Shown here piece after piece: positions 1 through 64,000 of a stretch of DNA of 64,000 bases. The translations under genes and the position numbers were made by a program. The DNA comes from Candidatus Hydrogenedentota bacterium (GTDB taxonomy: Bacteria > UBA8481 > J006): positions 135,725 to 199,724 of the forward strand of contig RFFU01000074.1 in NCBI GenBank assembly GCA_003697085.1, in the 5' to 3' direction. A model generated the notes under the pieces. The model made no database searches, was not told the origin of the DNA, and saw nothing but the letters and a program-made list of their open reading frames with translations. The number at the start of each line of letters is the position of its first letter. Within the stretch, counting starts at the first letter, position 1.

Positions 1-3000
1 GCCTCCAGGACAGTGTCTATGTTGAAGTAACCGTTGACGGGACAGCACGGGACACCGAACACCTTGTTCTTTACGAAACGGGAGATACGACGGCGACGTT
101 TTCGGATTCGGTGGTCGGCTTGGTGTCGCCGCTGAAATCCCAAGAAAACGAAACAGGGACAGCCGACAACGGAATCGTCGAGTGGTTGGTTGGAGATATT
201 TTGCGTGTCACATATAGAGATTCCGACGGCGTCAGCCCAGCGGTTCAAGATACGGTTACAGGGGTTTCGTCGGCCTCGATCGGAAGTTTTTTTGGGATCA
301 AGCTCGTGTACGAACTGGACTCCGCGGTCCTGATCGGTCTCTCGGATACGGATCAAAATCGGAATCTTTCCGCATCCGAGACTGTCGAAGTTGTCGTCTT
401 CGATGAGTCGTCGAATGATACCGAGATCGTTGTCCTGACAGAACGTGGAGTAGATTCCTGGTTGTTTGATAACAGCGGATCGTTGTTGAAATTATCAGAC
501 ACCTCCGGCGGCGTAGTAGAGAATGATGGAATTCTTTTGGTAGGTGTGGGTGACACGATCCATTTCCGTTACCAGGATCAATCAGGTTTAATCGATACAA
601 CGACGACGACATTATCCCGGCAGACGCTTGCTTCGGTGTCCTTTTCGGTTTCGGAGTATCGAATTGATTCACGAGTGGTGGGAATAACCGTTTCGGATGC
701 GGACGAGAATTTGTCCCCGCGCCGGAAAGATGTTGTAAAAGTTCTCCTGCGCAGCAATCTTTCCGGCGATACGGAATATGTGCTTTTGGAAGAGACGACG
801 GAGACGTCGGGTGTCTTTGTCGACACTGCCGGAGGCGTTCGTCTTTCCGACACGACGGGAAGGCTCTCTCCGTGGGACGGCGTGATTCTGGCGGGAGCGC
901 CGGACAGCATCACCGTTACTTACGTTGATGAAAACAATGACGCCCTCGCGGACAGTGCCGTCGATAGTGTGACGGTTCTTTTTTATCCTGGTGCTGCGTC
1001 TGTAATCATTGATTCTTCCAACGGAGTCATTCAGACAGGTGCGGAATCTCTGGTGATTTTCGTCTTCGACAGGGATCAAAATGCCGATCCGACGGTTCGG
1101 GACACGGTATTTGTTCTGGTGACGTTGGATACGCGTTATGCGGACACGGAATATCTTATTCTTCGCGAGACAGCAGAGACCTCCGGGATTTTCTCGGATT
1201 CCATTGCAGGGATCGTTAGGGCTCTGAGCACTGAGAATAATGCTGTTGGAACAGTAAACGACGGCGTTCTGCAGACGATTCTTTTTGATACGATTGTAGT
1301 AATTTACAGCGATTCCGATGGAGTCAGTAGCGCTGCTTTTGCAACGATTCGGACGGTAGAACCGATTGTGGCCTCCCCGTCGTCGATCTCTTTTGGGCTT
1401 TCCGCCTATGCTTTGGATTCGTCCCTGACGGTGATTTTGATCGACACCGACCAAAACAGAACGCCGTTTGCTGTGGAAACCTCAGCAGTGGTTCTCATGG
1501 ATACCGAAACAAACGATTCGCTTGTGTTGTACCTTACGGAAGCTAATGCCAATAATTCAACTTTCGCTGGAGGTGCCGTTGATCTTTCCGATACGCTTTC
1601 CGGCAGCGGCCGTTTGTTGGTGGGAATGCTCGATCAGGTGATCGTTCAGTATGACGACGGGGACGCGCCGGGCGCGGGTACAGACTCTTCAACGGCCGTA
1701 ATGACGATTCTCTTTACAGCTTCAAACGGGGCACTGAACCTTGCAGCGGATACGGTTACACCGGGAGGTACGGGTCTTTTGGTGACGGTTGAAGATCGTG
1801 ACAGAAATATGGATCCTGTTTCTCCTGATACGTTAGAGGTGACGTTGAGGACGGTCATACCTGCTCCGGACACAGAAGTTCTCATCCTAACAGAGACGAC
1901 GGATACATCGGGGATGTTTACCGGGACGCAATACGTGTCGGATACCACGGGGGCAGGCGTTGGAGACGGGATCTTGTTAGGACGGGTCGGGGAAACAATC
2001 TGGATTCTGTATAGTGATACGAGAGAAGGGCAAACGGATAGCGCCGAGGCAACGGTTCTTATAGAACCTGTCGAGGAAAGTTCACGGACAGCATTTGATA
2101 CGGCGGTTTATCTTCAAGATTCGTTCGCCACGGTATTCGTTACCGATGCGGACCAAGACATAGATCCATTTTCTCCTGACACCGTATTGATTACCTTGAG
2201 CAACGGAGTTTTAGGCGCGGAAACGGAAATAGTTGTTTTGACGGAGACAACGGATTCAAGCGGGATCTTTTCGGGAACGGCGGTTATTTCGTCGAATGTT
2301 CTCGATTCCGTTGCCGGAAACGGAAGGCTTTTTGCGGGAGTCGGGGATTCGATTGTGGCGTTTTATACTGATCCGACGCGACAGAGTGATACATCGGTGG
2401 ATACGGCCCTTGTGTTAGCCGTTCCAAGTGTTTCAACGGTGATTCTGGACGATTTGGGGTATGCTTGGGATTCCGCAGTGACCGTAACAGTGGTGGATAC
2501 GGATCAGAATCGGAATCGTAATCTTCAAGAAACAGTGACCGTAATCGTATCCGACACAGAAACGAATGATAGTGTTGTTATTGTGTTGACCGAGTCGGGA
2601 GTTAACAGTTCGCTTTTCACGTCGTCGGCTTTGCGGCTTTCGGACACGGCGGGGGGGGAGAGCACGCTTTTGGCCGGGGCGGGAGATTTATTTAGTGTTG
2701 AGTATGAAGACAGGGATTTCCCCGGGATCGGAAATGATACTTCTTTTGGAATAGCCACGGTGCTTTTTATCCCGTCGTCCGGCACTTTGTCGCTTGCTTC
2801 AGACACTGTATCTCCGGGGGCGACCGTTGTGGTGACCGTTGCGGATGCTGATGAAAACATGGATCCTTTGGTCCGCGATACTCTTGAGGTCATTCTCGTA
2901 ACCACTGTTCCGGGGGATGATACGGAAATCTTAGAATTGACTGAGACGACGGAGACCTCCGGGATCTTTGCCAACGGAAACGGCCAGTGGGTGTCGGATA

Positions 3001-5294
3001 CGACGGGAGCAGGGGTTGGGGACGGTATTCTCCTCGGGCGTATCGGATCGCAAATCCGGGTCGTGTATTCGGATACGAGGAACGGCCAGAATGATCGTTC
3101 GGAAACAACGGTAACGATTGAAGTAGTGCGAAGTTCGGCGGTCCTGACGTTCGATTTGAGTAAATATACCCCGGATACTCCCGTTCGGATCACTGTGACC
3201 GATTTCGATCAGAATTTGAATTCTTTTGCAACGGAAACGGTATTTGTGATTCTTGAAAATTTGAACGTGGCGTCGGAAACGGAAATTTATGAATTGAGAG
3301 AAACAACGGAATCGAGCGGAATCTTCCTTGGGACCGCCTCCCTTTCCGATACACCAACGGATTCGGGAGTTTATGGGGACGGCGTTTTGTATGCGGAACC
3401 GGGTCATTTGATTCGAGCGATGTATCAGGATTCCGTCGCGGCGAGCGATACGGCAGCGGAAACGGCCGCAGTGGTGTCACGGGTTCCCCCTACGGCCAGC
3501 ACGATCCAGCTTGATAGTACCGACTATCGATTGACAGAGCGTTTTACGATAACGGTTACGGATCCGGATGAGAATCAAAAAGGATGGGTTGTGGATCAGG
3601 TGACGGTGAGGGTGGTATCAAATGGACCTTTGGCGGATACGGAGACGTTTACTTTGACGGAACAGAGCCCCAATGCCGGGATATTTGTTTCGAATCCGAT
3701 AGACCTTTCTGATACCAATACGACTGAGGGGGATGGTATCCTTGGAATAACGGTCGGGGCAACACTGACGGCGTCCTATGTTGATAAGGATGACGCGACG
3801 GATTCGGCCAGTGTTCAGGCCACAGCTGTAGCGGTGTTGACACATTCCATTTCAGAATTTGTGGATCAGGGGGGAGTCGCGAGATCATCCTTCATAATGG
3901 GAACGGACACGATTCAAATCCGGGTTGTCGATGCCAACCAGAATAAAAACTCCTTGGCGATCGAGACGATCAATCTCGGACCTGTTTTTACTTCCGCCTC
4001 CGGTGATGCAAATTCCGTGACGCTCACCGAAAGTGATTCCGCCAGTGGAATATTCTTATCGCAGGAATTTTCGATGGATACGGGGGCCAATGCTGATAAC
4101 GCCGTTGTGAGTGTCGACACCTCTTTGGAGCAGATCACATTTGTGTATACGGATCCTGATGATCCGGCCGATACTTCCATGATTTCGGCGCAGGTGGTGT
4201 TCGCTATCCCGCCGATAGCCGCTTTGAAGTTTGAAGCCGTTCCGGGAAATGGAGGGACCACGGTGATCAACATCTATCCTTTGACTTCGGCTGGTGATAC
4301 TTCTGTGAGTTATGATGGAGCGCAGGTGCTGGCGACGCAGAAAAATTTTGGGACGGCAACAGGAGGCCTGCTGGATACGGGAGGTTTCATCTCAAATGGG
4401 AAGGTTGCAGTAGGGTATGACAAGATTGAAAATGCGCGCCTCTATCTCGCGATCACGATACAAGGAACGCTTTTTAATGGCGTCGTGAATCTTTCGGATC
4501 GACCGAATGGAAAGGTTGATTTTGTATCTCAAATGGAAACGGGGGGCGTATTCTTGGTTTTGAACGTGGACTCGCGCATTACAAGCGGGGTCGATTCCTT
4601 TTCCATCGTTGGAAATTCCGGGTTCAATGACTCGCAGTTAATATATATTCAAACGGGAGATACGCTTTTGGAGCAGATCCCGGGCCGGGTCTTACTGCGA
4701 AAGGTATCGGGTGGGGAAGTCCTTCCGGAATTTTCCGTATTGGCGATAAGAGATTCTGGAATTCAGATTCATGAATTCTCAGATACCCCCTTGGTTGTTC
4801 GCATCTACTATCCGGATGCCGACAACGACGGATACGTCGATACCACGGCAGGAAAGGTTTTGGAAAAGAGTCTGCTGATGTACTCTATGGAGGAATCGGA
4901 GACGGGGGCTCGGCGTTGGACGCGCGTTGAAGGAGCGCGAGTGAATGCAGAGGAAAATTTCGTCGAGGCGACAGTATATCATTTGACACTCTTTACTCTT
5001 GTAGGAGGAACGGCGACGAAGTCGCTGTCTTCATTCATCGTATATCCGAATCCGTTTCGTCCGAAATTGGGGCACAAGAGTGTTATCTTCGATAATCTTC
5101 CTTCGGGGGCGACGGTGCAGATTTATACGATTTCCGGTGATTTGGTCGACGAAAAGGTGGTCCCTGCGGGGAGTAATCGTTTGCAATGGGACGGACGCAA
5201 CGCCTTCGGCCGACTCGTTGTTAGTGGGGTTTATATCTATCGGATCTCCACAACGAGTGAGAGTAAAGTAGGAAAGTTATTCGTGATTCGGTGA
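1..5294 (+). CDS. Giant Ig-like repeat surface protein with C-terminal sorting-like domain (5' partial)
   Basis: The reading frame is open from position 3, so the start lies upstream; 1,763 codons are visible. It holds one partial and eleven complete repeats of about 115 residues. Each has an acidic 'D.DQN' segment, a 'DTV.V.V' strand, an 'LTET..TSG.F' motif and a closing 'GD.I...Y.D' strand. A nonrepetitive region follows from about 4200, with a calcium-loop-like 'DADNDGYVD' near 4815. The last 90 residues have the 'YPNPF' start, a 'WDGRN' motif and the 'SGVYIYRI' strand of FlgD-like/T9SS type A C-terminal domains. Known for the family: such domains target proteins to the outer membrane or surface. 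Inferred: a cell-surface adhesin or stalk, possibly calcium binding. The next gene overlaps the stop codon and encodes a PorV/PorQ-type protein. Ligand unknown. Confidence 0.85.
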   Translation, partial: LQDSVYVEVTVDGTARDTEHLVLYETGDTTATFSDSVVGLVSPLKSQENETGTADNGIVEWLVGDILRVTYRDSDGVSPAVQDTVTGVSSASIGSFFGIKLVYELDSAVLIGLSDTDQNRNLSASETVEVVVFDESSNDTEIVVLTERGVDSWLFDNSGSLLKLSDTSGGVVENDGILLVGVGDTIHFRYQDQSGLIDTTTTTLSRQTLASVSFSVSEYRIDSRVVGITVSDADENLSPRRKDVVKVLLRSNLSGDTEYVLLEETTETSGVFVDTAGGVRLSDTTGRLSPWDGVILAGAPDSITVTYVDENNDALADSAVDSVTVLFYPGAASVIIDSSNGVIQTGAESLVIFVFDRDQNADPTVRDTVFVLVTLDTRYADTEYLILRETAETSGIFSDSIAGIVRALSTENNAVGTVNDGVLQTILFDTIVVIYSDSDGVSSAAFATIRTVEPIVASPSSISFGLSAYALDSSLTVILIDTDQNRTPFAVETSAVVLMDTETNDSLVLYLTEANANNSTFAGGAVDLSDTLSGSGRLLVGMLDQVIVQYDDGDAPGAGTDSSTAVMTILFTASNGALNLAADTVTPGGTGLLVTVEDRDRNMDPVSPDTLEVTLRTVIPAPDTEVLILTETTDTSGMFTGTQYVSDTTGAGVGDGILLGRVGETIWILYSDTREGQTDSAEATVLIEPVEESSRTAFDTAVYLQDSFATVFVTDADQDIDPFSPDTVLITLSNGVLGAETEIVVLTETTDSSGIFSGTAVISSNVLDSVAGNGRLFAGVGDSIVAFYTDPTRQSDTSVDTALVLAVPSVSTVILDDLGYAWDSAVTVTVVDTDQNRNRNLQETVTVIVSDTETNDSVVIVLTESGVNSSLFTSSALRLSDTAGGESTLLAGAGDLFSVEYEDRDFPGIGNDTSFGIATVLFIPSSGTLSLASDTVSPGATVVVTVADADENMDPLVRDTLEVILVTTVPGDDTEILELTETTETSGIFANGNGQWVSDTTGAGVGDGILLGRIGSQIRVVYSDTRNGQNDRSETTVTIEVVRSSAVLTFDLSKYTPDTPVRITVTDFDQNLNSFATETVFVILENLNVASETEIYELRETTESSGIFLGTASLSDTPTDSGVYGDGVLYAEPGHLIRAMYQDSVAASDTAAETAAVVSRVPPTASTIQLDSTDYRLTERFTITVTDPDENQKGWVVDQVTVRVVSNGPLADTETFTLTEQSPNAGIFVSNPIDLSDTNTTEGDGILGITVGATLTASYVDKDDATDSASVQATAVAVLTHSISEFVDQGGVARSSFIMGTDTIQIRVVDANQNKNSLAIETINLGPVFTSASGDANSVTLTESDSASGIFLSQEFSMDTGANADNAVVSVDTSLEQITFVYTDPDDPADTSMISAQVVFAIPPIAALKFEAVPGNGGTTVINIYPLTSAGDTSVSYDGAQVLATQKNFGTATGGLLDTGGFISNGKVAVGYDKIENARLYLAITIQGTLFNGVVNLSDRPNGKVDFVSQMETGGVFLVLNVDSRITSGVDSFSIVGNSGFNDSQLIYIQTGDTLLEQIPGRVLLRKVSGGEVLPEFSVLAIRDSGIQIHEFSDTPLVVRIYYPDADNDGYVDTTAGKVLEKSLLMYSMEESETGARRWTRVEGARVNAEENFVEATVYHLTLFTLVGGTATKSLSSFIVYPNPFRPKLGHKSVIFDNLPSGATVQIYTISGDLVDEKVVPAGSNRLQWDGRNAFGRLVVSGVYIYRISTTSESKVGKLFVIR

Positions 5295-6463
5295 TGGAGA
5301 ACATGGCAACAAGAAACAAACGGATGCTGCTTTCGGCGTTATTATTCCTTTTGATGTTAATATCAGCGACGGGAGGAGCCGGCCCGGCGAAGGCCTTGAC
5401 CCCCGATCCTCTGGCAGGGACATCCGGGGTTCAGTTTTTGAATTTCGGGCGCGGCCCGCAGATTATCGCGCTGGGAGAGAGCTACAATGCGCGTGTATTA
5501 GGAGCGGCCGGAATATTTGGGAATCCCGCGTCGATTAGTTTTGCTCAAGACGCTGAAATGATGTTCAGTTTTAACCGAATGATAGCGGACATAAATCACA
5601 GTCTCTTTTCTTATGTCTCGCCGAATATGATCCATGATCGCTATTCTTTCGCCCTGGGCGCAATTTATACATCGTTCGGTCGTATTACTGCTCGGGATGC
5701 AACAGGGTTCGAACTGGGAAGGAAGCAAGCGTATTCGGCAGCGGTGTTGGCGACAATCTCCGCGAAGTATAATGAACATTTTTCGGCGGCCGTTACGTTC
5801 AAGGGGATTGGAGAGAGGATCGCGGATGTATACGGGACGGGAATCGCTTTTGACGGAGGCATATATTTCCGGAACGTGTTGATTCCGAATCTCGATTTCG
5901 GTGCATCGGTGCAAAACATCGGACCTGGTTTGACATTCGACAAAGAAAGCACGCCGTTAACACTGATTTACGGCGGGGGCTTTTCCTACCGGCCGCCGCG
6001 GATCCCGTTGCGCATTTCTCTGGATTTTCAAAAACCTCGCGATGAGAAAACCTCCGCCATGCTGGGGGCGGAGTGGGACGTGAGGAATCTTCTTTACCTT
6101 CGTGGTGGGTGGCGGGAGCGTAGTGGCGCGCGAAGCCATTTTTCGGCCGGAATGGGAATCAGGGTCAATAACGTGGTTCTGGATTATTCGTATGTCAGGT
6201 CGGAGTTTTTAGGCAATACACACAGCATTGCGCTCCGGTATGAGTTTTGGCCGAAGAAGCATTCAGGGGAATCCAAAAGATACCGTACGGTGGAAAAGGC
6301 GGGAAAATATGTGACCGTTGAAGAATCGCCTGGTTCGAGAAGTAATAACTCCGAAAAAACGGAAAAGTCGGTTTCGAAAAAGGAATCGACCGGAAATGAA
6401 AAAACGTCGGCACCGACGCCGCAAAAAACTCCCAGCGAGGGCGAGGATCTATTGGAATTCTGA
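5294..6463 (+). CDS. PorV/PorQ (UPF0164) family outer-membrane beta-barrel protein
   Basis: A 389-residue protein with a signal peptide (basic TRNKR, hydrophobic LLSALLFLLMLIS, likely cleavage after AKA). Mature residues begin with a region typical of PorV/PorQ barrels: a 'ALGESYNA' segment, 'AGIFGNPAS', then alternating amphipathic strands. The barrel ends near residue 320 and is followed by a Lys/Ser/Glu-rich tail of about 70 residues. In Bacteroidota, PorV binds the C-terminal signal of type IX cargo. Here the ATG overlaps the stop of the giant gene by one base (TGATG), implying translational coupling and a chaperone, shuttle or anchor role for that protein (inference). An in-frame ATG at 5303 is an alternative start. 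The charged tail is unusual for the family. Confidence 0.82.
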   Translation: MENMATRNKRMLLSALLFLLMLISATGGAGPAKALTPDPLAGTSGVQFLNFGRGPQIIALGESYNARVLGAAGIFGNPASISFAQDAEMMFSFNRMIADINHSLFSYVSPNMIHDRYSFALGAIYTSFGRITARDATGFELGRKQAYSAAVLATISAKYNEHFSAAVTFKGIGERIADVYGTGIAFDGGIYFRNVLIPNLDFGASVQNIGPGLTFDKESTPLTLIYGGGFSYRPPRIPLRISLDFQKPRDEKTSAMLGAEWDVRNLLYLRGGWRERSGARSHFSAGMGIRVNNVVLDYSYVRSEFLGNTHSIALRYEFWPKKHSGESKRYRTVEKAGKYVTVEESPGSRSNNSEKTEKSVSKKESTGNEKTSAPTPQKTPSEGEDLLEF

Positions 6464-6467
6464 AAAG

Positions 6468-6496
6468 CGGCTGATTAAAACATTTGAAATCAGCCG
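6468..6496 (+). terminator. Perfect 9-bp inverted repeat after the PorV-like gene
   Basis: The arms CGGCTGATT (6468-6476) and AATCAGCCG (6488-6496) are perfectly complementary around an 11-base loop, starting 5 bases after the stop codon. The downstream side is A-rich rather than T-rich, so it may be a 3'-end-stabilising hairpin or a weak terminator rather than a classical intrinsic terminator. Confidence 0.5.
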
Positions 6497-6567
6497 ATCA
6501 ATCGAAAAAATACCGGTATCCTTTTTGGGAAAAGAGAAGAAATCATTCATCAAAGGGAGATTAAAGA

Positions 6568-8814
6568 GTGTCGGCTCGAAACCGTCGGAGCAAGTCCGTT
6601 TCATTTCATTCTTCAAATCTTGGAAAAAAGGATTTACAGCTCTTCGGTGACAGTGTCCGCGGACAGGTGACTTTGCTTGAGGGGGATATCTTCCGCATTT
6701 TTCTTTGGAAGAACGAAGAGGATGAACAAAAGAAAAGCGTTGTTCTTAAGCAGGGCGGGTTAGGAACTTTCGATCTTCGGCGTGAAAACGACTCCCTTTT
6801 CTTGTCGGGAAATTCTGAAAGGTCTTTGAGGATTGATCTGAAGCCGTTTTCCTGGGATTGGGACGGTGTGAGGGGGGGGATAAAGCTGTTTCAGGATGAA
6901 CGGACCGGCCAAGGTTTGGTTATGGTTTTGGAAGAAGGGAGCGGGCGGCGTTACTATGGTTTGGGGGAACGCGTAGGGCGTTTGAATAAAAAGGGGCGCA
7001 TTTGGACGAATTGGAACACCGATCCAAAGAGGGGGGTGCGTTTGAACACGGATCCGTTATACCAATCACATCCTTTTTTGATTGGTGTGGAAGAGAAGCG
7101 GGCGTTCGGGCTTTATCTGGACGAGTCATGGGAAACGAGATTTGACTTAGCCGCCTCTTCCGGAGGGCGGTCGAAGATTGCAACATGTGGTCCGACATTC
7201 GATCTCTATTTGATTCCAGGCCCGTCGATCAAGGAAGTTGTGAGGAGATTTACGACGTTGAGCGGCAAGGCTCCGCTTCCTCCGCTTTGGGCGTTCGGTT
7301 ATCACCAATGTCGTTGGGGATATAAAAGCGAAAAGTTTGTCGGAAGAGTGGTGCAGCAGTTTCGAAAATATCAGATTCCTTTGGAGTCGATATGGTTGGA
7401 TATTGATTATATGAGGGGTTATCGGGTGTTTTCATTCGATGAGAGGAAATTTCCGGATCCAAAAAGGATGATAAAACGTATGCGGGATCAGAATATTCGC
7501 ACAGTGGTGATCGTTGATCCGGGAGTGAAATTCGATAAACGGTGGCCTGTCTTCAAGGAGGGCTTGGAGAAAGAGGCATTCTTGAAGAAGATGAACGGGG
7601 AAATTTATGTCGGGAAAGTGTGGCCTGGTAATACGGTGTTTCCGGATTTTTCAAGGGACGACGTGAGAAAATGGTGGGGGGAGAAGCATCGATTTTATCT
7701 GAAAAACGGGGTCGCAGGGATATGGAATGATATGAACGAGCCGACTTCCTTTTCCGGACCGGAGAATTCAGTTCCCTTTGATACGCTGCATTCTTCCGGA
7801 ACGACACATGCGAAACTTCATAACCTCTATGGTTATTATATGAATCAGGCCTGTTTTGAAGCCTTGAAAAGAGCGCGGCCACGAACGAGACCGTTTATCT
7901 TGACCAGAAGTGGATTTTCCGGGGTCCAAAAATTCGCGTGGGTGTGGACGGGAGATAATAGAAGCGATTGGAAACACCTTTCGATGTCAATTCCAATGCT
8001 GTTGAACCTCGGGCTCTCGGGTGTTCCTTTTGTAGGGGCGGATATCGGCGGTTTCGGGGGTGATTGCGACGGAGAGCTGTTTGCCCGATGGATGTGGTTG
8101 GGGGCGTTTTATCCTTTTATGAGAAACCATTCGTCGACGGGGACCATTCGACAAGAACCGTGGTGTTTTGGAAGAAAAATTCTCCGAATTGCTCGAGACG
8201 CCATTCGATTTCGGTATCGTCTCCTTCCGTATCTTTATACCGTCGCTGAAGAAGCGTGCCGAACGGGAATCCCCGTTTTGCGTCCGCTCTGTTTGGAATA
8301 TCCGGACGACGAGAAATGTGCAGAGATAGAGGACGAGTTCCTATTGGGGAATGATCTCCTTGTAGCGCCGGCGCTGAAGAAAAATCAGAAATGGCGTCGT
8401 GTTTATCTGCCGGAGGGCCAATGGGAAGATTTTTGGAGCGGAAGCCGCTATCTTGGACAAAAGTCCATTCGGGTCGATACGCCGTTGGAATCGATTCCGC
8501 TGTTTCTTCGGGCAGGAGCGGCTGTTCCGCTTACCGAAGCATCACTTAACACAAAAAGGGCTGTTTGGAAACCTCTGATCTGGCGGGTGTCCTTGGCGGA
8601 GAGGGTAACGGGGCGGGTGTACGAGGACGAAGGAGAAGGTTTTAAAAAAGGCAGAGTTCGAAAGATCCGCGGTTCATTTCGGAAAGGGACTTTGAAATTG
8701 ACACAAGGAAAGAGTGGGACGACCGGAAAGGTGTTTGTCCTCATCGGTTCGGGGAAACGTTATCCTCTGGGAGGAAGGAGCCTTGTATTAAGGATACGAG
8801 AGAAGAAGATATAG
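6568..8814 (+). CDS. GH31 family alpha-glucosidase-like enzyme
   Basis: A 748-residue protein without a signal peptide, so probably cytoplasmic. It has the GH31 layout: an N-terminal beta-sandwich with 'YYGLGER' near residue 130, a TIM barrel, and C-terminal beta domains. The catalytic nucleophile is Asp388 in 'GIWNDMNEP'. The acid/base is Asp463 in 'WTGDNRSDW', followed by 'GADIGGF'. GH31 enzymes hydrolyse or transfer alpha-linked glucose or xylose; the exact substrate cannot be read here. The GTG start is supported by GGGAG nine bases upstream and by the absence of a better in-frame start. It leads a plus-strand group of carbohydrate genes. Confidence 0.93.
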   Translation: MSARNRRSKSVSFHSSNLGKKDLQLFGDSVRGQVTLLEGDIFRIFLWKNEEDEQKKSVVLKQGGLGTFDLRRENDSLFLSGNSERSLRIDLKPFSWDWDGVRGGIKLFQDERTGQGLVMVLEEGSGRRYYGLGERVGRLNKKGRIWTNWNTDPKRGVRLNTDPLYQSHPFLIGVEEKRAFGLYLDESWETRFDLAASSGGRSKIATCGPTFDLYLIPGPSIKEVVRRFTTLSGKAPLPPLWAFGYHQCRWGYKSEKFVGRVVQQFRKYQIPLESIWLDIDYMRGYRVFSFDERKFPDPKRMIKRMRDQNIRTVVIVDPGVKFDKRWPVFKEGLEKEAFLKKMNGEIYVGKVWPGNTVFPDFSRDDVRKWWGEKHRFYLKNGVAGIWNDMNEPTSFSGPENSVPFDTLHSSGTTHAKLHNLYGYYMNQACFEALKRARPRTRPFILTRSGFSGVQKFAWVWTGDNRSDWKHLSMSIPMLLNLGLSGVPFVGADIGGFGGDCDGELFARWMWLGAFYPFMRNHSSTGTIRQEPWCFGRKILRIARDAIRFRYRLLPYLYTVAEEACRTGIPVLRPLCLEYPDDEKCAEIEDEFLLGNDLLVAPALKKNQKWRRVYLPEGQWEDFWSGSRYLGQKSIRVDTPLESIPLFLRAGAAVPLTEASLNTKRAVWKPLIWRVSLAERVTGRVYEDEGEGFKKGRVRKIRGSFRKGTLKLTQGKSGTTGKVFVLIGSGKRYPLGGRSLVLRIREKKI

Positions 8815-8874
8815 GGGGCCGCATGGAGGAAGGCGTACAATAAAAACAAGAAGCGAAAGGAGGAAGGGAGAAAA

Positions 8875-9519
8875 GTGTTATTGGAACATGGAACAAAGTT
8901 GCTGTTCATCGGAGATTCTATTACGGATGCAGGACGAGACCGGGAATGGGGAAATGGGGGATTGGGAAATGGTTATGTTATGTTTGTTGATGCCCTGTTG
9001 GCGGTTCTGTATCCGGAGAGGCGGATAAAGGTGGTTAACCGTGGTGTGAGCGGCGACCGGATCACGGATCTTCGAAAACGTTGGAAAACGGACGTTCTGG
9101 ATGAGAGGCCGGATTGGTTGACGGTGATGATCGGAATCAACGATGTGTGGAGGCAATTCGATTGGGCCGAAGAGGAACTTAACACACGGGAGGAGTTCAA
9201 GGAGATCTATTTATCCCTTTTGGAACAGCTAAGAGGAGAGATGAAAGGCATTATCCTGATGAGCCCTTTTTATCTGGAAAAAAATCGAGAAGAACCGATG
9301 CGGAAAATGATGGATGATTATGGGAGCGCCGTCAAAGAGGTTGCCGAGGAAACGGGAGCGCTTTTTATTGATACACAACGCGAGTTCGACGAACTGTTAA
9401 CCGTTCGACCGACACAAGCCGTGTCTTATGACAGAATTCACCCCTTTCCGGTCGGACATATGATTCTGGCAAAGAGTTTCCTGAGGGCGATTGGTGCAGA
9501 AGGAAATAAGAAGGTGTGA
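8875..9519 (+). CDS. SGNH/GDSL-family hydrolase
   Basis: A 214-residue protein with the SGNH fold blocks in order: 'FIGDSITDAG' (nucleophile Ser15), a Gly in 'NRGVSGDRI', 'IGINDVW', and the catalytic pair in 'YDRIHP' near the C-terminus. The family includes carbohydrate esterases that remove acetyl groups from xylan or other glycans, and lysophospholipases. There is no signal peptide, so it probably acts in the cytoplasm, perhaps deacetylating imported oligosaccharides given its GH31 and GH9 neighbours (inference). The GTG start has a strong purine-rich AGGAGG-type site just upstream (about 8858-8868). Confidence 0.88.
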   Translation: MLLEHGTKLLFIGDSITDAGRDREWGNGGLGNGYVMFVDALLAVLYPERRIKVVNRGVSGDRITDLRKRWKTDVLDERPDWLTVMIGINDVWRQFDWAEEELNTREEFKEIYLSLLEQLRGEMKGIILMSPFYLEKNREEPMRKMMDDYGSAVKEVAEETGALFIDTQREFDELLTVRPTQAVSYDRIHPFPVGHMILAKSFLRAIGAEGNKKV

Positions 9520-9658
9520 ACGGTATTGTCTCTGTTCGGGAATGAATTTTGCAGGACGAAAGAGGTGATGACTCGAGACAGAGGAAGTGTGGAAGGCGAT
9601 TTCAACCAAAATTAGGTGAGGGTCTTAAACGGCAGAATTGGAGTTGAAGGGTGTTGTA

Positions 9659-12600
9659 ATGGAAAGAATATCGGATTTTAACAAACAGGACGGGGTGGGA
9701 AAGTCAAGGGGGTTTGGAATGTCCGGGAGATGGGAAAGGCCGGGAACGGAACGGATTTTTGGAGAAAGGGGGAGAGGATTTCCGGCAATCGTCGCAGCGG
9801 TGATATGTTTTGTCGTCTTCACGGTGTGGTCTCCCGTTTATGCGGATTGTTTTATTTTTAGGGAGAAGATGCCGGACCAATTGGTGCTGGAGGGCATGGA
9901 ATTAGCGGAGAACAAGGAGGAAGCCTTTCAGGGAGAAAATTGTCTTATGGCGCAAGGGACGAAAGAGGAGCCGCCCGAAATTCTTTTCCAGCCCTGTGAC
10001 ATTTCTCATGCGAAAGCGATAAGATTTTTCATCAAAACTCTCGGTACGGAGCCGCTTCCATCCATCGTGATTGAAAGTTTTTCCGGAAAAAACAGTGATG
10101 TTTTGGATTTGAATGATTTTCGATCGGAAACGGGGAGGGGGGGGGGATACGTCGAAATAAGCATTCCGATATCTGCTTTTCAACGGCGGGGAGAGGACAT
10201 CTCTTCGGTGAAAGGACTGAAATTTCTCCCGGCGACGGATTTTCAAATTTTTTTTCTCGATGACATTGAAATAAAGGGAGAGGTAAGGAAGGACGCGGAA
10301 AGCGAAGCGCGGACCTTTGGCGGGCCGACTCGTCGGCCTTGGAAGAAGGACGTCTCGGAGAGCGAGCAGGAGCAAATGCAAGGGGGAGAAGGGGTGGGTG
10401 ACGGAGAAGAGGTGGATTCTTCGCGGGGTGACTCTCTCGAGAAAGGTTTGAATCAGAATAAAGCGAAAGAGGAAGAGGAGGCTCCGCCGCCGGGTGTGCC
10501 GGCGAAGGGGGACAAGTGGGTTCTAATAAAGTACCGGCAATTGGTTCAGGTGCAAACGGCGAACAATGACGTTCTGGTTCTGGTATTCCGCGACAACGGG
10601 ATGAATGATCCCCCCCCGCAGGATGCGAATGCCTACACGATAAACGGGGAAGCACCTCCGGTTGTCGGCCGGTATTCGGCGCCGATTTTTGAGGGGCCGA
10701 ATGTTGATTGGAAAACCCAGCGCTATCCGGTGATCGTGATGCATCGCATGTATCTTCCCTTGCCGAATAAGCAGATGCTTGAGGAGGGAAAGACGTATCA
10801 TATTACCTATCCGGGGGGAGAAACGACTATCGTCTTTTCATCGCGAACGGTTTTGTGTGAGTCGATAAAGGTTAACCAGGTGGGATATAATCCGAAAGCG
10901 ACACAAAAGTATGCCTTTGTTGCGGTTTGGATGGGGGATTTGGGCGGACACCGTCTCAAGGGGAAGAATACATTTGAGGTGGTCAACGAAAAAACGGGAA
11001 AGGTTGTTTTGACGGGGGATGTGGATTTGGTACACGTGGCCCCGCCGAACAGCAAGGACAAGGCGGATGTAGAACAAGAGGTCGGTGGGCCGTTTTACTT
11101 GATCGATCTGTCGAAGGTGCGTCCGCAACCGGGGGAATTCTTTATTGCGATTCCCGGACTCGGACGGTCCTACGATTTCGGTCTTGATGATAAGCATGTT
11201 TTCCATTCGTTTTATGTTCATATGAAGGGGTTTTATCATCAGAGATGCGGCATTGCTCTTGAGGAACCATATACGAAATGGACGCGGGGTATTTGTCATA
11301 CCAAGATGACGATTACCGACGCCGATCCGCCGGATTTCATCAAGGAAAAAGGAACGGAGGTGCGTAAGAGTATCGGGGGACATCATGACGCCGGTGATTT
11401 TGATCAACGATTGAGTCATACGCTGGTTCCCGGGTGGTTGATGAACGCCTACGAACTTTTTCCGGAAAAGTTTGTCGATGGTCAGTTGGATATTCCCGAG
11501 GGGCACAACGGCATCCCCGACATCCTGGACGAGGCTTTGTGGGCCATAAAGCGCTGGGAGGTTCTTCAGGAAGCGGACGGGGGTATTCGGGCGGGGGTGG
11601 AGTCTTACCGTCACCCGTACGCTTATGGTTCGGATGAGGCGAACGCCGCCGCGGATCCTTTGGAGTACCGCACATATAAACGGTACGGCCACACGACATT
11701 GGCCGGAGCGGCGTTGTTCGCGTGGGCGTCACGCCTTGTCCGACGTTTCAATGAAGAGAAGGCGAACGAACTTGCCGAGAGGGCCAAGCGCGCCTGGGGA
11801 TTTTACGAGATGGTCCTGAAGAAGAAGAAGGAGGCGGAGGCGAAGGTTTCCGAGGACGAGTACACGTTGGAGAAAAAGACGGGTGACGTAACGGATCTGG
11901 AGTTTTCGAAAGGGGTGCTTCTATACGCGGCGTGTCAACTGTATCTTCTTACGGGGGAAGAGAAGTATCATCGTGTTTTCCGGGAGATCGCAAAGTATTA
12001 CGGGACTCCTCCCTACGGCGAGTGGCCGGCTCAGTATAACGGGACCTATTACAATTTGAAAGTTGTGAATAAAGGTATGGTCTTCACCCATTATTTCATT
12101 TCGTACCTGCTGGACAAGACGCGGAGAAAAGATCCGGAGACAGTTGAATTACTGAGAAAGGCGGTTCTGAGGAAGGCGGATATTGCCTTGTATGTCATCA
12201 ATCGTCGCAAATGGGCCTATCTCTCTTCAGCGGGATGGGGAATGTCGACGGCCCTGGGACGCTGGGGGGATTTCCTTCTGAACGCCTATGGATTGACGCG
12301 GGATCAGAAATATTTTGACGGCGCCAGCCGGATAGCGGATTACGTCTTGGGGGCGAATCCCCCGGGGTGGTGTTTTACGACAGGCTTGGGGGATCGACCA
12401 CCTTACGATCCGCTTCACCTCGACTCCTATAAGTACATCAAGAAGGGAATGGGGCCGGCTCCGGGAATCGTGATATATGGTTCCCCTTTGGTCCAGCAGG
12501 TGCCCTATATGATTCCCGTGGTTGGAAAGACGCATCCCCTATTTTATGACGGCAAGGTTCCTTTGATGAGGGAGATTGTCGACGGGTGGTCGGTTGTTCT

Positions 12601-12760
12601 TCAGAACGAGTTTACAATTTGGGAGACGATGGCTCCGAATACCTTCCTTCACGCCTGTCTTGCTCCGGAAAAGCCGCTGAAGGGGCAGCAACTTCCGATG
12701 GGGGAACCGAAGATTCCAGGGGGGTATCCGGATCTGAGTCGCTTTCATATTCATCCATGA
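9659..12760 (+). CDS. GH9 family glycoside hydrolase with N-terminal extensions (exported)
   Basis: A 1,033-residue protein. The ATG at 9659 (MERISDF) is preferred over the weaker TTG at 9638. A long basic N-region leads to a hydrophobic segment 'AIVAAVICFVVFTVW' ending near 'VYA', a signal peptide or anchor. Next come a CBM-like beta domain (about residues 60-200), a highly acidic Glu/Gly-rich linker (about 210-280), and the Ig-like domain usual in front of GH9, with 'VNQVGY' near 400. The (alpha/alpha)6 barrel follows, with 'GGHHDAGD' (catalytic Asp near 577/580) and the C-terminal acid 'NEF.IWE' (Glu about 984). GH9 members are mostly endo- or processive beta-1,4-glucanases. The modified active-site motif leaves substrate choice open. 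Confidence 0.9.
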   Translation: MERISDFNKQDGVGKSRGFGMSGRWERPGTERIFGERGRGFPAIVAAVICFVVFTVWSPVYADCFIFREKMPDQLVLEGMELAENKEEAFQGENCLMAQGTKEEPPEILFQPCDISHAKAIRFFIKTLGTEPLPSIVIESFSGKNSDVLDLNDFRSETGRGGGYVEISIPISAFQRRGEDISSVKGLKFLPATDFQIFFLDDIEIKGEVRKDAESEARTFGGPTRRPWKKDVSESEQEQMQGGEGVGDGEEVDSSRGDSLEKGLNQNKAKEEEEAPPPGVPAKGDKWVLIKYRQLVQVQTANNDVLVLVFRDNGMNDPPPQDANAYTINGEAPPVVGRYSAPIFEGPNVDWKTQRYPVIVMHRMYLPLPNKQMLEEGKTYHITYPGGETTIVFSSRTVLCESIKVNQVGYNPKATQKYAFVAVWMGDLGGHRLKGKNTFEVVNEKTGKVVLTGDVDLVHVAPPNSKDKADVEQEVGGPFYLIDLSKVRPQPGEFFIAIPGLGRSYDFGLDDKHVFHSFYVHMKGFYHQRCGIALEEPYTKWTRGICHTKMTITDADPPDFIKEKGTEVRKSIGGHHDAGDFDQRLSHTLVPGWLMNAYELFPEKFVDGQLDIPEGHNGIPDILDEALWAIKRWEVLQEADGGIRAGVESYRHPYAYGSDEANAAADPLEYRTYKRYGHTTLAGAALFAWASRLVRRFNEEKANELAERAKRAWGFYEMVLKKKKEAEAKVSEDEYTLEKKTGDVTDLEFSKGVLLYAACQLYLLTGEEKYHRVFREIAKYYGTPPYGEWPAQYNGTYYNLKVVNKGMVFTHYFISYLLDKTRRKDPETVELLRKAVLRKADIALYVINRRKWAYLSSAGWGMSTALGRWGDFLLNAYGLTRDQKYFDGASRIADYVLGANPPGWCFTTGLGDRPPYDPLHLDSYKYIKKGMGPAPGIVIYGSPLVQQVPYMIPVVGKTHPLFYDGKVPLMREIVDGWSVVLQNEFTIWETMAPNTFLHACLAPEKPLKGQQLPMGEPKIPGGYPDLSRFHIHP

Positions 12761-13095
12761 GGATTCGTTCAGGAAGCAGGCATCGCGGAGTTATGGGCAC
12801 CCCAATGAAGGTAGAGCCGTTTTATGAATGTGAATTTCGTCGGCGCCGAGAAACGGGGCTCTTTTCGGAGAAGGGGGCGATTCTAAGAAGAGCAGGGTAG
12901 GGGGCTTTGTTACGGGGGAGGGTGCGGGCGAGCGGCCGTGTCTGGGCAGGAACGAATTTTCAATTGCCGGCGTGACGCCGGAGTTCCGCGTTCCTTCGGC
13001 GGTGGTTATTTTATCTTCTTTCAAGAATTATTGCGGTTGAATGCTTTTAATCTGATATTAAGATCTCCGCATCCTGCGGAAGGAGGAGAAAGAAA
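12761..13095. other. 335-bp intergenic region with a short CCGGCG hairpin
   Basis: No gene is supported here. It contains a perfect 6-bp hairpin at 12967-12981 (CCGGCG-TGA-CGCCGG) followed by 'AGTTCCGCG'. It ends with a strong Shine-Dalgarno site (GGAAGGAGGAG, about 13079-13089) for the next gene. Short TTG and GATATT boxes around 13031-13059 could be a weak promoter but match poorly. Confidence 0.5.
12967..12981. repeat. Small palindromic element, 6-bp arms with 3-base loop
   Basis: The arms CCGGCG and CGCCGG enclose TGA. The design is the same as the hairpin at 54196-54212: short GC-rich arms, a 3-base loop, then a GTTCC/GTCCC-like tail. Similar small hairpins are commonly dispersed between genes in environmental bacterial genomes. 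The family assignment is from memory, not from a search. Confidence 0.45.
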
Positions 13096-14676
13096 ATGCA
13101 TTTCGATAAAAAACGATGGGACGGGAAACCGCTCCCAAAATGGGAAGAAGCAAGATCCATTCTTCCGGAACCTGTTTTCGAAGGGTGGCCTGCGGCCGTC
13201 GAGGCCTATTGGGGAGCGTGGAAAATCGCTCTGCGGAACATGAGGCAGCCGACGCCAAAAAATGGATTCGTCAGTAATTATATGTATATGGATTTTTCCA
13301 ATGCTATTTTTGCACACGATACGACCTTTATGGTTGCCTATGGTCGATATGGACACCGCTTGTTCTCGGCGGTCGAAAGTTTTGATAACTTTTATGTTAA
13401 ACAGCATCCGACCGGCGAAATCTGCCGCGAAATTGGAATCGAGAACGGGGAGGATTATTGGAAGAATACCGAAGGAGATCCCCTTTGGGTCGCCTTGTAT
13501 GAACCACATAAAAATAACCCCGCAGGATATTATTTCACACGGCCGACGATCAAGAGTCATCCCCAACCTTCTTTTTGCTCTCTTCCCGGCTTGAATGATC
13601 CGTCTTGCATGGCTTGGGGGGAGATGGAGTCATACCGGATTACGGCTGATGCGGCACGCCTGCGCCGTATTCTTCCCGTACAAAAAGCGTGGTACGACGC
13701 ATTCCAGGTATATGTTCGGGCGGAGTGTGGATTCTACGTCACCGATTGGGCCAGTGCGGACAACCATCCGCGGAATCCCTATCTCGGATACGGAGTGGAT
13801 GTTGTGAATCAAATGATCCACCTGGCGGAGCTCTTGTTGGAAATAGGGGGGATAATCGGTGAGGAAGCGGGAGCAGACCGGTATCGCAAAGACGTGGAGG
13901 AAACGGTCGAATTAGTTCAGCGGTTTATGTGGCATGAAGAAACGGCGATGTTTTACGATCTCGACAAGGAACTTCGGATTATTCCCTTTAAGGCGGTATT
14001 TGGATTTTGGCCCATGCTGAGCGGGGCGGCTACTGAAGAACAATGCAAAGCCCTGGTCCAACATCTTGATGATCCAAAAAGCTTTAATCGGAGGGTTCGA
14101 GTGCCGACCTTGGCGGCGGATCAGCCAACGTTTACTCCGAAGGGAAGTTATTTTCATGGAGGAGTGTTTCCTTTTACGAACCATATGGTCATCCGCGGTT
14201 TGGAAAAACAGGGCTACGACCGGCTTGCGCGGGAGATCGCGATCAGCCATTGGTCCGCTTCGGTGGAACTCTTTCAAAAGACGGGGACGGTGTGGGAATA
14301 TCTTCAACCTGACGAGATTGCTCCCGGGGAAGCGGCACTGGGAGATCCCGGTGAAAAAGCGCGCCCCGATTTCGCCGGCTGGGGAGCGCTTCCTGTGATC
14401 GGTTATTTGATCGAGTATGCGATCGGTTTGAAGGCCGATGCCCCCGCGAATACCGTCATCTGGAATTTGACGGAGACGAAGTGTTGTGGCTGCAGGAGGT
14501 TTGCCTTCGGTGACGTGGTAACGGATCTTGTTGCTCTTGAAAGAACGTCTTCCGAGGAAGAACCCCGTTTGGAATTACAAACGAACAAACCGTACAAATT
14601 GATTCTTCGTTGGGGAAAGAACAAAGAAAAAAGAATATCGGTTGGTGAAGATAATCAGAAAATTAAATCCTGTTAA
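13096..14676 (+). CDS. GH63/GH37-like (alpha/alpha)6-barrel glycosidase
   Basis: A 526-residue protein without a signal peptide, so probably cytoplasmic. The sequence shows alternating helical blocks typical of (alpha/alpha)6 toroid glycosidases. Landmarks are a 'FAHDTTFM' segment near residue 73, a 'WASADNHPRNPYLG' block near 220, 'GVFPFTNHM' near 358, and 'DFAGWGALPVIGYLIEYAIG' near 423. The last closely resembles the C-terminal part of GH63 and trehalase-like enzymes. That clan includes alpha-glucosidases, trehalases and mannosylglycerate hydrolases; the substrate here is not determined. A strong AGGAGG site precedes the ATG. It sits between two GH9 genes but the 335-bp gap upstream suggests separate transcription. 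Confidence 0.75.
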   Translation: MHFDKKRWDGKPLPKWEEARSILPEPVFEGWPAAVEAYWGAWKIALRNMRQPTPKNGFVSNYMYMDFSNAIFAHDTTFMVAYGRYGHRLFSAVESFDNFYVKQHPTGEICREIGIENGEDYWKNTEGDPLWVALYEPHKNNPAGYYFTRPTIKSHPQPSFCSLPGLNDPSCMAWGEMESYRITADAARLRRILPVQKAWYDAFQVYVRAECGFYVTDWASADNHPRNPYLGYGVDVVNQMIHLAELLLEIGGIIGEEAGADRYRKDVEETVELVQRFMWHEETAMFYDLDKELRIIPFKAVFGFWPMLSGAATEEQCKALVQHLDDPKSFNRRVRVPTLAADQPTFTPKGSYFHGGVFPFTNHMVIRGLEKQGYDRLAREIAISHWSASVELFQKTGTVWEYLQPDEIAPGEAALGDPGEKARPDFAGWGALPVIGYLIEYAIGLKADAPANTVIWNLTETKCCGCRRFAFGDVVTDLVALERTSSEEEPRLELQTNKPYKLILRWGKNKEKRISVGEDNQKIKSC

Positions 14677-14718
14677 CAAATGAAATAAACCTTGAAAACG
14701 AAATGATGTCGGTTATCC

Positions 14719-14738
14719 TCCGCCTGAGGAGTGGCGGA
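14719..14738. terminator. TCCGCC/GGCGGA hairpin after the GH63-like gene
   Basis: A perfect 6-bp inverted repeat with an 8-base loop, 42 bases after the stop codon and followed by AAAATT rather than a T-run. It may be a weak terminator or a dispersed palindromic element. The remaining gap to 14901 shows no gene. Confidence 0.35.
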
Positions 14739-14901
14739 AAATTGCGGGATTGAATTCGATAGGCGATCGAATAGCTATGGTCGATATCTACAGTGGTCGG
14801 TAGGGATTCTGTGGGATAAGTAACCGCACGGAGTGGAAAGAATGTTTTTGGACCGGCCGAAATGCAGAGAAATGAGAAACGAAATAAGGGGAGGTTGATC
14901 T

Positions 14902-17900
14902 ATGAGTAAGCGATCGGTTGTGTTCCTTTGCCTTATGGTGTTTTTATGTGTGCTTTCCGGTTCAGGTCATGCCTTAACCTTCGATGAATTCCAAAATCTT
15001 CCGGATCAGAAGATTGAAATTCGGAGATCGTTGGGAGTGAGAAAAGCCGTCCCCGTTGCTTCGGATCGGATTCTGGTTGTTCTGGGAATGGACATTACGG
15101 GGGCGTTTGAAAATCCCTTGTCCTATCGCATCGTATCTCTCGAGGACGAAAATTATTCTTATGAGAAATTCGTCAAGCCCGTTGAAGTTTTGAAAGTCAA
15201 TGAAGTAAAGGAGAGCAAGGGGGCGGAAGGTGCTCTGTTTCGGCCGTTTATGCGGACGGAAGTAACGTTGAGCATTCCTTACCCGATGAAGGCGGGGAAA
15301 CGGTATTTTGTCGTCGCCCAAGGGCATCGGGAGACGATGGTGACGGGGGCGCACACCGCGGCATCCTTTGTTTACGAGGGTCCGATCAAGGCTTTTTCCT
15401 ACGATAATACTCTGGATCTTGCGGTTCTGGGGTTGAGAGGAATTGAACCGGTTGGGAATGGAATAATCAAGCTGAGTTTCGGGCCGGATTTCTCCTTTGA
15501 AAAGGGAAAATTGATTCGGAATTATTCCGTGAAAATCAATGGGGAAGAGACGAGAATTCAAAATTTGGGTCTTTATCGAAACATCGAGGCGTACATCCAG
15601 GTGGGGTGGCCGCCCCGGGCGGTTCCCTATGAGGAAGTCTTTCTCCAACTGGCGACCATCTACAAGAGCGGCGATAAAATCGAAGTCGAGGTTTCGGAGG
15701 AAGTTACGGCGTCAAATCGGATGGCCGAGATCGTCTTTGACGATCTAGAGACGTATTCCCGATCATTGAAGGTGAATCAGGTGGGCTATCTGGTGAATTC
15801 CCCTGTAAAAATCGCTTATCTCGGAAGGTGGCTTGGTTCTTTTCCGGAGAAACAACCCAGTGAAACGGGAGGGGCGGGAAAGGATGTCGGTGCCTTGGAG
15901 GAGAATTTTTGGAGTGAGTTGGAGGGGGAAGGAAAGAAGAACGGGGCGAAGGACCAAGAGGGACGGAAGGCGGGCGCGGGAGAAAGGGTCCCGCCGGCTC
16001 TCTTCTTTCCGGGACCGCCGGAGTTTCACATAGTAAAGCGCGGGACACGAGAGGTTGTTTTTACAGGGCAAACGAGGTTGATCCACAAATCAGGGGAATT
16101 CGATGAGGGCATTTATCATTATGACCATTCTGGTGAAAATGTTTATGAAATCGATTTTTCGGATTTTCGGGAGCCCGGTGAATATTTTATCAGTGTGCCC
16201 GGCGTCGGTCGAAGCGTGGATTTTGAGATCGCTGACACCGTCTACGAGAAGGCCTTTCGCGCCGCTGCGTCAGGCGTTTTCAAGCAGAGGTGCGGCATTG
16301 AATTAGCACCTCCTTATTCTCCGGACTGGTACCGCATTCCTTGTCACAAAAAGGGGATCATTGCTGTTACTCAGAAAAAATATCTTCCTCACGATTTTAG
16401 AAAGTTGGACAAGATGATTGATTTTTCTCGCGTGAAATCGGGGGAACCCAGCCCGGAAATCATTGCTTTGAATAGGGATCGCAAACTCCTGGCCTATTAT
16501 CCTTTCGACCGGGATATGAAAGACCACAGCGGTCATGGTTATGATTTGCGTCCGGTGGCCGTCGCCTCGGGTTACGAGCGGGAGGCGGCTTTGATGCCCG
16601 GTGAAAATTATACTTATGGACCGACGGGTGAAGATACAGGGACGGGGCTCTATACGGACGAAATTCCTCCGGAGAAGATCGATTTAAAGGATGGTATGAC
16701 GATTACGATGTGGTTTCGCGACAAGGGGCTCTTTCAATTCCAGGGACCTATTGTAGGGTTTTTCGAGAAAAAGCCGGGTTGGTCGAAACCGCAGTTGGGG
16801 CTTTCAGCAAATTGGGGTGTCTTTTCCGCGGCGGTCGGGGGGGGTGATCGAAGCGGAGGTAACGTTGGAAGATGGAGTGATGGAAAATGGCACCATTTCG
16901 CGTTGGTCGTGGATCCTCAAAAAGGAATGGGGAACAGTTCCTCGGGAGGGAAAAAGAGGAGGAGACGTAAGGAAAAAGGACCGCGGATAAGGAAGATTGG
17001 GTCAAGACATCACCGAGGGAAAAACGAGCAAGAGGAAGAGGAAAAGAAAAAGCGTCAGGGTGTTTATGACAAGATTCCTTATCGTATTTACGTCGATGGG
17101 CAGGAGATGGCTCACGGAGAAGGAAGCGGAGACATCCGTGCGTCGCGGTTTTACATTATGAACGTCGGCCGGACACAGCGAGGAGGACTGGGGGGGAAGA
17201 ACTGGGACGATGTGCGGATCTACACGCGGGCGTTGAGGCCGCGGGAGATTCGAAGTTTGGCGAGAAAGGAAGGCTTGGAGGGACTCAAAATCGCTGCTTT
17301 CGGTGGCCACCATGATGCCGGTGACTACAACCCTCGCTCCCATATCGATGTAGCACAACGATTGATGGATGCCTATGAGATCGCCCCGCGGAAGTTTTAT
17401 GACGGACAACTGAATATTCCAGAGAACAACAATGGAATTCCCGATATCCTCGATGAGGCTTATTGGGCGATGCGCTTATGGGAGCCGTTGCAGGATGAAG
17501 ATGGTGGTGTGTTTAACGGTACGGAGTCTAACGGTGACCCGAATTTTATTCAGACGGTGGAACTTGATCCCCTGGGAGATTTTGCGTATGCCAAGGACGC
17601 TCAGGCCTCTTTCACGTTAGCGGGGGTGTGGGCGCAGGCGGCCCGCATTTGGAGAAAAATCGGGCAGGAGGAGAAAGCGGATGGATTTTTGGATCGGGCG
17701 GTTCGAGCTTACGATTGGGCGAAAGCGCACCCTCCGACGGATGTGAGAAAAGGCCCTCAGTTTGCAGACATTTATATTTCACCTCAAGCGTATGCAGCTG
17801 CGCAGTTGCTTCATACGACAGGGGAAGAAAAATACAACGAAGATTTTATTAATGTCGCCGTCTGGGCGAAAAAGCCGGATGCGAAACTGTCTGTCTATAA

Positions 17901-18501
17901 AAAATATAATCAAGAACTGGCCGCGTGGGCCTACGTCAATTGTCCGGAGGATATTGTGGATCCCGATCTTCAGGAAACGATCCGGAATGCTATTCTGCGG
18001 GAGGCGGATTATTATATCGAGAAATCGGGAACGATGGCCTATAAGTTCATCCGGCATCCAGAGGCGCCGATTGTATGGGGGGTTGGAGCGTATGAAAACT
18101 TCCTCCATCCGGTGTATTGGGCCTATAAACTGACCGGGGAGGAGAGATACAGGGAGTGGATGGTTCGGACCGCGGACAATACATTGGGGGATAATCCTCT
18201 GAGTCTTAGTTACATAGTCGGTTTAGGGGAAAGAACGATTCGGGCTCCGCTCCACAACAGCCGTTTTGGTTTTTTAAAAGGGGAAGTGGCTTCGGGCCTC
18301 CAATGCCAGGGACCGAATGAACAAAACCCCGGATATCGTATGAACGAGATAGCCTACCCCAAAACGGAGCGGAAATTCGCGGCGTTGTACCATTATGCGG
18401 ATGCTCACATCGCGATAGCGATGAATGAGGGGACGATGGGGTCGTTGGCCAATACGATGGCTGCTTTCGGCCTCTTGCTTCCCGACCACGAAGAGCAATA
18501 A
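14902..18501 (+). CDS. GH9 family glycoside hydrolase with a LamG domain inserted before the catalytic Asp block (secreted)
   Basis: A 1,199-residue protein with a clear signal peptide (KRS, VVFLCLMVFLCVLSGSG, cleavage near HA-L). A beta-rich N-terminal region of about 280 residues is followed by the GH9 Ig-like domain ('VNQVGY' near 293) and the first barrel part ('KQRCGIEL' near 465). A concanavalin A-like/LamG domain then intervenes at about 528-792, with 'PFDRDM.DHSGHGYDL', 'WHHFALVVD', 'YRIYVDGQEM' and 'WDDVRIYTRAL'. It carries a Lys/Arg/Glu-rich loop at about 679-718. The GH9 barrel resumes with 'GGHHDAGD' (Asp805/Asp808) and ends with the acid in 'AMNEGTMGS' (Glu1176). Likely a secreted beta-glucanase-type enzyme with a built-in glycan-binding domain. 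The RBS GGGGAGG lies about 6 bases before the ATG. Confidence 0.9.
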   Translation: MSKRSVVFLCLMVFLCVLSGSGHALTFDEFQNLPDQKIEIRRSLGVRKAVPVASDRILVVLGMDITGAFENPLSYRIVSLEDENYSYEKFVKPVEVLKVNEVKESKGAEGALFRPFMRTEVTLSIPYPMKAGKRYFVVAQGHRETMVTGAHTAASFVYEGPIKAFSYDNTLDLAVLGLRGIEPVGNGIIKLSFGPDFSFEKGKLIRNYSVKINGEETRIQNLGLYRNIEAYIQVGWPPRAVPYEEVFLQLATIYKSGDKIEVEVSEEVTASNRMAEIVFDDLETYSRSLKVNQVGYLVNSPVKIAYLGRWLGSFPEKQPSETGGAGKDVGALEENFWSELEGEGKKNGAKDQEGRKAGAGERVPPALFFPGPPEFHIVKRGTREVVFTGQTRLIHKSGEFDEGIYHYDHSGENVYEIDFSDFREPGEYFISVPGVGRSVDFEIADTVYEKAFRAAASGVFKQRCGIELAPPYSPDWYRIPCHKKGIIAVTQKKYLPHDFRKLDKMIDFSRVKSGEPSPEIIALNRDRKLLAYYPFDRDMKDHSGHGYDLRPVAVASGYEREAALMPGENYTYGPTGEDTGTGLYTDEIPPEKIDLKDGMTITMWFRDKGLFQFQGPIVGFFEKKPGWSKPQLGLSANWGVFSAAVGGGDRSGGNVGRWSDGKWHHFALVVDPQKGMGNSSSGGKKRRRRKEKGPRIRKIGSRHHRGKNEQEEEEKKKRQGVYDKIPYRIYVDGQEMAHGEGSGDIRASRFYIMNVGRTQRGGLGGKNWDDVRIYTRALRPREIRSLARKEGLEGLKIAAFGGHHDAGDYNPRSHIDVAQRLMDAYEIAPRKFYDGQLNIPENNNGIPDILDEAYWAMRLWEPLQDEDGGVFNGTESNGDPNFIQTVELDPLGDFAYAKDAQASFTLAGVWAQAARIWRKIGQEEKADGFLDRAVRAYDWAKAHPPTDVRKGPQFADIYISPQAYAAAQLLHTTGEEKYNEDFINVAVWAKKPDAKLSVYKKYNQELAAWAYVNCPEDIVDPDLQETIRNAILREADYYIEKSGTMAYKFIRHPEAPIVWGVGAYENFLHPVYWAYKLTGEERYREWMVRTADNTLGDNPLSLSYIVGLGERTIRAPLHNSRFGFLKGEVASGLQCQGPNEQNPGYRMNEIAYPKTERKFAALYHYADAHIAIAMNEGTMGSLANTMAAFGLLLPDHEEQ

Positions 18502-18581
18502 GAGTAAAAACGAAATACGGGTCGTTCTTCTGATCGGCCCAGCTGTCTAGGTATCAGCGCTGACGAGTAACGGGGAAGAGA

Positions 18582-21053
18582 TCAGGAAGGAATCATCCGT
18601 GCGGTGACATAACACGGCCTATTTGGGTCTGTGACAATCGGTATCGTATTTCCGGGCACGGGGTGCCCGTCGACTTTCAGCTCAATTCGGCCTTTTTCAA
18701 GGCCATCGGGATTGAGGACGGTGATTTTATAACGACCGTTTCGAAAAAAACGTTCTACAGTGAAACGCTTCCAGTGGGCGGGAACGCAGGGGTCGACGAC
18801 GAGGCCGTCGAAAGAAGGCCGAATGCCGAGAATTCTCTGAGTGATGAGGACATAGTTCCAGGCAGCGCTTCCGGTGAGCCAGGAATTTTTTCCCTCGCCG
18901 GGAAGCGCGGCCGCCTTTCCGGAGATCATTTGACAATAAACGTAGGGTTCAACTTTGTGGAGAAGCCGGCGTTTCTCGTCGAAGAACGTCGGGGTAATAC
19001 GCTGATAGATATCGAACGCGCGGTTTCCATGTCCCACAATAGTTTCCGCGATACCCAACCAGGGATTATTATGACAAAACACACCGCCGTTTTCCTTGTA
19101 TCCCGGCGGATAGGAAGTGATTTCCCCGAGAGATTTGTCATAGCGGGTGTAAGCGGGTTCCACGAGGACGGAGCCAAAGGGCGTGTCCAAGTGTGTTTTG
19201 GCTGAGGAGAGGGCTTTTTCAGCGCGGCCGTCGTTCAAACCGACACCGGCCATGACACAAAAGGCCTGGGATTCGATGAAGATTTTTCCTTCAGGACACA
19301 AATGGCTTCCCACCCTTTTTCCCGTAGCGTCAAAGGCGCGGAGGAACCATTGGCCGTCCCACCCGTGTTCTTCAACAGCCGTTCTGAATTTTGTTGTTTC
19401 TTTTTCGAGAAATTCCGCCAGTTCGTTTCTTCCTGTGATGCGACAGAGCTGAATAAAATCGGGGGCGACAAAGAGGAAAAGACCGGCGATCATCAGCGAT
19501 TCCGCGATTGGTCCCTCGGAAGGGCCGGTCGTCTGAAAAGGTTCATCGGGGGTTTCGGAGAAGCAGTTGAGATTGAGACAATCGTTCCAATCGGCGCGGC
19601 CGATCAGAGGGAGGCCGTGGGGGCCTTTATGATCAATCGTGAAGACGATAGCGCGCCGAAGATGTTCGAAAAACGGCGCTGTCGACCCGCGGCCGCAATC
19701 AAAGCGCACGGGTTCGGAAAGGATCGAGAAGTCACCGGTTTCCTTGATATAGGATGTTGCGGCGAGAACTAGCCAAAGGGGGTCATCGTTGAAACCGCTT
19801 CCTATTTCGTTGTTTCCTATGCGGGTGAGGGGTTGATACTGGTGATAGGCATGGCCGTTTTCAAGTTGGGTCGAGGCGAGATCAAGAAGGCGGATTCGAG
19901 TGCGCGTGGGTTCCATGTGGACGAATCCCAGGATATCCTGCGCGGAATCACGAAAGCCCATTCCCCTGCCGATTCCGGATTCGAAATAAGAAGCCGATCG
20001 TGAAAAATTAAATGTGGTCATGCATTGGTAAGGATTCCAGATATTGATCGATCGATCGAGAGCAGGGATTCCTGTTGAGGCGCGGAAACGTGACAGTCGT
20101 TCGTCCCAATATTCCCCCAAGGTTTCTAAAGATCTCTGGATTTGTTCTTTGGTGGCGAACTCCTTTTTTATGGCTTCTGCAGGTTCCTTATTAATACCGC
20201 GTTTCGAGCTCCATTTTTTGTCAGGCGGTACCTCGACGTACCCCAACAAAAAAATAAAGTCTCGTTTTTCTCCCGATTCAAGACTGAACCTCAAATGGTG
20301 AGAGGAAACCGGGGACCAGCCATGAGCCAAAGAATTTCGGGAAACGTTATCTTCAAGGACCTGCGGGCTTTCTAAACCCCGATTTATTCCAATGAATTCT
20401 TTACGATCGGTGTCAAAGCCGACCAGAGGAGCGTTGACCGAGTGAAAAGCGTAATGGTTTCGACGCTCCCGAAATTCCGTTTTATGGTAAATGGTCGAAG
20501 CGTTTTGATCCACCTCGACTTCTCCGGTGCTGAAATTCCTTTGAAAATTGGTCATATCGTCGAAAGCATTCCACAGACAGAATTCAATAAAGGAATAAAG
20601 ATCGAGATTTCGTCGCGAGGAAGACAAGTTTGTAAGGGTCATATGATGAATTTCGACATTCGCCTTCAGCGGAACGAAAAACAGCGTTTCCACGCGGAGA
20701 CCGTACAATTCCGTCGTGATCACTGTGTAACCCAACCCATGGCGGCATTCGAAGAAATCGGGTTTGATCCGCATAGGACGGACGGTCGGGGACCAAAAGC
20801 GCGTTCCATCATGAAGGAAAAAAGTTCGGCCGTCGTTGTCGAGAGGGATATTGTTGTAGCGGTAACGGGTTATTCGACGAAGCCGGGCATCCTTGTAAAA
20901 ACAATAACCTCCCGCGGTATGAGAGATCAGAGAGTAGAAATCCTCCGTCCCCAGGTAATTGATCCACGGATGGGGGAGATCAGGGGTATGGATAATAAAT
21001 TCCTTGCGCGAATCATCGAAGGTTCCAAGAGTTGTGGCCTGCTTTTCTTTCAT
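18582..21053 (-). CDS. cepA: Cellobiose phosphorylase (GH94)
   Basis: An 823-residue cytoplasmic enzyme that splits cellobiose with phosphate into glucose 1-phosphate and glucose, saving ATP. Nearly every block known from clostridial cellobiose phosphorylase is present: 'PWINYLGTEDFYSLISHTAG', 'ARLRRITRYRYNN', 'CLWNAFDDMTNFQRNFSTGE', 'SYFESGIGRGMGFRDS', and 'GRADWNDCLNLNCF' with catalytic Asp491. The C-terminus has 'KNSWLTGSAAWN'. The length equals the family norm. The start is fixed by an AGGAGGT site about 13 bases upstream. It lies only 32 bp downstream of gspF on the same strand, so it is probably cotranscribed with secretion genes, an unusual pairing. It converges with the GH9 gene, fitting intracellular use of cellulose breakdown products. 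Confidence 0.96.
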   Translation of the reverse strand: MKEKQATTLGTFDDSRKEFIIHTPDLPHPWINYLGTEDFYSLISHTAGGYCFYKDARLRRITRYRYNNIPLDNDGRTFFLHDGTRFWSPTVRPMRIKPDFFECRHGLGYTVITTELYGLRVETLFFVPLKANVEIHHMTLTNLSSSRRNLDLYSFIEFCLWNAFDDMTNFQRNFSTGEVEVDQNASTIYHKTEFRERRNHYAFHSVNAPLVGFDTDRKEFIGINRGLESPQVLEDNVSRNSLAHGWSPVSSHHLRFSLESGEKRDFIFLLGYVEVPPDKKWSSKRGINKEPAEAIKKEFATKEQIQRSLETLGEYWDERLSRFRASTGIPALDRSINIWNPYQCMTTFNFSRSASYFESGIGRGMGFRDSAQDILGFVHMEPTRTRIRLLDLASTQLENGHAYHQYQPLTRIGNNEIGSGFNDDPLWLVLAATSYIKETGDFSILSEPVRFDCGRGSTAPFFEHLRRAIVFTIDHKGPHGLPLIGRADWNDCLNLNCFSETPDEPFQTTGPSEGPIAESLMIAGLFLFVAPDFIQLCRITGRNELAEFLEKETTKFRTAVEEHGWDGQWFLRAFDATGKRVGSHLCPEGKIFIESQAFCVMAGVGLNDGRAEKALSSAKTHLDTPFGSVLVEPAYTRYDKSLGEITSYPPGYKENGGVFCHNNPWLGIAETIVGHGNRAFDIYQRITPTFFDEKRRLLHKVEPYVYCQMISGKAAALPGEGKNSWLTGSAAWNYVLITQRILGIRPSFDGLVVDPCVPAHWKRFTVERFFRNGRYKITVLNPDGLEKGRIELKVDGHPVPGNTIPIVTDPNRPCYVTARMIPS

Positions 21054-21085
21054 AGGTTTTCGTTCAACCTCCTGTGTCTTTGTAT

Positions 21086-22180
21086 TTAAACAGTGCGGAT
21101 TTTCAACATTGGAAGATAGAGAGAAATTACTACCCCTCCCAAGAGAGCGACGATAAAAACAATTGCGATTGGTTCAAGAACCGCAGTGAATATTCTCAGC
21201 GTTAAGTCCACCTCACTCTCGAAAAATTCAGCTGCTTGGACGAGCATTTCCGGAAGTTCTCCGGTTTCCTCTCCGGCGGCCGAAAGTTCCGACATCAACT
21301 TCGGGAACAACTCTTGATCCGATAACGCTTGGGAGAAAGAAATTCCTTGAGAGATTGCGGATTCGATACTTTGTGCCGTCCTCATGAAAACAACGTTTTC
21401 CAACACCTGGCTAACGACCGCCAGCGCATCGACGATATTTACGCCGCTCGCCATAAGAAGCGCCAAGGTCGAGGCGAAACGCGCCGTAAGAGTCTTCGTC
21501 AAAAGGGCCCCCCAGATAGGAGTTCTCAATAGAAATCGGTCGCGAAACTCTTGGAATTGCGGGATGTTCCGGGTTCGTGTGAGCAAATAGATCAATACCA
21601 CGGAAGAGATCAGGAGGAGAAGATTGTTCGGAAACGTGAAAAGGTTGTGTGTGAGGAAGTCGCTGATTCCGAGAACGACGCGCGTTGGAAGAGGAAGCGC
21701 TGTTCCGTGTTTCAAAATGGTGCTCTTCAAGCGGGGTACCAAATAGATCAGAAAGGCTCCCAATATCAGGAAACTTACGAGGAGAACAACAATGGGATAC
21801 GCCAACGCCGTAATAATTTTCGATTTTAGAGCAATGGATTTTTCCTGAAACGCATAAACCCGCGCCAACATTTCCGGGAGTTGTCCGGATGTTTCCCCCG
21901 CGCGAACCAAGTTGACGTAGACAGGGCGAAAAGTTCTCGGGTGTTTCGCGAGGGCTTGGGAGAGGGGGACGCCTGCAGTCACATCATGGTGAATGGATGA
22001 CAGGATCCCTCTGAAGAATTCGTTTTCCGTTTGATCGCGGGTGATCAATAACGCCCGATCCAAGGGAAGACGAGCCTTCAAAAGCGTGAGAAGAATTCGC
22101 GTAAAAATCAAAAGGTCTTTATCGGAAACGCGCTGGCGAAAAATAATTTTTTTGTTGGCGGAGTGTCTCCTGAAAACCAT
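21086..22180 (-). CDS. gspF: Type II secretion/type IV pilus inner-membrane platform protein GspF/PilC
   Basis: A 364-residue polytopic protein with the duplicated T2SSF domain. Copy one runs from 'LLIFTRILLTLLKARLPL' to 'GETSGQLPEML' (about 25-130). Copy two runs from 'RFASTLALLMASGVNIVDA' to 'GEETGELPEML' (about 228-330). Each is followed by transmembrane helices, three in all. It anchors the assembly ATPase and the pseudopilin extraction site. It starts 11 bp after gspE. The length is slightly short of the usual 400 residues, missing part of the N-terminal cytoplasmic extension. Confidence 0.94.
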   Translation of the reverse strand: MVFRRHSANKKIIFRQRVSDKDLLIFTRILLTLLKARLPLDRALLITRDQTENEFFRGILSSIHHDVTAGVPLSQALAKHPRTFRPVYVNLVRAGETSGQLPEMLARVYAFQEKSIALKSKIITALAYPIVVLLVSFLILGAFLIYLVPRLKSTILKHGTALPLPTRVVLGISDFLTHNLFTFPNNLLLLISSVVLIYLLTRTRNIPQFQEFRDRFLLRTPIWGALLTKTLTARFASTLALLMASGVNIVDALAVVSQVLENVVFMRTAQSIESAISQGISFSQALSDQELFPKLMSELSAAGEETGELPEMLVQAAEFFESEVDLTLRIFTAVLEPIAIVFIVALLGGVVISLYLPMLKIRTV

Positions 22181-22191
22181 TGGAGTTCTGG

Positions 22192-23928
22192 TTATTCCGA
22201 TTCCGTAAGAGATACGCGCAGGACTTCGTCCATCGTCGTTATCCCCTGAAGCGCTTTGTCAAAACCACATTCCACCATCGTGCGCATTCCAGAGGTTTTG
22301 GCGACCCGCCGGATTTCGTGGGGAGACCGTTTTTCCAAGACCATTTTTCGAATTTCGTCGTTCGGTTTCAGGAGTTCATAAATGGTCGTCCGGCCCCGGT
22401 ATCCGGTCCCCAGACATTCATCGCAGCCTGCACCGCGATAGAGAACAAAAGGGTCATCGGGGATATTGCGGAGCCCCAGCTGCTCCAGCCCATTTCGTTC
22501 AGCAGGATAGGAAGTTCTGCAACAGGGGCAGATTTTCCGTACAAGCCGCTGGGCTTCTGTTAGATGAACCGAGGAGGTTATCAAAAAGGGCTCAACCCCC
22601 ATATCGATCAACCGCGTCATAGCGCTCGTCGAGTCATTGGTATGGAGCGTGCTGAGAACCAGATGCCCGGTGAGGGCGGCGCGAATCGCGATTTCGGCCG
22701 TTTCCAAGTCGCGGATTTCGCCGATCATGACGATGTCGGGATCCTGGCGGAGGATGGAACGCAGAGCGGCGGCAAAAGTCATTCCTATTTCACTCTTGAC
22801 AGCGACGGCATTGACGCCTTTGAGCCGATATTCTACCGGATCTTCCACAGTTGTGATGTTTTTTTCGGGCGAATTGATCGAATTTAATCCGGCGTAAAGA
22901 GTGGTGGTTTTACCGCTTCCGGTCGGACCGGTTACAAGAACCATCCCGTACGGCCGTTTAAGGGCCTCCAAGAGGTGTTTCAGATCTTGATCTTCAAAAC
23001 CGAGAGTATGGAGGTCGAGAGGGATGCTTTCCATGTCTAAGAGACGCATTACGATTTTTTCCCCATAGACATCGGGGAGAATTGAAACGCGGATATCAAT
23101 ATTATTTCCATCCACTTTTATCAAAATTCGCCCGTCCTGAGGAAGGCGTTTTTCAGCGATATCCAGGCCGGCCATTATTTTGACGCGGCTCAGAATAGCG
23201 GGATACATAGCGAGCGGCGGGGCTTGAATTTCGTGGAGGATTCCGTCGATGCGGTAACGCAGCCGAAGTTCACGCTCGAAGGGTTCTAAATGAATATCAC
23301 TGGCCCCTTTTTTAGCGGCCTCGAGTAGGATGAGGTTGACGACACGAATTGTCGGGACTTCACTCGATTTTTGTTGAAGAACGGAGATGTCTTCCTCTTC
23401 TTCCTGCTCCACGATTTCGAAATCACTTTCCCCCACGATGGTCATCATCTCATTGATACTGTTTTTGCCGCGGAACGCTTTTCGGAGCTCGCGTTGGATT
23501 TCGGGGATCGACGCGACCAAGATATCAAGGTTTCGTTTCGAATGAAAACGAAGGACTGCGCGCGCTTCAGGGTTGTTTGGATTTGCCATCGCCACGGTTA
23601 ACGTTTTTTCTGTGACGTTAATGGGAAGCAAATGAAATCTGTAACACACCGATTCTGGAACAACCTTCAGAGCCTCCGGGTCAGTGGGATGTCGTTCGGG
23701 AATATATGGCGGAAGACCATGGAGGCGTGCCAAGAAGATCGTAAGAGTTTGGGCGGGGACCGCTTCCATTTCAGCGAGAACTTCATCCAGACGCTTGTCG
23801 GGATGGGATGACAGTTGCTCTTTTGCGAGAACCAGGGTTCTTTCATCAACAACATTTTCTTTCAAAAGAAGGGATTCCAATGTCTCTAAGACCTGGGTCA
23901 CAACACTGCCACTCCACTTTCTAAACAA
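22192..23928 (-). CDS. gspE: Type II secretion/type IV pilus assembly ATPase GspE/PilB
   Basis: A 578-residue cytoplasmic hexameric ATPase. It has an N-terminal MshEN-type domain (about 10-150), then an N2 domain with 'ASDIHLEP' and 'RYRIDG'. The Walker A is 'GPTGSGKTTT' near 334, the Asp box is near 'TVEDPVEY', the Walker B is 'DPDIVMIGEIRD', and a His box contains 'STLHTNDS'. A CxxC zinc site is split between 'CPCC' and 'CDEC', as in GspE/PilB. It powers pseudopilus or pilus assembly. It is first in a minus-strand operon with gspF and cepA, and is divergent from the pseudopilin operon, so one intergenic region probably controls both halves of the machine. Confidence 0.95.
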   Translation of the reverse strand: MFRKWSGSVVTQVLETLESLLLKENVVDERTLVLAKEQLSSHPDKRLDEVLAEMEAVPAQTLTIFLARLHGLPPYIPERHPTDPEALKVVPESVCYRFHLLPINVTEKTLTVAMANPNNPEARAVLRFHSKRNLDILVASIPEIQRELRKAFRGKNSINEMMTIVGESDFEIVEQEEEEDISVLQQKSSEVPTIRVVNLILLEAAKKGASDIHLEPFERELRLRYRIDGILHEIQAPPLAMYPAILSRVKIMAGLDIAEKRLPQDGRILIKVDGNNIDIRVSILPDVYGEKIVMRLLDMESIPLDLHTLGFEDQDLKHLLEALKRPYGMVLVTGPTGSGKTTTLYAGLNSINSPEKNITTVEDPVEYRLKGVNAVAVKSEIGMTFAAALRSILRQDPDIVMIGEIRDLETAEIAIRAALTGHLVLSTLHTNDSTSAMTRLIDMGVEPFLITSSVHLTEAQRLVRKICPCCRTSYPAERNGLEQLGLRNIPDDPFVLYRGAGCDECLGTGYRGRTTIYELLKPNDEIRKMVLEKRSPHEIRRVAKTSGMRTMVECGFDKALQGITTMDEVLRVSLTESE

Positions 23929-23978
23929 TACCTGCGGTCAGTTTCTTCACGGCGTATTGAGTTAATTTGCCAGCATTA

Positions 23979-24007
23979 AAGATAGCGGTTTCTTTTTGTT
24001 GCGGCAA
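23979..24007 (-). promoter_or_regulatory. Candidate promoter for gspE-gspF-cepA
   Basis: Read on the minus strand, TTGCCG (24007-24002) and TATCTT (23984-23979) are separated by 17 bases. Each matches the sigma70 consensus at four of six positions. It is correctly placed about 50 bases before the gspE start. The match is moderate. Confidence 0.4.
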
Positions 24008-24020
24008 AGAAAAAATCTTA

Positions 24021-24048
24021 TTGCTTCTTTATGAAAAGGTTTTATAAT
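24021..24048 (+). promoter_or_regulatory. Candidate promoter for the gspG operon
   Basis: TTGCTT at 24021-24026 and a perfect TATAAT at 24043-24048 are separated by 16 bases. They lie about 110 bases upstream of the gspG start, in the only divergent gap between the two secretion operons. Confidence 0.6.
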
Positions 24049-24156
24049 CCTTTTTATAAGGTAGGAAAGGATTCCGGAAGGATTTTCGGTGGATGTTGGT
24101 TTTGGAGGAGAGTATCTCCGGCGGGGGAAGGGAGTGCAGAGAAGGAGAGGGTCGTC

Positions 24157-24687
24157 ATGATTCAAAGAGTGGGTTTCAGAAAACAAGGCGGATTTACGAT
24201 AATCGAACTCACAGCGGTTTTGTTGATCATTGGGATTTTGATGGCGGTGGCGGCGCTGAGTTTTCGAGGGAATGAGGAAGCCGCCAAAATCACCTCGGCT
24301 CGCGCTTCGCTGAGAAATATACAAAATGCTCTCGAGACGTATCGATTACAAAAGAAATATTATCCCACGGGAACGGATCGCGTGGGGTTGGCGAAACTTG
24401 TCAATGCCGGTCTGATTTCGGAGGAGAACCTCGAAGATCCCTGGGGGAACGACTATCATTATGAGCCGGTTCCTGAAGACAAGCCGACGGGTTATCGGCT
24501 GGAGAGCTACGGATCGGATGGGGTGGACGGACCGGAGGATCCGACGCTCCAGATGAGTAGTGCTTCGGCCGACGAGGAGGTGCAGAATCTGGATGAAGAA
24601 GCATTAGAGGGAGTCGATATTCCGGCTCCCATAGACAGCCGTCGGCATGATTGGGACGATTCCAATGACAACGTTGAGGTTCAATAA
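24157..24687 (+). CDS. gspG: Major pseudopilin GspG
   Basis: A 176-residue pseudopilin. The ATG at 24157 is chosen because it gives a normal prepilin leader (MIQRVGFRKQGG, cleavage before FTIIEL) and follows a GAAGGAGAGG site; longer frames upstream are not needed. The hydrophobic stalk 'FTIIELTAVLLIIGILMAVA' has the conserved Glu5. The globular part has the GspG hallmarks 'DPWGNDYHYE' and 'YRLESYGSDGVDG', where calcium is bound in the family. The C-terminus has an acidic extension. It forms the pseudopilus shaft that pushes substrates through the secretin. It is first in an operon that continues to about 36321. Confidence 0.92.
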   Translation: MIQRVGFRKQGGFTIIELTAVLLIIGILMAVAALSFRGNEEAAKITSARASLRNIQNALETYRLQKKYYPTGTDRVGLAKLVNAGLISEENLEDPWGNDYHYEPVPEDKPTGYRLESYGSDGVDGPEDPTLQMSSASADEEVQNLDEEALEGVDIPAPIDSRRHDWDDSNDNVEVQ

Positions 24688-24762
24688 GATTTGGAAGACG
24701 TATTGCCGTTGTGGGAATACGAAGGAAGGAGAGGGGGATTGACGGCGAATAGATCGGACTAG

Positions 24763-25449
24763 GTGGTGTCTGAACGAAGCGGTAGAGTTGCGGGGGACGG
24801 GTGTGGGAATCGGGGGATCCCGGGGAGAATTTCCGGCTTTACGATCGTCGAGCTGACTCTCAGTCTGTTTCTGATGGCCCTTATTCTTTCGGCCGTGTTT
24901 GGTGTCTTTTTTTCAACTGCGAAATCCGGGAACGAAGTGGAGCGGCATGCAACGGCTTTGCGGTTGGCGTCGAGTGAAATGGAGCGGTTGGCCTCTTATT
25001 CAAATCCCTTGTATATCGGAATTTCCGGGGGAAAGGGAACGGGAGAAAAGCCGAAGGTTGTCGGCAGGGATATTTCATTTAAGGATCATTTTTCCATCGT
25101 GAGGAGAATTCACGCGGCGGAAACGAACCAAGATGTTCCGGGATTCATTCCGTCGGCGGACGATCTGATAACGGCGTTTATCGAGCCCAAGGACTATGTT
25201 CGTCGTCTTGCTGTTGTAGAAACGGAGGAGGAAAAAGCAGAAGCGGCTTCCGGTTCGACCGGAGAGTTGCGGCATGTTAGTAGAGACGCGGTTTTCGCTC
25301 GGACGGTAGAGAGAGAGATCCTTTCCTTTCATCCGCCTCTCGTCAAGGTATGGGTGACGGTCTATTGGAACGACAGGAGCGCGGGAATAGATCCTTTGGA
25401 GGATGGAGAGGCGGACTCCGTTCAGATCAGCACGTTATTGGCAGGTTAG
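24763..25449 (+). CDS. Minor pseudopilin (GspI/GspH-like)
   Basis: A 228-residue protein with a type IV pilin N-terminus: a basic 24-residue leader ending 'GRIS-G', then 'FTIVELTLSLFLMALILSAV' with Glu5. The rest is not recognisable by motif but contains 'ASSEMERLAS', similar to the helix after the stalk in GspI-like minor pseudopilins. It starts at tandem GTG codons (24763/24766), 75 bp after gspG, with no good RBS. It is expected to be part of the pseudopilus tip complex. The exact H/I/J class is inferred from order and is uncertain. Confidence 0.75.
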   Translation: MVSERSGRVAGDGCGNRGIPGRISGFTIVELTLSLFLMALILSAVFGVFFSTAKSGNEVERHATALRLASSEMERLASYSNPLYIGISGGKGTGEKPKVVGRDISFKDHFSIVRRIHAAETNQDVPGFIPSADDLITAFIEPKDYVRRLAVVETEEEKAEAASGSTGELRHVSRDAVFARTVEREILSFHPPLVKVWVTVYWNDRSAGIDPLEDGEADSVQISTLLAG

Positions 25450-25459
25450 GTTTTCGAAA

Positions 25460-26374
25460 ATGGAAATGATCGCTCGAAGGAAGAGGGAAGGGTTCACAAT
25501 CATTGAACTGGTGGCCGTTTTGTTAATTTTGGGAATCGTGACTTTGGCTATTTCCGAAGCGTATAATGGAATGATATTCACTTCGGAAGAACAAAGGTCG
25601 AAGATGTTTGCCAACCAGGATATCACGTTTTTCGCCCGGAAAATGACGAATGAGATGCTTGGGATATCGCGTCTTCTTCCGACAGGAAACGGCCAAATAT
25701 TCACAGGTGATTTTTTTCTGGACAAAATTATTTCCGTGCTTCCCACCGGCGATAAAGTGGTGGAAGGCCGCCTTGCGGCTTTTCGTTTGGTTGAGGTCAA
25801 GAGCCCATATTCATCAAGTCAGGCCGAGCGATTTCTTGAGTTACAAGTGAGAAGAAGTCGGTATCGTTGGACGGATCAGTTGGCGATCAACAAAGACAAT
25901 GACGGCCCGGACGGAGTATCGGCCGATGAATATCGAAAAGATGCGGAGGGGGCTTTTCTGGATGTCGATAACGCCGATGAAGATGAGGATCCTAAAACGG
26001 GTGTCGACGTCTTCGACGACGATGGCTTTCCCGACGATTTAGGAAAGATTGAAGTGGTCGATGGGGAAATTTCAAAGGCGGAACATCGGGAACTCGTGGA
26101 ACAAGGTGACTGGGAAACTTTTTTTAACGGTATTTCACCCCGGGAAAAAGAGGCCTATATTCTTCCTGTTTCGATGTCGTTTACGTTTTTTGATTCTCTG
26201 GGGATACCCCTTAATGAAAGAAACGAAGATTTATCGAGCCTTGGTATCTATGAGCTGAACCAAGCAAGGACGATGCGAGTGTCGATCGTGTATCGAAGGC
26301 GTGTAGGGGGGAGGATCCTGGATTCGGAAGAGGAGGCCAGCTTCGTCGTTGGTCTTGGAACATTGAATTCTTAG
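25460..26374 (+). CDS. Minor pseudopilin (GspJ-like)
   Basis: A 304-residue protein. The ATG at 25460 gives a short leader (MEMIARRKREG) before 'FTIIELVAVLLILGIVTLAI'; an upstream in-frame start would overlap the preceding gene. Size and order suggest a GspJ-type tip pseudopilin. A very acidic segment with Asp/Glu runs (about residues 150-205), rich in 'DNDGPDGVSADE' and 'DNADEDEDPKTG' types of sequence, could bind calcium. It is 10 bp downstream of the previous pseudopilin gene, so cotranscribed. The identity of the subclass is inferred. Confidence 0.78.
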   Translation: MEMIARRKREGFTIIELVAVLLILGIVTLAISEAYNGMIFTSEEQRSKMFANQDITFFARKMTNEMLGISRLLPTGNGQIFTGDFFLDKIISVLPTGDKVVEGRLAAFRLVEVKSPYSSSQAERFLELQVRRSRYRWTDQLAINKDNDGPDGVSADEYRKDAEGAFLDVDNADEDEDPKTGVDVFDDDGFPDDLGKIEVVDGEISKAEHRELVEQGDWETFFNGISPREKEAYILPVSMSFTFFDSLGIPLNERNEDLSSLGIYELNQARTMRVSIVYRRRVGGRILDSEEEASFVVGLGTLNS

Positions 26375-26442
26375 AGAACGGAAAAGTCATGGGGAGGGAA
26401 AGAAGGGGAGAATGAAAGAAAGGGAAGAGAAGGGAACGATAA

Positions 26443-27876
26443 ATGGTGCGTGCCGCTGCAATTGAAATTGATTCGCGTGCCCTTCGGTATCTCAAAGGGT
26501 GGGTCGGGAAGAAAAAGGTTACCGTGAAAGAAAAAGGGGAGATGATTTCCGCTGATGAAAAAAGAGGCGCTGAGGGGGGGGACACGGCGGGAATCGCTTG
26601 GTACAACGAGGTTTTGGAAAAATGGAAAGCGACCGGAATGTTTCAAGATGTTGAAGAGTTGGTCGTCGTGGTGCCGGGGCCGAACGCCTTTTATTGTTCT
26701 GTGGTGTTGAGGCCGGAAGATTTGGTCTCGGCCTCCAAAGTTAGTGAACGTTGCGCGGCGGTATTGAAGGACGCCTTGGCATTCTCGAAAGTAGATACGC
26801 GTGTGGGTATTCCCGCCCGGCTTTTGGCGGCGGATGTTCGGGAAGGGCGCGATACCGTTGCAGCAGCCGTACCGCGGTCGGATTTTTCAGTATTCGATGG
26901 ATTATTGCCGAGTCTTTCGGGATTGGGCTGTGACCTGGTCCGGCTGGATATCCGGGGAACCACTCTGGGAGCGGTCGGCGCGGCGCATTTTTCAAACGGA
27001 ATGGTTGTCGACATCAGCGATCGGGCTGCGCGGGGTGTTCTCATTCAGGAGGGAGTAATCCGAAGGTATTTTTATGTGGAGTCTTTGATTGCCCACGGTA
27101 AAGAAGAGGGGTTTTGGGAGAAAGTCTTACACGAGATCACGCTGGCGTTGCCAAACGCCCAAAGAGCCGAAACGCTGCTCGAGAATGTTATGGTTTTAGG
27201 GGTGACGCCGGCTCAAGAGAACCGAATTGCGGAAACATTGAGATGTTTGACGGACCGTCCTCAAATCGATGGCCTGGGAGACGATGATTCAGAAAAGTAT
27301 TCTTCGTGTTACGGGGCGCTTCTCGGCCTGGCGAGAGCGGACGTGCCGGCGCTGAATTTTCTGCCGGAAGAGGCCATCGATTTGATTTACGGTGCTCGGC
27401 GTCGGGGAAGGTATCGCAAGAGGATGCAATGGGTATGTGGGATCGCGTTCGGTGTTTTTCTTATAAGCCAAGCGGCGATGATGGTACAGGAGGAAAAAAG
27501 GGAGGCGTTAAGAGAGGATCTTCGAAAAGATAGAAGTAAAGTTGAAGCAGTAATGAGAAGAAAAAGTGAACTGGAGGAAAAGTATAAGCTCCTGGAAGCG
27601 GCGGAAAATTTGAGGCTGTGGAATTTTTCTTGGGCGGAGTTTCTTTCAAATTTGAGGGATATATTGCCGCGAAAGACGTGGTTGGAGAGTGTTTCGTATG
27701 GAAGGGACGGGGTTTTGAAAATTCGAGGGAGTTCATATTTGAAAAACGCCTCAAAGAAATTAGAGAAATCTCTTAAGGGATTCGAACGACTTGAAAACGT
27801 TCAAATACGAAAAAACAAGCGGAGTTCGGACGGAAAAGTTTTCCGTTTCGAAATTTGGTGCGGAATTCGGAAATGA
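26443..27876 (+). CDS. PilM-PilN / GspL-like fusion inner-membrane assembly protein
   Basis: A 477-residue protein. Residues 1 to about 325 look like a degenerate actin-like PilM/GspL cytoplasmic domain ('AAIEIDSRALRYL', 'LVVVVPGPNAF', 'VVDISDRAARGVLI'). A single transmembrane helix ('WVCGIAFGVFLISQAAMMV', about 331-349) is followed by a coiled coil and a PilN-like ferredoxin-fold domain ('WAEFLSNLRDILPRKTWLESV', 'KIRGSSYLKNASKKLEKSL'). In type IV pili these are two proteins; in T2SS, GspL has this joined form. It probably recruits GspE to the inner membrane. Its stop overlaps the next start (ATGA). The phosphate-binding motifs of active actin-like ATPases are not evident. Confidence 0.78.
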   Translation: MVRAAAIEIDSRALRYLKGWVGKKKVTVKEKGEMISADEKRGAEGGDTAGIAWYNEVLEKWKATGMFQDVEELVVVVPGPNAFYCSVVLRPEDLVSASKVSERCAAVLKDALAFSKVDTRVGIPARLLAADVREGRDTVAAAVPRSDFSVFDGLLPSLSGLGCDLVRLDIRGTTLGAVGAAHFSNGMVVDISDRAARGVLIQEGVIRRYFYVESLIAHGKEEGFWEKVLHEITLALPNAQRAETLLENVMVLGVTPAQENRIAETLRCLTDRPQIDGLGDDDSEKYSSCYGALLGLARADVPALNFLPEEAIDLIYGARRRGRYRKRMQWVCGIAFGVFLISQAAMMVQEEKREALREDLRKDRSKVEAVMRRKSELEEKYKLLEAAENLRLWNFSWAEFLSNLRDILPRKTWLESVSYGRDGVLKIRGSSYLKNASKKLEKSLKGFERLENVQIRKNKRSSDGKVFRFEIWCGIRK

Positions 27877-29168
27877 AGGCGCCTCCGGTAACGGACAAAT
27901 GGATTCTCGCGCTGGGAGTGCTGACAGGGGTTGCCTTATTCCTGACGTTTCATAATGTTAAACGAATCAATGTTTTAATAAATACGAACAGTACTTTGAA
28001 AAATCGCGTCGAGAAAAACCGTGATGAAATATTGAATGGAAAAGAGATTGAAAAGGAAAGAAGAGAATTATTCAAACAGTTGGAAGTTTTGAAAACGCAT
28101 TTCTATGCTCCGGGAAACCCCGAAACGGTCAAGGAGGATTTGGAGCGGCTCGCAACAGAATTGAATGCGGCTTTTGGGGATGCCTGTCACTCGCGGGATA
28201 TTCAAATAGTTGTTGGGCAGGCCTATCCCAGTGGGACGAAGGGTCTTTGGGAGTATCCGGTTGCATTGGACATGGTCGGAAATTATAACGCCTTGGGAAA
28301 AACGTTGGAGATGTTGGAAAGAGGGGGGAAGGTGTTACGAGTGAGTGCCCTTGAGGTTCTTCCTCGGTCCGGCGGTTTTGATTTGAAGATTCACCTGGAG
28401 TTTTCGGTAGGGGCTGTGGATGGAGGGAAACGACGGAAGAATTCCGACAGGGAATTAAAAAAGACACTCCCTTCGGCAGAAGCAAAGTGGTTGTTTGAAG
28501 ACGAGCGGTTTCGCATTGTGATGAGCCCGATCCGTTCTCCTTTCGTCGACCTCGAAGAGATTGAGAATTCCCGTTTGGTTTTGCGGGTTCCACTAACAAC
28601 AAAGGAGGTCAAGGCTTCGGATGGATCCCCCGTCCGAGTGTCCCCGGAACCGGAGTTGTCGTTAGGGGTTCCACCGCCGATAGAAAAGGAGTATCGCTCG
28701 AAAAACGGACAACCGATTCGGGTTATATTTGAGGATGAAAGTCCATATTATGTAATGGTGAAAGCAGGGGAGAAAACTTTCATTGGGCCGGATGGTGCCA
28801 AGCGGTCGTTGCCCGAAGGACGGCCGGCGTCAATGATCGATAGAAAAACAGGTCGGCGGATTGTATTCACGTACGAATCAAAACCGAAATTACCGGCGAT
28901 TTTTAAAAACGTGGTATATACAGGAAATATTGTCGGTGGTAAGGCGATGGTTCTTCTTCCGCGGGGCGATGTATCTGCGGATTCAAAAGAGGGCGGTAGT
29001 CGGAGGAAGAGAGCGTTTTGGGGAAAAGGACAGATTGTCGGTCGGGAGGTGGGAACGCAGCATAGGGTCTATGTAAAGGAAATAAAGAAAGAATACATCG
29101 TTTTAACACTTTATTTGGACAAGAAAACGGAATATAATTTCACACTCCTACGGTCTCGAAAACGGTGA
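27873..29168 (+). CDS. PilO/GspM-like protein with PilP/GspC-like C-terminus
   Basis: A 431-residue protein starting at the ATG that overlaps the previous stop. One N-terminal transmembrane helix ('WILALGVLTGVALFLTF', about 10-26) leads to a coiled coil and a PilO-like ferredoxin-fold domain to about residue 185. This includes 'YNALGKTLEMLERGGKVLRV', very typical of PilO. A charged linker follows. The C-terminal third has 'KNVVYTGNIVGGKAMVLL' and a 'V.EI..EYIVLTL' ending, similar to the small beta domain of PilP/GspC that contacts the secretin. Such a fusion would join the alignment complex to the secretin in one chain. The PilP assignment is weaker than the PilO one. Confidence 0.7.
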   Translation: MKAPPVTDKWILALGVLTGVALFLTFHNVKRINVLINTNSTLKNRVEKNRDEILNGKEIEKERRELFKQLEVLKTHFYAPGNPETVKEDLERLATELNAAFGDACHSRDIQIVVGQAYPSGTKGLWEYPVALDMVGNYNALGKTLEMLERGGKVLRVSALEVLPRSGGFDLKIHLEFSVGAVDGGKRRKNSDRELKKTLPSAEAKWLFEDERFRIVMSPIRSPFVDLEEIENSRLVLRVPLTTKEVKASDGSPVRVSPEPELSLGVPPPIEKEYRSKNGQPIRVIFEDESPYYVMVKAGEKTFIGPDGAKRSLPEGRPASMIDRKTGRRIVFTYESKPKLPAIFKNVVYTGNIVGGKAMVLLPRGDVSADSKEGGSRRKRAFWGKGQIVGREVGTQHRVYVKEIKKEYIVLTLYLDKKTEYNFTLLRSRKR

Positions 29169-29196
29169 GAGAGGAGCGGAGAGGAACGGTGACTCT

Positions 29197-32100
29197 GTGA
29201 AGACGGGAAAAGGCGGACAATTTCATCAAAAACGGGGTGCCGTTGATATTATGAAATGTGGGATTCTCCTCTTAGCTTTCGGGATGACGGTGCTTGCGGC
29301 TTCGGCCAGGGTGAATATGGATTTTGAAGACGCATCAGTTGAGGAGATTGTTACGAATTTGTTTGGTGCCGAGGGGAAACGGTTTGTGGCAGAGGAGCCT
29401 CTTCCCCAGCAGAAAAGCACGATTCATGTGGAAAACTCGGATTTCGACGAAGCCTTATCCGCGGTTCTCGAGAAGATCGGCTTTTCTTTTCGTGTGGATG
29501 AGAGCGGGGTTTACCATTTATTTCGAGAAGAAGGGCGGAAAGAGAAAGCCGGTACGTCGGAAGAGGCGACTTCAGGGAGAATATCGTTGGAGTTTAGTGG
29601 TGATGTACGGGAAGCGGTTCAGTTGGCTTTTGAGCAGCTGACCAAAAAACCAGAATACGTCATTATGCCCGAGGTTGGGGGAAAAACGGAGGTGAACTTT
29701 CGCGACAAGGATTTGAAGACGGCGTTAAAGCTCATTTTGACACCGCGGGGATATGAGGCCGTGGAAAAGGACGGGGTAATCTGGATACAGAAGGGAAAGC
29801 GTTCGAGGGAAGGGAAAACCGGGAGCAAGAAACGTGATCTGGTTACGAAGATTATCGAGGTAAAGAAGCCCGCGGAGAAGTATAAAAACATTGTAAAAAA
29901 TTTGTTGACGCCGGGAAGAGGAAAGGTTGTCATCGACAAAGATTTCAACCTTGTAATAATAACGGATACGAAAGAAAAGATCGCGGAAATAGAAAACGTC
30001 ATTTCCCGGTATGACACAAGAGAAGAGGGGGAGAGGGAAAAGCGGCCGGGTCAGGGCGAAAAAAAAGGAAGGGCGGACGAGTTTGTTACGCAGATTTACA
30101 AGGCCCAATACAAGAGTGTCGGTTTTCTCGAAAAACGCGTTCGAAAATATCTTAGCCCAGATGGAAACATTTATGCGGACGAGGAAGAGGGGACGTTGGA
30201 AATCGAGGACAAGAAATCGCATGTGGACAAGATTCTCTACGCGTTGAAAACATATGATATTGAGAAAGTTCGGTATGTAACAATAAAGAAACAACTAAAT
30301 TTTTCGAAAGCAGAAGATTTGGTTGATGAGTTGCGGGATATTTTATCATCCGATGCGCAGGTGACATTTAATGAGAGGACGAATAGAATCTTTGTCCGTG
30401 AAACCGAAGAAAACGCCGATCAAGTCGTCGAGTTTCTCAACGATGCGGATCAACCTCCGTTGCAGGTGTCTATTGAGGCGACCATCTTGGATTTGCAGTT
30501 GTCAGGGGACAATGAATTCGGGATTGATTGGCAGGCGGTTTTTAATTCGATGAATCCCATGGGGTCGAATTTTGCCGTGGGAACAAATCTTATTACGGAT
30601 ATTACGGTTGATAATCCCCAATTTGTTGAATACCAGAGAGATATGAACGGCAACCTGATTCTGGGGGCGAACAACGATGCAGTACCCGTATCTCACACTC
30701 CCGGGTCCGTTGTTGGAAATCGACAAGGGGCGTTCGTGTCTCAGGTCCAGCTTCACAATGTCGATTTGTTCGGGCATAAGGACCTGATAAAGGTGTTGAC
30801 GGCGCGGTTATTGGCTTCGAAGGTCATTTCGAAGGCGGATATTCTGGCATCTCCGAAGATCAACGTGATCAACAACGAACAGGCTTTGATCGAAGTAGGC
30901 TCGAAGATTCCTTTCGTGACATCAACGACAACGGGAGGTGCGGCGACGGAGAATATTACGTTTGAGGATGCTGTTCTGAGCCTGGAGGTAACTCCAACGA
31001 TCAACCCGGATCACATTGTGAATATGCGAATTGATTTGACCAATGATCGTCCCGGTCCGAGCGTGAGATCGGATGTTAACGTGCCAGTTATCTTAAAACA
31101 GCATCTGACAACCAATTTAGATGTTAAATCGGGCAATACGGTGATATTGGGAGGATTGGATCGGAAAACCATTGATGAGGATAAGACGGGGGTTCCGATT
31201 TTGATGGATATTCCCCTTCTCGGACGGCTTTTTTCGAGAAAGACGAAAACCCAGGTAAAAAGAGAGTTAGTTCTTTTTATTACGCCGACGATATTACCGT
31301 CTCCTTACGAAAATGACAACACGAAAGAAGCCCTTCGAAAAAAGCGGGAACATGAATTTGTTGACGAAAAGCCTGTTCAGTTTGTGGAGGCGTTCGTAGA
31401 ACCGGAGGAATTAACGATATCGCGGGATCCTGATTTTGCCGGCGATACGCTTCGTGTGACATTTCGTGTCGATAAAGAATTGCGGGCTGATCCGATGGTT
31501 CTTGTGGCGGGGAGAAAAGCGAGAAAAATGGAAGCAGACGGGAAATCCTTTTCCTACGCATTTTCCCCCGGGGTGAATTTCCCGCAAGGAAGGAATGAAG
31601 TTATGATCAGGGTCGAGGACAAGGCGGGAAATGAAAATTCGATACAAATTCCTTTTTCCGCGTATTTAGAGAGGTTTCCACCAGAGTTTACAAACATAAA
31701 ACAAAGCCCTCGTCCCGGGGTGATGGGAGAAGAAATGGAAATCTCTTTTCGAGTCAACAAAACATTGAAAGAAGAGCCGAAAGTCCGTGTGGGGGGGAAG
31801 GATCTTGTTTTGGAAAAAGCGGGGCCGCGGTCGTATCGCTATAAGTTTCAGGTTCCGATGGCTCCGCGGGAGGGCAGATACCGTTTGGAAATTGAAGGAA
31901 TAGATCTCGACGGGAATGTAGGGAGGACGACCACGGGGGTCGATATCGTCTTTGAAAAGACCCCACCCAATCTTCAGTTTAAATCGGTGGTTCCGGCCAC
32001 GGTTGCCCTGGGAGAAACACTTGAGGTGAATGTTGTTTCGAATGAGGCTTTGCGGAGACCTCCGGTACTCCTTATCAATGGTCACACAGCGAACCTGACG

Positions 32101-33825
32101 TATTGGGACACGAGAATACATTCCTTTACGTTTCAATATCGTCCTTCGGAAGTTTCAGAAATAGGTCGGGTGCCGATTAAGGTTCGAGGGATCGATAAGG
32201 TTGGAAACCTCGGCGAGGCGAGCGATACCATTCGAATAATCGGCGATCATATCCCGCCGGTGGCAAGGGAGATTCATCTTAAACCGAAGTGTCTCGTTTA
32301 CTACCCCGGCGGCAAAGCATCGCGGCTGCTTCTCGGCGTTGATTTTACTGAAGATTTGGCCGAAGAGCCACACGTATATTTCGGAAAGAAACGAGGCGAA
32401 ATACGCAGACATGAGGGGCGGCATTATGAGTATGAGTACGCCTTCAAAACGAAAAAGACGGATGAAGAAGAATTAAATATCAGAATCGAAGCGGTGGACG
32501 AATGGGGGAACCATTCGGAAACGACGATTCGCGTCCCTTTGAGGGCGGAGACCGAAGCGCCTGAGATTACAGAGATCACAGTGGAACCAAGGGAGGTGGT
32601 GATTTATCCCGGGAACAGAAAGAAAAGAGCAGAGGCGATAATACGGTTTAAGGTGTCGGAGAAGTTGAAAGGGGATCCTCTTGTCACGGTGGGAGGTCAT
32701 TTGGCGCGCAAGATCAAGGAGGAAGGAGGAATATATCTGTACAAATTTGTTCTCGGAAGACATTCTTCAGAGACGGGAGTGCGGCCGGTGAGAATTGTAG
32801 TCACGGACTTGGCAGGCAATAGTACAGAGGTCTCGGATGAAATAGAGTTTGTATTGGAGAACGAGCCGCCCGCTTTTCGGGATTTGCGGGTTCTTCCGAA
32901 AGCGGAGGTGATGCTGTATCCTGGGGATCCAAAAAAGAAAACGAGAATCATTCTATTAAAGTTTGAGGCCAGCGAAGAGTTGAGGGGGGATCCGGAAGTA
33001 ACGGTTGGAGGTAAACCGGCACAATTTGTAACGCGTTCCGGACTTAGATATACCTATCGGGTGGGGATTGAATCAGCGGATACGCGAGATTTTCTGGACG
33101 TAATTGCGGCGGGACGGGATTTGGCCGGGAATTTCGGCCGAGAGCGTATAGGAAAGATAAGGTTGGTTCGGGAAACAAAGCCGCCGATTGTCAGGAAAAT
33201 TAAAGTTGAACCGAAAAGTGTTGTGGTGTACCCCGGGCAACCGGAAAAAAACAAGGAGATTGAGATTCTTTTCGAAGTGGATGAACCATTAGGAAAAAAT
33301 CCCGAGGTTTACGTAGGGGGAAATCCGGCGCGTTTTGACCCGAAAACCTCGGCGGCACCATTCCTTTTTGGGTTTTCTTACCGGCCCGGCCGGGAGGAAC
33401 GCGAAGGTGCCATACCGGTAGTTATTAAAATTCAGGATCTAGCAGGGAACAAAACTTCGTTGGTTCGAAAGGTCATTTATCGTTTTGAAAAAGACCCCCC
33501 GGTGATATCGGATGTTCACCTAGTAGGGAAACCTCTGTTGGGAAGTTGGATCAAGATCATATTTCGTGTGAATGAAACGCTTGTCGAACCGCCTTCTGTA
33601 ATCGTTTCAGGACGGCGTGCCTCTTTTGAGAATTATGATTCAAAGAAACGGGAGTATGTTTATCGGTATCATATTCCTCGGAAAACGGGATCGCCTCAAC
33701 TTTATGTTGAGATTGTCGCCCGTGATCTCGTTGGAAATGAGGCGACATTTTCGGGAAACCTTCCGGCTCATCCGGGGGCGTTATCCTACGGGGAAACAGT
33801 AAAAGGAAAATGGCGGGGGCGATAG
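29197..33825 (+). CDS. gspD: Secretin (GspD/PilQ family) with eight C-terminal Ig-like domains
   Basis: A 1,542-residue outer-membrane secretin, more than twice the usual size. GTG 29197 is used; ATG 29251 (MKCGILLLAFG) gives a tidier signal peptide and may be the true start. After the signal come two STN/N0-like domains (about 38-110 and 130-205), N1-type domains (about 210-360), and an N3-like part. The secretin domain follows to about 700, with 'ADILASPKINVINNEQALI', 'VILGGL' and 'VPILMDIPLLGRLF'. Residues from about 740 form eight Ig-like units of about 100 residues. Each unit has a 'PP' boundary, an 'F.V.E.L...P.V.V.G..A' centre and a 'D.AGN' ending. Family secretins end soon after the secretin core, so this tail is exceptional. 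Location of the tail is unknown. Confidence 0.92.
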   Translation: MKTGKGGQFHQKRGAVDIMKCGILLLAFGMTVLAASARVNMDFEDASVEEIVTNLFGAEGKRFVAEEPLPQQKSTIHVENSDFDEALSAVLEKIGFSFRVDESGVYHLFREEGRKEKAGTSEEATSGRISLEFSGDVREAVQLAFEQLTKKPEYVIMPEVGGKTEVNFRDKDLKTALKLILTPRGYEAVEKDGVIWIQKGKRSREGKTGSKKRDLVTKIIEVKKPAEKYKNIVKNLLTPGRGKVVIDKDFNLVIITDTKEKIAEIENVISRYDTREEGEREKRPGQGEKKGRADEFVTQIYKAQYKSVGFLEKRVRKYLSPDGNIYADEEEGTLEIEDKKSHVDKILYALKTYDIEKVRYVTIKKQLNFSKAEDLVDELRDILSSDAQVTFNERTNRIFVRETEENADQVVEFLNDADQPPLQVSIEATILDLQLSGDNEFGIDWQAVFNSMNPMGSNFAVGTNLITDITVDNPQFVEYQRDMNGNLILGANNDAVPVSHTPGSVVGNRQGAFVSQVQLHNVDLFGHKDLIKVLTARLLASKVISKADILASPKINVINNEQALIEVGSKIPFVTSTTTGGAATENITFEDAVLSLEVTPTINPDHIVNMRIDLTNDRPGPSVRSDVNVPVILKQHLTTNLDVKSGNTVILGGLDRKTIDEDKTGVPILMDIPLLGRLFSRKTKTQVKRELVLFITPTILPSPYENDNTKEALRKKREHEFVDEKPVQFVEAFVEPEELTISRDPDFAGDTLRVTFRVDKELRADPMVLVAGRKARKMEADGKSFSYAFSPGVNFPQGRNEVMIRVEDKAGNENSIQIPFSAYLERFPPEFTNIKQSPRPGVMGEEMEISFRVNKTLKEEPKVRVGGKDLVLEKAGPRSYRYKFQVPMAPREGRYRLEIEGIDLDGNVGRTTTGVDIVFEKTPPNLQFKSVVPATVALGETLEVNVVSNEALRRPPVLLINGHTANLTYWDTRIHSFTFQYRPSEVSEIGRVPIKVRGIDKVGNLGEASDTIRIIGDHIPPVAREIHLKPKCLVYYPGGKASRLLLGVDFTEDLAEEPHVYFGKKRGEIRRHEGRHYEYEYAFKTKKTDEEELNIRIEAVDEWGNHSETTIRVPLRAETEAPEITEITVEPREVVIYPGNRKKRAEAIIRFKVSEKLKGDPLVTVGGHLARKIKEEGGIYLYKFVLGRHSSETGVRPVRIVVTDLAGNSTEVSDEIEFVLENEPPAFRDLRVLPKAEVMLYPGDPKKKTRIILLKFEASEELRGDPEVTVGGKPAQFVTRSGLRYTYRVGIESADTRDFLDVIAAGRDLAGNFGRERIGKIRLVRETKPPIVRKIKVEPKSVVVYPGQPEKNKEIEILFEVDEPLGKNPEVYVGGNPARFDPKTSAAPFLFGFSYRPGREEREGAIPVVIKIQDLAGNKTSLVRKVIYRFEKDPPVISDVHLVGKPLLGSWIKIIFRVNETLVEPPSVIVSGRRASFENYDSKKREYVYRYHIPRKTGSPQLYVEIVARDLVGNEATFSGNLPAHPGALSYGETVKGKWRGR

Positions 33826-33844
33826 GTAGACAGCGGACCGGGCG

Positions 33845-35002
33845 ATGGCGCTATTTGTTTTGGGAAACTTGAGAACAGGTGCTCTCATCAGTGTTCTTCT
33901 TTTTTTTCTGTCGATTCGTGCGGATGCGTTGGCCGGAACCACAGTGGAGAAATTGGAACGATGGGAGGCGAGGATAAAAGAAGTTTCGCGAAGGGATCGG
34001 TATCCGGAGGAATTCAAGAAGGAATTGGTCTTTCAAAAGGGAGTTCTTGAGATTCTTTTGAGGGGCCTCGAGACAGATGCGAAAGTACGTAGAAAGTGGA
34101 GAGAGGAGGTAATAATCCACCGAAAAAGAATAAAGAAGAACGCGGATTATCTGAAGATAAGGAAATTGCGGAAAGAGAGGCGGGCACTTCGAGAGGAGTT
34201 TTGGGATTCCGCGACAAGGATTTACCAAGTGATGGGAGGAAAAGCAAAGAAAAAGTGGGGGGAGATGGTTGAGGAGTTGGACTATTTGTGGGAAACGGCC
34301 GAATTAGAACTCCAAAGGGAGAGGAGTCTGTTAGCGCAGAATGAAAAAAAGGAGAAGAATTTGGAAAAAGAGATTCGAAAGCGAAAAGAAACTTTTCTCA
34401 AGTTGGAAGCCGCGATGAGAGAAATTTCTTTTAATCAGGAAGAAGAGATCGTTTTCGAATTTGGCGAAAGGTGTTTTTCGGACGGCGTTCGGGCGGGTGC
34501 TTTGGAGGAGCAGATTGCCTTGTTAAAGGGCGATTTCGGAAGGGTGAATCGGGAAAAGCAGATTGGAGTGGCTCTAAGGCATCTAAAGCTGCTGCGGGAA
34601 AAGGAGGAGATCGACTGGAGCGTCGATCTTCTCGTGGACGACCTTTATTACAGAAATATGAAAAAGCTCGTGGAGCGAAATCGGGTACTCCCGAAGGATA
34701 TTCGGCGATCACGATTGAAACAATTAACGTCCGAAGAAAAAATCAACAGGTTAAGAGGCGAATTGAGACATCTGCAAGTGCTTCTAGCGATTTTGGGAGA
34801 AGAGCGGCAGTATTGTGAAAAACTCGACGGGTTTCCTTGTGAAATACGGAAGATTGAAGGAGAAAGAGAAAGAACGGCGTATGAAATTGAAACGAAGATG
34901 ATGGAGATCGAACGAATGGAAGCGCAACAAAAAGGGGATAGGAAGACATTACGGAGACTTGAAAAGAAGATGCAGGAGCATAAGCGGTTGAGGATTCGAT
35001 GA
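33845..35002 (+). CDS. Unrecognised exported coiled-coil protein in the secretion operon
   Basis: A 385-residue protein not matched to a known family. It starts with a probable signal peptide (GALISVLLFFLSIRADALAG). The rest is very rich in Lys, Arg and Glu with long heptad-like stretches (about 40-190 and 260-385), indicating an extended coiled coil. A short Cys-containing loop ('YCEKLDGFPCEI') lies near 325-335. It starts 19 bp after the secretin gene and its stop overlaps the next start (ATGA), so it is cotranscribed with the secretion genes. A periplasmic spacer or scaffold for the secretin is a plausible role (inference). Confidence 0.6.
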   Translation: MALFVLGNLRTGALISVLLFFLSIRADALAGTTVEKLERWEARIKEVSRRDRYPEEFKKELVFQKGVLEILLRGLETDAKVRRKWREEVIIHRKRIKKNADYLKIRKLRKERRALREEFWDSATRIYQVMGGKAKKKWGEMVEELDYLWETAELELQRERSLLAQNEKKEKNLEKEIRKRKETFLKLEAAMREISFNQEEEIVFEFGERCFSDGVRAGALEEQIALLKGDFGRVNREKQIGVALRHLKLLREKEEIDWSVDLLVDDLYYRNMKKLVERNRVLPKDIRRSRLKQLTSEEKINRLRGELRHLQVLLAILGEERQYCEKLDGFPCEIRKIEGERERTAYEIETKMMEIERMEAQQKGDRKTLRRLEKKMQEHKRLRIR

Positions 35003-36321
35003 TTCGTTCGAAACGCATTTTTTATCCGATCGCGGGTGTCGTCATTTCCACAGTGGTCGTATTAGGAATGCAATTTATCTGCAACAAAGCGCCAGGAGAG
35101 TTAAGGTATCTTAATAAAAGAGGTGAAAGAGCGAAGTATCGCATGATGATCCACGTTGTATGCAGGACGTCAGAAGGCGACTCTATTCTTCAAAGTGTCG
35201 ATTGGACCCTACGAGGAGAATTAAAGGAATACGTAAAGAGCATCGGGAAAAAGTCGGGTGTGGCTCAAGTGGAGTACTCTTTTTCTGGGGGAAAACTTTC
35301 GTTTCTTAATTCGGAGGGAGAGGGTGGGGTTTTTCGGTTGCCTGCTACTAAAATAGTCTGCAAAAGAAATTCATTTTCTACGCTGCGAAAAATGGTTTCT
35401 CGAAGGGGAAAAGGCGTTAAGGAGGAAAAAGATCTTGCATCCTTATTTGAAAGGACGTTTGTCCCGGATTTTCTGGAGCCTCCCTTATCTCAAGAAAAGA
35501 AGAGGAAATGGAGGTGGTTTCGGAGTTTGCGGGAGGGGGAAAGATGGAAAAAAAGCGTCCCGGTAATAATTCCTTTTTTGGAGGAAGAGGTATCGTTGCC
35601 GGGACGATATCATGTAGAAAATATCGAGATCAGAAAGAAGACCGTGGATATAAAAGGGGAGTATGAGAAAAGGATTGCAACGAGGGAAGGCCTCGGTTTT
35701 ACTTCAAGCGATGGCATCGTCTTTTATCTGCGGGGCGGCATTTCCGGAGTCTCCCGATCAAAATTTGATTACCGGTTGGGACGGGTTCTCGCATCTTCGG
35801 CAAAAATCAATGCCCAGTTTCGTTATGCGGATTTTCCACTGGATAAGGAAAAGAGTGATGCAGGAGGTAAGAGAAGAACAAGCATTAGTAAACCGGTCGA
35901 GAGGGGGAGAGATATCCTAAAGATCGCAATGCAAATCCTTCAGACGGTTTTTCTTCCGGTTCCGGCCCGTGCACAGGAAGGTCGCTGGATTTTCGTGGAT
36001 GGGAGAAAGCCGACAGAAGAAAAAAAGGAGACCCTTTCCGAGAACGGAACGAAAGGAAGTGAAGCTCCGACAGGACGATCAGCGAAAGAAGACGAATTCT
36101 TGGCGCAGTACGATGTGTTTTTTGAAGATGAGACGGACAAGGTTCTGGAAGACACGGGGGTGTTCCAGGAGGAAGGATCGAATGACACGTCGAAAGCCGA
36201 ACAATACGGAGGAAGTGGCTTTCGTCCAGAGGTGGAGATTTATTTTGATGAAGATGAAGTATCTCCTTTGCTTCGCGCGATGATAGAGATTCAATATGAG
36301 TTTAGAAGAGTCGGCAAATGA
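34999..36321 (+). CDS. Unrecognised membrane-anchored protein, last of the secretion operon
   Basis: A 440-residue protein of unknown family. The N-terminus has one hydrophobic segment ('IFYPIAGVVISTVVVLGMQF') and probably stays as an inner-membrane anchor with a periplasmic body. Residues about 35-290 are beta-rich and charged. Around 305-330 there is a second short signal-like stretch ending 'PVPARAQ-EG', followed by an acidic, low-complexity C-terminus. The ATG overlaps the stop of the preceding coiled-coil gene. No catalytic motif is visible. The operon position suggests a role in the secretion machine, but no function should be assigned. Confidence 0.6.
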   Translation: MIRSKRIFYPIAGVVISTVVVLGMQFICNKAPGELRYLNKRGERAKYRMMIHVVCRTSEGDSILQSVDWTLRGELKEYVKSIGKKSGVAQVEYSFSGGKLSFLNSEGEGGVFRLPATKIVCKRNSFSTLRKMVSRRGKGVKEEKDLASLFERTFVPDFLEPPLSQEKKRKWRWFRSLREGERWKKSVPVIIPFLEEEVSLPGRYHVENIEIRKKTVDIKGEYEKRIATREGLGFTSSDGIVFYLRGGISGVSRSKFDYRLGRVLASSAKINAQFRYADFPLDKEKSDAGGKRRTSISKPVERGRDILKIAMQILQTVFLPVPARAQEGRWIFVDGRKPTEEKKETLSENGTKGSEAPTGRSAKEDEFLAQYDVFFEDETDKVLEDTGVFQEEGSNDTSKAEQYGGSGFRPEVEIYFDEDEVSPLLRAMIEIQYEFRRVGK

Positions 36322-36354
36322 GTGTTTGAAGAATCGAAGAAAAATCCAATTAAG

Positions 36355-36367
36355 GTCCCGAGGGGAC
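36355..36367 (+). terminator. Small hairpin after the secretion operon
   Basis: GTCCC (36355-36359) and GGGAC (36363-36367) pair around GAG, 33 bases after the stop. A second inverted repeat, AAACTC/GAGTTT, follows at about 36368-36387. There is no T-run, so terminator activity is uncertain. Confidence 0.3.
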
Positions 36368-36397
36368 TAAACTCAATGCCGGGAGTTTAACGATCTA

Positions 36398-36470
36398 GTC
36401 AATGCGTGCGTAACGAAGCAATCGCCTCAAAATATTGGGATTTGCTTCGTCGCTGCGCTTCTTGCAATCA
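36398..36470. repeat. Dispersed palindromic element of the 'GAAGCAATC' type
   Basis: The left half reads GCGTAACGAAGCAATC and the right half GATTTGCTTCGTCGCTGCGC; they are imperfect inverted copies flanking a short AT-rich loop. The same sequence ('ATTGCGAGCGTAACGAAGCAATC') is, to my knowledge, a very common intergenic repeat in many environmental bacterial genomes. It is noncoding and explains why an upstream GTG frame for the next gene should not be used. Confidence 0.65.
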
Positions 36471-36531
36471 CCCGGAATGGCTTAAGTTCCTGACATTGGG
36501 GCTAAACTTGAATACAACAATGAGGTGGAAA

Positions 36532-37188
36532 ATGGGAGCTTTCATAAAAGAATTTCCAAAATTTGATTCCGCGCTGAGAAAGATCAAAACAGGGTTGCAT
36601 CGAAGGCGTTTGGGGGCATTGGGGGCTGATACCTTCATCGATATCGACACGGTCATAAAAGTTCCGGAGAAGATCTTTATAGGAAGTGAGTGTTTTTTGG
36701 CGGAGAAGGTCATATTGGAGGCACGGACGGAGAAGGACCGCGGTATTGTTTTAGGGGACAGGGTGGTGATTCGAGAAAACACGATATTAACAGCCACGCG
36801 GGGAACGATAGTTCTCGATGACAATGCGTGGGTTGGCCCGAATTGTCTTTTTTATGGAAACGGTGGTCTTGTCATTGGAAAGAAAGTTCTGATTGCCGGC
36901 CATACAGTGATTGCGACTATCAATCACAATTTTGACCGGTTAGACGTTCCCATATACGATCAGGGGACGACATTCGAACCTGTAACAATTTGTGACGGAG
37001 CCTGGGTGGGCCTTAACACCTCGATAATGCCCGGTGTCACGATCGGAGAAGGGGCTGTTGTAGGCGCTGGTTCGGTGGTGACAAAAAACATTCCGCCCTA
37101 CTGTATCGCCGTAGGAAATCCCGCACGTGTCGTTAAGAAGAGAGAGGGCAAGACAGAGAGGCCGAGTCTACGAGTTATGGAAGAATAA
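36532..37188 (+). CDS. Left-handed beta-helix (hexapeptide) acyltransferase
   Basis: A 218-residue protein with hexapeptide repeats from about residue 35. The typical O-acetyltransferase features are present: 'GDRVVIRENTIL', 'AWVGPNCLF', the catalytic-His region 'ATINHNF', 'AWVGLNTSIMPGVTIGEGA', 'VVGAGSVVTKNIPPYCIAVG' and 'NPARVVKKR'. The family uses acetyl-CoA to acetylate sugars such as maltose or serine, or nucleotide-sugar branches. The ATG at 36532 has GAGGTGG just upstream; the GTG frame at 36406 would translate a palindromic repeat and is rejected. The gene is separate from the secretion operon and converges with the mannosidase gene. Confidence 0.85.
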   Translation: MGAFIKEFPKFDSALRKIKTGLHRRRLGALGADTFIDIDTVIKVPEKIFIGSECFLAEKVILEARTEKDRGIVLGDRVVIRENTILTATRGTIVLDDNAWVGPNCLFYGNGGLVIGKKVLIAGHTVIATINHNFDRLDVPIYDQGTTFEPVTICDGAWVGLNTSIMPGVTIGEGAVVGAGSVVTKNIPPYCIAVGNPARVVKKREGKTERPSLRVMEE

Positions 37189-37208
37189 TCAGCGGCCGGC
37201 CGAGGAGG

Positions 37209-39590
37209 TCAATCGGCAACGATACGAAGGGTTTTTATCTCGTTGGGTTGGAAGGTAAGAGAAGAGGAGGTAACGATAGAGAGCGGTTCCTCTAGGAGGT
37301 TGGACAGGTAAACGTGTCGAAAAGAGGGACAAAGTCGGAAGCGAGGCCGCACTGTTCTTTTGGAGGTATTGTACAAACGTACAATAATGGCCTTTTTATC
37401 TTCTGAAATTTTCAAGGTTGATAATTGAATCGCAGGGTTGGACAGAGAGAAAGGTGCTTGGGGAAGCGGCCCAAAGGGGATCAGTCGGACGGAGTTCATA
37501 AAGAGATCTGCCCGAAGAAAGCATTCTTCGAAAGTTTCGAACGGAGACCAACCATATTCAACGGATATTTTTCCGATGCACTGAGATTCTCCGGTTCGTA
37601 TGAAGGGACCGGCCTCGTTTCTTCGATTTGGAATATTGCCGCGGGAAAGCCATCCGGTGGAGCGGAGCAAGGTTATTCCAAGACTTGGCTGGGAAAGGTG
37701 TGCATCGTATTCAGGGAGTCCGAGGCCGAAGAGGACGATATGGCGATCGGTAACGAAACGTTGCATGGGCGCTGTTGAAGAGGGCGCCTCATGGCGTAAG
37801 GAAACCGGCCGCCGTAACTCGTGGAGGGAGGGGGGGGTTCTTTCTACAACACCAAAATGGTCTTCAGCGAAAATCCTCGATATCCTTTTTGTCGAAAAAC
37901 GGACTTGGAAACGATGGTCGCAAGCCTCGTTTATCCACTGTGTTCGGAAGCGAAGCAGAGGATCTCCCGCCCGGATTTCCATTGTAGTGGAAAATCGGGT
38001 GGGGATTGTGTAGGGGGAACGTGTCTTTTCATCGGGGTGAAGAGCGGTTGGAACCGAAAGAAAATGGAAGAATTTAATTCGCGCGATTTCAGGCGTGAGA
38101 ATTTCAAGGGACCAATCCAGGAATTTCGGAGAGAGTGGCCGATCCTTCTCCAAGGGACAGAAGTTGTATTCGTCGCCCTTGTCGGCCTCATCTTGAAAAA
38201 AGAAAAGGTTTCGAAACGAATTATTTGTTTTCAAGTCTCGGACGGTCACGCGGCCTTTTTTTGATATTGTAATGACCAAACGTCCGTTTTTTATCACGTT
38301 GTTTTCTGCGCGGACGGCGATTCCTTTAGGTGGCCGGGTAGAGTGAGAAAGCGGCACGGTCGTCAAAGGAGGTATGGAAGGGAAGAAGTGAAAGGCGTCG
38401 TCGGTTGGATCGTGAACGACACCACGGAAGGGGTGCAAAGTTGCATTAAAAACAAAAGCGTTCTTTTGGCCTTTGGGTACGGAAGAAAAGATTTTGCGAA
38501 AGGAAGCGGTAATTCCGCGGCGGAGGGCACGATAGCGTTTCAGCATATCTCGGTGAACGGCATCAATGGAACAGCCGCAGATCGAGTCGTGAGGATGGTT
38601 TTCCAAGAGGAGGTTCCAGAGCATCTTCGAACTTGAAAGGGTGGAGGACGGTTGGTTTGCTGATGAAAGGGCCAACAACGGATCAAGGATTCGCGCCAAT
38701 GTCCATTGGTGTTCAGCGTTTTCTTTTTTGAGATAGAGTCTAGAGGAATAGACGCCCGGAAGGAGAAAAATCCGGCCTGTATCGCGAAACTCGCCCGTCA
38801 ATTTTGGGAGGTCGTCTGGAAGGCGGTCAAGGAAGTCGATCGGAGTGCTTGGAACAAATTTGATATTTTTTAAGTGCGAACAAAGAAACCGGAGTTTGGA
38901 TTTTAGACGATTTGGAAGAGGATGATGATCAGCCCCTATAGGTAAAAGTAGTTTCGGAACACCAGAGCGTTTTTTCACCGAGGAGAGCCATGTTTGGAAG
39001 GCGCGAAGGCGTTTTTGCGGGGTGATCGGCCCCTCCAGAGGATGAGAATCGTGAAAAAAGACATGATAATAGCCCTCTGTTAAGTGATAGGTTTTCACAG
39101 TGGAACCGTCCGGCCCTTCCCACCAAAATGCCGATAGGGGAGGGTCAATACCTCTCCAAACGATGGACGAATTGATGCCAACTCCTTTGAGGAGGGTGGG
39201 GATCCAGCGTGAGTGGCCGAAGGAATCCGGAAGGTAGCCGACGAAATCTTTAACGTGGAATTGTCTAGCGGTTTCGATTCCATAGAGGAGGTTGCGAACG
39301 AGGGATTCGCCCGAGACGAGAAATTCATCGGCCAATACAGTCCAGGGGCCGAAAAAAAGGCGCTGCGAGCGGCAAAAATCGATGATGTCCTTTTTTCTTT
39401 CGGGGCGACGATCTAAGTAATCCCGGAGGACAATGGTTTGCCCATCGAAGTAAAACGAATGGATCGTATCCTCGGCGAGAGCGTCGAGGACTCCGTCGAA
39501 GGTTTTGATGAGTTCCGATTGGAATTCGCGAAACGTCTTGTGCCATTCGCGATCCCAATGGGTGTGAAGATAAAAATAAACTTTTAACAC
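37209..39590 (-). CDS. GH38 family alpha-mannosidase
   Basis: A 793-residue zinc-dependent retaining mannosidase, with no signal peptide and so probably cytoplasmic. The N-terminal 'HTHWDREW' contains the zinc ligands (His11, Asp13). 'GYLPDSFGHSRW' contains the nucleophile Asp122, which is also a zinc ligand. 'NHPHDSICGCS' near 340 supplies the last metal-binding His. C-terminal beta-sandwich domains follow. Bacterial members process alpha-mannosides from N-glycans or yeast mannan, or 2-O-mannosylglycerate. The GTG start is preceded by a weak CAGG site. It is transcribed alone, divergent from the phosphatase gene. Confidence 0.92.
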   Translation of the reverse strand: MLKVYFYLHTHWDREWHKTFREFQSELIKTFDGVLDALAEDTIHSFYFDGQTIVLRDYLDRRPERKKDIIDFCRSQRLFFGPWTVLADEFLVSGESLVRNLLYGIETARQFHVKDFVGYLPDSFGHSRWIPTLLKGVGINSSIVWRGIDPPLSAFWWEGPDGSTVKTYHLTEGYYHVFFHDSHPLEGPITPQKRLRAFQTWLSSVKKRSGVPKLLLPIGADHHPLPNRLKSKLRFLCSHLKNIKFVPSTPIDFLDRLPDDLPKLTGEFRDTGRIFLLPGVYSSRLYLKKENAEHQWTLARILDPLLALSSANQPSSTLSSSKMLWNLLLENHPHDSICGCSIDAVHRDMLKRYRALRRGITASFRKIFSSVPKGQKNAFVFNATLHPFRGVVHDPTDDAFHFFPSIPPLTTVPLSHSTRPPKGIAVRAENNVIKNGRLVITISKKGRVTVRDLKTNNSFRNLFFFQDEADKGDEYNFCPLEKDRPLSPKFLDWSLEILTPEIARIKFFHFLSVPTALHPDEKTRSPYTIPTRFSTTMEIRAGDPLLRFRTQWINEACDHRFQVRFSTKRISRIFAEDHFGVVERTPPSLHELRRPVSLRHEAPSSTAPMQRFVTDRHIVLFGLGLPEYDAHLSQPSLGITLLRSTGWLSRGNIPNRRNEAGPFIRTGESQCIGKISVEYGWSPFETFEECFLRADLFMNSVRLIPFGPLPQAPFSLSNPAIQLSTLKISEDKKAIIVRLYNTSKRTVRPRFRLCPSFRHVYLSNLLEEPLSIVTSSSLTFQPNEIKTLRIVAD

Positions 39591-39739
39591 CTGGTGCTAA
39601 ACCTTTCCAAAAACGGAGTTACAGACAAGAACGATTCTGACGTATCTACACTTAACGAGAAATTTCTTTTCGCGCAAGCCTAATTGTGTTAGAATTTTTG
39701 TATTTACAGCGTTATAAGTTAGGAAAAGGAGAGGGTTCA

Positions 39740-40405
39740 TTGAAATTAATGTTCGTGCGGCATGGTGAGATGGGGGATCATCCCCGCCCTCACTCCGAGG
39801 TCGAAATTCCTCCTGAGGGATACCTGACGGACCTTGGTATCCAACAAGCCCGGATGGTAACCCGATATTTGGAGCGCTTTTCGTTCCGGGCCATTTATTC
39901 GTCTCCCTATGGCCGGGCCTACCAAACGGGGTATGAACTTGCTCGGCGGAAGGGAATGGCAATAAAAATCTTGGAGTGGTTCAGGGAATTTTCGATGGGG
40001 GATGTGCATGAGGATCTTCCGGAAGAAAAACGGTATATGGAAGAGACTTGGGAAAACCCGGAAGGGTGGGAAAGCTGTCTCGGGTTTGCCGAGAGGGTTC
40101 GTAATGGGATGCGGAGGCTTCTGAGGGAATATGGAATCTGTGAGAGATACGGGGGGTTTGTATTTGAGGGCACTCCGGAAGGTACGCTTTTGTTCTTCGG
40201 TCACGGAGGGTCGATTGGGGAAGCCTTGAAATATTTACTTGGAATTCCCCCGTCTCCGCGGCCGTTTGTAAACATTCATTGCGGGGCCGCGATAATGGTG
40301 TTATTCAAAGAGATCAGAGGTGTTCATTATCCGGTGCTTTCTCTGGAGCCGCCCTTCTTCCCCGATTTCCCCGGGTGGGAGGACGGCATCAGTGTATATA
40401 ATTGA
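39740..40405 (+). CDS. Histidine phosphatase superfamily (phosphoglycerate mutase-like) protein
   Basis: A 221-residue protein starting at TTG 39740, placed directly after AAGGAGAGGG; the upstream GTG frame lacks a site. The 'MFVRHGE' motif holds the phosphorylated His. 'IYSSPYGRAYQT' gives the second conserved Arg region, and 'FFGHGGSI' the second His. The family covers phosphoglycerate mutases, cobalamin-pathway phosphatases and sugar phosphatases. The middle region 'EWFREFSMGD' is usual. With a sugar-transport ATPase downstream, a sugar-phosphate or nucleotide role is possible but not shown. Confidence 0.85.
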   Translation: MKLMFVRHGEMGDHPRPHSEVEIPPEGYLTDLGIQQARMVTRYLERFSFRAIYSSPYGRAYQTGYELARRKGMAIKILEWFREFSMGDVHEDLPEEKRYMEETWENPEGWESCLGFAERVRNGMRRLLREYGICERYGGFVFEGTPEGTLLFFGHGGSIGEALKYLLGIPPSPRPFVNIHCGAAIMVLFKEIRGVHYPVLSLEPPFFPDFPGWEDGISVYN

Positions 40406-40517
40406 AAGGATAAGAGGCAGGAACCCGGGAGGACGTTCTCGCTGGAGGTCTAAAACAAAGAAGATTCGGGCTGCGGTATCGAATGGTCTCAAGATACGGT
40501 GAGGGAGGGAAAGAAGG

Positions 40518-41621
40518 ATGGCGGATGTAGTTTTAAAGAACATACGGAAGGTTTATCCGGGGGGCGTTGTGGCTGTCAAAGATATCAATATCGAAATTAA
40601 GGATCAGGAGTTTGTTGTTCTGGTCGGGCCATCAGGGTGTGGAAAAACCACAACGTTGAGAATGGTGGCGGGTTTGGAGGAGATTTCGAGCGGAGATTTG
40701 TTGATTGACGGTGAGCGAATGAATGATGTCCCTCCAAAGAATCGTAACATCGCGATGGTTTTCCAGAACTATGCCTTGTATCCACATTTGACAGTTCGAG
40801 AAAACATGGCTTTTGGACTTAAGTTAAGAGGGGTTCCCAAGGTGGAGATCGAAAGACGGGTGAAAGAGGTTGCGGCGATTCTCGGTTTGGAAAGTTATCT
40901 CGATCGTCAGCCGAGTGCTCTTTCAGGGGGACAGAGGCAGCGCGTTGCACTGGGAAGAGCGATAGTGAGGAAACCAAAGGTGTTTCTCTTTGACGAACCG
41001 CTTTCCAATCTCGATGCAAAATTGAGGGTCCAGACGCGGGCTGAATTGTCAAAACTTCACCAAAAGCTACGGGCGACGGTTTTATATGTGACTCACGATC
41101 AAGTGGAAGCGATGACCATGGGGACGCGGATCATTGTGATGAAAGACGGGGTTGTCCAACAAAATGCCTCCCCGATCGAGACCTATGATCATCCAGCGAA
41201 TATTTTTGTTGCTGGATTTATCGGTAGCCCTCCAATGAACTTTCTAGAGGTGGAAATCAAAAGAGAAGGCGACGAATTGTATCTGGTAGGAAGCGGGTTT
41301 TCATTGCGCGCAACTCAAAACCAGAGGCAAGCGTTGGAACGAACGGGGGTTTCAGAAGTGGTTTTGGGGATTCGGCCCGAACACTTCCATGACAAATTAA
41401 TGGTACCGGATGCTCCAGACGATCAGACGGTGACGGCGGTTGTGGATGTTGTTGAACCGATGGGACACGAGACATATCTTTACTTGACGTTGGGGGGACA
41501 GACGGTAACGGCCAGGGTTGATCCGCACTGTCGCGCCCGTGTCGGACAGGACATGGATTTGGTGGTGGAAATGAAACAGACACATGTTTTTGACAAAAGG
41601 ACTGAGAGGGCGATCACCTGA
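40518..41621 (+). CDS. ugpC: Sugar ABC transporter ATP-binding protein (MalK/MsmX/UgpC type)
   Basis: A 367-residue ATPase subunit. It has Walker A 'GPSGCGKTTT', Q-loop 'VFQNYALYPHLT', signature 'LSGGQRQRVALGRA', Walker B 'VFLFDEPLSNLDAKLR' and H-loop 'YVTHDQVEAMT'. The C-terminal about 130 residues form the regulatory TOBE/OB-fold domain ('VLGIRPEH'). This is the class that energises CUT1 importers of oligosaccharides, often shared among several transporters. No permease or binding-protein gene is nearby, which fits a shared MsmX-like subunit (inference). A good AGAAGG site precedes the ATG. Confidence 0.93.
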   Translation: MADVVLKNIRKVYPGGVVAVKDINIEIKDQEFVVLVGPSGCGKTTTLRMVAGLEEISSGDLLIDGERMNDVPPKNRNIAMVFQNYALYPHLTVRENMAFGLKLRGVPKVEIERRVKEVAAILGLESYLDRQPSALSGGQRQRVALGRAIVRKPKVFLFDEPLSNLDAKLRVQTRAELSKLHQKLRATVLYVTHDQVEAMTMGTRIIVMKDGVVQQNASPIETYDHPANIFVAGFIGSPPMNFLEVEIKREGDELYLVGSGFSLRATQNQRQALERTGVSEVVLGIRPEHFHDKLMVPDAPDDQTVTAVVDVVEPMGHETYLYLTLGGQTVTARVDPHCRARVGQDMDLVVEMKQTHVFDKRTERAIT

Positions 41622-41682
41622 CCATCGGAGGCGGATAAAACCAGGGAGATTGGGAGAACGCTCGGCGAGATCGGGATAGGCG

Positions 41683-43113
41683 ATGGAGATTTTTATTCGA
41701 AGAAATGACCGATTTTCGGTTCGTTTTTTCGCCGCTTCCATTTTTGTTCTTCTGACAATATTTGTTGCGTGGGTGTATGAGTATGCCGTTGGAAGCGGGG
41801 GGGCGATTCTCGCGTCGTTGGTTTTTTCGATAACCTTTCTGTTTGGGGGGTATATCGGTGGAGTTACATTTTTTCTCTTTCTTCCTTTTTTATGGTTCGT
41901 GACGCGGATGGAACCGATGTTGATGGGGAGTGTCATCGTCAGAACAGCCTATTTAGGTACGGGCGTACTAATCGTGGCGCGCACACGGCGTTTAATGGAG
42001 GCACGCCAAGCTTACGAGGGGTATCAGAGCGTCGATTCAGAGGGCGAGTTGAATCATCTCAAAAATCTTCTTTTGCACAAGAGCGAACGGGTGGAGGCAT
42101 TGCGAAGGGGAATAAAACGGATGGAAGGATTGGCTGTGGCGGCGAAAGAGTTGAACGCGGCGAACAGTGTTACGGAGGTGGCCAGAATACTGGCTGATTA
42201 TGCTTCAAGGGGAGGCCGCGAAGGAACGCGAGTGGTGATATTTGCTGTTGATGATCAAGATGATGCTGAACCGCTTGCAGCGGGTAAGAACGGTGAAATT
42301 GTTACGGGAGGAAGAGAGCTGAAGCAGTTGGACGGTCAAGATTTCAATCCTTATCTTTTACGGCGGCGGATCAATATCTTTGTAGAGGACGTTTCCGACG
42401 AGTTTCGGACGCCGCCGTTGGCGAAGGTCAACCGTGATGTTGCTTGTGTAATGGCTGTTCCTATGGTTATCGGAGATAAGGTAGTGGGGATTATTCGGTG
42501 TGAATCGGATACGCCGCGAAATTATGAAATGGAGGACTTGCGATATATCAATTCCCTGGCCGTTCCCGGGGCTATCGCTTTAGAAAATGCACGGCTTTAT
42601 TCTCAAACGGAAGAACATGCAAAGTTAGATGGATTGACGGGTGTTTTCCGCAGGGGAAGGTTAGAAGCGAGGTTGGATTGGGAGATCAAGAGAGCCATCC
42701 GATACGGAAAACCGCTTTCTGTTCTTTTGTTGGATGTAGATCATTTCAAATCCATTAATGATTCGTACGGGCATGTGGTTGGAGATGATGTCTTACGGCG
42801 GATGGGAGGGATTCTAAAAGAGAATTTTTCAGAGCCGTATTTCGTGGGGAGATATGGAGGTGAAGAATTTTTGGTATTGATGCCGAATCATGACACGAAG
42901 GAAGCGAAAGACCGTGCCGAGGCATTTCGAAGAAGGGTGGAAGAGACAACGTTCGGGGAAAAGATAAAAATCACTATTTCTGGAGGAATTGCCACCTGTC
43001 CGAAGGATGCGAAAACTGACAAAAAGCTGCTCAAAATGGCGGATCGGGCTCTGTATTGTGCCAAGGAAAGTGGAAGGAATCGGATTGAAATCTTTAACGA
43101 GGGATCTCGATGA
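41683..43113 (+). CDS. Membrane diguanylate cyclase with GAF domain (no I-site)
   Basis: A 476-residue protein. Three to four transmembrane helices lie in residues 10-105, a short coiled coil about 110-145, a GAF-type sensor about 145-300, and a GGDEF domain about 310-470. The active-site motif is intact ('GRYGGEEF'), with 'DVDHFKSINDSYGH' in front. The inhibitory RxxD site normally five residues before GGEEF is replaced by 'SEPY', so product inhibition by c-di-GMP is probably absent. It makes c-di-GMP from GTP, a signal that often controls pili, adhesins and secretion. Its stop overlaps the next start (ATGA), pairing it with another cyclase. Confidence 0.92.
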   Translation: MEIFIRRNDRFSVRFFAASIFVLLTIFVAWVYEYAVGSGGAILASLVFSITFLFGGYIGGVTFFLFLPFLWFVTRMEPMLMGSVIVRTAYLGTGVLIVARTRRLMEARQAYEGYQSVDSEGELNHLKNLLLHKSERVEALRRGIKRMEGLAVAAKELNAANSVTEVARILADYASRGGREGTRVVIFAVDDQDDAEPLAAGKNGEIVTGGRELKQLDGQDFNPYLLRRRINIFVEDVSDEFRTPPLAKVNRDVACVMAVPMVIGDKVVGIIRCESDTPRNYEMEDLRYINSLAVPGAIALENARLYSQTEEHAKLDGLTGVFRRGRLEARLDWEIKRAIRYGKPLSVLLLDVDHFKSINDSYGHVVGDDVLRRMGGILKENFSEPYFVGRYGGEEFLVLMPNHDTKEAKDRAEAFRRRVEETTFGEKIKITISGGIATCPKDAKTDKKLLKMADRALYCAKESGRNRIEIFNEGSR

Positions 43114-44408
43114 GAATATTGGGGGCGGCGATGTCGGCGATCTTGCTTGGCCTTCTCTTGCAAGGGGGAGGGGAATATCTTCTTGAAGGATATTTTGTGA
43201 TGGGGATAGGGGGAGGATTATTAATCATATGGCCATTTTCGGACGAAGAAAAAAGATTTGATTTTGGAAAGATCGTGCTTGTCGTTTGCGTTTCGGTGGC
43301 GCTCTTTTTTATGGGAGGCGGGTATTTTGGAAAGGATTTACTGGCGTTTCTTATTCCTCTAGTGATGATTGAATTCGTGACGGATCGCTTTCTTCGCCAG
43401 AGCGATAGAAGATCGGAAGAAATTTGGAGAAAATTTCGTAGAAGAAAGCAGGTGTTGGAAGAGCAAATCAGGAGGGAGGAAGAGAGAATCAACGAATTAA
43501 TGGAGACGATGCGGAATTTGACGAGAACCTATGATACGATCAAAACATTGAGTGAATCCTTGGATCAGAGAGAAACGCTTTCAAGATTGGGACGGATCTT
43601 GCATTCTGAGTTCGCCGTTCTGGATGCCTGCGTAATTTTGAAAAATTCGGACACAAGAGAAGAAGAAGTATGGTATCTAGGATACGGCGAAGTGAAAAAA
43701 CGAAGGCGGGGAGAATTCCGAGGGGAAAAAGGAGGGGGCATTGTTTATCGCATTCCATTACGTTCGGAAGGCGGACGGATCGGGGAAATCTATATAAGGA
43801 CGAAGACCGTTGAAAAGCGGGAGATTCTAGAAGCGATTGGTGAACAAGCAGGAATGGCATTGACGCGGGCGGTTCTATACCAGAAGGTGGCCCATGAAGC
43901 ACGAACAGATGCCCTTACAGGTTTATTAAATCACAAAAGTATTTTGGAATATGTTGAAGAGGAGATGACGAGGGCGAGAGCAACAGGGGAAGAATTTTCT
44001 TTTATGATGGCGGATATCGACCATTTTAAAAGGTTTAATGATATCTATGGGCATGAAGCAGGAGATGCCGTGTTGATTGCCGTGGCTCGAACATTGACTC
44101 ACGGCTTAAGAGCCAGTGATCGGGTGGGGCGTTGGGGGGGGGAAGAATTTGCGGTGCTTTTTCCAGAAACTCCGGCTTCCGGTGCCGCGGTTTATGCGGA
44201 GCGCTTTCGCCGAAACGTGGAAGCGAAGAAAATACATTTCAGCCAGTACGAAAAGCCGTTATCCGTCACCATTAGTGTCGGTGTGGCAGGTTATCCGGAG
44301 CATGCTACCACCGTCGAAGAACTGATAAATGCTGCCGATGCAGCACTTTACACCGCGAAAAGAAAAGGGCGAAATCAAATACAGAAGGCACAGGGAAAAA
44401 AGCAATAA
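43110..44408 (+). CDS. Membrane diguanylate cyclase with GAF domain (with I-site)
   Basis: A 432-residue protein translated from an ATG overlapping the previous stop. Several transmembrane helices lie within residues 1-90, followed by a charged coiled coil (about 95-145), a GAF-like domain (about 145-255) and a GGDEF domain (about 265-425). 'MADIDHFKRFNDIYGHEAGD' and 'GRWGGEEFAVLF' show an active cyclase. Unlike its neighbour it keeps the RxxD inhibitory site ('RASD'). The paralogous pair probably arose by duplication and now differs in feedback control. The output is c-di-GMP; the signals sensed are unknown. Confidence 0.92.
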   Translation: MRILGAAMSAILLGLLLQGGGEYLLEGYFVMGIGGGLLIIWPFSDEEKRFDFGKIVLVVCVSVALFFMGGGYFGKDLLAFLIPLVMIEFVTDRFLRQSDRRSEEIWRKFRRRKQVLEEQIRREEERINELMETMRNLTRTYDTIKTLSESLDQRETLSRLGRILHSEFAVLDACVILKNSDTREEEVWYLGYGEVKKRRRGEFRGEKGGGIVYRIPLRSEGGRIGEIYIRTKTVEKREILEAIGEQAGMALTRAVLYQKVAHEARTDALTGLLNHKSILEYVEEEMTRARATGEEFSFMMADIDHFKRFNDIYGHEAGDAVLIAVARTLTHGLRASDRVGRWGGEEFAVLFPETPASGAAVYAERFRRNVEAKKIHFSQYEKPLSVTISVGVAGYPEHATTVEELINAADAALYTAKRKGRNQIQKAQGKKQ

Positions 44409-44443
44409 CGACAAGGCAGAAACCTGTTGGGGATAAAGACGGG

Positions 44444-44462
44444 GGCGTGAAGCGCCATTTTT
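44444..44462 (+). terminator. Weak intrinsic terminator after the diguanylate cyclase pair
   Basis: A GGCG/CGCC stem with a TGAAG loop is followed by ATTTTT, 35 bases after the stop codon. The stem is only 4 bp, so strength is doubtful. The rest of the gap to 44689 contains no gene I can support. Confidence 0.4.
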
Positions 44463-44689
44463 GGGCCAACATCGGGCGAACGGATTCGCTTCCTGTCGGG
44501 GCCAAATCCGTGGTTGTTTTGCTTTACGGCGGAACTGCGGGAGTTGGATATCCTTCTCCTTTCGGGCCGGGACGTTGTTGTTGTTGCTGTGGCTTTTGTC
44601 AGGGGCGGGTGTCAGTGTTCCACGTTCTGTTGGAGGCGCGAAAGAAAGGGCCTTAGAAGGGAGAATACCAAGAAAGGATCACACGAACG

Positions 44690-45883
44690 TCAACCATCAA
44701 CACGTTGCTGGTGATTTTGTTCCGATGGAGCGGAGAGGCCGGCGACGCGGAGTTGCAGAGGGGGGAGAGTATAATGAGGGCAAATTGGAGAATCGAGATA
44801 AAAGTAAGCGGTCGCTGACCAATCATCCTGTCGAAAAAAGTTGCACCATTGTCCCTCTTCGGGAGAGGACACATTTTCAAGTTCAAAGGGGGATTGAGGG
44901 GAAAAGATTTGTTGAATCGCCCCCGCAGGACCACATATTGTTACGGGGATCAGAGGGGCCTTTTTTTTATGAAGGCGTATGGCGTCGGGAAGCCATGTTC
45001 CTCCGATTGTTTGAATGGAAACGCGGCAAGCGCGATCAAAATAAACCGGATCACTGATATGATAGCGGTAGAACGACCACTGGCGGTTTTCGGCATCGGC
45101 GATCAGGCATCCCTGAGTTTGATGAGAATAGGTGTTCATTCCCCAGGCCGTACCGATGTAATCTTCTGTCCCGGATCCGCAGAGAGTCGGGTTTTTTTCA
45201 TTGTCCAACCAGATTTTTACTTCGCCTTCCCCCCACCATGCGTTTTCATAAACGGGATTCGTGATAATTCCGATGTTACAGCCCAGGAATCGACCCGCTC
45301 CCTGGACAGGGGGGAGAATGACAAAATCCCTGCCGAGTTGATTCGGGGATTCCCGTCGCCACTGGGCATGGAAGTAACAGACGTCGGAGGGATGAGATAT
45401 TCCAAGAAGGAAATCGATATCATAAAAGAGAGAGTCAACAAAAAAGTCGGAGTCATTTGTCAGAGTGACGGAGGCGGAATTTCGAAACGGCATTGGGATG
45501 AAACAATTGAAGCTCCGGCCTTCCGGATTGGAAAAGAGCGCGGATTCAAAAGGGGTTGTGCGTCCCAATCCGATCCCGAAGAAGTCGCCCAAAGGAACCG
45601 ATACAGCGGGCAAGGAAGAATCGTCCCATGTCATTTCAATTTTCAGAGACCGGAGAATTTCGGGGGAGCGGTCGCTGAGCGTCAGCCAAATACGAGTGAT
45701 GAGACCACTTCCCCTTACTTCAAGCAGGTGTTTCTTTTCTCTCGGGCGGATTGGTTCACTAGGATGTCCCTTCGCCCCAAAGTTTTCCAAGCCCCCGCGG
45801 TTGGGGAGAGCACGGAGATTTTCGAATCCCGCCCAACGCGAGACCAATCCACGAGGTTTTCTATACAGTTCCATGGTTCTCAT
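44690..45883 (-). CDS. DUF2961 / GH172-family protein
   Basis: A 397-residue protein with no signal peptide. It shows the DUF2961 blocks: an early 'GLITRIWLTLSD', 'VSVPLGDFFGIGLG', 'FNCFIPMPF', 'NAWWGEGEVKIWLDNE' and 'CGSGTEDYIGTAWGM'. The family is now placed with GH172 fructofuranosidases and arabinofuranosidases that work on difructose anhydride or arabinan-type linkages. The conserved Glu and Asp in 'GTEDY' are retained. It lies 137 bp downstream of another minus-strand carbohydrate gene and may share its transcript. The C-terminus is slightly extended beyond the usual jelly roll. Confidence 0.85.
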   Translation of the reverse strand: MRTMELYRKPRGLVSRWAGFENLRALPNRGGLENFGAKGHPSEPIRPREKKHLLEVRGSGLITRIWLTLSDRSPEILRSLKIEMTWDDSSLPAVSVPLGDFFGIGLGRTTPFESALFSNPEGRSFNCFIPMPFRNSASVTLTNDSDFFVDSLFYDIDFLLGISHPSDVCYFHAQWRRESPNQLGRDFVILPPVQGAGRFLGCNIGIITNPVYENAWWGEGEVKIWLDNEKNPTLCGSGTEDYIGTAWGMNTYSHQTQGCLIADAENRQWSFYRYHISDPVYFDRACRVSIQTIGGTWLPDAIRLHKKKAPLIPVTICGPAGAIQQIFSPQSPFELENVSSPEEGQWCNFFRQDDWSATAYFYLDSPICPHYTLPPLQLRVAGLSAPSEQNHQQRVDG

Positions 45884-46020
45884 CTAATGTAGGTTTATTC
45901 ATAGTCCGTAAAAAGGTAACGTCCGAGATTCTGCAGATTCACGGGACAAGGTGCAAGAGGCAACAAAACCGATGAACTTTTGAAAAACTTGAAGAGAGGG
46001 AAACACCATAATTCTTTCGA

Positions 46021-48948
46021 CTAACTCAGTCTCAGATAGAGTCCCTTACCGGAAACAATAGGAACGGAAAAAGAGAACCACTGTTCCCCTTCTTCCATTA
46101 AAGCATAGCGCTCACCGGTGGCCAAGTCTTCCACGAAATCAGCTCGAGGTTGATCGATCCGGACCTTAAAAGTATGAAAGAAAGGCTGTGTCTTGAGAAA
46201 ACTCAGAGCCAGAAAAAATTCTCCGCTGGAGCCACGCACGACGTCTTTGAAGATGTTCAGCTGTTCAGAGGTGAAGTCCCTCGGTTGGATTTTCAAATAT
46301 TGAGCCATTCGAACAAGGGAATGATGCTTTAAAGAGAGGCAGGATTCGTTATGGATATTACCATCAAGGGAATCGGAGGAATCATCGTATCCGGCGAGGA
46401 GAAGATTTCCTTTCCCGAAGGGACGTTTTACGAGGACAGGGCGGCCGGAAAGATCTTTCCAGAGGACGATTCCTTCAGATTTAACCGTGAAAGCGTTCCC
46501 CGTTGCTTGGCCTCCGCCAAACGAATCGGGGAAACGGACAGTCTTGAGCGAATAATCGTCGTATTGAACATCTTCGATCTTGAAGATCTGCCTTAAAAAA
46601 GTTCGTGGTGGGTTTGTCGGGAGGCAAGAATGCGGAAAGATCAAAAGGTTGAGTCCTTTTTCGACAGACTCTCTGAGGAGCCAATAATATTCTTCATCTT
46701 CAGGGAGGAGGGGAACTCCCGATTCCGTGGTGTCGGAAGATGGAAGAGCGAGGAGACGGTAGCAGGAAAAGTCGAAACGGTGTTTCTTACAAAGGTAGTC
46801 CGCGGTTTCATCAATCCGGAGGGCGACATGAGGCAGTTTGTTAGGGGTATTCCAACGGCCTTCCCCGAGAACGGCGATTTCCGGATGGCGGCGTTGCGCC
46901 CCCATAATCGAGCGGCGGATATATCCGATACGCGCAACCTCTTCGCCAAAGACGTTGAGATCCGGGCCGGGTATTGTGTTGTAGTAGGCATTGAAGCGAA
47001 GGGAGCCGAAAAGCGCTTGATCAAGTTCCTTATAGGTGCCTCCAACCTGCCACGCTTCCCCTCCCCATTTTCGACCTGCGTTGTGTAAATATACCTTTGA
47101 AGGGTGAAATTTTTTTTCTTCCTGGAAATGTCGTTTTTTAACGTCGTACCAGGCGGTTTCAAGGTCGGAAATGGAGCCTAAGCCGTGTCCCGGGATATCC
47201 TCAGGAGTCTTGTTCGGTGCATATTTTAATAATATTCGGCGAATTTCCCGCATCCCTTGTCCCACCGACCATTCTCGGAAGCCGAGATAAACGGACCAGG
47301 CTTGGGGGGAATCGGGTGTAGGGACCGGTATTTCGTCAAAGGTCAAAAATGTTCTTTGAAAGAGAGCATTAATTTTGTGCAAGTCGAAGTTTAGTTCCTT
47401 GGTCAGGTAGCGAACAAATTCTTTGCGTTCGATCGGAGAGTAATCGAAGTAGTCGGGTGGATTAACGTAGTAATGATAGCTGTAGGGAAAATCAGAATTT
47501 CCAAAATCAATAATGAGAAGATCGAGTGCTTTTTCATTTGCATAGCGCATTGCGAGTTGACAAACCATGCCAAAGTAGTGTTGGCGGTAGAAGGGACTCC
47601 AAATTGTGGGGAAATTGCCAGGGCGGCCGAATTTATCGATTGCAGGTTCTTTCAGGGTCCAGCGGGGGACACCGGCTTCCGCCAAACCGGAGCCGAAGGC
47701 GGTTGGAAAAAGCCAGAAACTAATGGAAAAGTTTTCGGATTCAGCGAAAGAGATTAGTTGATCAGGGATGGCCCAGTCGTAACGGCCGGGTTCGGGTTCG
47801 ATATCTTCCCAAGGAAGATTTGCACGAATGAACTGTACCCCCCGATCGAGCAGGCCGCGGACAAAGGTCTTGTATTCTTCAGAAACTCTTCTTGTTTTAA
47901 AGGCGTGATATGTTGAGGCTCCAAAGCCGGGATGACGGCTCGTTCGTTCTTCAAGAACAAATTCTGATTTTTCATGGAAGGAGAGTATTTGGGAGCGCTT
48001 TCGGACGGAAAGATTCCATTTATGGATTCCGGGCTTTCTCGGAGGAAGAGGAATGTCGCGGAGGAGTCGGCCCTCGGCGGGAAGGGAGACAATGTCACGG
48101 AAAACGGTCTTGTGGGAAGAAGTGTTTTCAAGCAAAACTTCGATCTCTTCCAGATGTATTCCCGAGATATTGCGCAGTTCGATTGTTATTGGAGACGATT
48201 CGGATTCCAAATGGACGGCGGGAACGCGGATTGCTCCTTCGATCTCCACAGGGGTCAACCATTTCAACAATTTGAGGATCATCGAGGGAAGGACTTTCCA
48301 TTTGCGATTCAAAAGTCCAGGATTGTAGGACCATTCAAGGGGGTAGGCGCCGCAAGCGACCTCCCGGGGTTCGCCGCCGTTGAATCCGATATGAACGACA
48401 CGGCCTCCAAGAAAACGAGGGTCTTTTCTTTGGATTGTCACGACACAGTTTCTTTCCCAAGCGTCCCCGTTATCGTTACGAATGAGATTTTGCGTTATGT
48501 CATCCGGAAAGCCCGTCGTGCGAATAGCAACGCATTCCAACCCCTCGATCTCTCGAAAATCGTCGAGGGGAGCGAAGATTTCGCGGCCGGCCTCCGTTAT
48601 TCCGGTGATTCGAATGGGATCATTGGCGCGGGTCATATGTAGTTCAAAAGAGTAGACGTTTCTATACGGATACCACGAATCTTTGTGGGGAATATCGCCA
48701 AGGAAAAAGAGGCTTCCCCCTTCTTCATGGAAGCGGATAATCGCCCGTAATGCTTCGTGGGAGAAGTTACCTTTCGAATAAGGAAGCGCGAGAACATCTG
48801 TATGGGTTCGCGAGAGGTTTTCCAACTCGTGATGCCGGATGAAAACAGGGGAGAACTCAGGATGTTTTTCTAGAAGTTGCATGAGGTCATCGGCTGTATA
48901 TTCGGCAACCGGTTGGAAGGCAGGGTCTTTCAAAATAGCAACTTTCAT
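46021..48948 (-). CDS. GH42-like beta-galactosidase-family protein with amidotransferase-like N-domain
   Basis: A 975-residue protein without a signal peptide. Residues 1-230 resemble a ThuA/glutamine-amidotransferase-like Rossmann domain ('IIRFHEEGGSLFFLGD'). An Ig-like spacer covers about 240-335. A TIM barrel with GH42-like start ('FIRANLPWEDIEPEPGRYDW' near 395) follows. Another class I amidotransferase-like fold ('RLLALPSS', about 690-850), as in the trimerisation domain of GH42, precedes a C-terminal beta domain. GH42 enzymes act on beta-galactosides, but the catalytic acids cannot be assigned with certainty, and this may be a distinct subfamily. The RBS AGGAGATT precedes the ATG. Confidence 0.65.
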   Translation of the reverse strand: MKVAILKDPAFQPVAEYTADDLMQLLEKHPEFSPVFIRHHELENLSRTHTDVLALPYSKGNFSHEALRAIIRFHEEGGSLFFLGDIPHKDSWYPYRNVYSFELHMTRANDPIRITGITEAGREIFAPLDDFREIEGLECVAIRTTGFPDDITQNLIRNDNGDAWERNCVVTIQRKDPRFLGGRVVHIGFNGGEPREVACGAYPLEWSYNPGLLNRKWKVLPSMILKLLKWLTPVEIEGAIRVPAVHLESESSPITIELRNISGIHLEEIEVLLENTSSHKTVFRDIVSLPAEGRLLRDIPLPPRKPGIHKWNLSVRKRSQILSFHEKSEFVLEERTSRHPGFGASTYHAFKTRRVSEEYKTFVRGLLDRGVQFIRANLPWEDIEPEPGRYDWAIPDQLISFAESENFSISFWLFPTAFGSGLAEAGVPRWTLKEPAIDKFGRPGNFPTIWSPFYRQHYFGMVCQLAMRYANEKALDLLIIDFGNSDFPYSYHYYVNPPDYFDYSPIERKEFVRYLTKELNFDLHKINALFQRTFLTFDEIPVPTPDSPQAWSVYLGFREWSVGQGMREIRRILLKYAPNKTPEDIPGHGLGSISDLETAWYDVKKRHFQEEKKFHPSKVYLHNAGRKWGGEAWQVGGTYKELDQALFGSLRFNAYYNTIPGPDLNVFGEEVARIGYIRRSIMGAQRRHPEIAVLGEGRWNTPNKLPHVALRIDETADYLCKKHRFDFSCYRLLALPSSDTTESGVPLLPEDEEYYWLLRESVEKGLNLLIFPHSCLPTNPPRTFLRQIFKIEDVQYDDYSLKTVRFPDSFGGGQATGNAFTVKSEGIVLWKDLSGRPVLVKRPFGKGNLLLAGYDDSSDSLDGNIHNESCLSLKHHSLVRMAQYLKIQPRDFTSEQLNIFKDVVRGSSGEFFLALSFLKTQPFFHTFKVRIDQPRADFVEDLATGERYALMEEGEQWFSFSVPIVSGKGLYLRLS

Positions 48949-49187
48949 CCGTGAATCTCCTATTTTTGAAGTTGTTGCGTTTTAAAAAAAGGAAGATAAG
49001 ATGTTAAATCGGAAACGAGGGGGAGAGTATCAATTTTTATCCTGGCGGCAAGGCGTTTATTTCGCAAAGACGCTCCCTGGAATCAAGCGGAAGAAAACCA
49101 GCGAAGGAATACGCATTTGGAGGAAACGGTGGGGAGGAAAAACGTGCGATCGTCTGCGGCTCGTCAAAAAGAGGAGGAAATGGGAAC

Positions 49188-50975
49188 TTGCGGGTAATTA
49201 TTGAGACAAAGAATGAAAGAGGTCAAAGGATTCCGTGCACGATTCATCTCAAGGATAAGGAGGAAAGGTGTTTTTCGAGGGGATGGTATACGGATTACGA
49301 ATGGATCTATTCTTCCGGACGGGCTGTTTTTGAGGTGGAGGGAGCGGCGTTTCCCTTGAGGGTCATCGTTCGTCGAGGTGCAAGATGCAGGGAAATAGTC
49401 GATGAAATCGGAGAGGAGGCATGCGGGGACTCCCAAGAGGTCGTCCGGGAGTACTCCCTTCAGAGGTGGGATAAGGGGATATTAGAGGGGTGGTTTTGTG
49501 GAGATGCACACAACCATGTGGCGAGGTCAGAAAAAGTCGAGGATTTTCGAACGATGTGGGATGCGGCCGAGGTGGCTGCGGCTGAGGGGCTCGATTTTGT
49601 GGGTTTGGGTTCGCCATGGACGCGAACTCACCACGTGAAATATCGGGACTCTATCGGACGGCCATTGGAGGCGATAACAGAAGATGAGCGGGTGAAAGGG
49701 AAGTCGGTACCGGAGATTTGCGAAGAGATATCGCAGAAAGGTATTGTTTTAGCGATACCGGGGAACGAATTCATAAAAACGCGTTTTGCTCATCTTTTCC
49801 TCTTTGGTGGGAATATCGACGAAGATTACTGGCGGTATTACGATGATGTTTTTGATTTTTGGCAGTGTTCACGCTCAAGACGCGTTCGGGAACAGGAGCC
49901 CGAGTATCGTCTGAGGCCGATTTATGAAATATTGACGGACGAACGGTACTGCTGGGGAGCACGGGTATATGCTCATCCCACAAGTTGGTGGTATGAACCC
50001 GAGGCGGGTTTTGTAACAAATATTGCGGCCACTCTTCCCTTCGATACCCTTGTTGGCCCCTTGTACGATGCGATAGTGGTGATGGGGTATGAACCGGAGA
50101 GGCGAGAGTATCAGGAGTTATGGTACGAGTTATTGAATAGAGGATATCGTATCACGGCGGTTTCGGAATTAGATGCATGTTTTGATAATCGAAGATCCTT
50201 TTGCAATCGCCCGTTGGTATTGACTTATTGTCATATAGGGGACGATGTGATTGGGGCGAAGACGATAGCGGAAGCTGTAAAAAAGGGAAAAACGTTTGTA
50301 AGTTCCGGACCTCTGTTGGACATACGGGAAGAGGGAAAGACGGTTATCGGTGCGGTTTTGCCCTCCGACGGGCAAGAGCGGAAATGGAGCCTATTCGGAG
50401 ATTATCAAATGCGATCGAGCGACGGCATTTCGCGTGTTCAATTAATTAGAAACGGGAAAATCCTACGGGAGTGGCGGCCGTGCGGGAGTTTCGAGGAATC
50501 TATTACAATCTGTGAACGGGAAGATTCTTGGTATGTGATGAAGGTGTATGGGAAGGAGGAGAAACGGGAACTTGCCCTATCGAGTGCTGTGTATTTCCGG
50601 AGAGATCTGAAACATCCCTTTTCCGGCCCGGTGATGACTCCTTTTGAGATTCGGGGGGGGAGGAATCAAGTTTTGGGATGCCGGGTTCACGATTTTGCGA
50701 CGGGAAAGGAGAAAACGTATTGGGGAAAGGAGCGGGTTGAATTCGAAGCAACCGCGGCGTGTACCATAGAGGTGTTTGACCGGGAGGCGGGGAAAAAGAT
50801 AAGAGAGGTTCGTCCGTTTTTCGATCACAAGCCGATATGGGATCACGCGCGGCATCTGTATTTGGGCAGATTTATTCGAAAGGAATTGGCATGCGGAGAG
50901 GTGCCGGTTGAGGCATTTCGAATAGGCGAGCTCCGAGACATTTTGCTACGAAAGATGATATTTCACGTGTCCTAA
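49188..50975 (+). CDS. CehA/McbA-type PHP-superfamily metallohydrolase
   Basis: A 595-residue protein with no signal peptide. After an N-terminal beta domain of about 100 residues comes the metal-binding block 'GDAHNH' (about residue 106), typical of CehA/McbA-family PHP hydrolases. 'GNEFIKTRFAHLFLFG', 'YAHPTSWW' and 'ITAVSELDAC' supply further likely metal ligands. A C-terminal Ig-like domain follows ('GISRVQLIRNGKILREW'). Members hydrolyse phosphate or carbamate esters; many are uncharacterised and sit beside glycan genes. The TTG start is used because an AGGAGG site lies about 12 bases upstream and no in-frame ATG is near. It diverges from the GH42-like gene. Confidence 0.75.
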   Translation: MRVIIETKNERGQRIPCTIHLKDKEERCFSRGWYTDYEWIYSSGRAVFEVEGAAFPLRVIVRRGARCREIVDEIGEEACGDSQEVVREYSLQRWDKGILEGWFCGDAHNHVARSEKVEDFRTMWDAAEVAAAEGLDFVGLGSPWTRTHHVKYRDSIGRPLEAITEDERVKGKSVPEICEEISQKGIVLAIPGNEFIKTRFAHLFLFGGNIDEDYWRYYDDVFDFWQCSRSRRVREQEPEYRLRPIYEILTDERYCWGARVYAHPTSWWYEPEAGFVTNIAATLPFDTLVGPLYDAIVVMGYEPERREYQELWYELLNRGYRITAVSELDACFDNRRSFCNRPLVLTYCHIGDDVIGAKTIAEAVKKGKTFVSSGPLLDIREEGKTVIGAVLPSDGQERKWSLFGDYQMRSSDGISRVQLIRNGKILREWRPCGSFEESITICEREDSWYVMKVYGKEEKRELALSSAVYFRRDLKHPFSGPVMTPFEIRGGRNQVLGCRVHDFATGKEKTYWGKERVEFEATAACTIEVFDREAGKKIREVRPFFDHKPIWDHARHLYLGRFIRKELACGEVPVEAFRIGELRDILLRKMIFHVS

Positions 50976-51017
50976 CGAAGCGGGAACATACCGTATACCA
51001 CCAAGAGAATGGGTTGT

Positions 51018-51047
51018 TTGCAAGGAATTTAAAACGTTTGTTATAAT
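51018..51047 (+). promoter_or_regulatory. Promoter for the large PilX/GspK-like gene
   Basis: TTGCAA (51018-51023) and a perfect TATAAT (51042-51047) are spaced by 18 bases. Transcription would begin near 51053-51055, making an ATG at 51054 almost leaderless. The ATG at 51078 with GGTGGAG upstream is therefore the better start. Confidence 0.65.
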
Positions 51048-51077
51048 GATGCAATGAGAAAGTCATTCGGTGGAGAA

Positions 51078-54047
51078 ATGAAAAGGCCCGAAGGGAGGCA
51101 TCGCGATCAAAGGGGGAGCGCTTTGCTTTTTCTTTTTCTGATACTGGCGGTTGGAACGATACTTGGTATTACCTTGAGCCAAATATTGAAAAATCAAACA
51201 AAGACGCTTGAAGTGCAGGATGATTTGGTTCGCGCACGTTGGATCGCTCAGGCGGGCATGGCTCAAATTGTCTTTCTCCTCAAGGAAAATTATTTTAAGA
51301 ACCGGTACAAAGTGATTCCTGAAATCGGAGATACCGAGCCGAGATACCGCTCCCCAGACGAAGACGATGAGATCAAATACGAACCGTTTGAAGGAGGAGG
51401 ATATATTGCCGCTGTTTCAGAGATTCCGAACTCCGTCGGGAACCACGTTGCCGAGATTCTGGTAGCCGCTGATTTTAAAGGTTCGAAATCGGTCTTATTG
51501 ACTCAGGTTGCTTTTGATGCGCCGACAGACTACGTACTCTATTCCCGGCAACCGGAGTTCTTTTCGGAACAGTCGATCTACGGGCCGATATATGTGGATA
51601 ATCCGATCGAGGCGATAGAGCGTTTTCACATCTATCGTCGGAAGGATATTCGAGGCCCATTGATCAACACAACAAGTGTGTATTTTCAGAGCAAGGCGGC
51701 CCACACGGCACCGGATGTCAAACAGTTTCATATTTCGGAGAGTACGGATCCGATCACAGGAAATTTGACCGACGAGATCGGGAAAGAGAGTTTAAGTGAC
51801 GTGCAAACGACGAACGTAGAGAATTCCGGATATTGGATCGGAACGATAGGAGGAAATAAGGCTCAATTTCTAAATACTATTGCGGATCCGACCTTTCCGA
51901 CGAACATTTATCCAGGAGGGACGCCGGCTTCTCCGACGTACACGAACGTGTTCGGCGTGTCGGAAAACCTTGTTCGAGATCAGTTTCACGATCCCATCGA
52001 GATCAAACTGACACCTGTCACCCAAACGGATATCAACGATCTAATAGATCCCGATTTTACCATTACGGATGTCAGTTCTCCGGAGTTGGGGGCTCCGGTT
52101 AGTTTTCGCAATCTATGGTTAAAGAACTGGGAGGGGCCGTTAACGCCAGCAGGGACGAACGGGATAGGCGAGAAAAGATACAAATATGATGCGGGAGTAA
52201 GCGGCGGGAAGGAGAAAATTCCGATCGTGGTCATTATACCCAAGGGGCAGGATTTCAATACTTTTACGGACCAGGTGGGTTTGAGGTTTCTCACGTCCCG
52301 CTATGCGTTAAACCCGAATGATTACACCGTGGCGTACGACGAAGCGAGCGTTGGAGTTGGATACATCGATGTGACGAAGGGCGATGATTATTTTCCGAAG
52401 AACTATGTAGGAAGATCACCGGCGGATCCCTGGACGAATGTGACCTACGATGTTACAAAATTGAGTTCTTCTTGGGACATTTACATACCGAAACGCGTAG
52501 ATGCGGTGGCCGTCGATCTCGGGTCGGCGATATCGGCGAGCCATTTTCCGAAAAACGGTTTGATTTATTCTACGGTGCCCATTCTCCTTTTTGGTTCTCC
52601 ACCGTCCGGGACACCGGATTTTACAATTTATTGTACGGAGAATGTTTATTTACGGAACATTAACGTAGCGTTCGACAAAGAAGGAAATTCAGTAGGATAT
52701 TCCTCGGATGATCCAAATGCTCCGCGGATCGGTATCATTTCACCAAAAATGATCTTTGTGGACGTCGCCGATGGTTACCGTTTAAACAATCAGGATTTTT
52801 CGAAGTTTGATTGGAAGGTAGGGTGGATTGTCGGGGCGAATCTTGATTTGAGCGAGAACGTCAGCGGTGAAAACGCCGGGAAAAACGCGATGGCCCTGTC
52901 ACTTGTAACCAACGGAAATCCTGTGGGGGCTCCGACGTTTTCGGGGGATGAGTACATATTGCCGGAGGGAGGCTTTCCTCCGGTATTTCGGGGCTGGTTG
53001 GACGTGGAGTGGTCGAATCCCGCCTTGGAAAATGGAAAAGAAGTAACCGTGAAGATCTTTACGGCCAACACAGATGTGGAGGTGTCGATTGATAACCGAG
53101 CGACATGGTTTGTTCCGACGGCGAATGGAGATTTTCGTGATTTTGATTATACGCCGAAGAGTCATCGAATTCGTATTTGGATACGCGACAAACTAGGTGG
53201 GGGGAGTTCAAAGGTAGGAAGGATCGAGGTTTATCGAAAGGACTGTCCGGATTATGCCCAGGCGATAGGAAGCGATTGGGAGACGTTTGCGGAAGGACAT
53301 TATCCGGGAATAACAGCATCGGAAAAGGCGTGGATCGGGAACAACAACAGTGGAGCGATCTTTATGACGGAGGAAGGCGGGGTGTTGAAGGATTATCTTC
53401 CGTATCATCGACGGGTAGAATCTCTCACGGGTGATGTCGGGGCGATGCATCTCGCTCCAGGAATGTATTATTCCAACCATCCGATTGAAGGGACCGCTGT
53501 TGAGGAGGCAGACGTCACGCTGAATAAAGTTATTCTTTTTTCAATGGCTCCCGGAACGGTTGGATCGGGCATTATATCTGCGTTCGACAGTATTGGAGGG
53601 CAAAAGGGGGACGGGACTATCGGTTTTGTGGGGAATCCGGGCATTTATGCGTCAGCGGGGAATCCGGAAGCAAGGTACTCGGGTTTTGAGGTACGGGATG
53701 TTCCCCAACCGGTGGTCACGATGATCGGATCATTCATCAAAGGGGCGTTCACCGGCTACGAGGACCCGACCGTTTTCGATCCGGAGACAACGGCGAACTT
53801 TGCGGTTGTCCTTCCTTGGTTTCGGCCGAGTTATGCAAATTCACTGCGCCAGGGAATTCCTCCTGCATTTCCGATTTTAGGACGAACCCTCCAACAAGGG
53901 ACGGTTGAGTTTTCAAAGGCGAGTACATTTTTTGAGAGCTACCGGTCTCTCTTGGAAGAGACGGATTTTTCGGATCCGGGTTTTGAAACTCTCGATTTTC
54001 AGAAAAAAATTATCGATGTACTTTCTCTTTTGACAAGCGGTGAATAA
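51078..54047 (+). CDS. Very large PilX/GspK-like minor pilin with surface passenger
   Basis: A 989-residue protein. The N-terminus is a short basic leader (MKRPEGRHRDQRG) followed by a pilin-type helix 'SALLFLFLILAVGTILGITL'. It lacks Glu5, as in GspK and PilX-type minor pilins that sit at the fibre tip. 'WIAQAGMAQIVFLL' matches the helix after the stalk in PilX N-terminal domains. The remaining roughly 900 residues are beta-rich with many Asp, Gly and aromatic residues and no recognised domain except a possible jelly-roll near 640-720. Typical PilX/GspK proteins are 180-350 residues. A tip adhesin or structural cap is inferred. It has its own promoter, and the next gene is a giant surface protein. 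Confidence 0.72.
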   Translation: MKRPEGRHRDQRGSALLFLFLILAVGTILGITLSQILKNQTKTLEVQDDLVRARWIAQAGMAQIVFLLKENYFKNRYKVIPEIGDTEPRYRSPDEDDEIKYEPFEGGGYIAAVSEIPNSVGNHVAEILVAADFKGSKSVLLTQVAFDAPTDYVLYSRQPEFFSEQSIYGPIYVDNPIEAIERFHIYRRKDIRGPLINTTSVYFQSKAAHTAPDVKQFHISESTDPITGNLTDEIGKESLSDVQTTNVENSGYWIGTIGGNKAQFLNTIADPTFPTNIYPGGTPASPTYTNVFGVSENLVRDQFHDPIEIKLTPVTQTDINDLIDPDFTITDVSSPELGAPVSFRNLWLKNWEGPLTPAGTNGIGEKRYKYDAGVSGGKEKIPIVVIIPKGQDFNTFTDQVGLRFLTSRYALNPNDYTVAYDEASVGVGYIDVTKGDDYFPKNYVGRSPADPWTNVTYDVTKLSSSWDIYIPKRVDAVAVDLGSAISASHFPKNGLIYSTVPILLFGSPPSGTPDFTIYCTENVYLRNINVAFDKEGNSVGYSSDDPNAPRIGIISPKMIFVDVADGYRLNNQDFSKFDWKVGWIVGANLDLSENVSGENAGKNAMALSLVTNGNPVGAPTFSGDEYILPEGGFPPVFRGWLDVEWSNPALENGKEVTVKIFTANTDVEVSIDNRATWFVPTANGDFRDFDYTPKSHRIRIWIRDKLGGGSSKVGRIEVYRKDCPDYAQAIGSDWETFAEGHYPGITASEKAWIGNNNSGAIFMTEEGGVLKDYLPYHRRVESLTGDVGAMHLAPGMYYSNHPIEGTAVEEADVTLNKVILFSMAPGTVGSGIISAFDSIGGQKGDGTIGFVGNPGIYASAGNPEARYSGFEVRDVPQPVVTMIGSFIKGAFTGYEDPTVFDPETTANFAVVLPWFRPSYANSLRQGIPPAFPILGRTLQQGTVEFSKASTFFESYRSLLEETDFSDPGFETLDFQKKIIDVLSLLTSGE

Positions 54048-54059
54048 GACCTCTTTTTA

Positions 54060-54165
54060 CCTCCTGAAAACAGAAAGATAAGAAGAAAGTTCCTTAAAAA
54101 AGATGTGATAACAATCTGCCGTTTTTTAGTTCAGATTAGTTCAGAGTCGAGAAGTTTTCAGGAGG
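54060..54165. repeat. 12-bp inverted repeats flanking 82 bp that include a tandem 10-bp repeat
   Basis: CCTCCTGAAAAC (54060-54071) and its exact reverse complement GTTTTCAGGAGG (54154-54165) enclose 82 bp. Inside, TTAGTTCAGA occurs twice in tandem (54126-54145). It could be a small mobile-element remnant, a long-range RNA stem, or an operator region. No transposase is nearby. Confidence 0.55.
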
Positions 54166-54195
54166 AGGGGCGCGGCGAGGATGGACCTCCTTGTT

Positions 54196-54212
54196 GCAGG
54201 CAAGATGCCTGC
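54196..54212. repeat. Small palindromic element GCAGGCA-AGA-TGCCTGC
   Basis: Perfect 7-bp arms with a 3-base loop, followed by GGTCCCAGG. This is the same design as the element at 12967-12981. Such 'GCAGGCAAGATGCCTGC' hairpins are, to my knowledge, frequent dispersed intergenic repeats in environmental genomes. Confidence 0.5.
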
Positions 54213-54310
54213 GGTCCCAGGAAGCGTTTCCGCTCCGCGGGCGGTTCGACACGCGCCGAGGAATCCTGAAAAAAGACATTTTTCTGTCACAAAAGGGGGG
54301 GCAGAAGGTG

Positions 54311-54316
54311 TATAAT
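54311..54316 (+). promoter_or_regulatory. Candidate -10 box for the second giant gene
   Basis: A perfect TATAAT lies about 110 bases upstream of the chosen GTG. No good -35 is present at 16-18 bases; CTGTCA at 54284-54289 is too far (21 bases). It would give a leader of about 105 bases containing the purine tract. Confidence 0.35.
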
Positions 54317-54427
54317 TTCTTCCGGACTGTATCCCTGCCGGGAGGGTGAGAAACGAGAGAGGAACGGGGAGAGGAGAGGAGGGGGAGGGAGCGGACGTCA
54401 CCGAGAGGCCGTCGCCGGAAGGAAGGA

Positions 54428-57400
54428 GTGCATTCCGAGGCACCGGTGGAATCGTCGGCGAACTCCCGGCCTTTGTCTTGGAAGCGTTTTCTTTTTGTCC
54501 TGGGAGGACTCTTCTTTTCTGCGGTTTCGGTGCTTGCGGCGCCGGTGGTTCCGGTCACGTGGACGACGGGTACGGATTTCACGGATTCAATTACGGCTTT
54601 CGGGCCGGTGGTGCGGCCAGTCTTCGGGGACGGAGCCGCGGAGTTGGGCATCACGATCGTCAACGACACGATCGGCCCGAACAATATGTGGATCCGCTCA
54701 TTTTTCTCCTACAAAGCCGACACGCTTTTCGCCGGAGGGTTCGACAACGGCGGGCCGAATGATCTGGCCCCGTTTTTCGAGCGGACCTCGTCCGGGTGGA
54801 CGTTCCGGGGATACGTCGGGCCGAGCGGTTCTGGGAACAAGGACGAACTCTGGTGGGGCACGATGTACAGCGACACGCTGTGGATCGGGGTCGGGAGGCC
54901 CTTGGCCGGCGGCGCCGACATCGCCGTCACGTACCGCTACAATCCCGCATTGGACACATTTGTCTTCGACGTAAGATGGACCGATTCAACGACGCTGAAC
55001 TGGCGGCGGTTTCGCGAGGACGTGGCGCAACTCGGCGGGATACTTTACATCTCGGGACGGACGACGGGGCCAGGTGGGAACAACAACGGGGCGGCGTATG
55101 GTTTGACGGACGGTATCAACTACGACGCGCGAACATTAAAACAGATCTTGGGGCGAACGGCGAACTGGGGGAACGATCTGGCGGCGATCGTCGAGTACGG
55201 GGGTTTGCTCTATTTCACGCCGGATATCGCAGGCGGATCGGAACGAGACATCGGGCGTTCGAACGGTGTCTTCGCCGGTTCGGTGATCGCGACTTTGAGC
55301 GAGGGGATTTTGAGTCTGGCGCGGTTGAACGACGGAACGGTGGGGGACACGCTTTTTGCCGGAGGTGTCAACGGAACGCTCTTCCGCTCGACGGACGGAA
55401 CGACGTGGACGACGATCGGGGACATCAACGGGGCCGGCGCGTTCTCGATCGACGACATCGATAAATTCGGGCCGGACCTCTGGCTCTCCTCGGAAGCCGA
55501 CAACAACTTGTACCGATATGTAGCGCGTTACGACACGGCGGTTCTGATGGGAAGCGTGGGTGGTGTGAACTTCCGGCCGTACACGAAGTACGCCTCGGCG
55601 GTCACCGGGGACACGTGGCTCTACATCGGCGGCGAAGACAACGGTGTACCGCGTGCCGAGATCTACCGCGTGCAATTTCTCGATTCGGGGACCTGGACGT
55701 CGGACACGATCGACCTGCAGGATACGACGGGGTACACCCACAACGTCGGCGATTCGGTCGAGTTTTCTGTATTGGAGAACGCGGGAACCGTGACGGTGGT
55801 GGTTTTTACCTGGCCGGAGGGAGCGGACACGACGACGCGGAGCACGGCCCGGGCGGAGACCTTCACGTTTTCGGGCCAGACCTTCCTGAATCCGGATACG
55901 CGGCCTTCGAATTCGTTTCGATACCTTCAGGTGGACGTCCATTTCGAGGCGCCGTTAAAGGATGCAACACCGATATTGGAATCACTGACGATTCACGTTC
56001 ACGGAGACACTGCGCCGCCGCCAACGGTCACGAACCGCTTCCCGCTGGATAAAACCGAAACCAATATCGTTGACCAAACCTTCCGTTGGAACGCGGAGAA
56101 CGACTCAGTGCCGGGCGTGGTAGAGAGCGGTCTGGACACGTACGTCTTGCAGATTTCGCGCGATTCCTCGATGGCCGTCATCGATTCTTCCTACATTCTG
56201 TTTGGTGACACTCAAGGGGTCGTATCCTTCGGGCCGGTACCGCTTTTGGGAGACACGGTTCACTTCTGGCGGGTTCTGGTCGTCGATACAGCGGGGAACG
56301 TAGCGACGGGTGAGACCTACACACTGACGGTGGATGTAACGCCGCCGAATCCGGGAGCGGACACGGCGTTGCAGCCGCTGGACTTCGAAGACACGACGGA
56401 ACGCACTTTGACATTGCGATGGCTCACGGCGATCGACACGCTTTCGGGGATCGCGCGGTACGTGGTCGAGCGGGATTCGGGAGCGACACTCGGGTTTATT
56501 TCCCCGGTCACCGACACCGTTTATCCTCCCGATACCTTCTTGGCGATCGATCTGTTGGGGTTGTCGAAGACGGATACGTGGTTCTGGCGGGTGACGGTGT
56601 ACGATTCCGCGACGAACGCGACAGTTTCCCCGATCTTTTCCTTCCGCGTCCGGACCCAAGCCGCCGTTTTCCTGGAGGATTCGCGCGGCGTGGTGGTGAC
56701 GGATTACACGGTACGAGACACGTTCACGGTGGTCGTGGCGGATACCGACCGGAACCGGGATCCGGCGGTGGCGGACACGTTGCGGGTGACCGTGGCCACG
56801 GCGGCAACCGGCGACACGAAGAGCCTTCTGCTGACGGAGATCGGCGTGAACGCGAATCTCTTTTCGGGAACGTTGACGTTATCGGACACGACGGAGAACG
56901 GTTTTCTGTTGGCGGCGGTGGGGGACACAATCCGTGTGCTTTACGAGGACAGTATGCCGCCGTTTCAGCCGATCGAGACGGGGGAGACGTACGGGCGAAC
57001 GACGCGCATCTCGACGAACGGCATGGCCGGCTTCGATTCGACCGGATACCGGATCTTCGAGACGCCAGTGACGACGATCACCGATCCAGACAGAAACCGC
57101 GATCCGCGGCGCCGGGACACCGTCAGTGTGCTGATCTGGAACAAGACGCGGAACGATTCCGAGGCGATCGTGTACCGGGAAACGACGGACACATCGGGGG
57201 TCTTTTCCGGCGACACACTGTGGATCAGCGATACGATCGGAGAGAACTCGGGCGACTCGATTCTCTTCGCAGGCCCGGGAGATATCTTAATTTTGGATTA
57301 TACGGATGCGTACGACGGAGCGGACACGGGGCGGGACACGGCGACGGTCGTGCGGACTTTCCGCTCGGCTTCCGGGACGGCCGTCGATTCGCGGCTGGTC

Positions 57401-60400
57401 TCGGTCGATTCCGCCGCGCCTTTCGATACGTTGGGATTCCGAGTCACTGATCCGGACGGGAATGCGGATGTCGCCCTGCGCGACACGATCGCCGTCCTCG
57501 CGAGGAATCTCACGACGGGGGAGACGGAAATTTTCGTTCTGGTGGAGACGACGGAGACATCGGGGATTTTCGGGCCGGACACGGGTGTGGCGACGTCGCT
57601 TGCGCCGGCCGATTCCGTGTCCGGAACAGGAACGCTCTTCGGGATTCCCGGCCAGACGATCCGCCTGGAGTACGAGGATGCCGGGGATGCTTCGGACACG
57701 GCGGCCGACACGATCGTGATCCTCTTCCGGCCGACGAACGGCACCGTGCGGTTGACCGACTCGTTAGGTAGCCCCGCCGACACCGCCTCACGCGATTCCA
57801 CCCTCTCGGCGACGGTGAGCGATTCGGATCAAAACCGGGACGGTGCGATTCCCGAGACGGTCGGTGTCGCGGTCCGCTCGGTGCGTGCGGGAGATTCGGA
57901 GACGCTGACGCTGACCGAGACGGATTCGAACTCGGGCGATTTCCGGAATCTCGTGGCACTTGCGATAACGGATACGGGAGCGGGCGGAGTTGGAGACGGG
58001 ATTCTGACCGTCCGACCGGCTTACGATACGATCTTCGTCGAATACCGGGATGACGCGGGACGCGTTTCCGACACGATCGCCTATCGGTTCACCCGTTCGC
58101 GTTCGCGGATGCAGTTCATCGACAGGTTCGGGAAAGCGGCGGATCAATTCACGAGCGGAGAGACGATCAGCGCTCGGGTGTACGACGAGGACCAGAACGC
58201 CACGGTGGCGAGCGAAGGGAGCGCGGAAACGGTCGCGGTCTTCTACTATCACCTCGGTACGGGAGACAGCGAGAAGGTCGTTCTGCGTGAGACGGCGAAT
58301 CTGAGCGCCCAGTTTGACTCGGTTGTCGGTATACCCACCTCGGCCAATCCGCTCGATTCGCTTCCCTTCACAGGAGTCCTGTTTGCCTTGCCGGGAGATA
58401 CGATCGTGGTCCGATACACGGATCCCGCCGACGGAACGGACACCCGGGAACTGATCATCGTTGCATCCTCGACGCCGACCTCCTCGAGCGCGGACTTCAC
58501 CGACTCGGTCGGAAGTTCGGTGGCGACCTATGCGCTGCCCGACTCGAGAGTCTATGCCACGGTCGCGGATACGGACGAGAACCTCTTTCCGGGAGGGTTG
58601 GATGACATCACGGCGACGTTCTGGTGTCCGGCGACGAACGACACGGAGACGTTGGTTCTGACGGAGACGGGGAACGATTCCAATATCTTTCGGAACACGA
58701 CGGGTCTTCCGATCTCGGATACGCTCGGTTCGGCGGTGAACGACGGAGTTCTTCTTGTGGGGCGCGCGGATACGATCGTTTTCGTGTACGAGGATCCGAA
58801 CGATCCCAGCGATTCGGCGACGGTGACGGCGGACCTTTCCGCGTCGACAACGCCGGCCACGGTGGCGTTTGATTCTTCGGGGTATCTTGCTCCGACGACG
58901 ATGACGATCGTGATCACGGATGCGGATCGGAATTTCGACCCGCGAACGGCGGAGACATTGGGGATCGCGATCCGAGGCTTGATCGCGGGGGATTCTGAGA
59001 CGATCACGTTGACGGAGACGACGGAGACATCGGGGGTCTTTTCCGGGAGCCTACCGGTCTCGAATCTCGCCGGAGCAGGAGCAGGAGACGGGACCTTGAT
59101 GGGGGGGTTGGGCGAGACGGTCCAGGCCGAATACGCCGACAGCGTGAATCCAGGAATCGATACCGGTGTGGACACGGCGATCGTCTTTTTGGCACCGACG
59201 GCTTCCCGCGGTGATCTTCTCGACAAGACGTTGCTTGCGGTCGATACCGCCTTGCGGGCCGAGACGATCACCGCGCGCGTGGTGGACGCCGATGCCAGTA
59301 TCGATCCGCTTGCAATCGACACGGTGGGCGTGATCTTCGAGAACGTGCGGACGGGGGAGACGGAACCGTTGGATCTGTTCGAGACGGCGGTGAGGGCGGA
59401 GACATTCGTTTCGAGAGTCGGGATCGCGCTCTCCGGTTCGTTGTCCGATTCCCTCACGGGAGACGCGTTGTTGTACGTCGTTCCGGGTGACACGGTTCGA
59501 CTTCTCTACGTGCAGGGATCCGATACGGCGGGCGACACGATGTTGATCACGGTGGCTCCTTCGACGGGTGCGGTCGTTTTCCGCAACGGTTCGGGGGCGG
59601 TCACCGACACGGCGAAGGTCGGGGCGGATTCACTCTTCCTCACATTTGCCGACACGGATCGGAACCGGGACGGAACGCGCGCGGAGACGGTGCTGGTGGT
59701 CTTGACGGTGAGCGGCACGGGAGACGGCGAGACGGTCGTCTTGACGGAGGAGGATCGGGATTCGCCGGACTTCCGGTTCACGGGAGGTGTACCGGTAGTG
59801 GACACGGCGGCGGTCGTGGTCCAGGACGGAATTTTGGTGGCGGGGCCGGGAGACACGATCGAGGCTCTCTTCACGGATCCGGACAACGGCGACACGGCGT
59901 TCGACACGGTGCTGGTGACGGCCAACCTGCGCGTTTCTTCGACACGCTTTCTTCCGATCGGGGTTACGACTTACACGACCTCGGATTCGACACGTGTCGA
60001 AGTGATCGATCCGAACGCGAATCACGATCCGACGGCGATCGAGACGGTCGCGGTTCTGGTGACGAATCCTCGGACGGGGGAGACGGAGCCTTTGGATTTG
60101 TTCGAGACGGGGCCGTACAGCGGGGTCTTTCGCTTCGAGACGGGGCTGCCGCATTCGACGAATGTCCTCGATTCGGTTTCGGCCACCGGTGTCCTTTATG
60201 TCGTGTCGAGCGACACGATCGAGGTGCTCTACGCGGACGCGGACGATGCTGCGGACACGGCCTTCGACACGGTCTTGATCGTTCCGCCGCCCTCGAACGG
60301 GTCGGTCATCTTCAGTGATTCCTTCGGCAACTCCATCTCGACCTATCCGATGGATACGTTCCTTTACGTTACCGTTCAGGACACGGATCGCAACGTCAAC

Positions 60401-63400
60401 GGCGCGGCGATCGAGACGATCACGGCGGTGGTCTTCGATACAATGACGGGGGACACGGAGACGGTGAATCTCGTCGAGCAGGGGGCGAATTCTTTCCTCT
60501 TCCGGAATGCGGTGGCCGTGAGTCTTTCGGACACGTTGGGAGCGGTGGTCGACGACGGAGTGCTCTTCACCGGCACCGTACTAACGATCCAGGTATTGTA
60601 CACCGATCTTCTCAACGGGGACACCGCGGCGGACACGGCGAATCTCACGCCGGCGGTCACGAGCGCCTCGTTGCTTCTGGACCGTTCCGGTTATGCTCCG
60701 GAGACCCGCGTCATTCCGACATTGACGGATCCCGATCGAAACAGAAACCCGCTCCTACCCGATTCGGTCTCCGTAATCGTCTCGTCCCCCTGGCGGGCGG
60801 ATACGGAGACATTCGTGTTGACGGAGACGACGGACACCTCGGGGGTCTTTACGGCGGCGTCGGGCTTTCGTCTTTCGGACACGATCGGTTTCGCCGTCGG
60901 CGACGACACGTTACTGGTTGCTCTGGGAGACACGTTCCTCGTGAGTTATTCGGATGCCTACGACGCCTCGGATACCGCCGAGACGGTCGGGGCCGTCCTG
61001 GCGCTCAACACTTCCTCGACGGTCGCCTTTGACTTGCCGGGATATCAGGTAACGGATTCGGTGGTGGTCTTCGTGACGGACCGCGACCGCAACCTCGACC
61101 CGCGCGCCTTCGATACGATCGTGGCGTTGGTATGGAATCCGAGGGTTTCGGATACGGAGACACTGGTTCTGACCGAGACGGATTCGGCTTCGCTGACCTT
61201 CCGCAACGATACGGTGACGCTGAAGGACACGGGAGCGGTGACGGTGGGTGACGGATTCTTGCGCGTGGGGAACGGAGACGAGATCCGGCTGCTCTATTCC
61301 GACCCGGTCTTCAGCGACACGAACCTCGATTCGGCTACGATCCTGCCCATTCCGACCGCGGGCGTCGTGTCGGTCGATACGAACATCGTGTGGAACGGCG
61401 AGACCTTCGTGATCACGGTGGTGGACGGGGATCGGAACCTGGATCAAACGGCCGTCGAGACGATCGTGTTGCGCAACGCCTTTGTGAAGACGCCGCAGGA
61501 TGTGATCGTGGAGAATGAATTCCAGACGATCAAACTGGTCGAAACGAGTGATACCTCGGGGGTCTTCGTATCGCAGCCGATCACTGTCCGCACGGACGTG
61601 ACCCCGACGCCGGGGGATCGGATTCTTTTGATCGGGCGAAACTACTCGATCGAGGTGGAGTATCAGGATGCGACGAACGGTGATTTCGACACGACCGGAT
61701 TGTCGGTGACCTGGTTCCAGGCGGCCTCCTCGGCCTCGCTCGACCGGCCCTTCTATGTTCCGGGCCTGAGGATCTTCGGGACGGTGAGCGATTCGGACGA
61801 GAACGCGGTTCCGATCGCGAAGGACACCGTAACGTTCATCATTCGAAACGCGGGAACGGGGGAGACCGAGGTGAGAATCGGATACGAAGGCGCGAATCTT
61901 TCGGGGATATTCAACGACACGGCGGGGCTTTTGACGAGCGCCTCGGTGAGCGATTCCGTCTCGAACGACGGTATCCTCTTCATCCGCACCGGCGACACGG
62001 TCGTGATCGATTATGCGGATTCAGACAATGCCTCGGATACCTCCACGGACACCGCCACAGTCGGTCTCTCGACCGATACGGTCCCTTCGGCAACCTGGTT
62101 CAGCAATGCGAACGGCGTGGTTCAGACGGCGTACCGTATGGACTCGCTCGTCTTCATCACGGTCCGCGACACCGATCAGAACTTCTCCGGGCTTTTCAAG
62201 GAGACGGTGACGGTCGATGTTTACGACAGTATGACGGGCGATTCGGAGCGGATCAAGTTGACGGAGTTGGCGGCGGATTCGGGAATCTTCCGGAACCAGA
62301 CCGGCCTGCCGCTTTCGGACACGGTCGGAGCGGTGATCAACGACGGGGTACTCTTCACGGGACCGGCCTTCTCGATCACCGTCTTCTACCAAGACGCGCT
62401 CGTTCCCTCGGATTCCTCGACGGACACGGCGGGAATCAACCGTCTCCCCAGCGCCTCGTTTCTCTTCTTCGACAGTCCGTCGTATGCTCCGGAATCGGCG
62501 GTGACGGTCTTCGTCGGCGATTCCGATCGGAACCGCAACCCGATCGCCAAGGACACAGTGACGATCACGATCTGGAGTCCGCGGCGGGCGGACACGGAGA
62601 CGGTGCTTTTGTACGAGACGACGGAGACCTCGGCGCTCTTCGCCAACACGGCGCCGATCCGTATCTCGGACACGGAAGGATTCAATGTCGGGGACGGGAT
62701 TCTGTTGGTGGCGTTGGGAGATACCTTCGCGGCGGGGTACACGGACGCCTACGACGCGACGGACTCGGCGAATTCGAGCGCGGGGGTCGATACCTTGGGG
62801 ACGCTTTCGACGGTGGCCTTGGACGCCGTCTTCTATACCGTTGCCGATTCCGTGGTGATCACGGTGACGGATCGCGACCGCAACCTCGATCCGCGTTCGA
62901 AGGACACGGTCGTCGTCTCCGTCCGTAACACGCGCAACGGGGACTCGGAGACATTGACATTGACCGAGACCGATTCCGCCAGTCTCGCGTTCCGGACGAA
63001 CCAGTTGAATCTGACGGACACGGGCGCGCCGGTTCCCGGAGACGGGAATCTTCGCGTCGGTCCCGGCGACACGTTCCTGGTGGAATACAGTGATCCACGG
63101 AACGGAGACACGGGAAGCGAGACGGCCGCGATCACAGCGGCTCCAACAGCCGGCCGTGTGATTCTGCCGCTGGGAACGGTTACGGACGGGGACACGCTTC
63201 CGATCTTCGTGGAGGATCTCGACCAGAATCTCGATCAAACCGCGCGTGACACGATTCTGCTTCGCAATGTTTACGCGCTTTCTCCCGACAGTGTGATCGT
63301 GGACAACGAGTTCCAGACGCTTCTGCTCTTCGAGACGGCGGATACCTCAGGGCTCTTCGAACTTCCCGGCGGTCTCAAGATTACGACGGCGCGGGCGCCG

Positions 63401-64000
63401 AACCCCGGCGACAGTTTCCTGCTCGTCGGATTCAACTTCACGGTGATCGTCGAGTATCAGGACCAGACAAACGGGGATTTTGATTCCGGATCCGCAACGG
63501 TCACGTGGTTCCAGACTCCTTCCTCGGCCGCGCCCGACCGCGCAATTTATGCCGCTGGGATGCGCGTGATCGGTCAAGTGACCGATACCGATGCGAACCG
63601 GCTTCCGACAGCGAAGGATACGGTATTGGTTACCGTGACGAATCTGGCGACGGGGGAGAGCGAGGTGAGGTTACTGGAGGAGGACGCAGTGCGGTCCGGC
63701 ACCTTCAGCGATACGCTCGGGCTCCTCCTGACCGTCGATCCCGCCGATTCCGTCTCGAACGACGGAGCCCGTATGTTCGTCCGGACGGCCGATTCGATCG
63801 AGGTGCGCTATCTCGACGCCTTCGACGGTACGGACTCGTCTTCCGATACCGCGCTGATCGGAACTCCCGGCGAGACGACGCCCTCGCTGACGACCTTCGT
63901 GGACGGAAACGGGAACGCGGTTTCGGTCTTCGCGATGGATTCGCTCGTCTTCGTACAGGTGCGCGACACCGGCCAGAACCTCAGCGGCGCGCTCATCGAG
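54428..64000 (+). CDS. Second giant Ig-like repeat surface protein, GC-rich (3' partial)
   Basis: An uninterrupted frame of 3,191 codons runs off the window. The GTG at 54428 directly follows GGAAGGA; TTG 54473, right before the signal peptide, is an alternative. A signal peptide ('SWKRFLFVLGGLFFSAVSV', cleavage near AA-PVV) is followed by a beta-propeller-like region (about 45-420) with an Asp-box 'STDGTTW' near 320, and two Fn3/Ig-like domains (about 530-740). Twenty complete repeats and one partial repeat of about 120 residues then show 'D.DRN.DP', 'DTV.V.V', '(G/A)DTET..LTET..TSG.F' and 'GD.I...Y.D' blocks, the same family as the gene at 1-5294. Likely a secreted, Asp-rich, calcium-binding adhesin or filament (inference). 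Any C-terminal sorting domain lies outside the window. Confidence 0.88.
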   Translation, partial: MHSEAPVESSANSRPLSWKRFLFVLGGLFFSAVSVLAAPVVPVTWTTGTDFTDSITAFGPVVRPVFGDGAAELGITIVNDTIGPNNMWIRSFFSYKADTLFAGGFDNGGPNDLAPFFERTSSGWTFRGYVGPSGSGNKDELWWGTMYSDTLWIGVGRPLAGGADIAVTYRYNPALDTFVFDVRWTDSTTLNWRRFREDVAQLGGILYISGRTTGPGGNNNGAAYGLTDGINYDARTLKQILGRTANWGNDLAAIVEYGGLLYFTPDIAGGSERDIGRSNGVFAGSVIATLSEGILSLARLNDGTVGDTLFAGGVNGTLFRSTDGTTWTTIGDINGAGAFSIDDIDKFGPDLWLSSEADNNLYRYVARYDTAVLMGSVGGVNFRPYTKYASAVTGDTWLYIGGEDNGVPRAEIYRVQFLDSGTWTSDTIDLQDTTGYTHNVGDSVEFSVLENAGTVTVVVFTWPEGADTTTRSTARAETFTFSGQTFLNPDTRPSNSFRYLQVDVHFEAPLKDATPILESLTIHVHGDTAPPPTVTNRFPLDKTETNIVDQTFRWNAENDSVPGVVESGLDTYVLQISRDSSMAVIDSSYILFGDTQGVVSFGPVPLLGDTVHFWRVLVVDTAGNVATGETYTLTVDVTPPNPGADTALQPLDFEDTTERTLTLRWLTAIDTLSGIARYVVERDSGATLGFISPVTDTVYPPDTFLAIDLLGLSKTDTWFWRVTVYDSATNATVSPIFSFRVRTQAAVFLEDSRGVVVTDYTVRDTFTVVVADTDRNRDPAVADTLRVTVATAATGDTKSLLLTEIGVNANLFSGTLTLSDTTENGFLLAAVGDTIRVLYEDSMPPFQPIETGETYGRTTRISTNGMAGFDSTGYRIFETPVTTITDPDRNRDPRRRDTVSVLIWNKTRNDSEAIVYRETTDTSGVFSGDTLWISDTIGENSGDSILFAGPGDILILDYTDAYDGADTGRDTATVVRTFRSASGTAVDSRLVSVDSAAPFDTLGFRVTDPDGNADVALRDTIAVLARNLTTGETEIFVLVETTETSGIFGPDTGVATSLAPADSVSGTGTLFGIPGQTIRLEYEDAGDASDTAADTIVILFRPTNGTVRLTDSLGSPADTASRDSTLSATVSDSDQNRDGAIPETVGVAVRSVRAGDSETLTLTETDSNSGDFRNLVALAITDTGAGGVGDGILTVRPAYDTIFVEYRDDAGRVSDTIAYRFTRSRSRMQFIDRFGKAADQFTSGETISARVYDEDQNATVASEGSAETVAVFYYHLGTGDSEKVVLRETANLSAQFDSVVGIPTSANPLDSLPFTGVLFALPGDTIVVRYTDPADGTDTRELIIVASSTPTSSSADFTDSVGSSVATYALPDSRVYATVADTDENLFPGGLDDITATFWCPATNDTETLVLTETGNDSNIFRNTTGLPISDTLGSAVNDGVLLVGRADTIVFVYEDPNDPSDSATVTADLSASTTPATVAFDSSGYLAPTTMTIVITDADRNFDPRTAETLGIAIRGLIAGDSETITLTETTETSGVFSGSLPVSNLAGAGAGDGTLMGGLGETVQAEYADSVNPGIDTGVDTAIVFLAPTASRGDLLDKTLLAVDTALRAETITARVVDADASIDPLAIDTVGVIFENVRTGETEPLDLFETAVRAETFVSRVGIALSGSLSDSLTGDALLYVVPGDTVRLLYVQGSDTAGDTMLITVAPSTGAVVFRNGSGAVTDTAKVGADSLFLTFADTDRNRDGTRAETVLVVLTVSGTGDGETVVLTEEDRDSPDFRFTGGVPVVDTAAVVVQDGILVAGPGDTIEALFTDPDNGDTAFDTVLVTANLRVSSTRFLPIGVTTYTTSDSTRVEVIDPNANHDPTAIETVAVLVTNPRTGETEPLDLFETGPYSGVFRFETGLPHSTNVLDSVSATGVLYVVSSDTIEVLYADADDAADTAFDTVLIVPPPSNGSVIFSDSFGNSISTYPMDTFLYVTVQDTDRNVNGAAIETITAVVFDTMTGDTETVNLVEQGANSFLFRNAVAVSLSDTLGAVVDDGVLFTGTVLTIQVLYTDLLNGDTAADTANLTPAVTSASLLLDRSGYAPETRVIPTLTDPDRNRNPLLPDSVSVIVSSPWRADTETFVLTETTDTSGVFTAASGFRLSDTIGFAVGDDTLLVALGDTFLVSYSDAYDASDTAETVGAVLALNTSSTVAFDLPGYQVTDSVVVFVTDRDRNLDPRAFDTIVALVWNPRVSDTETLVLTETDSASLTFRNDTVTLKDTGAVTVGDGFLRVGNGDEIRLLYSDPVFSDTNLDSATILPIPTAGVVSVDTNIVWNGETFVITVVDGDRNLDQTAVETIVLRNAFVKTPQDVIVENEFQTIKLVETSDTSGVFVSQPITVRTDVTPTPGDRILLIGRNYSIEVEYQDATNGDFDTTGLSVTWFQAASSASLDRPFYVPGLRIFGTVSDSDENAVPIAKDTVTFIIRNAGTGETEVRIGYEGANLSGIFNDTAGLLTSASVSDSVSNDGILFIRTGDTVVIDYADSDNASDTSTDTATVGLSTDTVPSATWFSNANGVVQTAYRMDSLVFITVRDTDQNFSGLFKETVTVDVYDSMTGDSERIKLTELAADSGIFRNQTGLPLSDTVGAVINDGVLFTGPAFSITVFYQDALVPSDSSTDTAGINRLPSASFLFFDSPSYAPESAVTVFVGDSDRNRNPIAKDTVTITIWSPRRADTETVLLYETTETSALFANTAPIRISDTEGFNVGDGILLVALGDTFAAGYTDAYDATDSANSSAGVDTLGTLSTVALDAVFYTVADSVVITVTDRDRNLDPRSKDTVVVSVRNTRNGDSETLTLTETDSASLAFRTNQLNLTDTGAPVPGDGNLRVGPGDTFLVEYSDPRNGDTGSETAAITAAPTAGRVILPLGTVTDGDTLPIFVEDLDQNLDQTARDTILLRNVYALSPDSVIVDNEFQTLLLFETADTSGLFELPGGLKITTARAPNPGDSFLLVGFNFTVIVEYQDQTNGDFDSGSATVTWFQTPSSAAPDRAIYAAGMRVIGQVTDTDANRLPTAKDTVLVTVTNLATGESEVRLLEEDAVRSGTFSDTLGLLLTVDPADSVSNDGARMFVRTADSIEVRYLDAFDGTDSSSDTALIGTPGETTPSLTTFVDGNGNAVSVFAMDSLVFVQVRDTGQNLSGALIE

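Follow-up and report, generated by a model that had tools for sequence, protein, structure and literature searches.

A predicted secretin with eight tandem Ig-like domains beyond its pore

Secretins are common to pili, type II and type III secretion, and filamentous phage. In secretin structures only the rim lies in the membrane, while the remainder, including the C-terminal S-domain that meets pilotins, is in the periplasm (PMC6532946). The S-domain where pilotins bind is described as a periplasmic part of the ring, and secretin tails have been tied to assembly (PMC6532946, PMC10499894). Among the closest described systems, PilQ (PDB 6w6m, 3jc8) stops at the pore and carries its extra modules (AMIN) N-terminally, and GspD ends with a short S-domain. 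Peptidoglycan binding is provided by N-terminal AMIN and SPOR domains in some secretins (e.g. the AMIN triplet of Myxococcus PilQ and the SPOR domain of Legionella LspD) or by partners such as GspB/OutB and TsaP; GspB/OutB, which binds the N0 domain, is an inner-membrane protein in its own right (PMC9239104). The periplasm is about 30 nm wide (PMC9239104).

We analysed a window of 64,000 nucleotides, i.e. the whole stretch of DNA presented here, from the genome of a Candidatus Hydrogenedentota bacterium. An open reading frame on its forward strand (29197-33825; 1542 codons in translation, with 0 internal stops) encodes a secretin that has N domains and a pore in common with PilQ, but whose additional array is C-terminal. 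Its pore is homologous to that of GspD and it likewise lies in an operon with a GspG-like pseudopilin, with an Ig array in place of the short S-domain. Whereas the envelope-binding modules of LspD and Myxococcus PilQ are N-terminal, the extra modules here are C-terminal and Ig-like. The likeness to GspB/OutB is in the proposed role of fastening the ring to both peptidoglycan and inner membrane, except that here the tail is part of the secretin. The true start is likely ATG 29251 rather than the listed GTG at the beginning of the frame; it is followed by a predicted signal peptide of the typical kind, called from sequence and hydropathy rather than by a dedicated predictor. Besides this signal peptide, hydropathy gave no further membrane-like segment. 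The features of the core and linker are as follows.

29251-29307, +, predicted signal peptide (residues 19-37 of the listed frame; MKCGILLLAFGMTVLAASA, hydrophobic stretch)
29311-29796, +, two N0/STN-type domains (residues ~39-110 and ~128-200; Pfam STN in two stretches, first boundary by eye)
29839-30465, +, secretin N domains (residues ~215-423; Pfam Secretin_N, E 8.5e-22, in two stretches, first-part boundaries by eye)
30796-31305, +, secretin pore domain (residues 534-703; Pfam Secretin; PDB PilQ 6w6m, E 3e-34)
31306-31395, +, linker past the pore (residues 704-733, about 30; low-confidence helix at ~707-717 in AlphaFold2)

Membership of the secretin superfamily (PilQ/GspD) is indicated by a pore well over the curated Pfam cut-off (Secretin, residues 545-700, E 1.8e-43, 148.5 bits against 27.5), by STN and Secretin_N domains preceding it, and by the predicted signal peptide. 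The best match among solved structures was Vibrio cholerae PilQ (6w6m, E 3e-34), which aligns as far as residue 569 of its 571, such that the tail begins where PilQ ends; an earlier note on this DNA had placed the end of the core near residue 700, which agrees with a pore at ~534-703. The nearest of all families is NCBIfam PilQ (TIGR02515), yet at 256 bits the protein falls under the subfamily cut-off of 284.35 and is not classed as PilQ; for GspD (TIGR02517) it scored 231.4 bits, under the equivalog cut-off of 351.35. Pfam yielded no AMIN match at E ≤ 1 and no SPOR match in the secretin. A pilotin-dependent GspD has a folded S-domain with an Ala-Phe helix past its pore; at that place the present protein has a short linker with a low-confidence helix (EALRKKREHEF region) and no Ala-Phe there.

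The remainder of the protein consists of eight tandem repeats of 92-105 residues each (residues 734-1528), which end nearly at the stop codon. Counted from the end of the Pfam pore match, 33 residues precede the first of them.

31396-31671, +, Ig-like domain 1 (repeat alignment, profile, AlphaFold2)
31672-31956, +, Ig-like domain 2 (repeat alignment, profile, AlphaFold2)
31957-32247, +, Ig-like domain 3 (repeat alignment, profile)
32248-32550, +, Ig-like domain 4 (repeat alignment, profile)
32551-32859, +, Ig-like domain 5 (repeat alignment, profile, AlphaFold2)
32860-33174, +, Ig-like domain 6 (repeat alignment, profile, AlphaFold2)
33175-33489, +, Ig-like domain 7 (repeat alignment, profile)
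33490-33780, +, Ig-like domain 8 (repeat alignment, profile; 14 residues and the stop remain to 33825)

All eight repeats carry a D-x-x-G-N motif and most open with a P-P linker, while pairwise identity ranges from 16 to 39%, being highest among repeats 5, 6, and 7. Searched against the whole 3.2 Mb assembly, the repeat profile matched these eight (E 1e-26 to 1e-35) and no further Ig repeats at E ≤ 0.001. Pfam Big_13 scored 35.5 bits on the whole tail (cut-off 27), single stretches being weak. AlphaFold2 models of repeats 5-6 and of the linker with repeats 1-2, each given the remaining tail repeats as its input alignment, had a mean pLDDT of 87 and showed beta-sandwiches with some seven strands in each domain, supporting an Ig fold of the Big_13/Big_3 type for the modelled domains. 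Foldseek and VIA-align 2 matched the tail model to many Ig-fold proteins, including bacterial adhesin repeats, with VIA Z up to 9.6 over two domains at large rmsd and a single-domain match to RbmA (Z 8.6, 2.4 A, 88 residues); these are generic Ig folds that carry no functional information, and we did not use them to infer function. The earlier proposal of eight Ig-like domains, ~800 residues following the pore without a break, is thus borne out by eight profile matches within a single frame, and the structure prediction it had suggested for the tail alone, run on parts, returned confident Ig sandwiches.

Such an arrangement might also arise if mis-assembly or a sequencing frameshift had fused a secretin gene with an adjoining Ig-repeat gene, and the source is one species and one MAG, in a MAG-like assembly of 145 contigs. 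The frame is, however, unbroken across the junction of pore and tail, without a stop, a shift, or an internal start with a signal peptide. Between 30900 and 31800 only the secretin's own frame has clearly positive coding scores, apart from a single near-zero value (0.05) in a different frame; head and tail correlate at 0.83 in codon usage, a value as high as that for the head and its operon neighbours, and base composition is even. No signal peptide follows the in-frame starts close to the tail (among them GTG 31384 and GTG 31456), so the tail would not be exportable alone. With the same operon running on at both sides, we regard an artefact as highly improbable.

The secretin belongs to an operon of eight genes, all in one direction and either closely spaced or overlapping, adjoined by two divergent genes.

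24031-24687, +, GspG-like major pseudopilin, operon gene 1 (Pfam T2SSG, E 2e-13; NCBIfam GspG 72.9 bits, below cut-off)
24763-25449, +, minor pseudopilin candidate (weak N_methyl; TM segment)
25403-26374, +, minor pseudopilin with prepilin motif (Pfam N_methyl, E 5.5e-6)
26443-27876, +, PilM/PilN-like (GspL-type) protein (Pfam PilN at the C-terminal end; putative PilM-like part)
27855-29168, +, PilO/GspM-like protein (by position and one TM helix; no family match)
33845-35002, +, coiled-coil-like protein with N-terminal hydrophobic signal (19 nt downstream of the secretin)
34999-36321, +, 440-aa protein with one N-terminal TM helix (4-nt overlap with the coiled-coil gene)
22192-23928, -, PilB/GspE ATPase, divergent (Pfam T2SSE, E 2e-140; PilB 640 and GspE 620 bits, both just under cut-off)
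21086-22180, -, PilC/GspF inner-membrane platform protein, divergent (Pfam T2SSF, E 3e-57)

Judged by these scores, the machine is predicted to be a type IV filament system intermediate between type IV pili and type II secretion; the secretin and ATPase fall under the equivalog cut-offs of PilQ, GspD, PilB, and GspE, and we therefore do not assign it to either. Pfam found no GspC in the operon. The 3.2 Mb genome encodes four secretins and has eleven ATPase matches in the T2SSE family, and several type IV filament systems appear side by side in it (Tad, T2SS, probable pili, and the secretin-Ig machine). The operon is flanked by a GH38 alpha-mannosidase (37209-39590, Pfam) and by a large cellulase-like protein and a GH94-like one (13096-21053, by eye), and these carbohydrate-active enzymes are possible secretion substrates.

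Neither of the two genes downstream of the secretin has a Pfam family match, and no homologue of the coiled-coil protein was found in 59 other genomes. Their place directly after the secretin in the same operon, and the lack of coiled-coil homologues, which a component evolving alongside the tail would show, are consistent with a tail on which secretion substrates or accessory proteins (e.g. the coiled-coil protein) dock, rather than a mechanical brace; we consider this possible, though rather unlikely.

To place the layout among other secretins, a survey spanned 290 genomes, with frame lengths covering about 150 secretin matches. For about 50 distinct secretins, sampled at roughly one genome for each distant lineage with long-frame ones added, the sequence beyond the pore was read; their tails were absent, short, disordered, or helix-hairpin-helix (HhH), none of them Ig. 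Conversely, the Ig profile matched six others of 386 diverse genomes, with up to 12 candidates scored per genome, and all six matches lay in frames lacking a secretin. In the phylum of one of these six, 25 of 68 genomes matched the profile, and none of twenty Ig regions inspected there had a secretin in the same frame. By eye, none of the ~160 secretin matches listed shared a contig with an Ig match, in 30 Ig-carrying genomes. When the full protein and a three-repeat alignment were each scanned against 84,980 species, pattern matches arose, none of which was confirmed; as such scans use short peptide patterns, they rule out close relatives only. Relatives for comparison comprised one genome of the assembly's order (G001, 86% complete), which had no copy, all others sharing only the taxonomic domain, and the phylum of G015 is represented by one genome only. 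No orthologue of the secretin was found, and so there is no conservation pattern to indicate a binding face. We found no open-access text joining secretins with Ig-like tails, and a Cytophaga T2SS paper names Ig only in a different protein. As far as searched, the Ig-tailed layout is confined to one species in this sample, where absence is no proof; it is unusual and, in the open-access literature searched, undescribed, while its component parts are ordinary. The layout had been called unusual from the sequence alone, a view that holds in the secretins read and listed here, and the many known secretins with the same tail that would have spoken against it did not appear in the sample. The accompanying statement that known secretins end with the pore and a short pilotin-binding tail was too strong, given the HhH and long disordered tails, though it stands to the extent that none is Ig.

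Occurrence in one species only among the genomes searched, with no copy in G001, could also reflect a neutral gain, in which the secretin of this lineage acquired an Ig-repeat segment of little function. The repeats have nonetheless drifted apart (16-39% identity) without losing their frame, fold motifs, or codon usage, so selection has probably long maintained them, and we think a neutral origin very unlikely.

The Ig repeat family is itself ordinary, occurring elsewhere in large secreted or surface-type proteins. It is found with PKD domains (L112), with a PhoPQ-related domain (L108), and in L107 (4758-9932) as eight repeats between a kelch domain and other Ig domains. Tandem arrays of this family were also seen in large secreted-type proteins of the phylum of G277 (L107, L112, L109), where a ~2,570-aa version occurs in several genera of one family. 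These proteins share the repeat family with our secretin, with up to eight repeats in tandem, but they lack a secretin domain and are presumably extracellular.

That the nearest repeats by profile reside in such proteins, and that adhesin repeats are among the structural neighbours, would fit a tail displayed outside, whereby the Ig string passes through the pore or alongside it to act as an adhesin or spike on the surface and the secretin serves as its anchor. Yet the C-terminal regions of known secretins are periplasmic (PMC6532946), no known route takes the C-terminus out, and by Pfam the array has no lectin or other binding-domain cap; display outside is thus an unlikely role. Of the roles floated in the earlier note (a cage, reach to peptidoglycan, binding of the coiled-coil protein, display outside), secretin topology would favour the periplasmic ones.

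Domains fused past the pore are not restricted to this protein. In the same genome, a giant secretin frame of 2779 aa (L005, contig C88, 7880-16219, -) runs from many Secretin_N-type modules through the pore to four C-terminal ComEA-like HhH domains, and is possibly a DNA-uptake secretin with a built-in DNA-binding tail. An upstream frame (16024-16797, -) with a signal peptide and a TPR-like part overlaps it in an AMIN-type-looking domain, and the gene seems to be split by a frameshift in the assembly. HhH tails also occur in G001 (L038, Pfam), G019 (L041), and G030 (L042), the last two by eye. These secretins resemble the Ig-tailed one in the position of the fusion, with the difference that their tails are ComEA-like HhH domains rather than Ig. 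ComEA binds DNA in the periplasm (PMC3879209), and HhH domains past the pore of the giant secretin would thus fit a periplasmic side for such tails.

We hypothesize, at a confidence somewhat short of even, that the Ig-tailed protein serves a type IV filament machine as its outer-membrane secretin and that a periplasmic collar of tails braces its ring. Specifically, the ring would form in the ordinary way, the chain leaving the pore at the periplasmic face, at the position of the S-domain in known secretins, and the eight Ig-like beads of each subunit continuing beyond the pore. Some 13-15 such strings might then surround the ring as a collar or skirt built of rods. Each Ig domain measures about 4 nm, such that a stretched string of eight would span ~30 nm, approximately the width of the periplasm, and from this we infer a collar that could brace the ring against peptidoglycan and/or inner-membrane partners, e.g. 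the products of the next two genes, both predicted to be exported or membrane-anchored. A pore homologous to those of PilQ and GspD, a tail that starts from the PilQ end, a predicted signal peptide as the sole membrane-like segment, the Ig-like beads themselves, the periplasmic S-domain of published structures, the HhH tail of the giant secretin, and the lack by Pfam of AMIN and SPOR, the modules other secretins use, argue for such a brace, as do two following genes that by layout belong to the same operon and whose products have an N-terminal signal or TM helix. The occurrence of the tail's Ig family in secreted and surface-type proteins argues against it, pointing outward rather than to the periplasm.

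Two other roles can be envisaged. The strings might form an external cage spanning the periplasm from the ring to inner-membrane partners, making the secretin itself the envelope-spanning tether, a task of GspC, GspB, and PilP elsewhere; we hold this to be quite doubtful. Alternatively, the tail could act as a pilotin or assembly-chaperone region that keeps monomers soluble and guides assembly, and that may be clipped off later. It does sit in the S-domain position, and secretin tails are tied to assembly (PMC6532946, PMC10499894), but 800 residues are far beyond such a need and there is no known processing site, making this role improbable.

Tethering or bracing of the pore inside the cell envelope is the most likely job of the tail, which would act from the periplasmic side; elsewhere this task falls to AMIN, SPOR, GspB, or pilotins. 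The known add-on modules that hold secretins to the cell wall are situated before the pore or in partner proteins, and a ring with some 100-120 Ig-like domains behind its pore would represent a different way to hold a large channel in the envelope. Such a ring would be a natural test object for load on the outer, periplasmic face. More generally, the Ig-tailed and HhH-tailed secretins together suggest that the region past the pore is a general fusion site.
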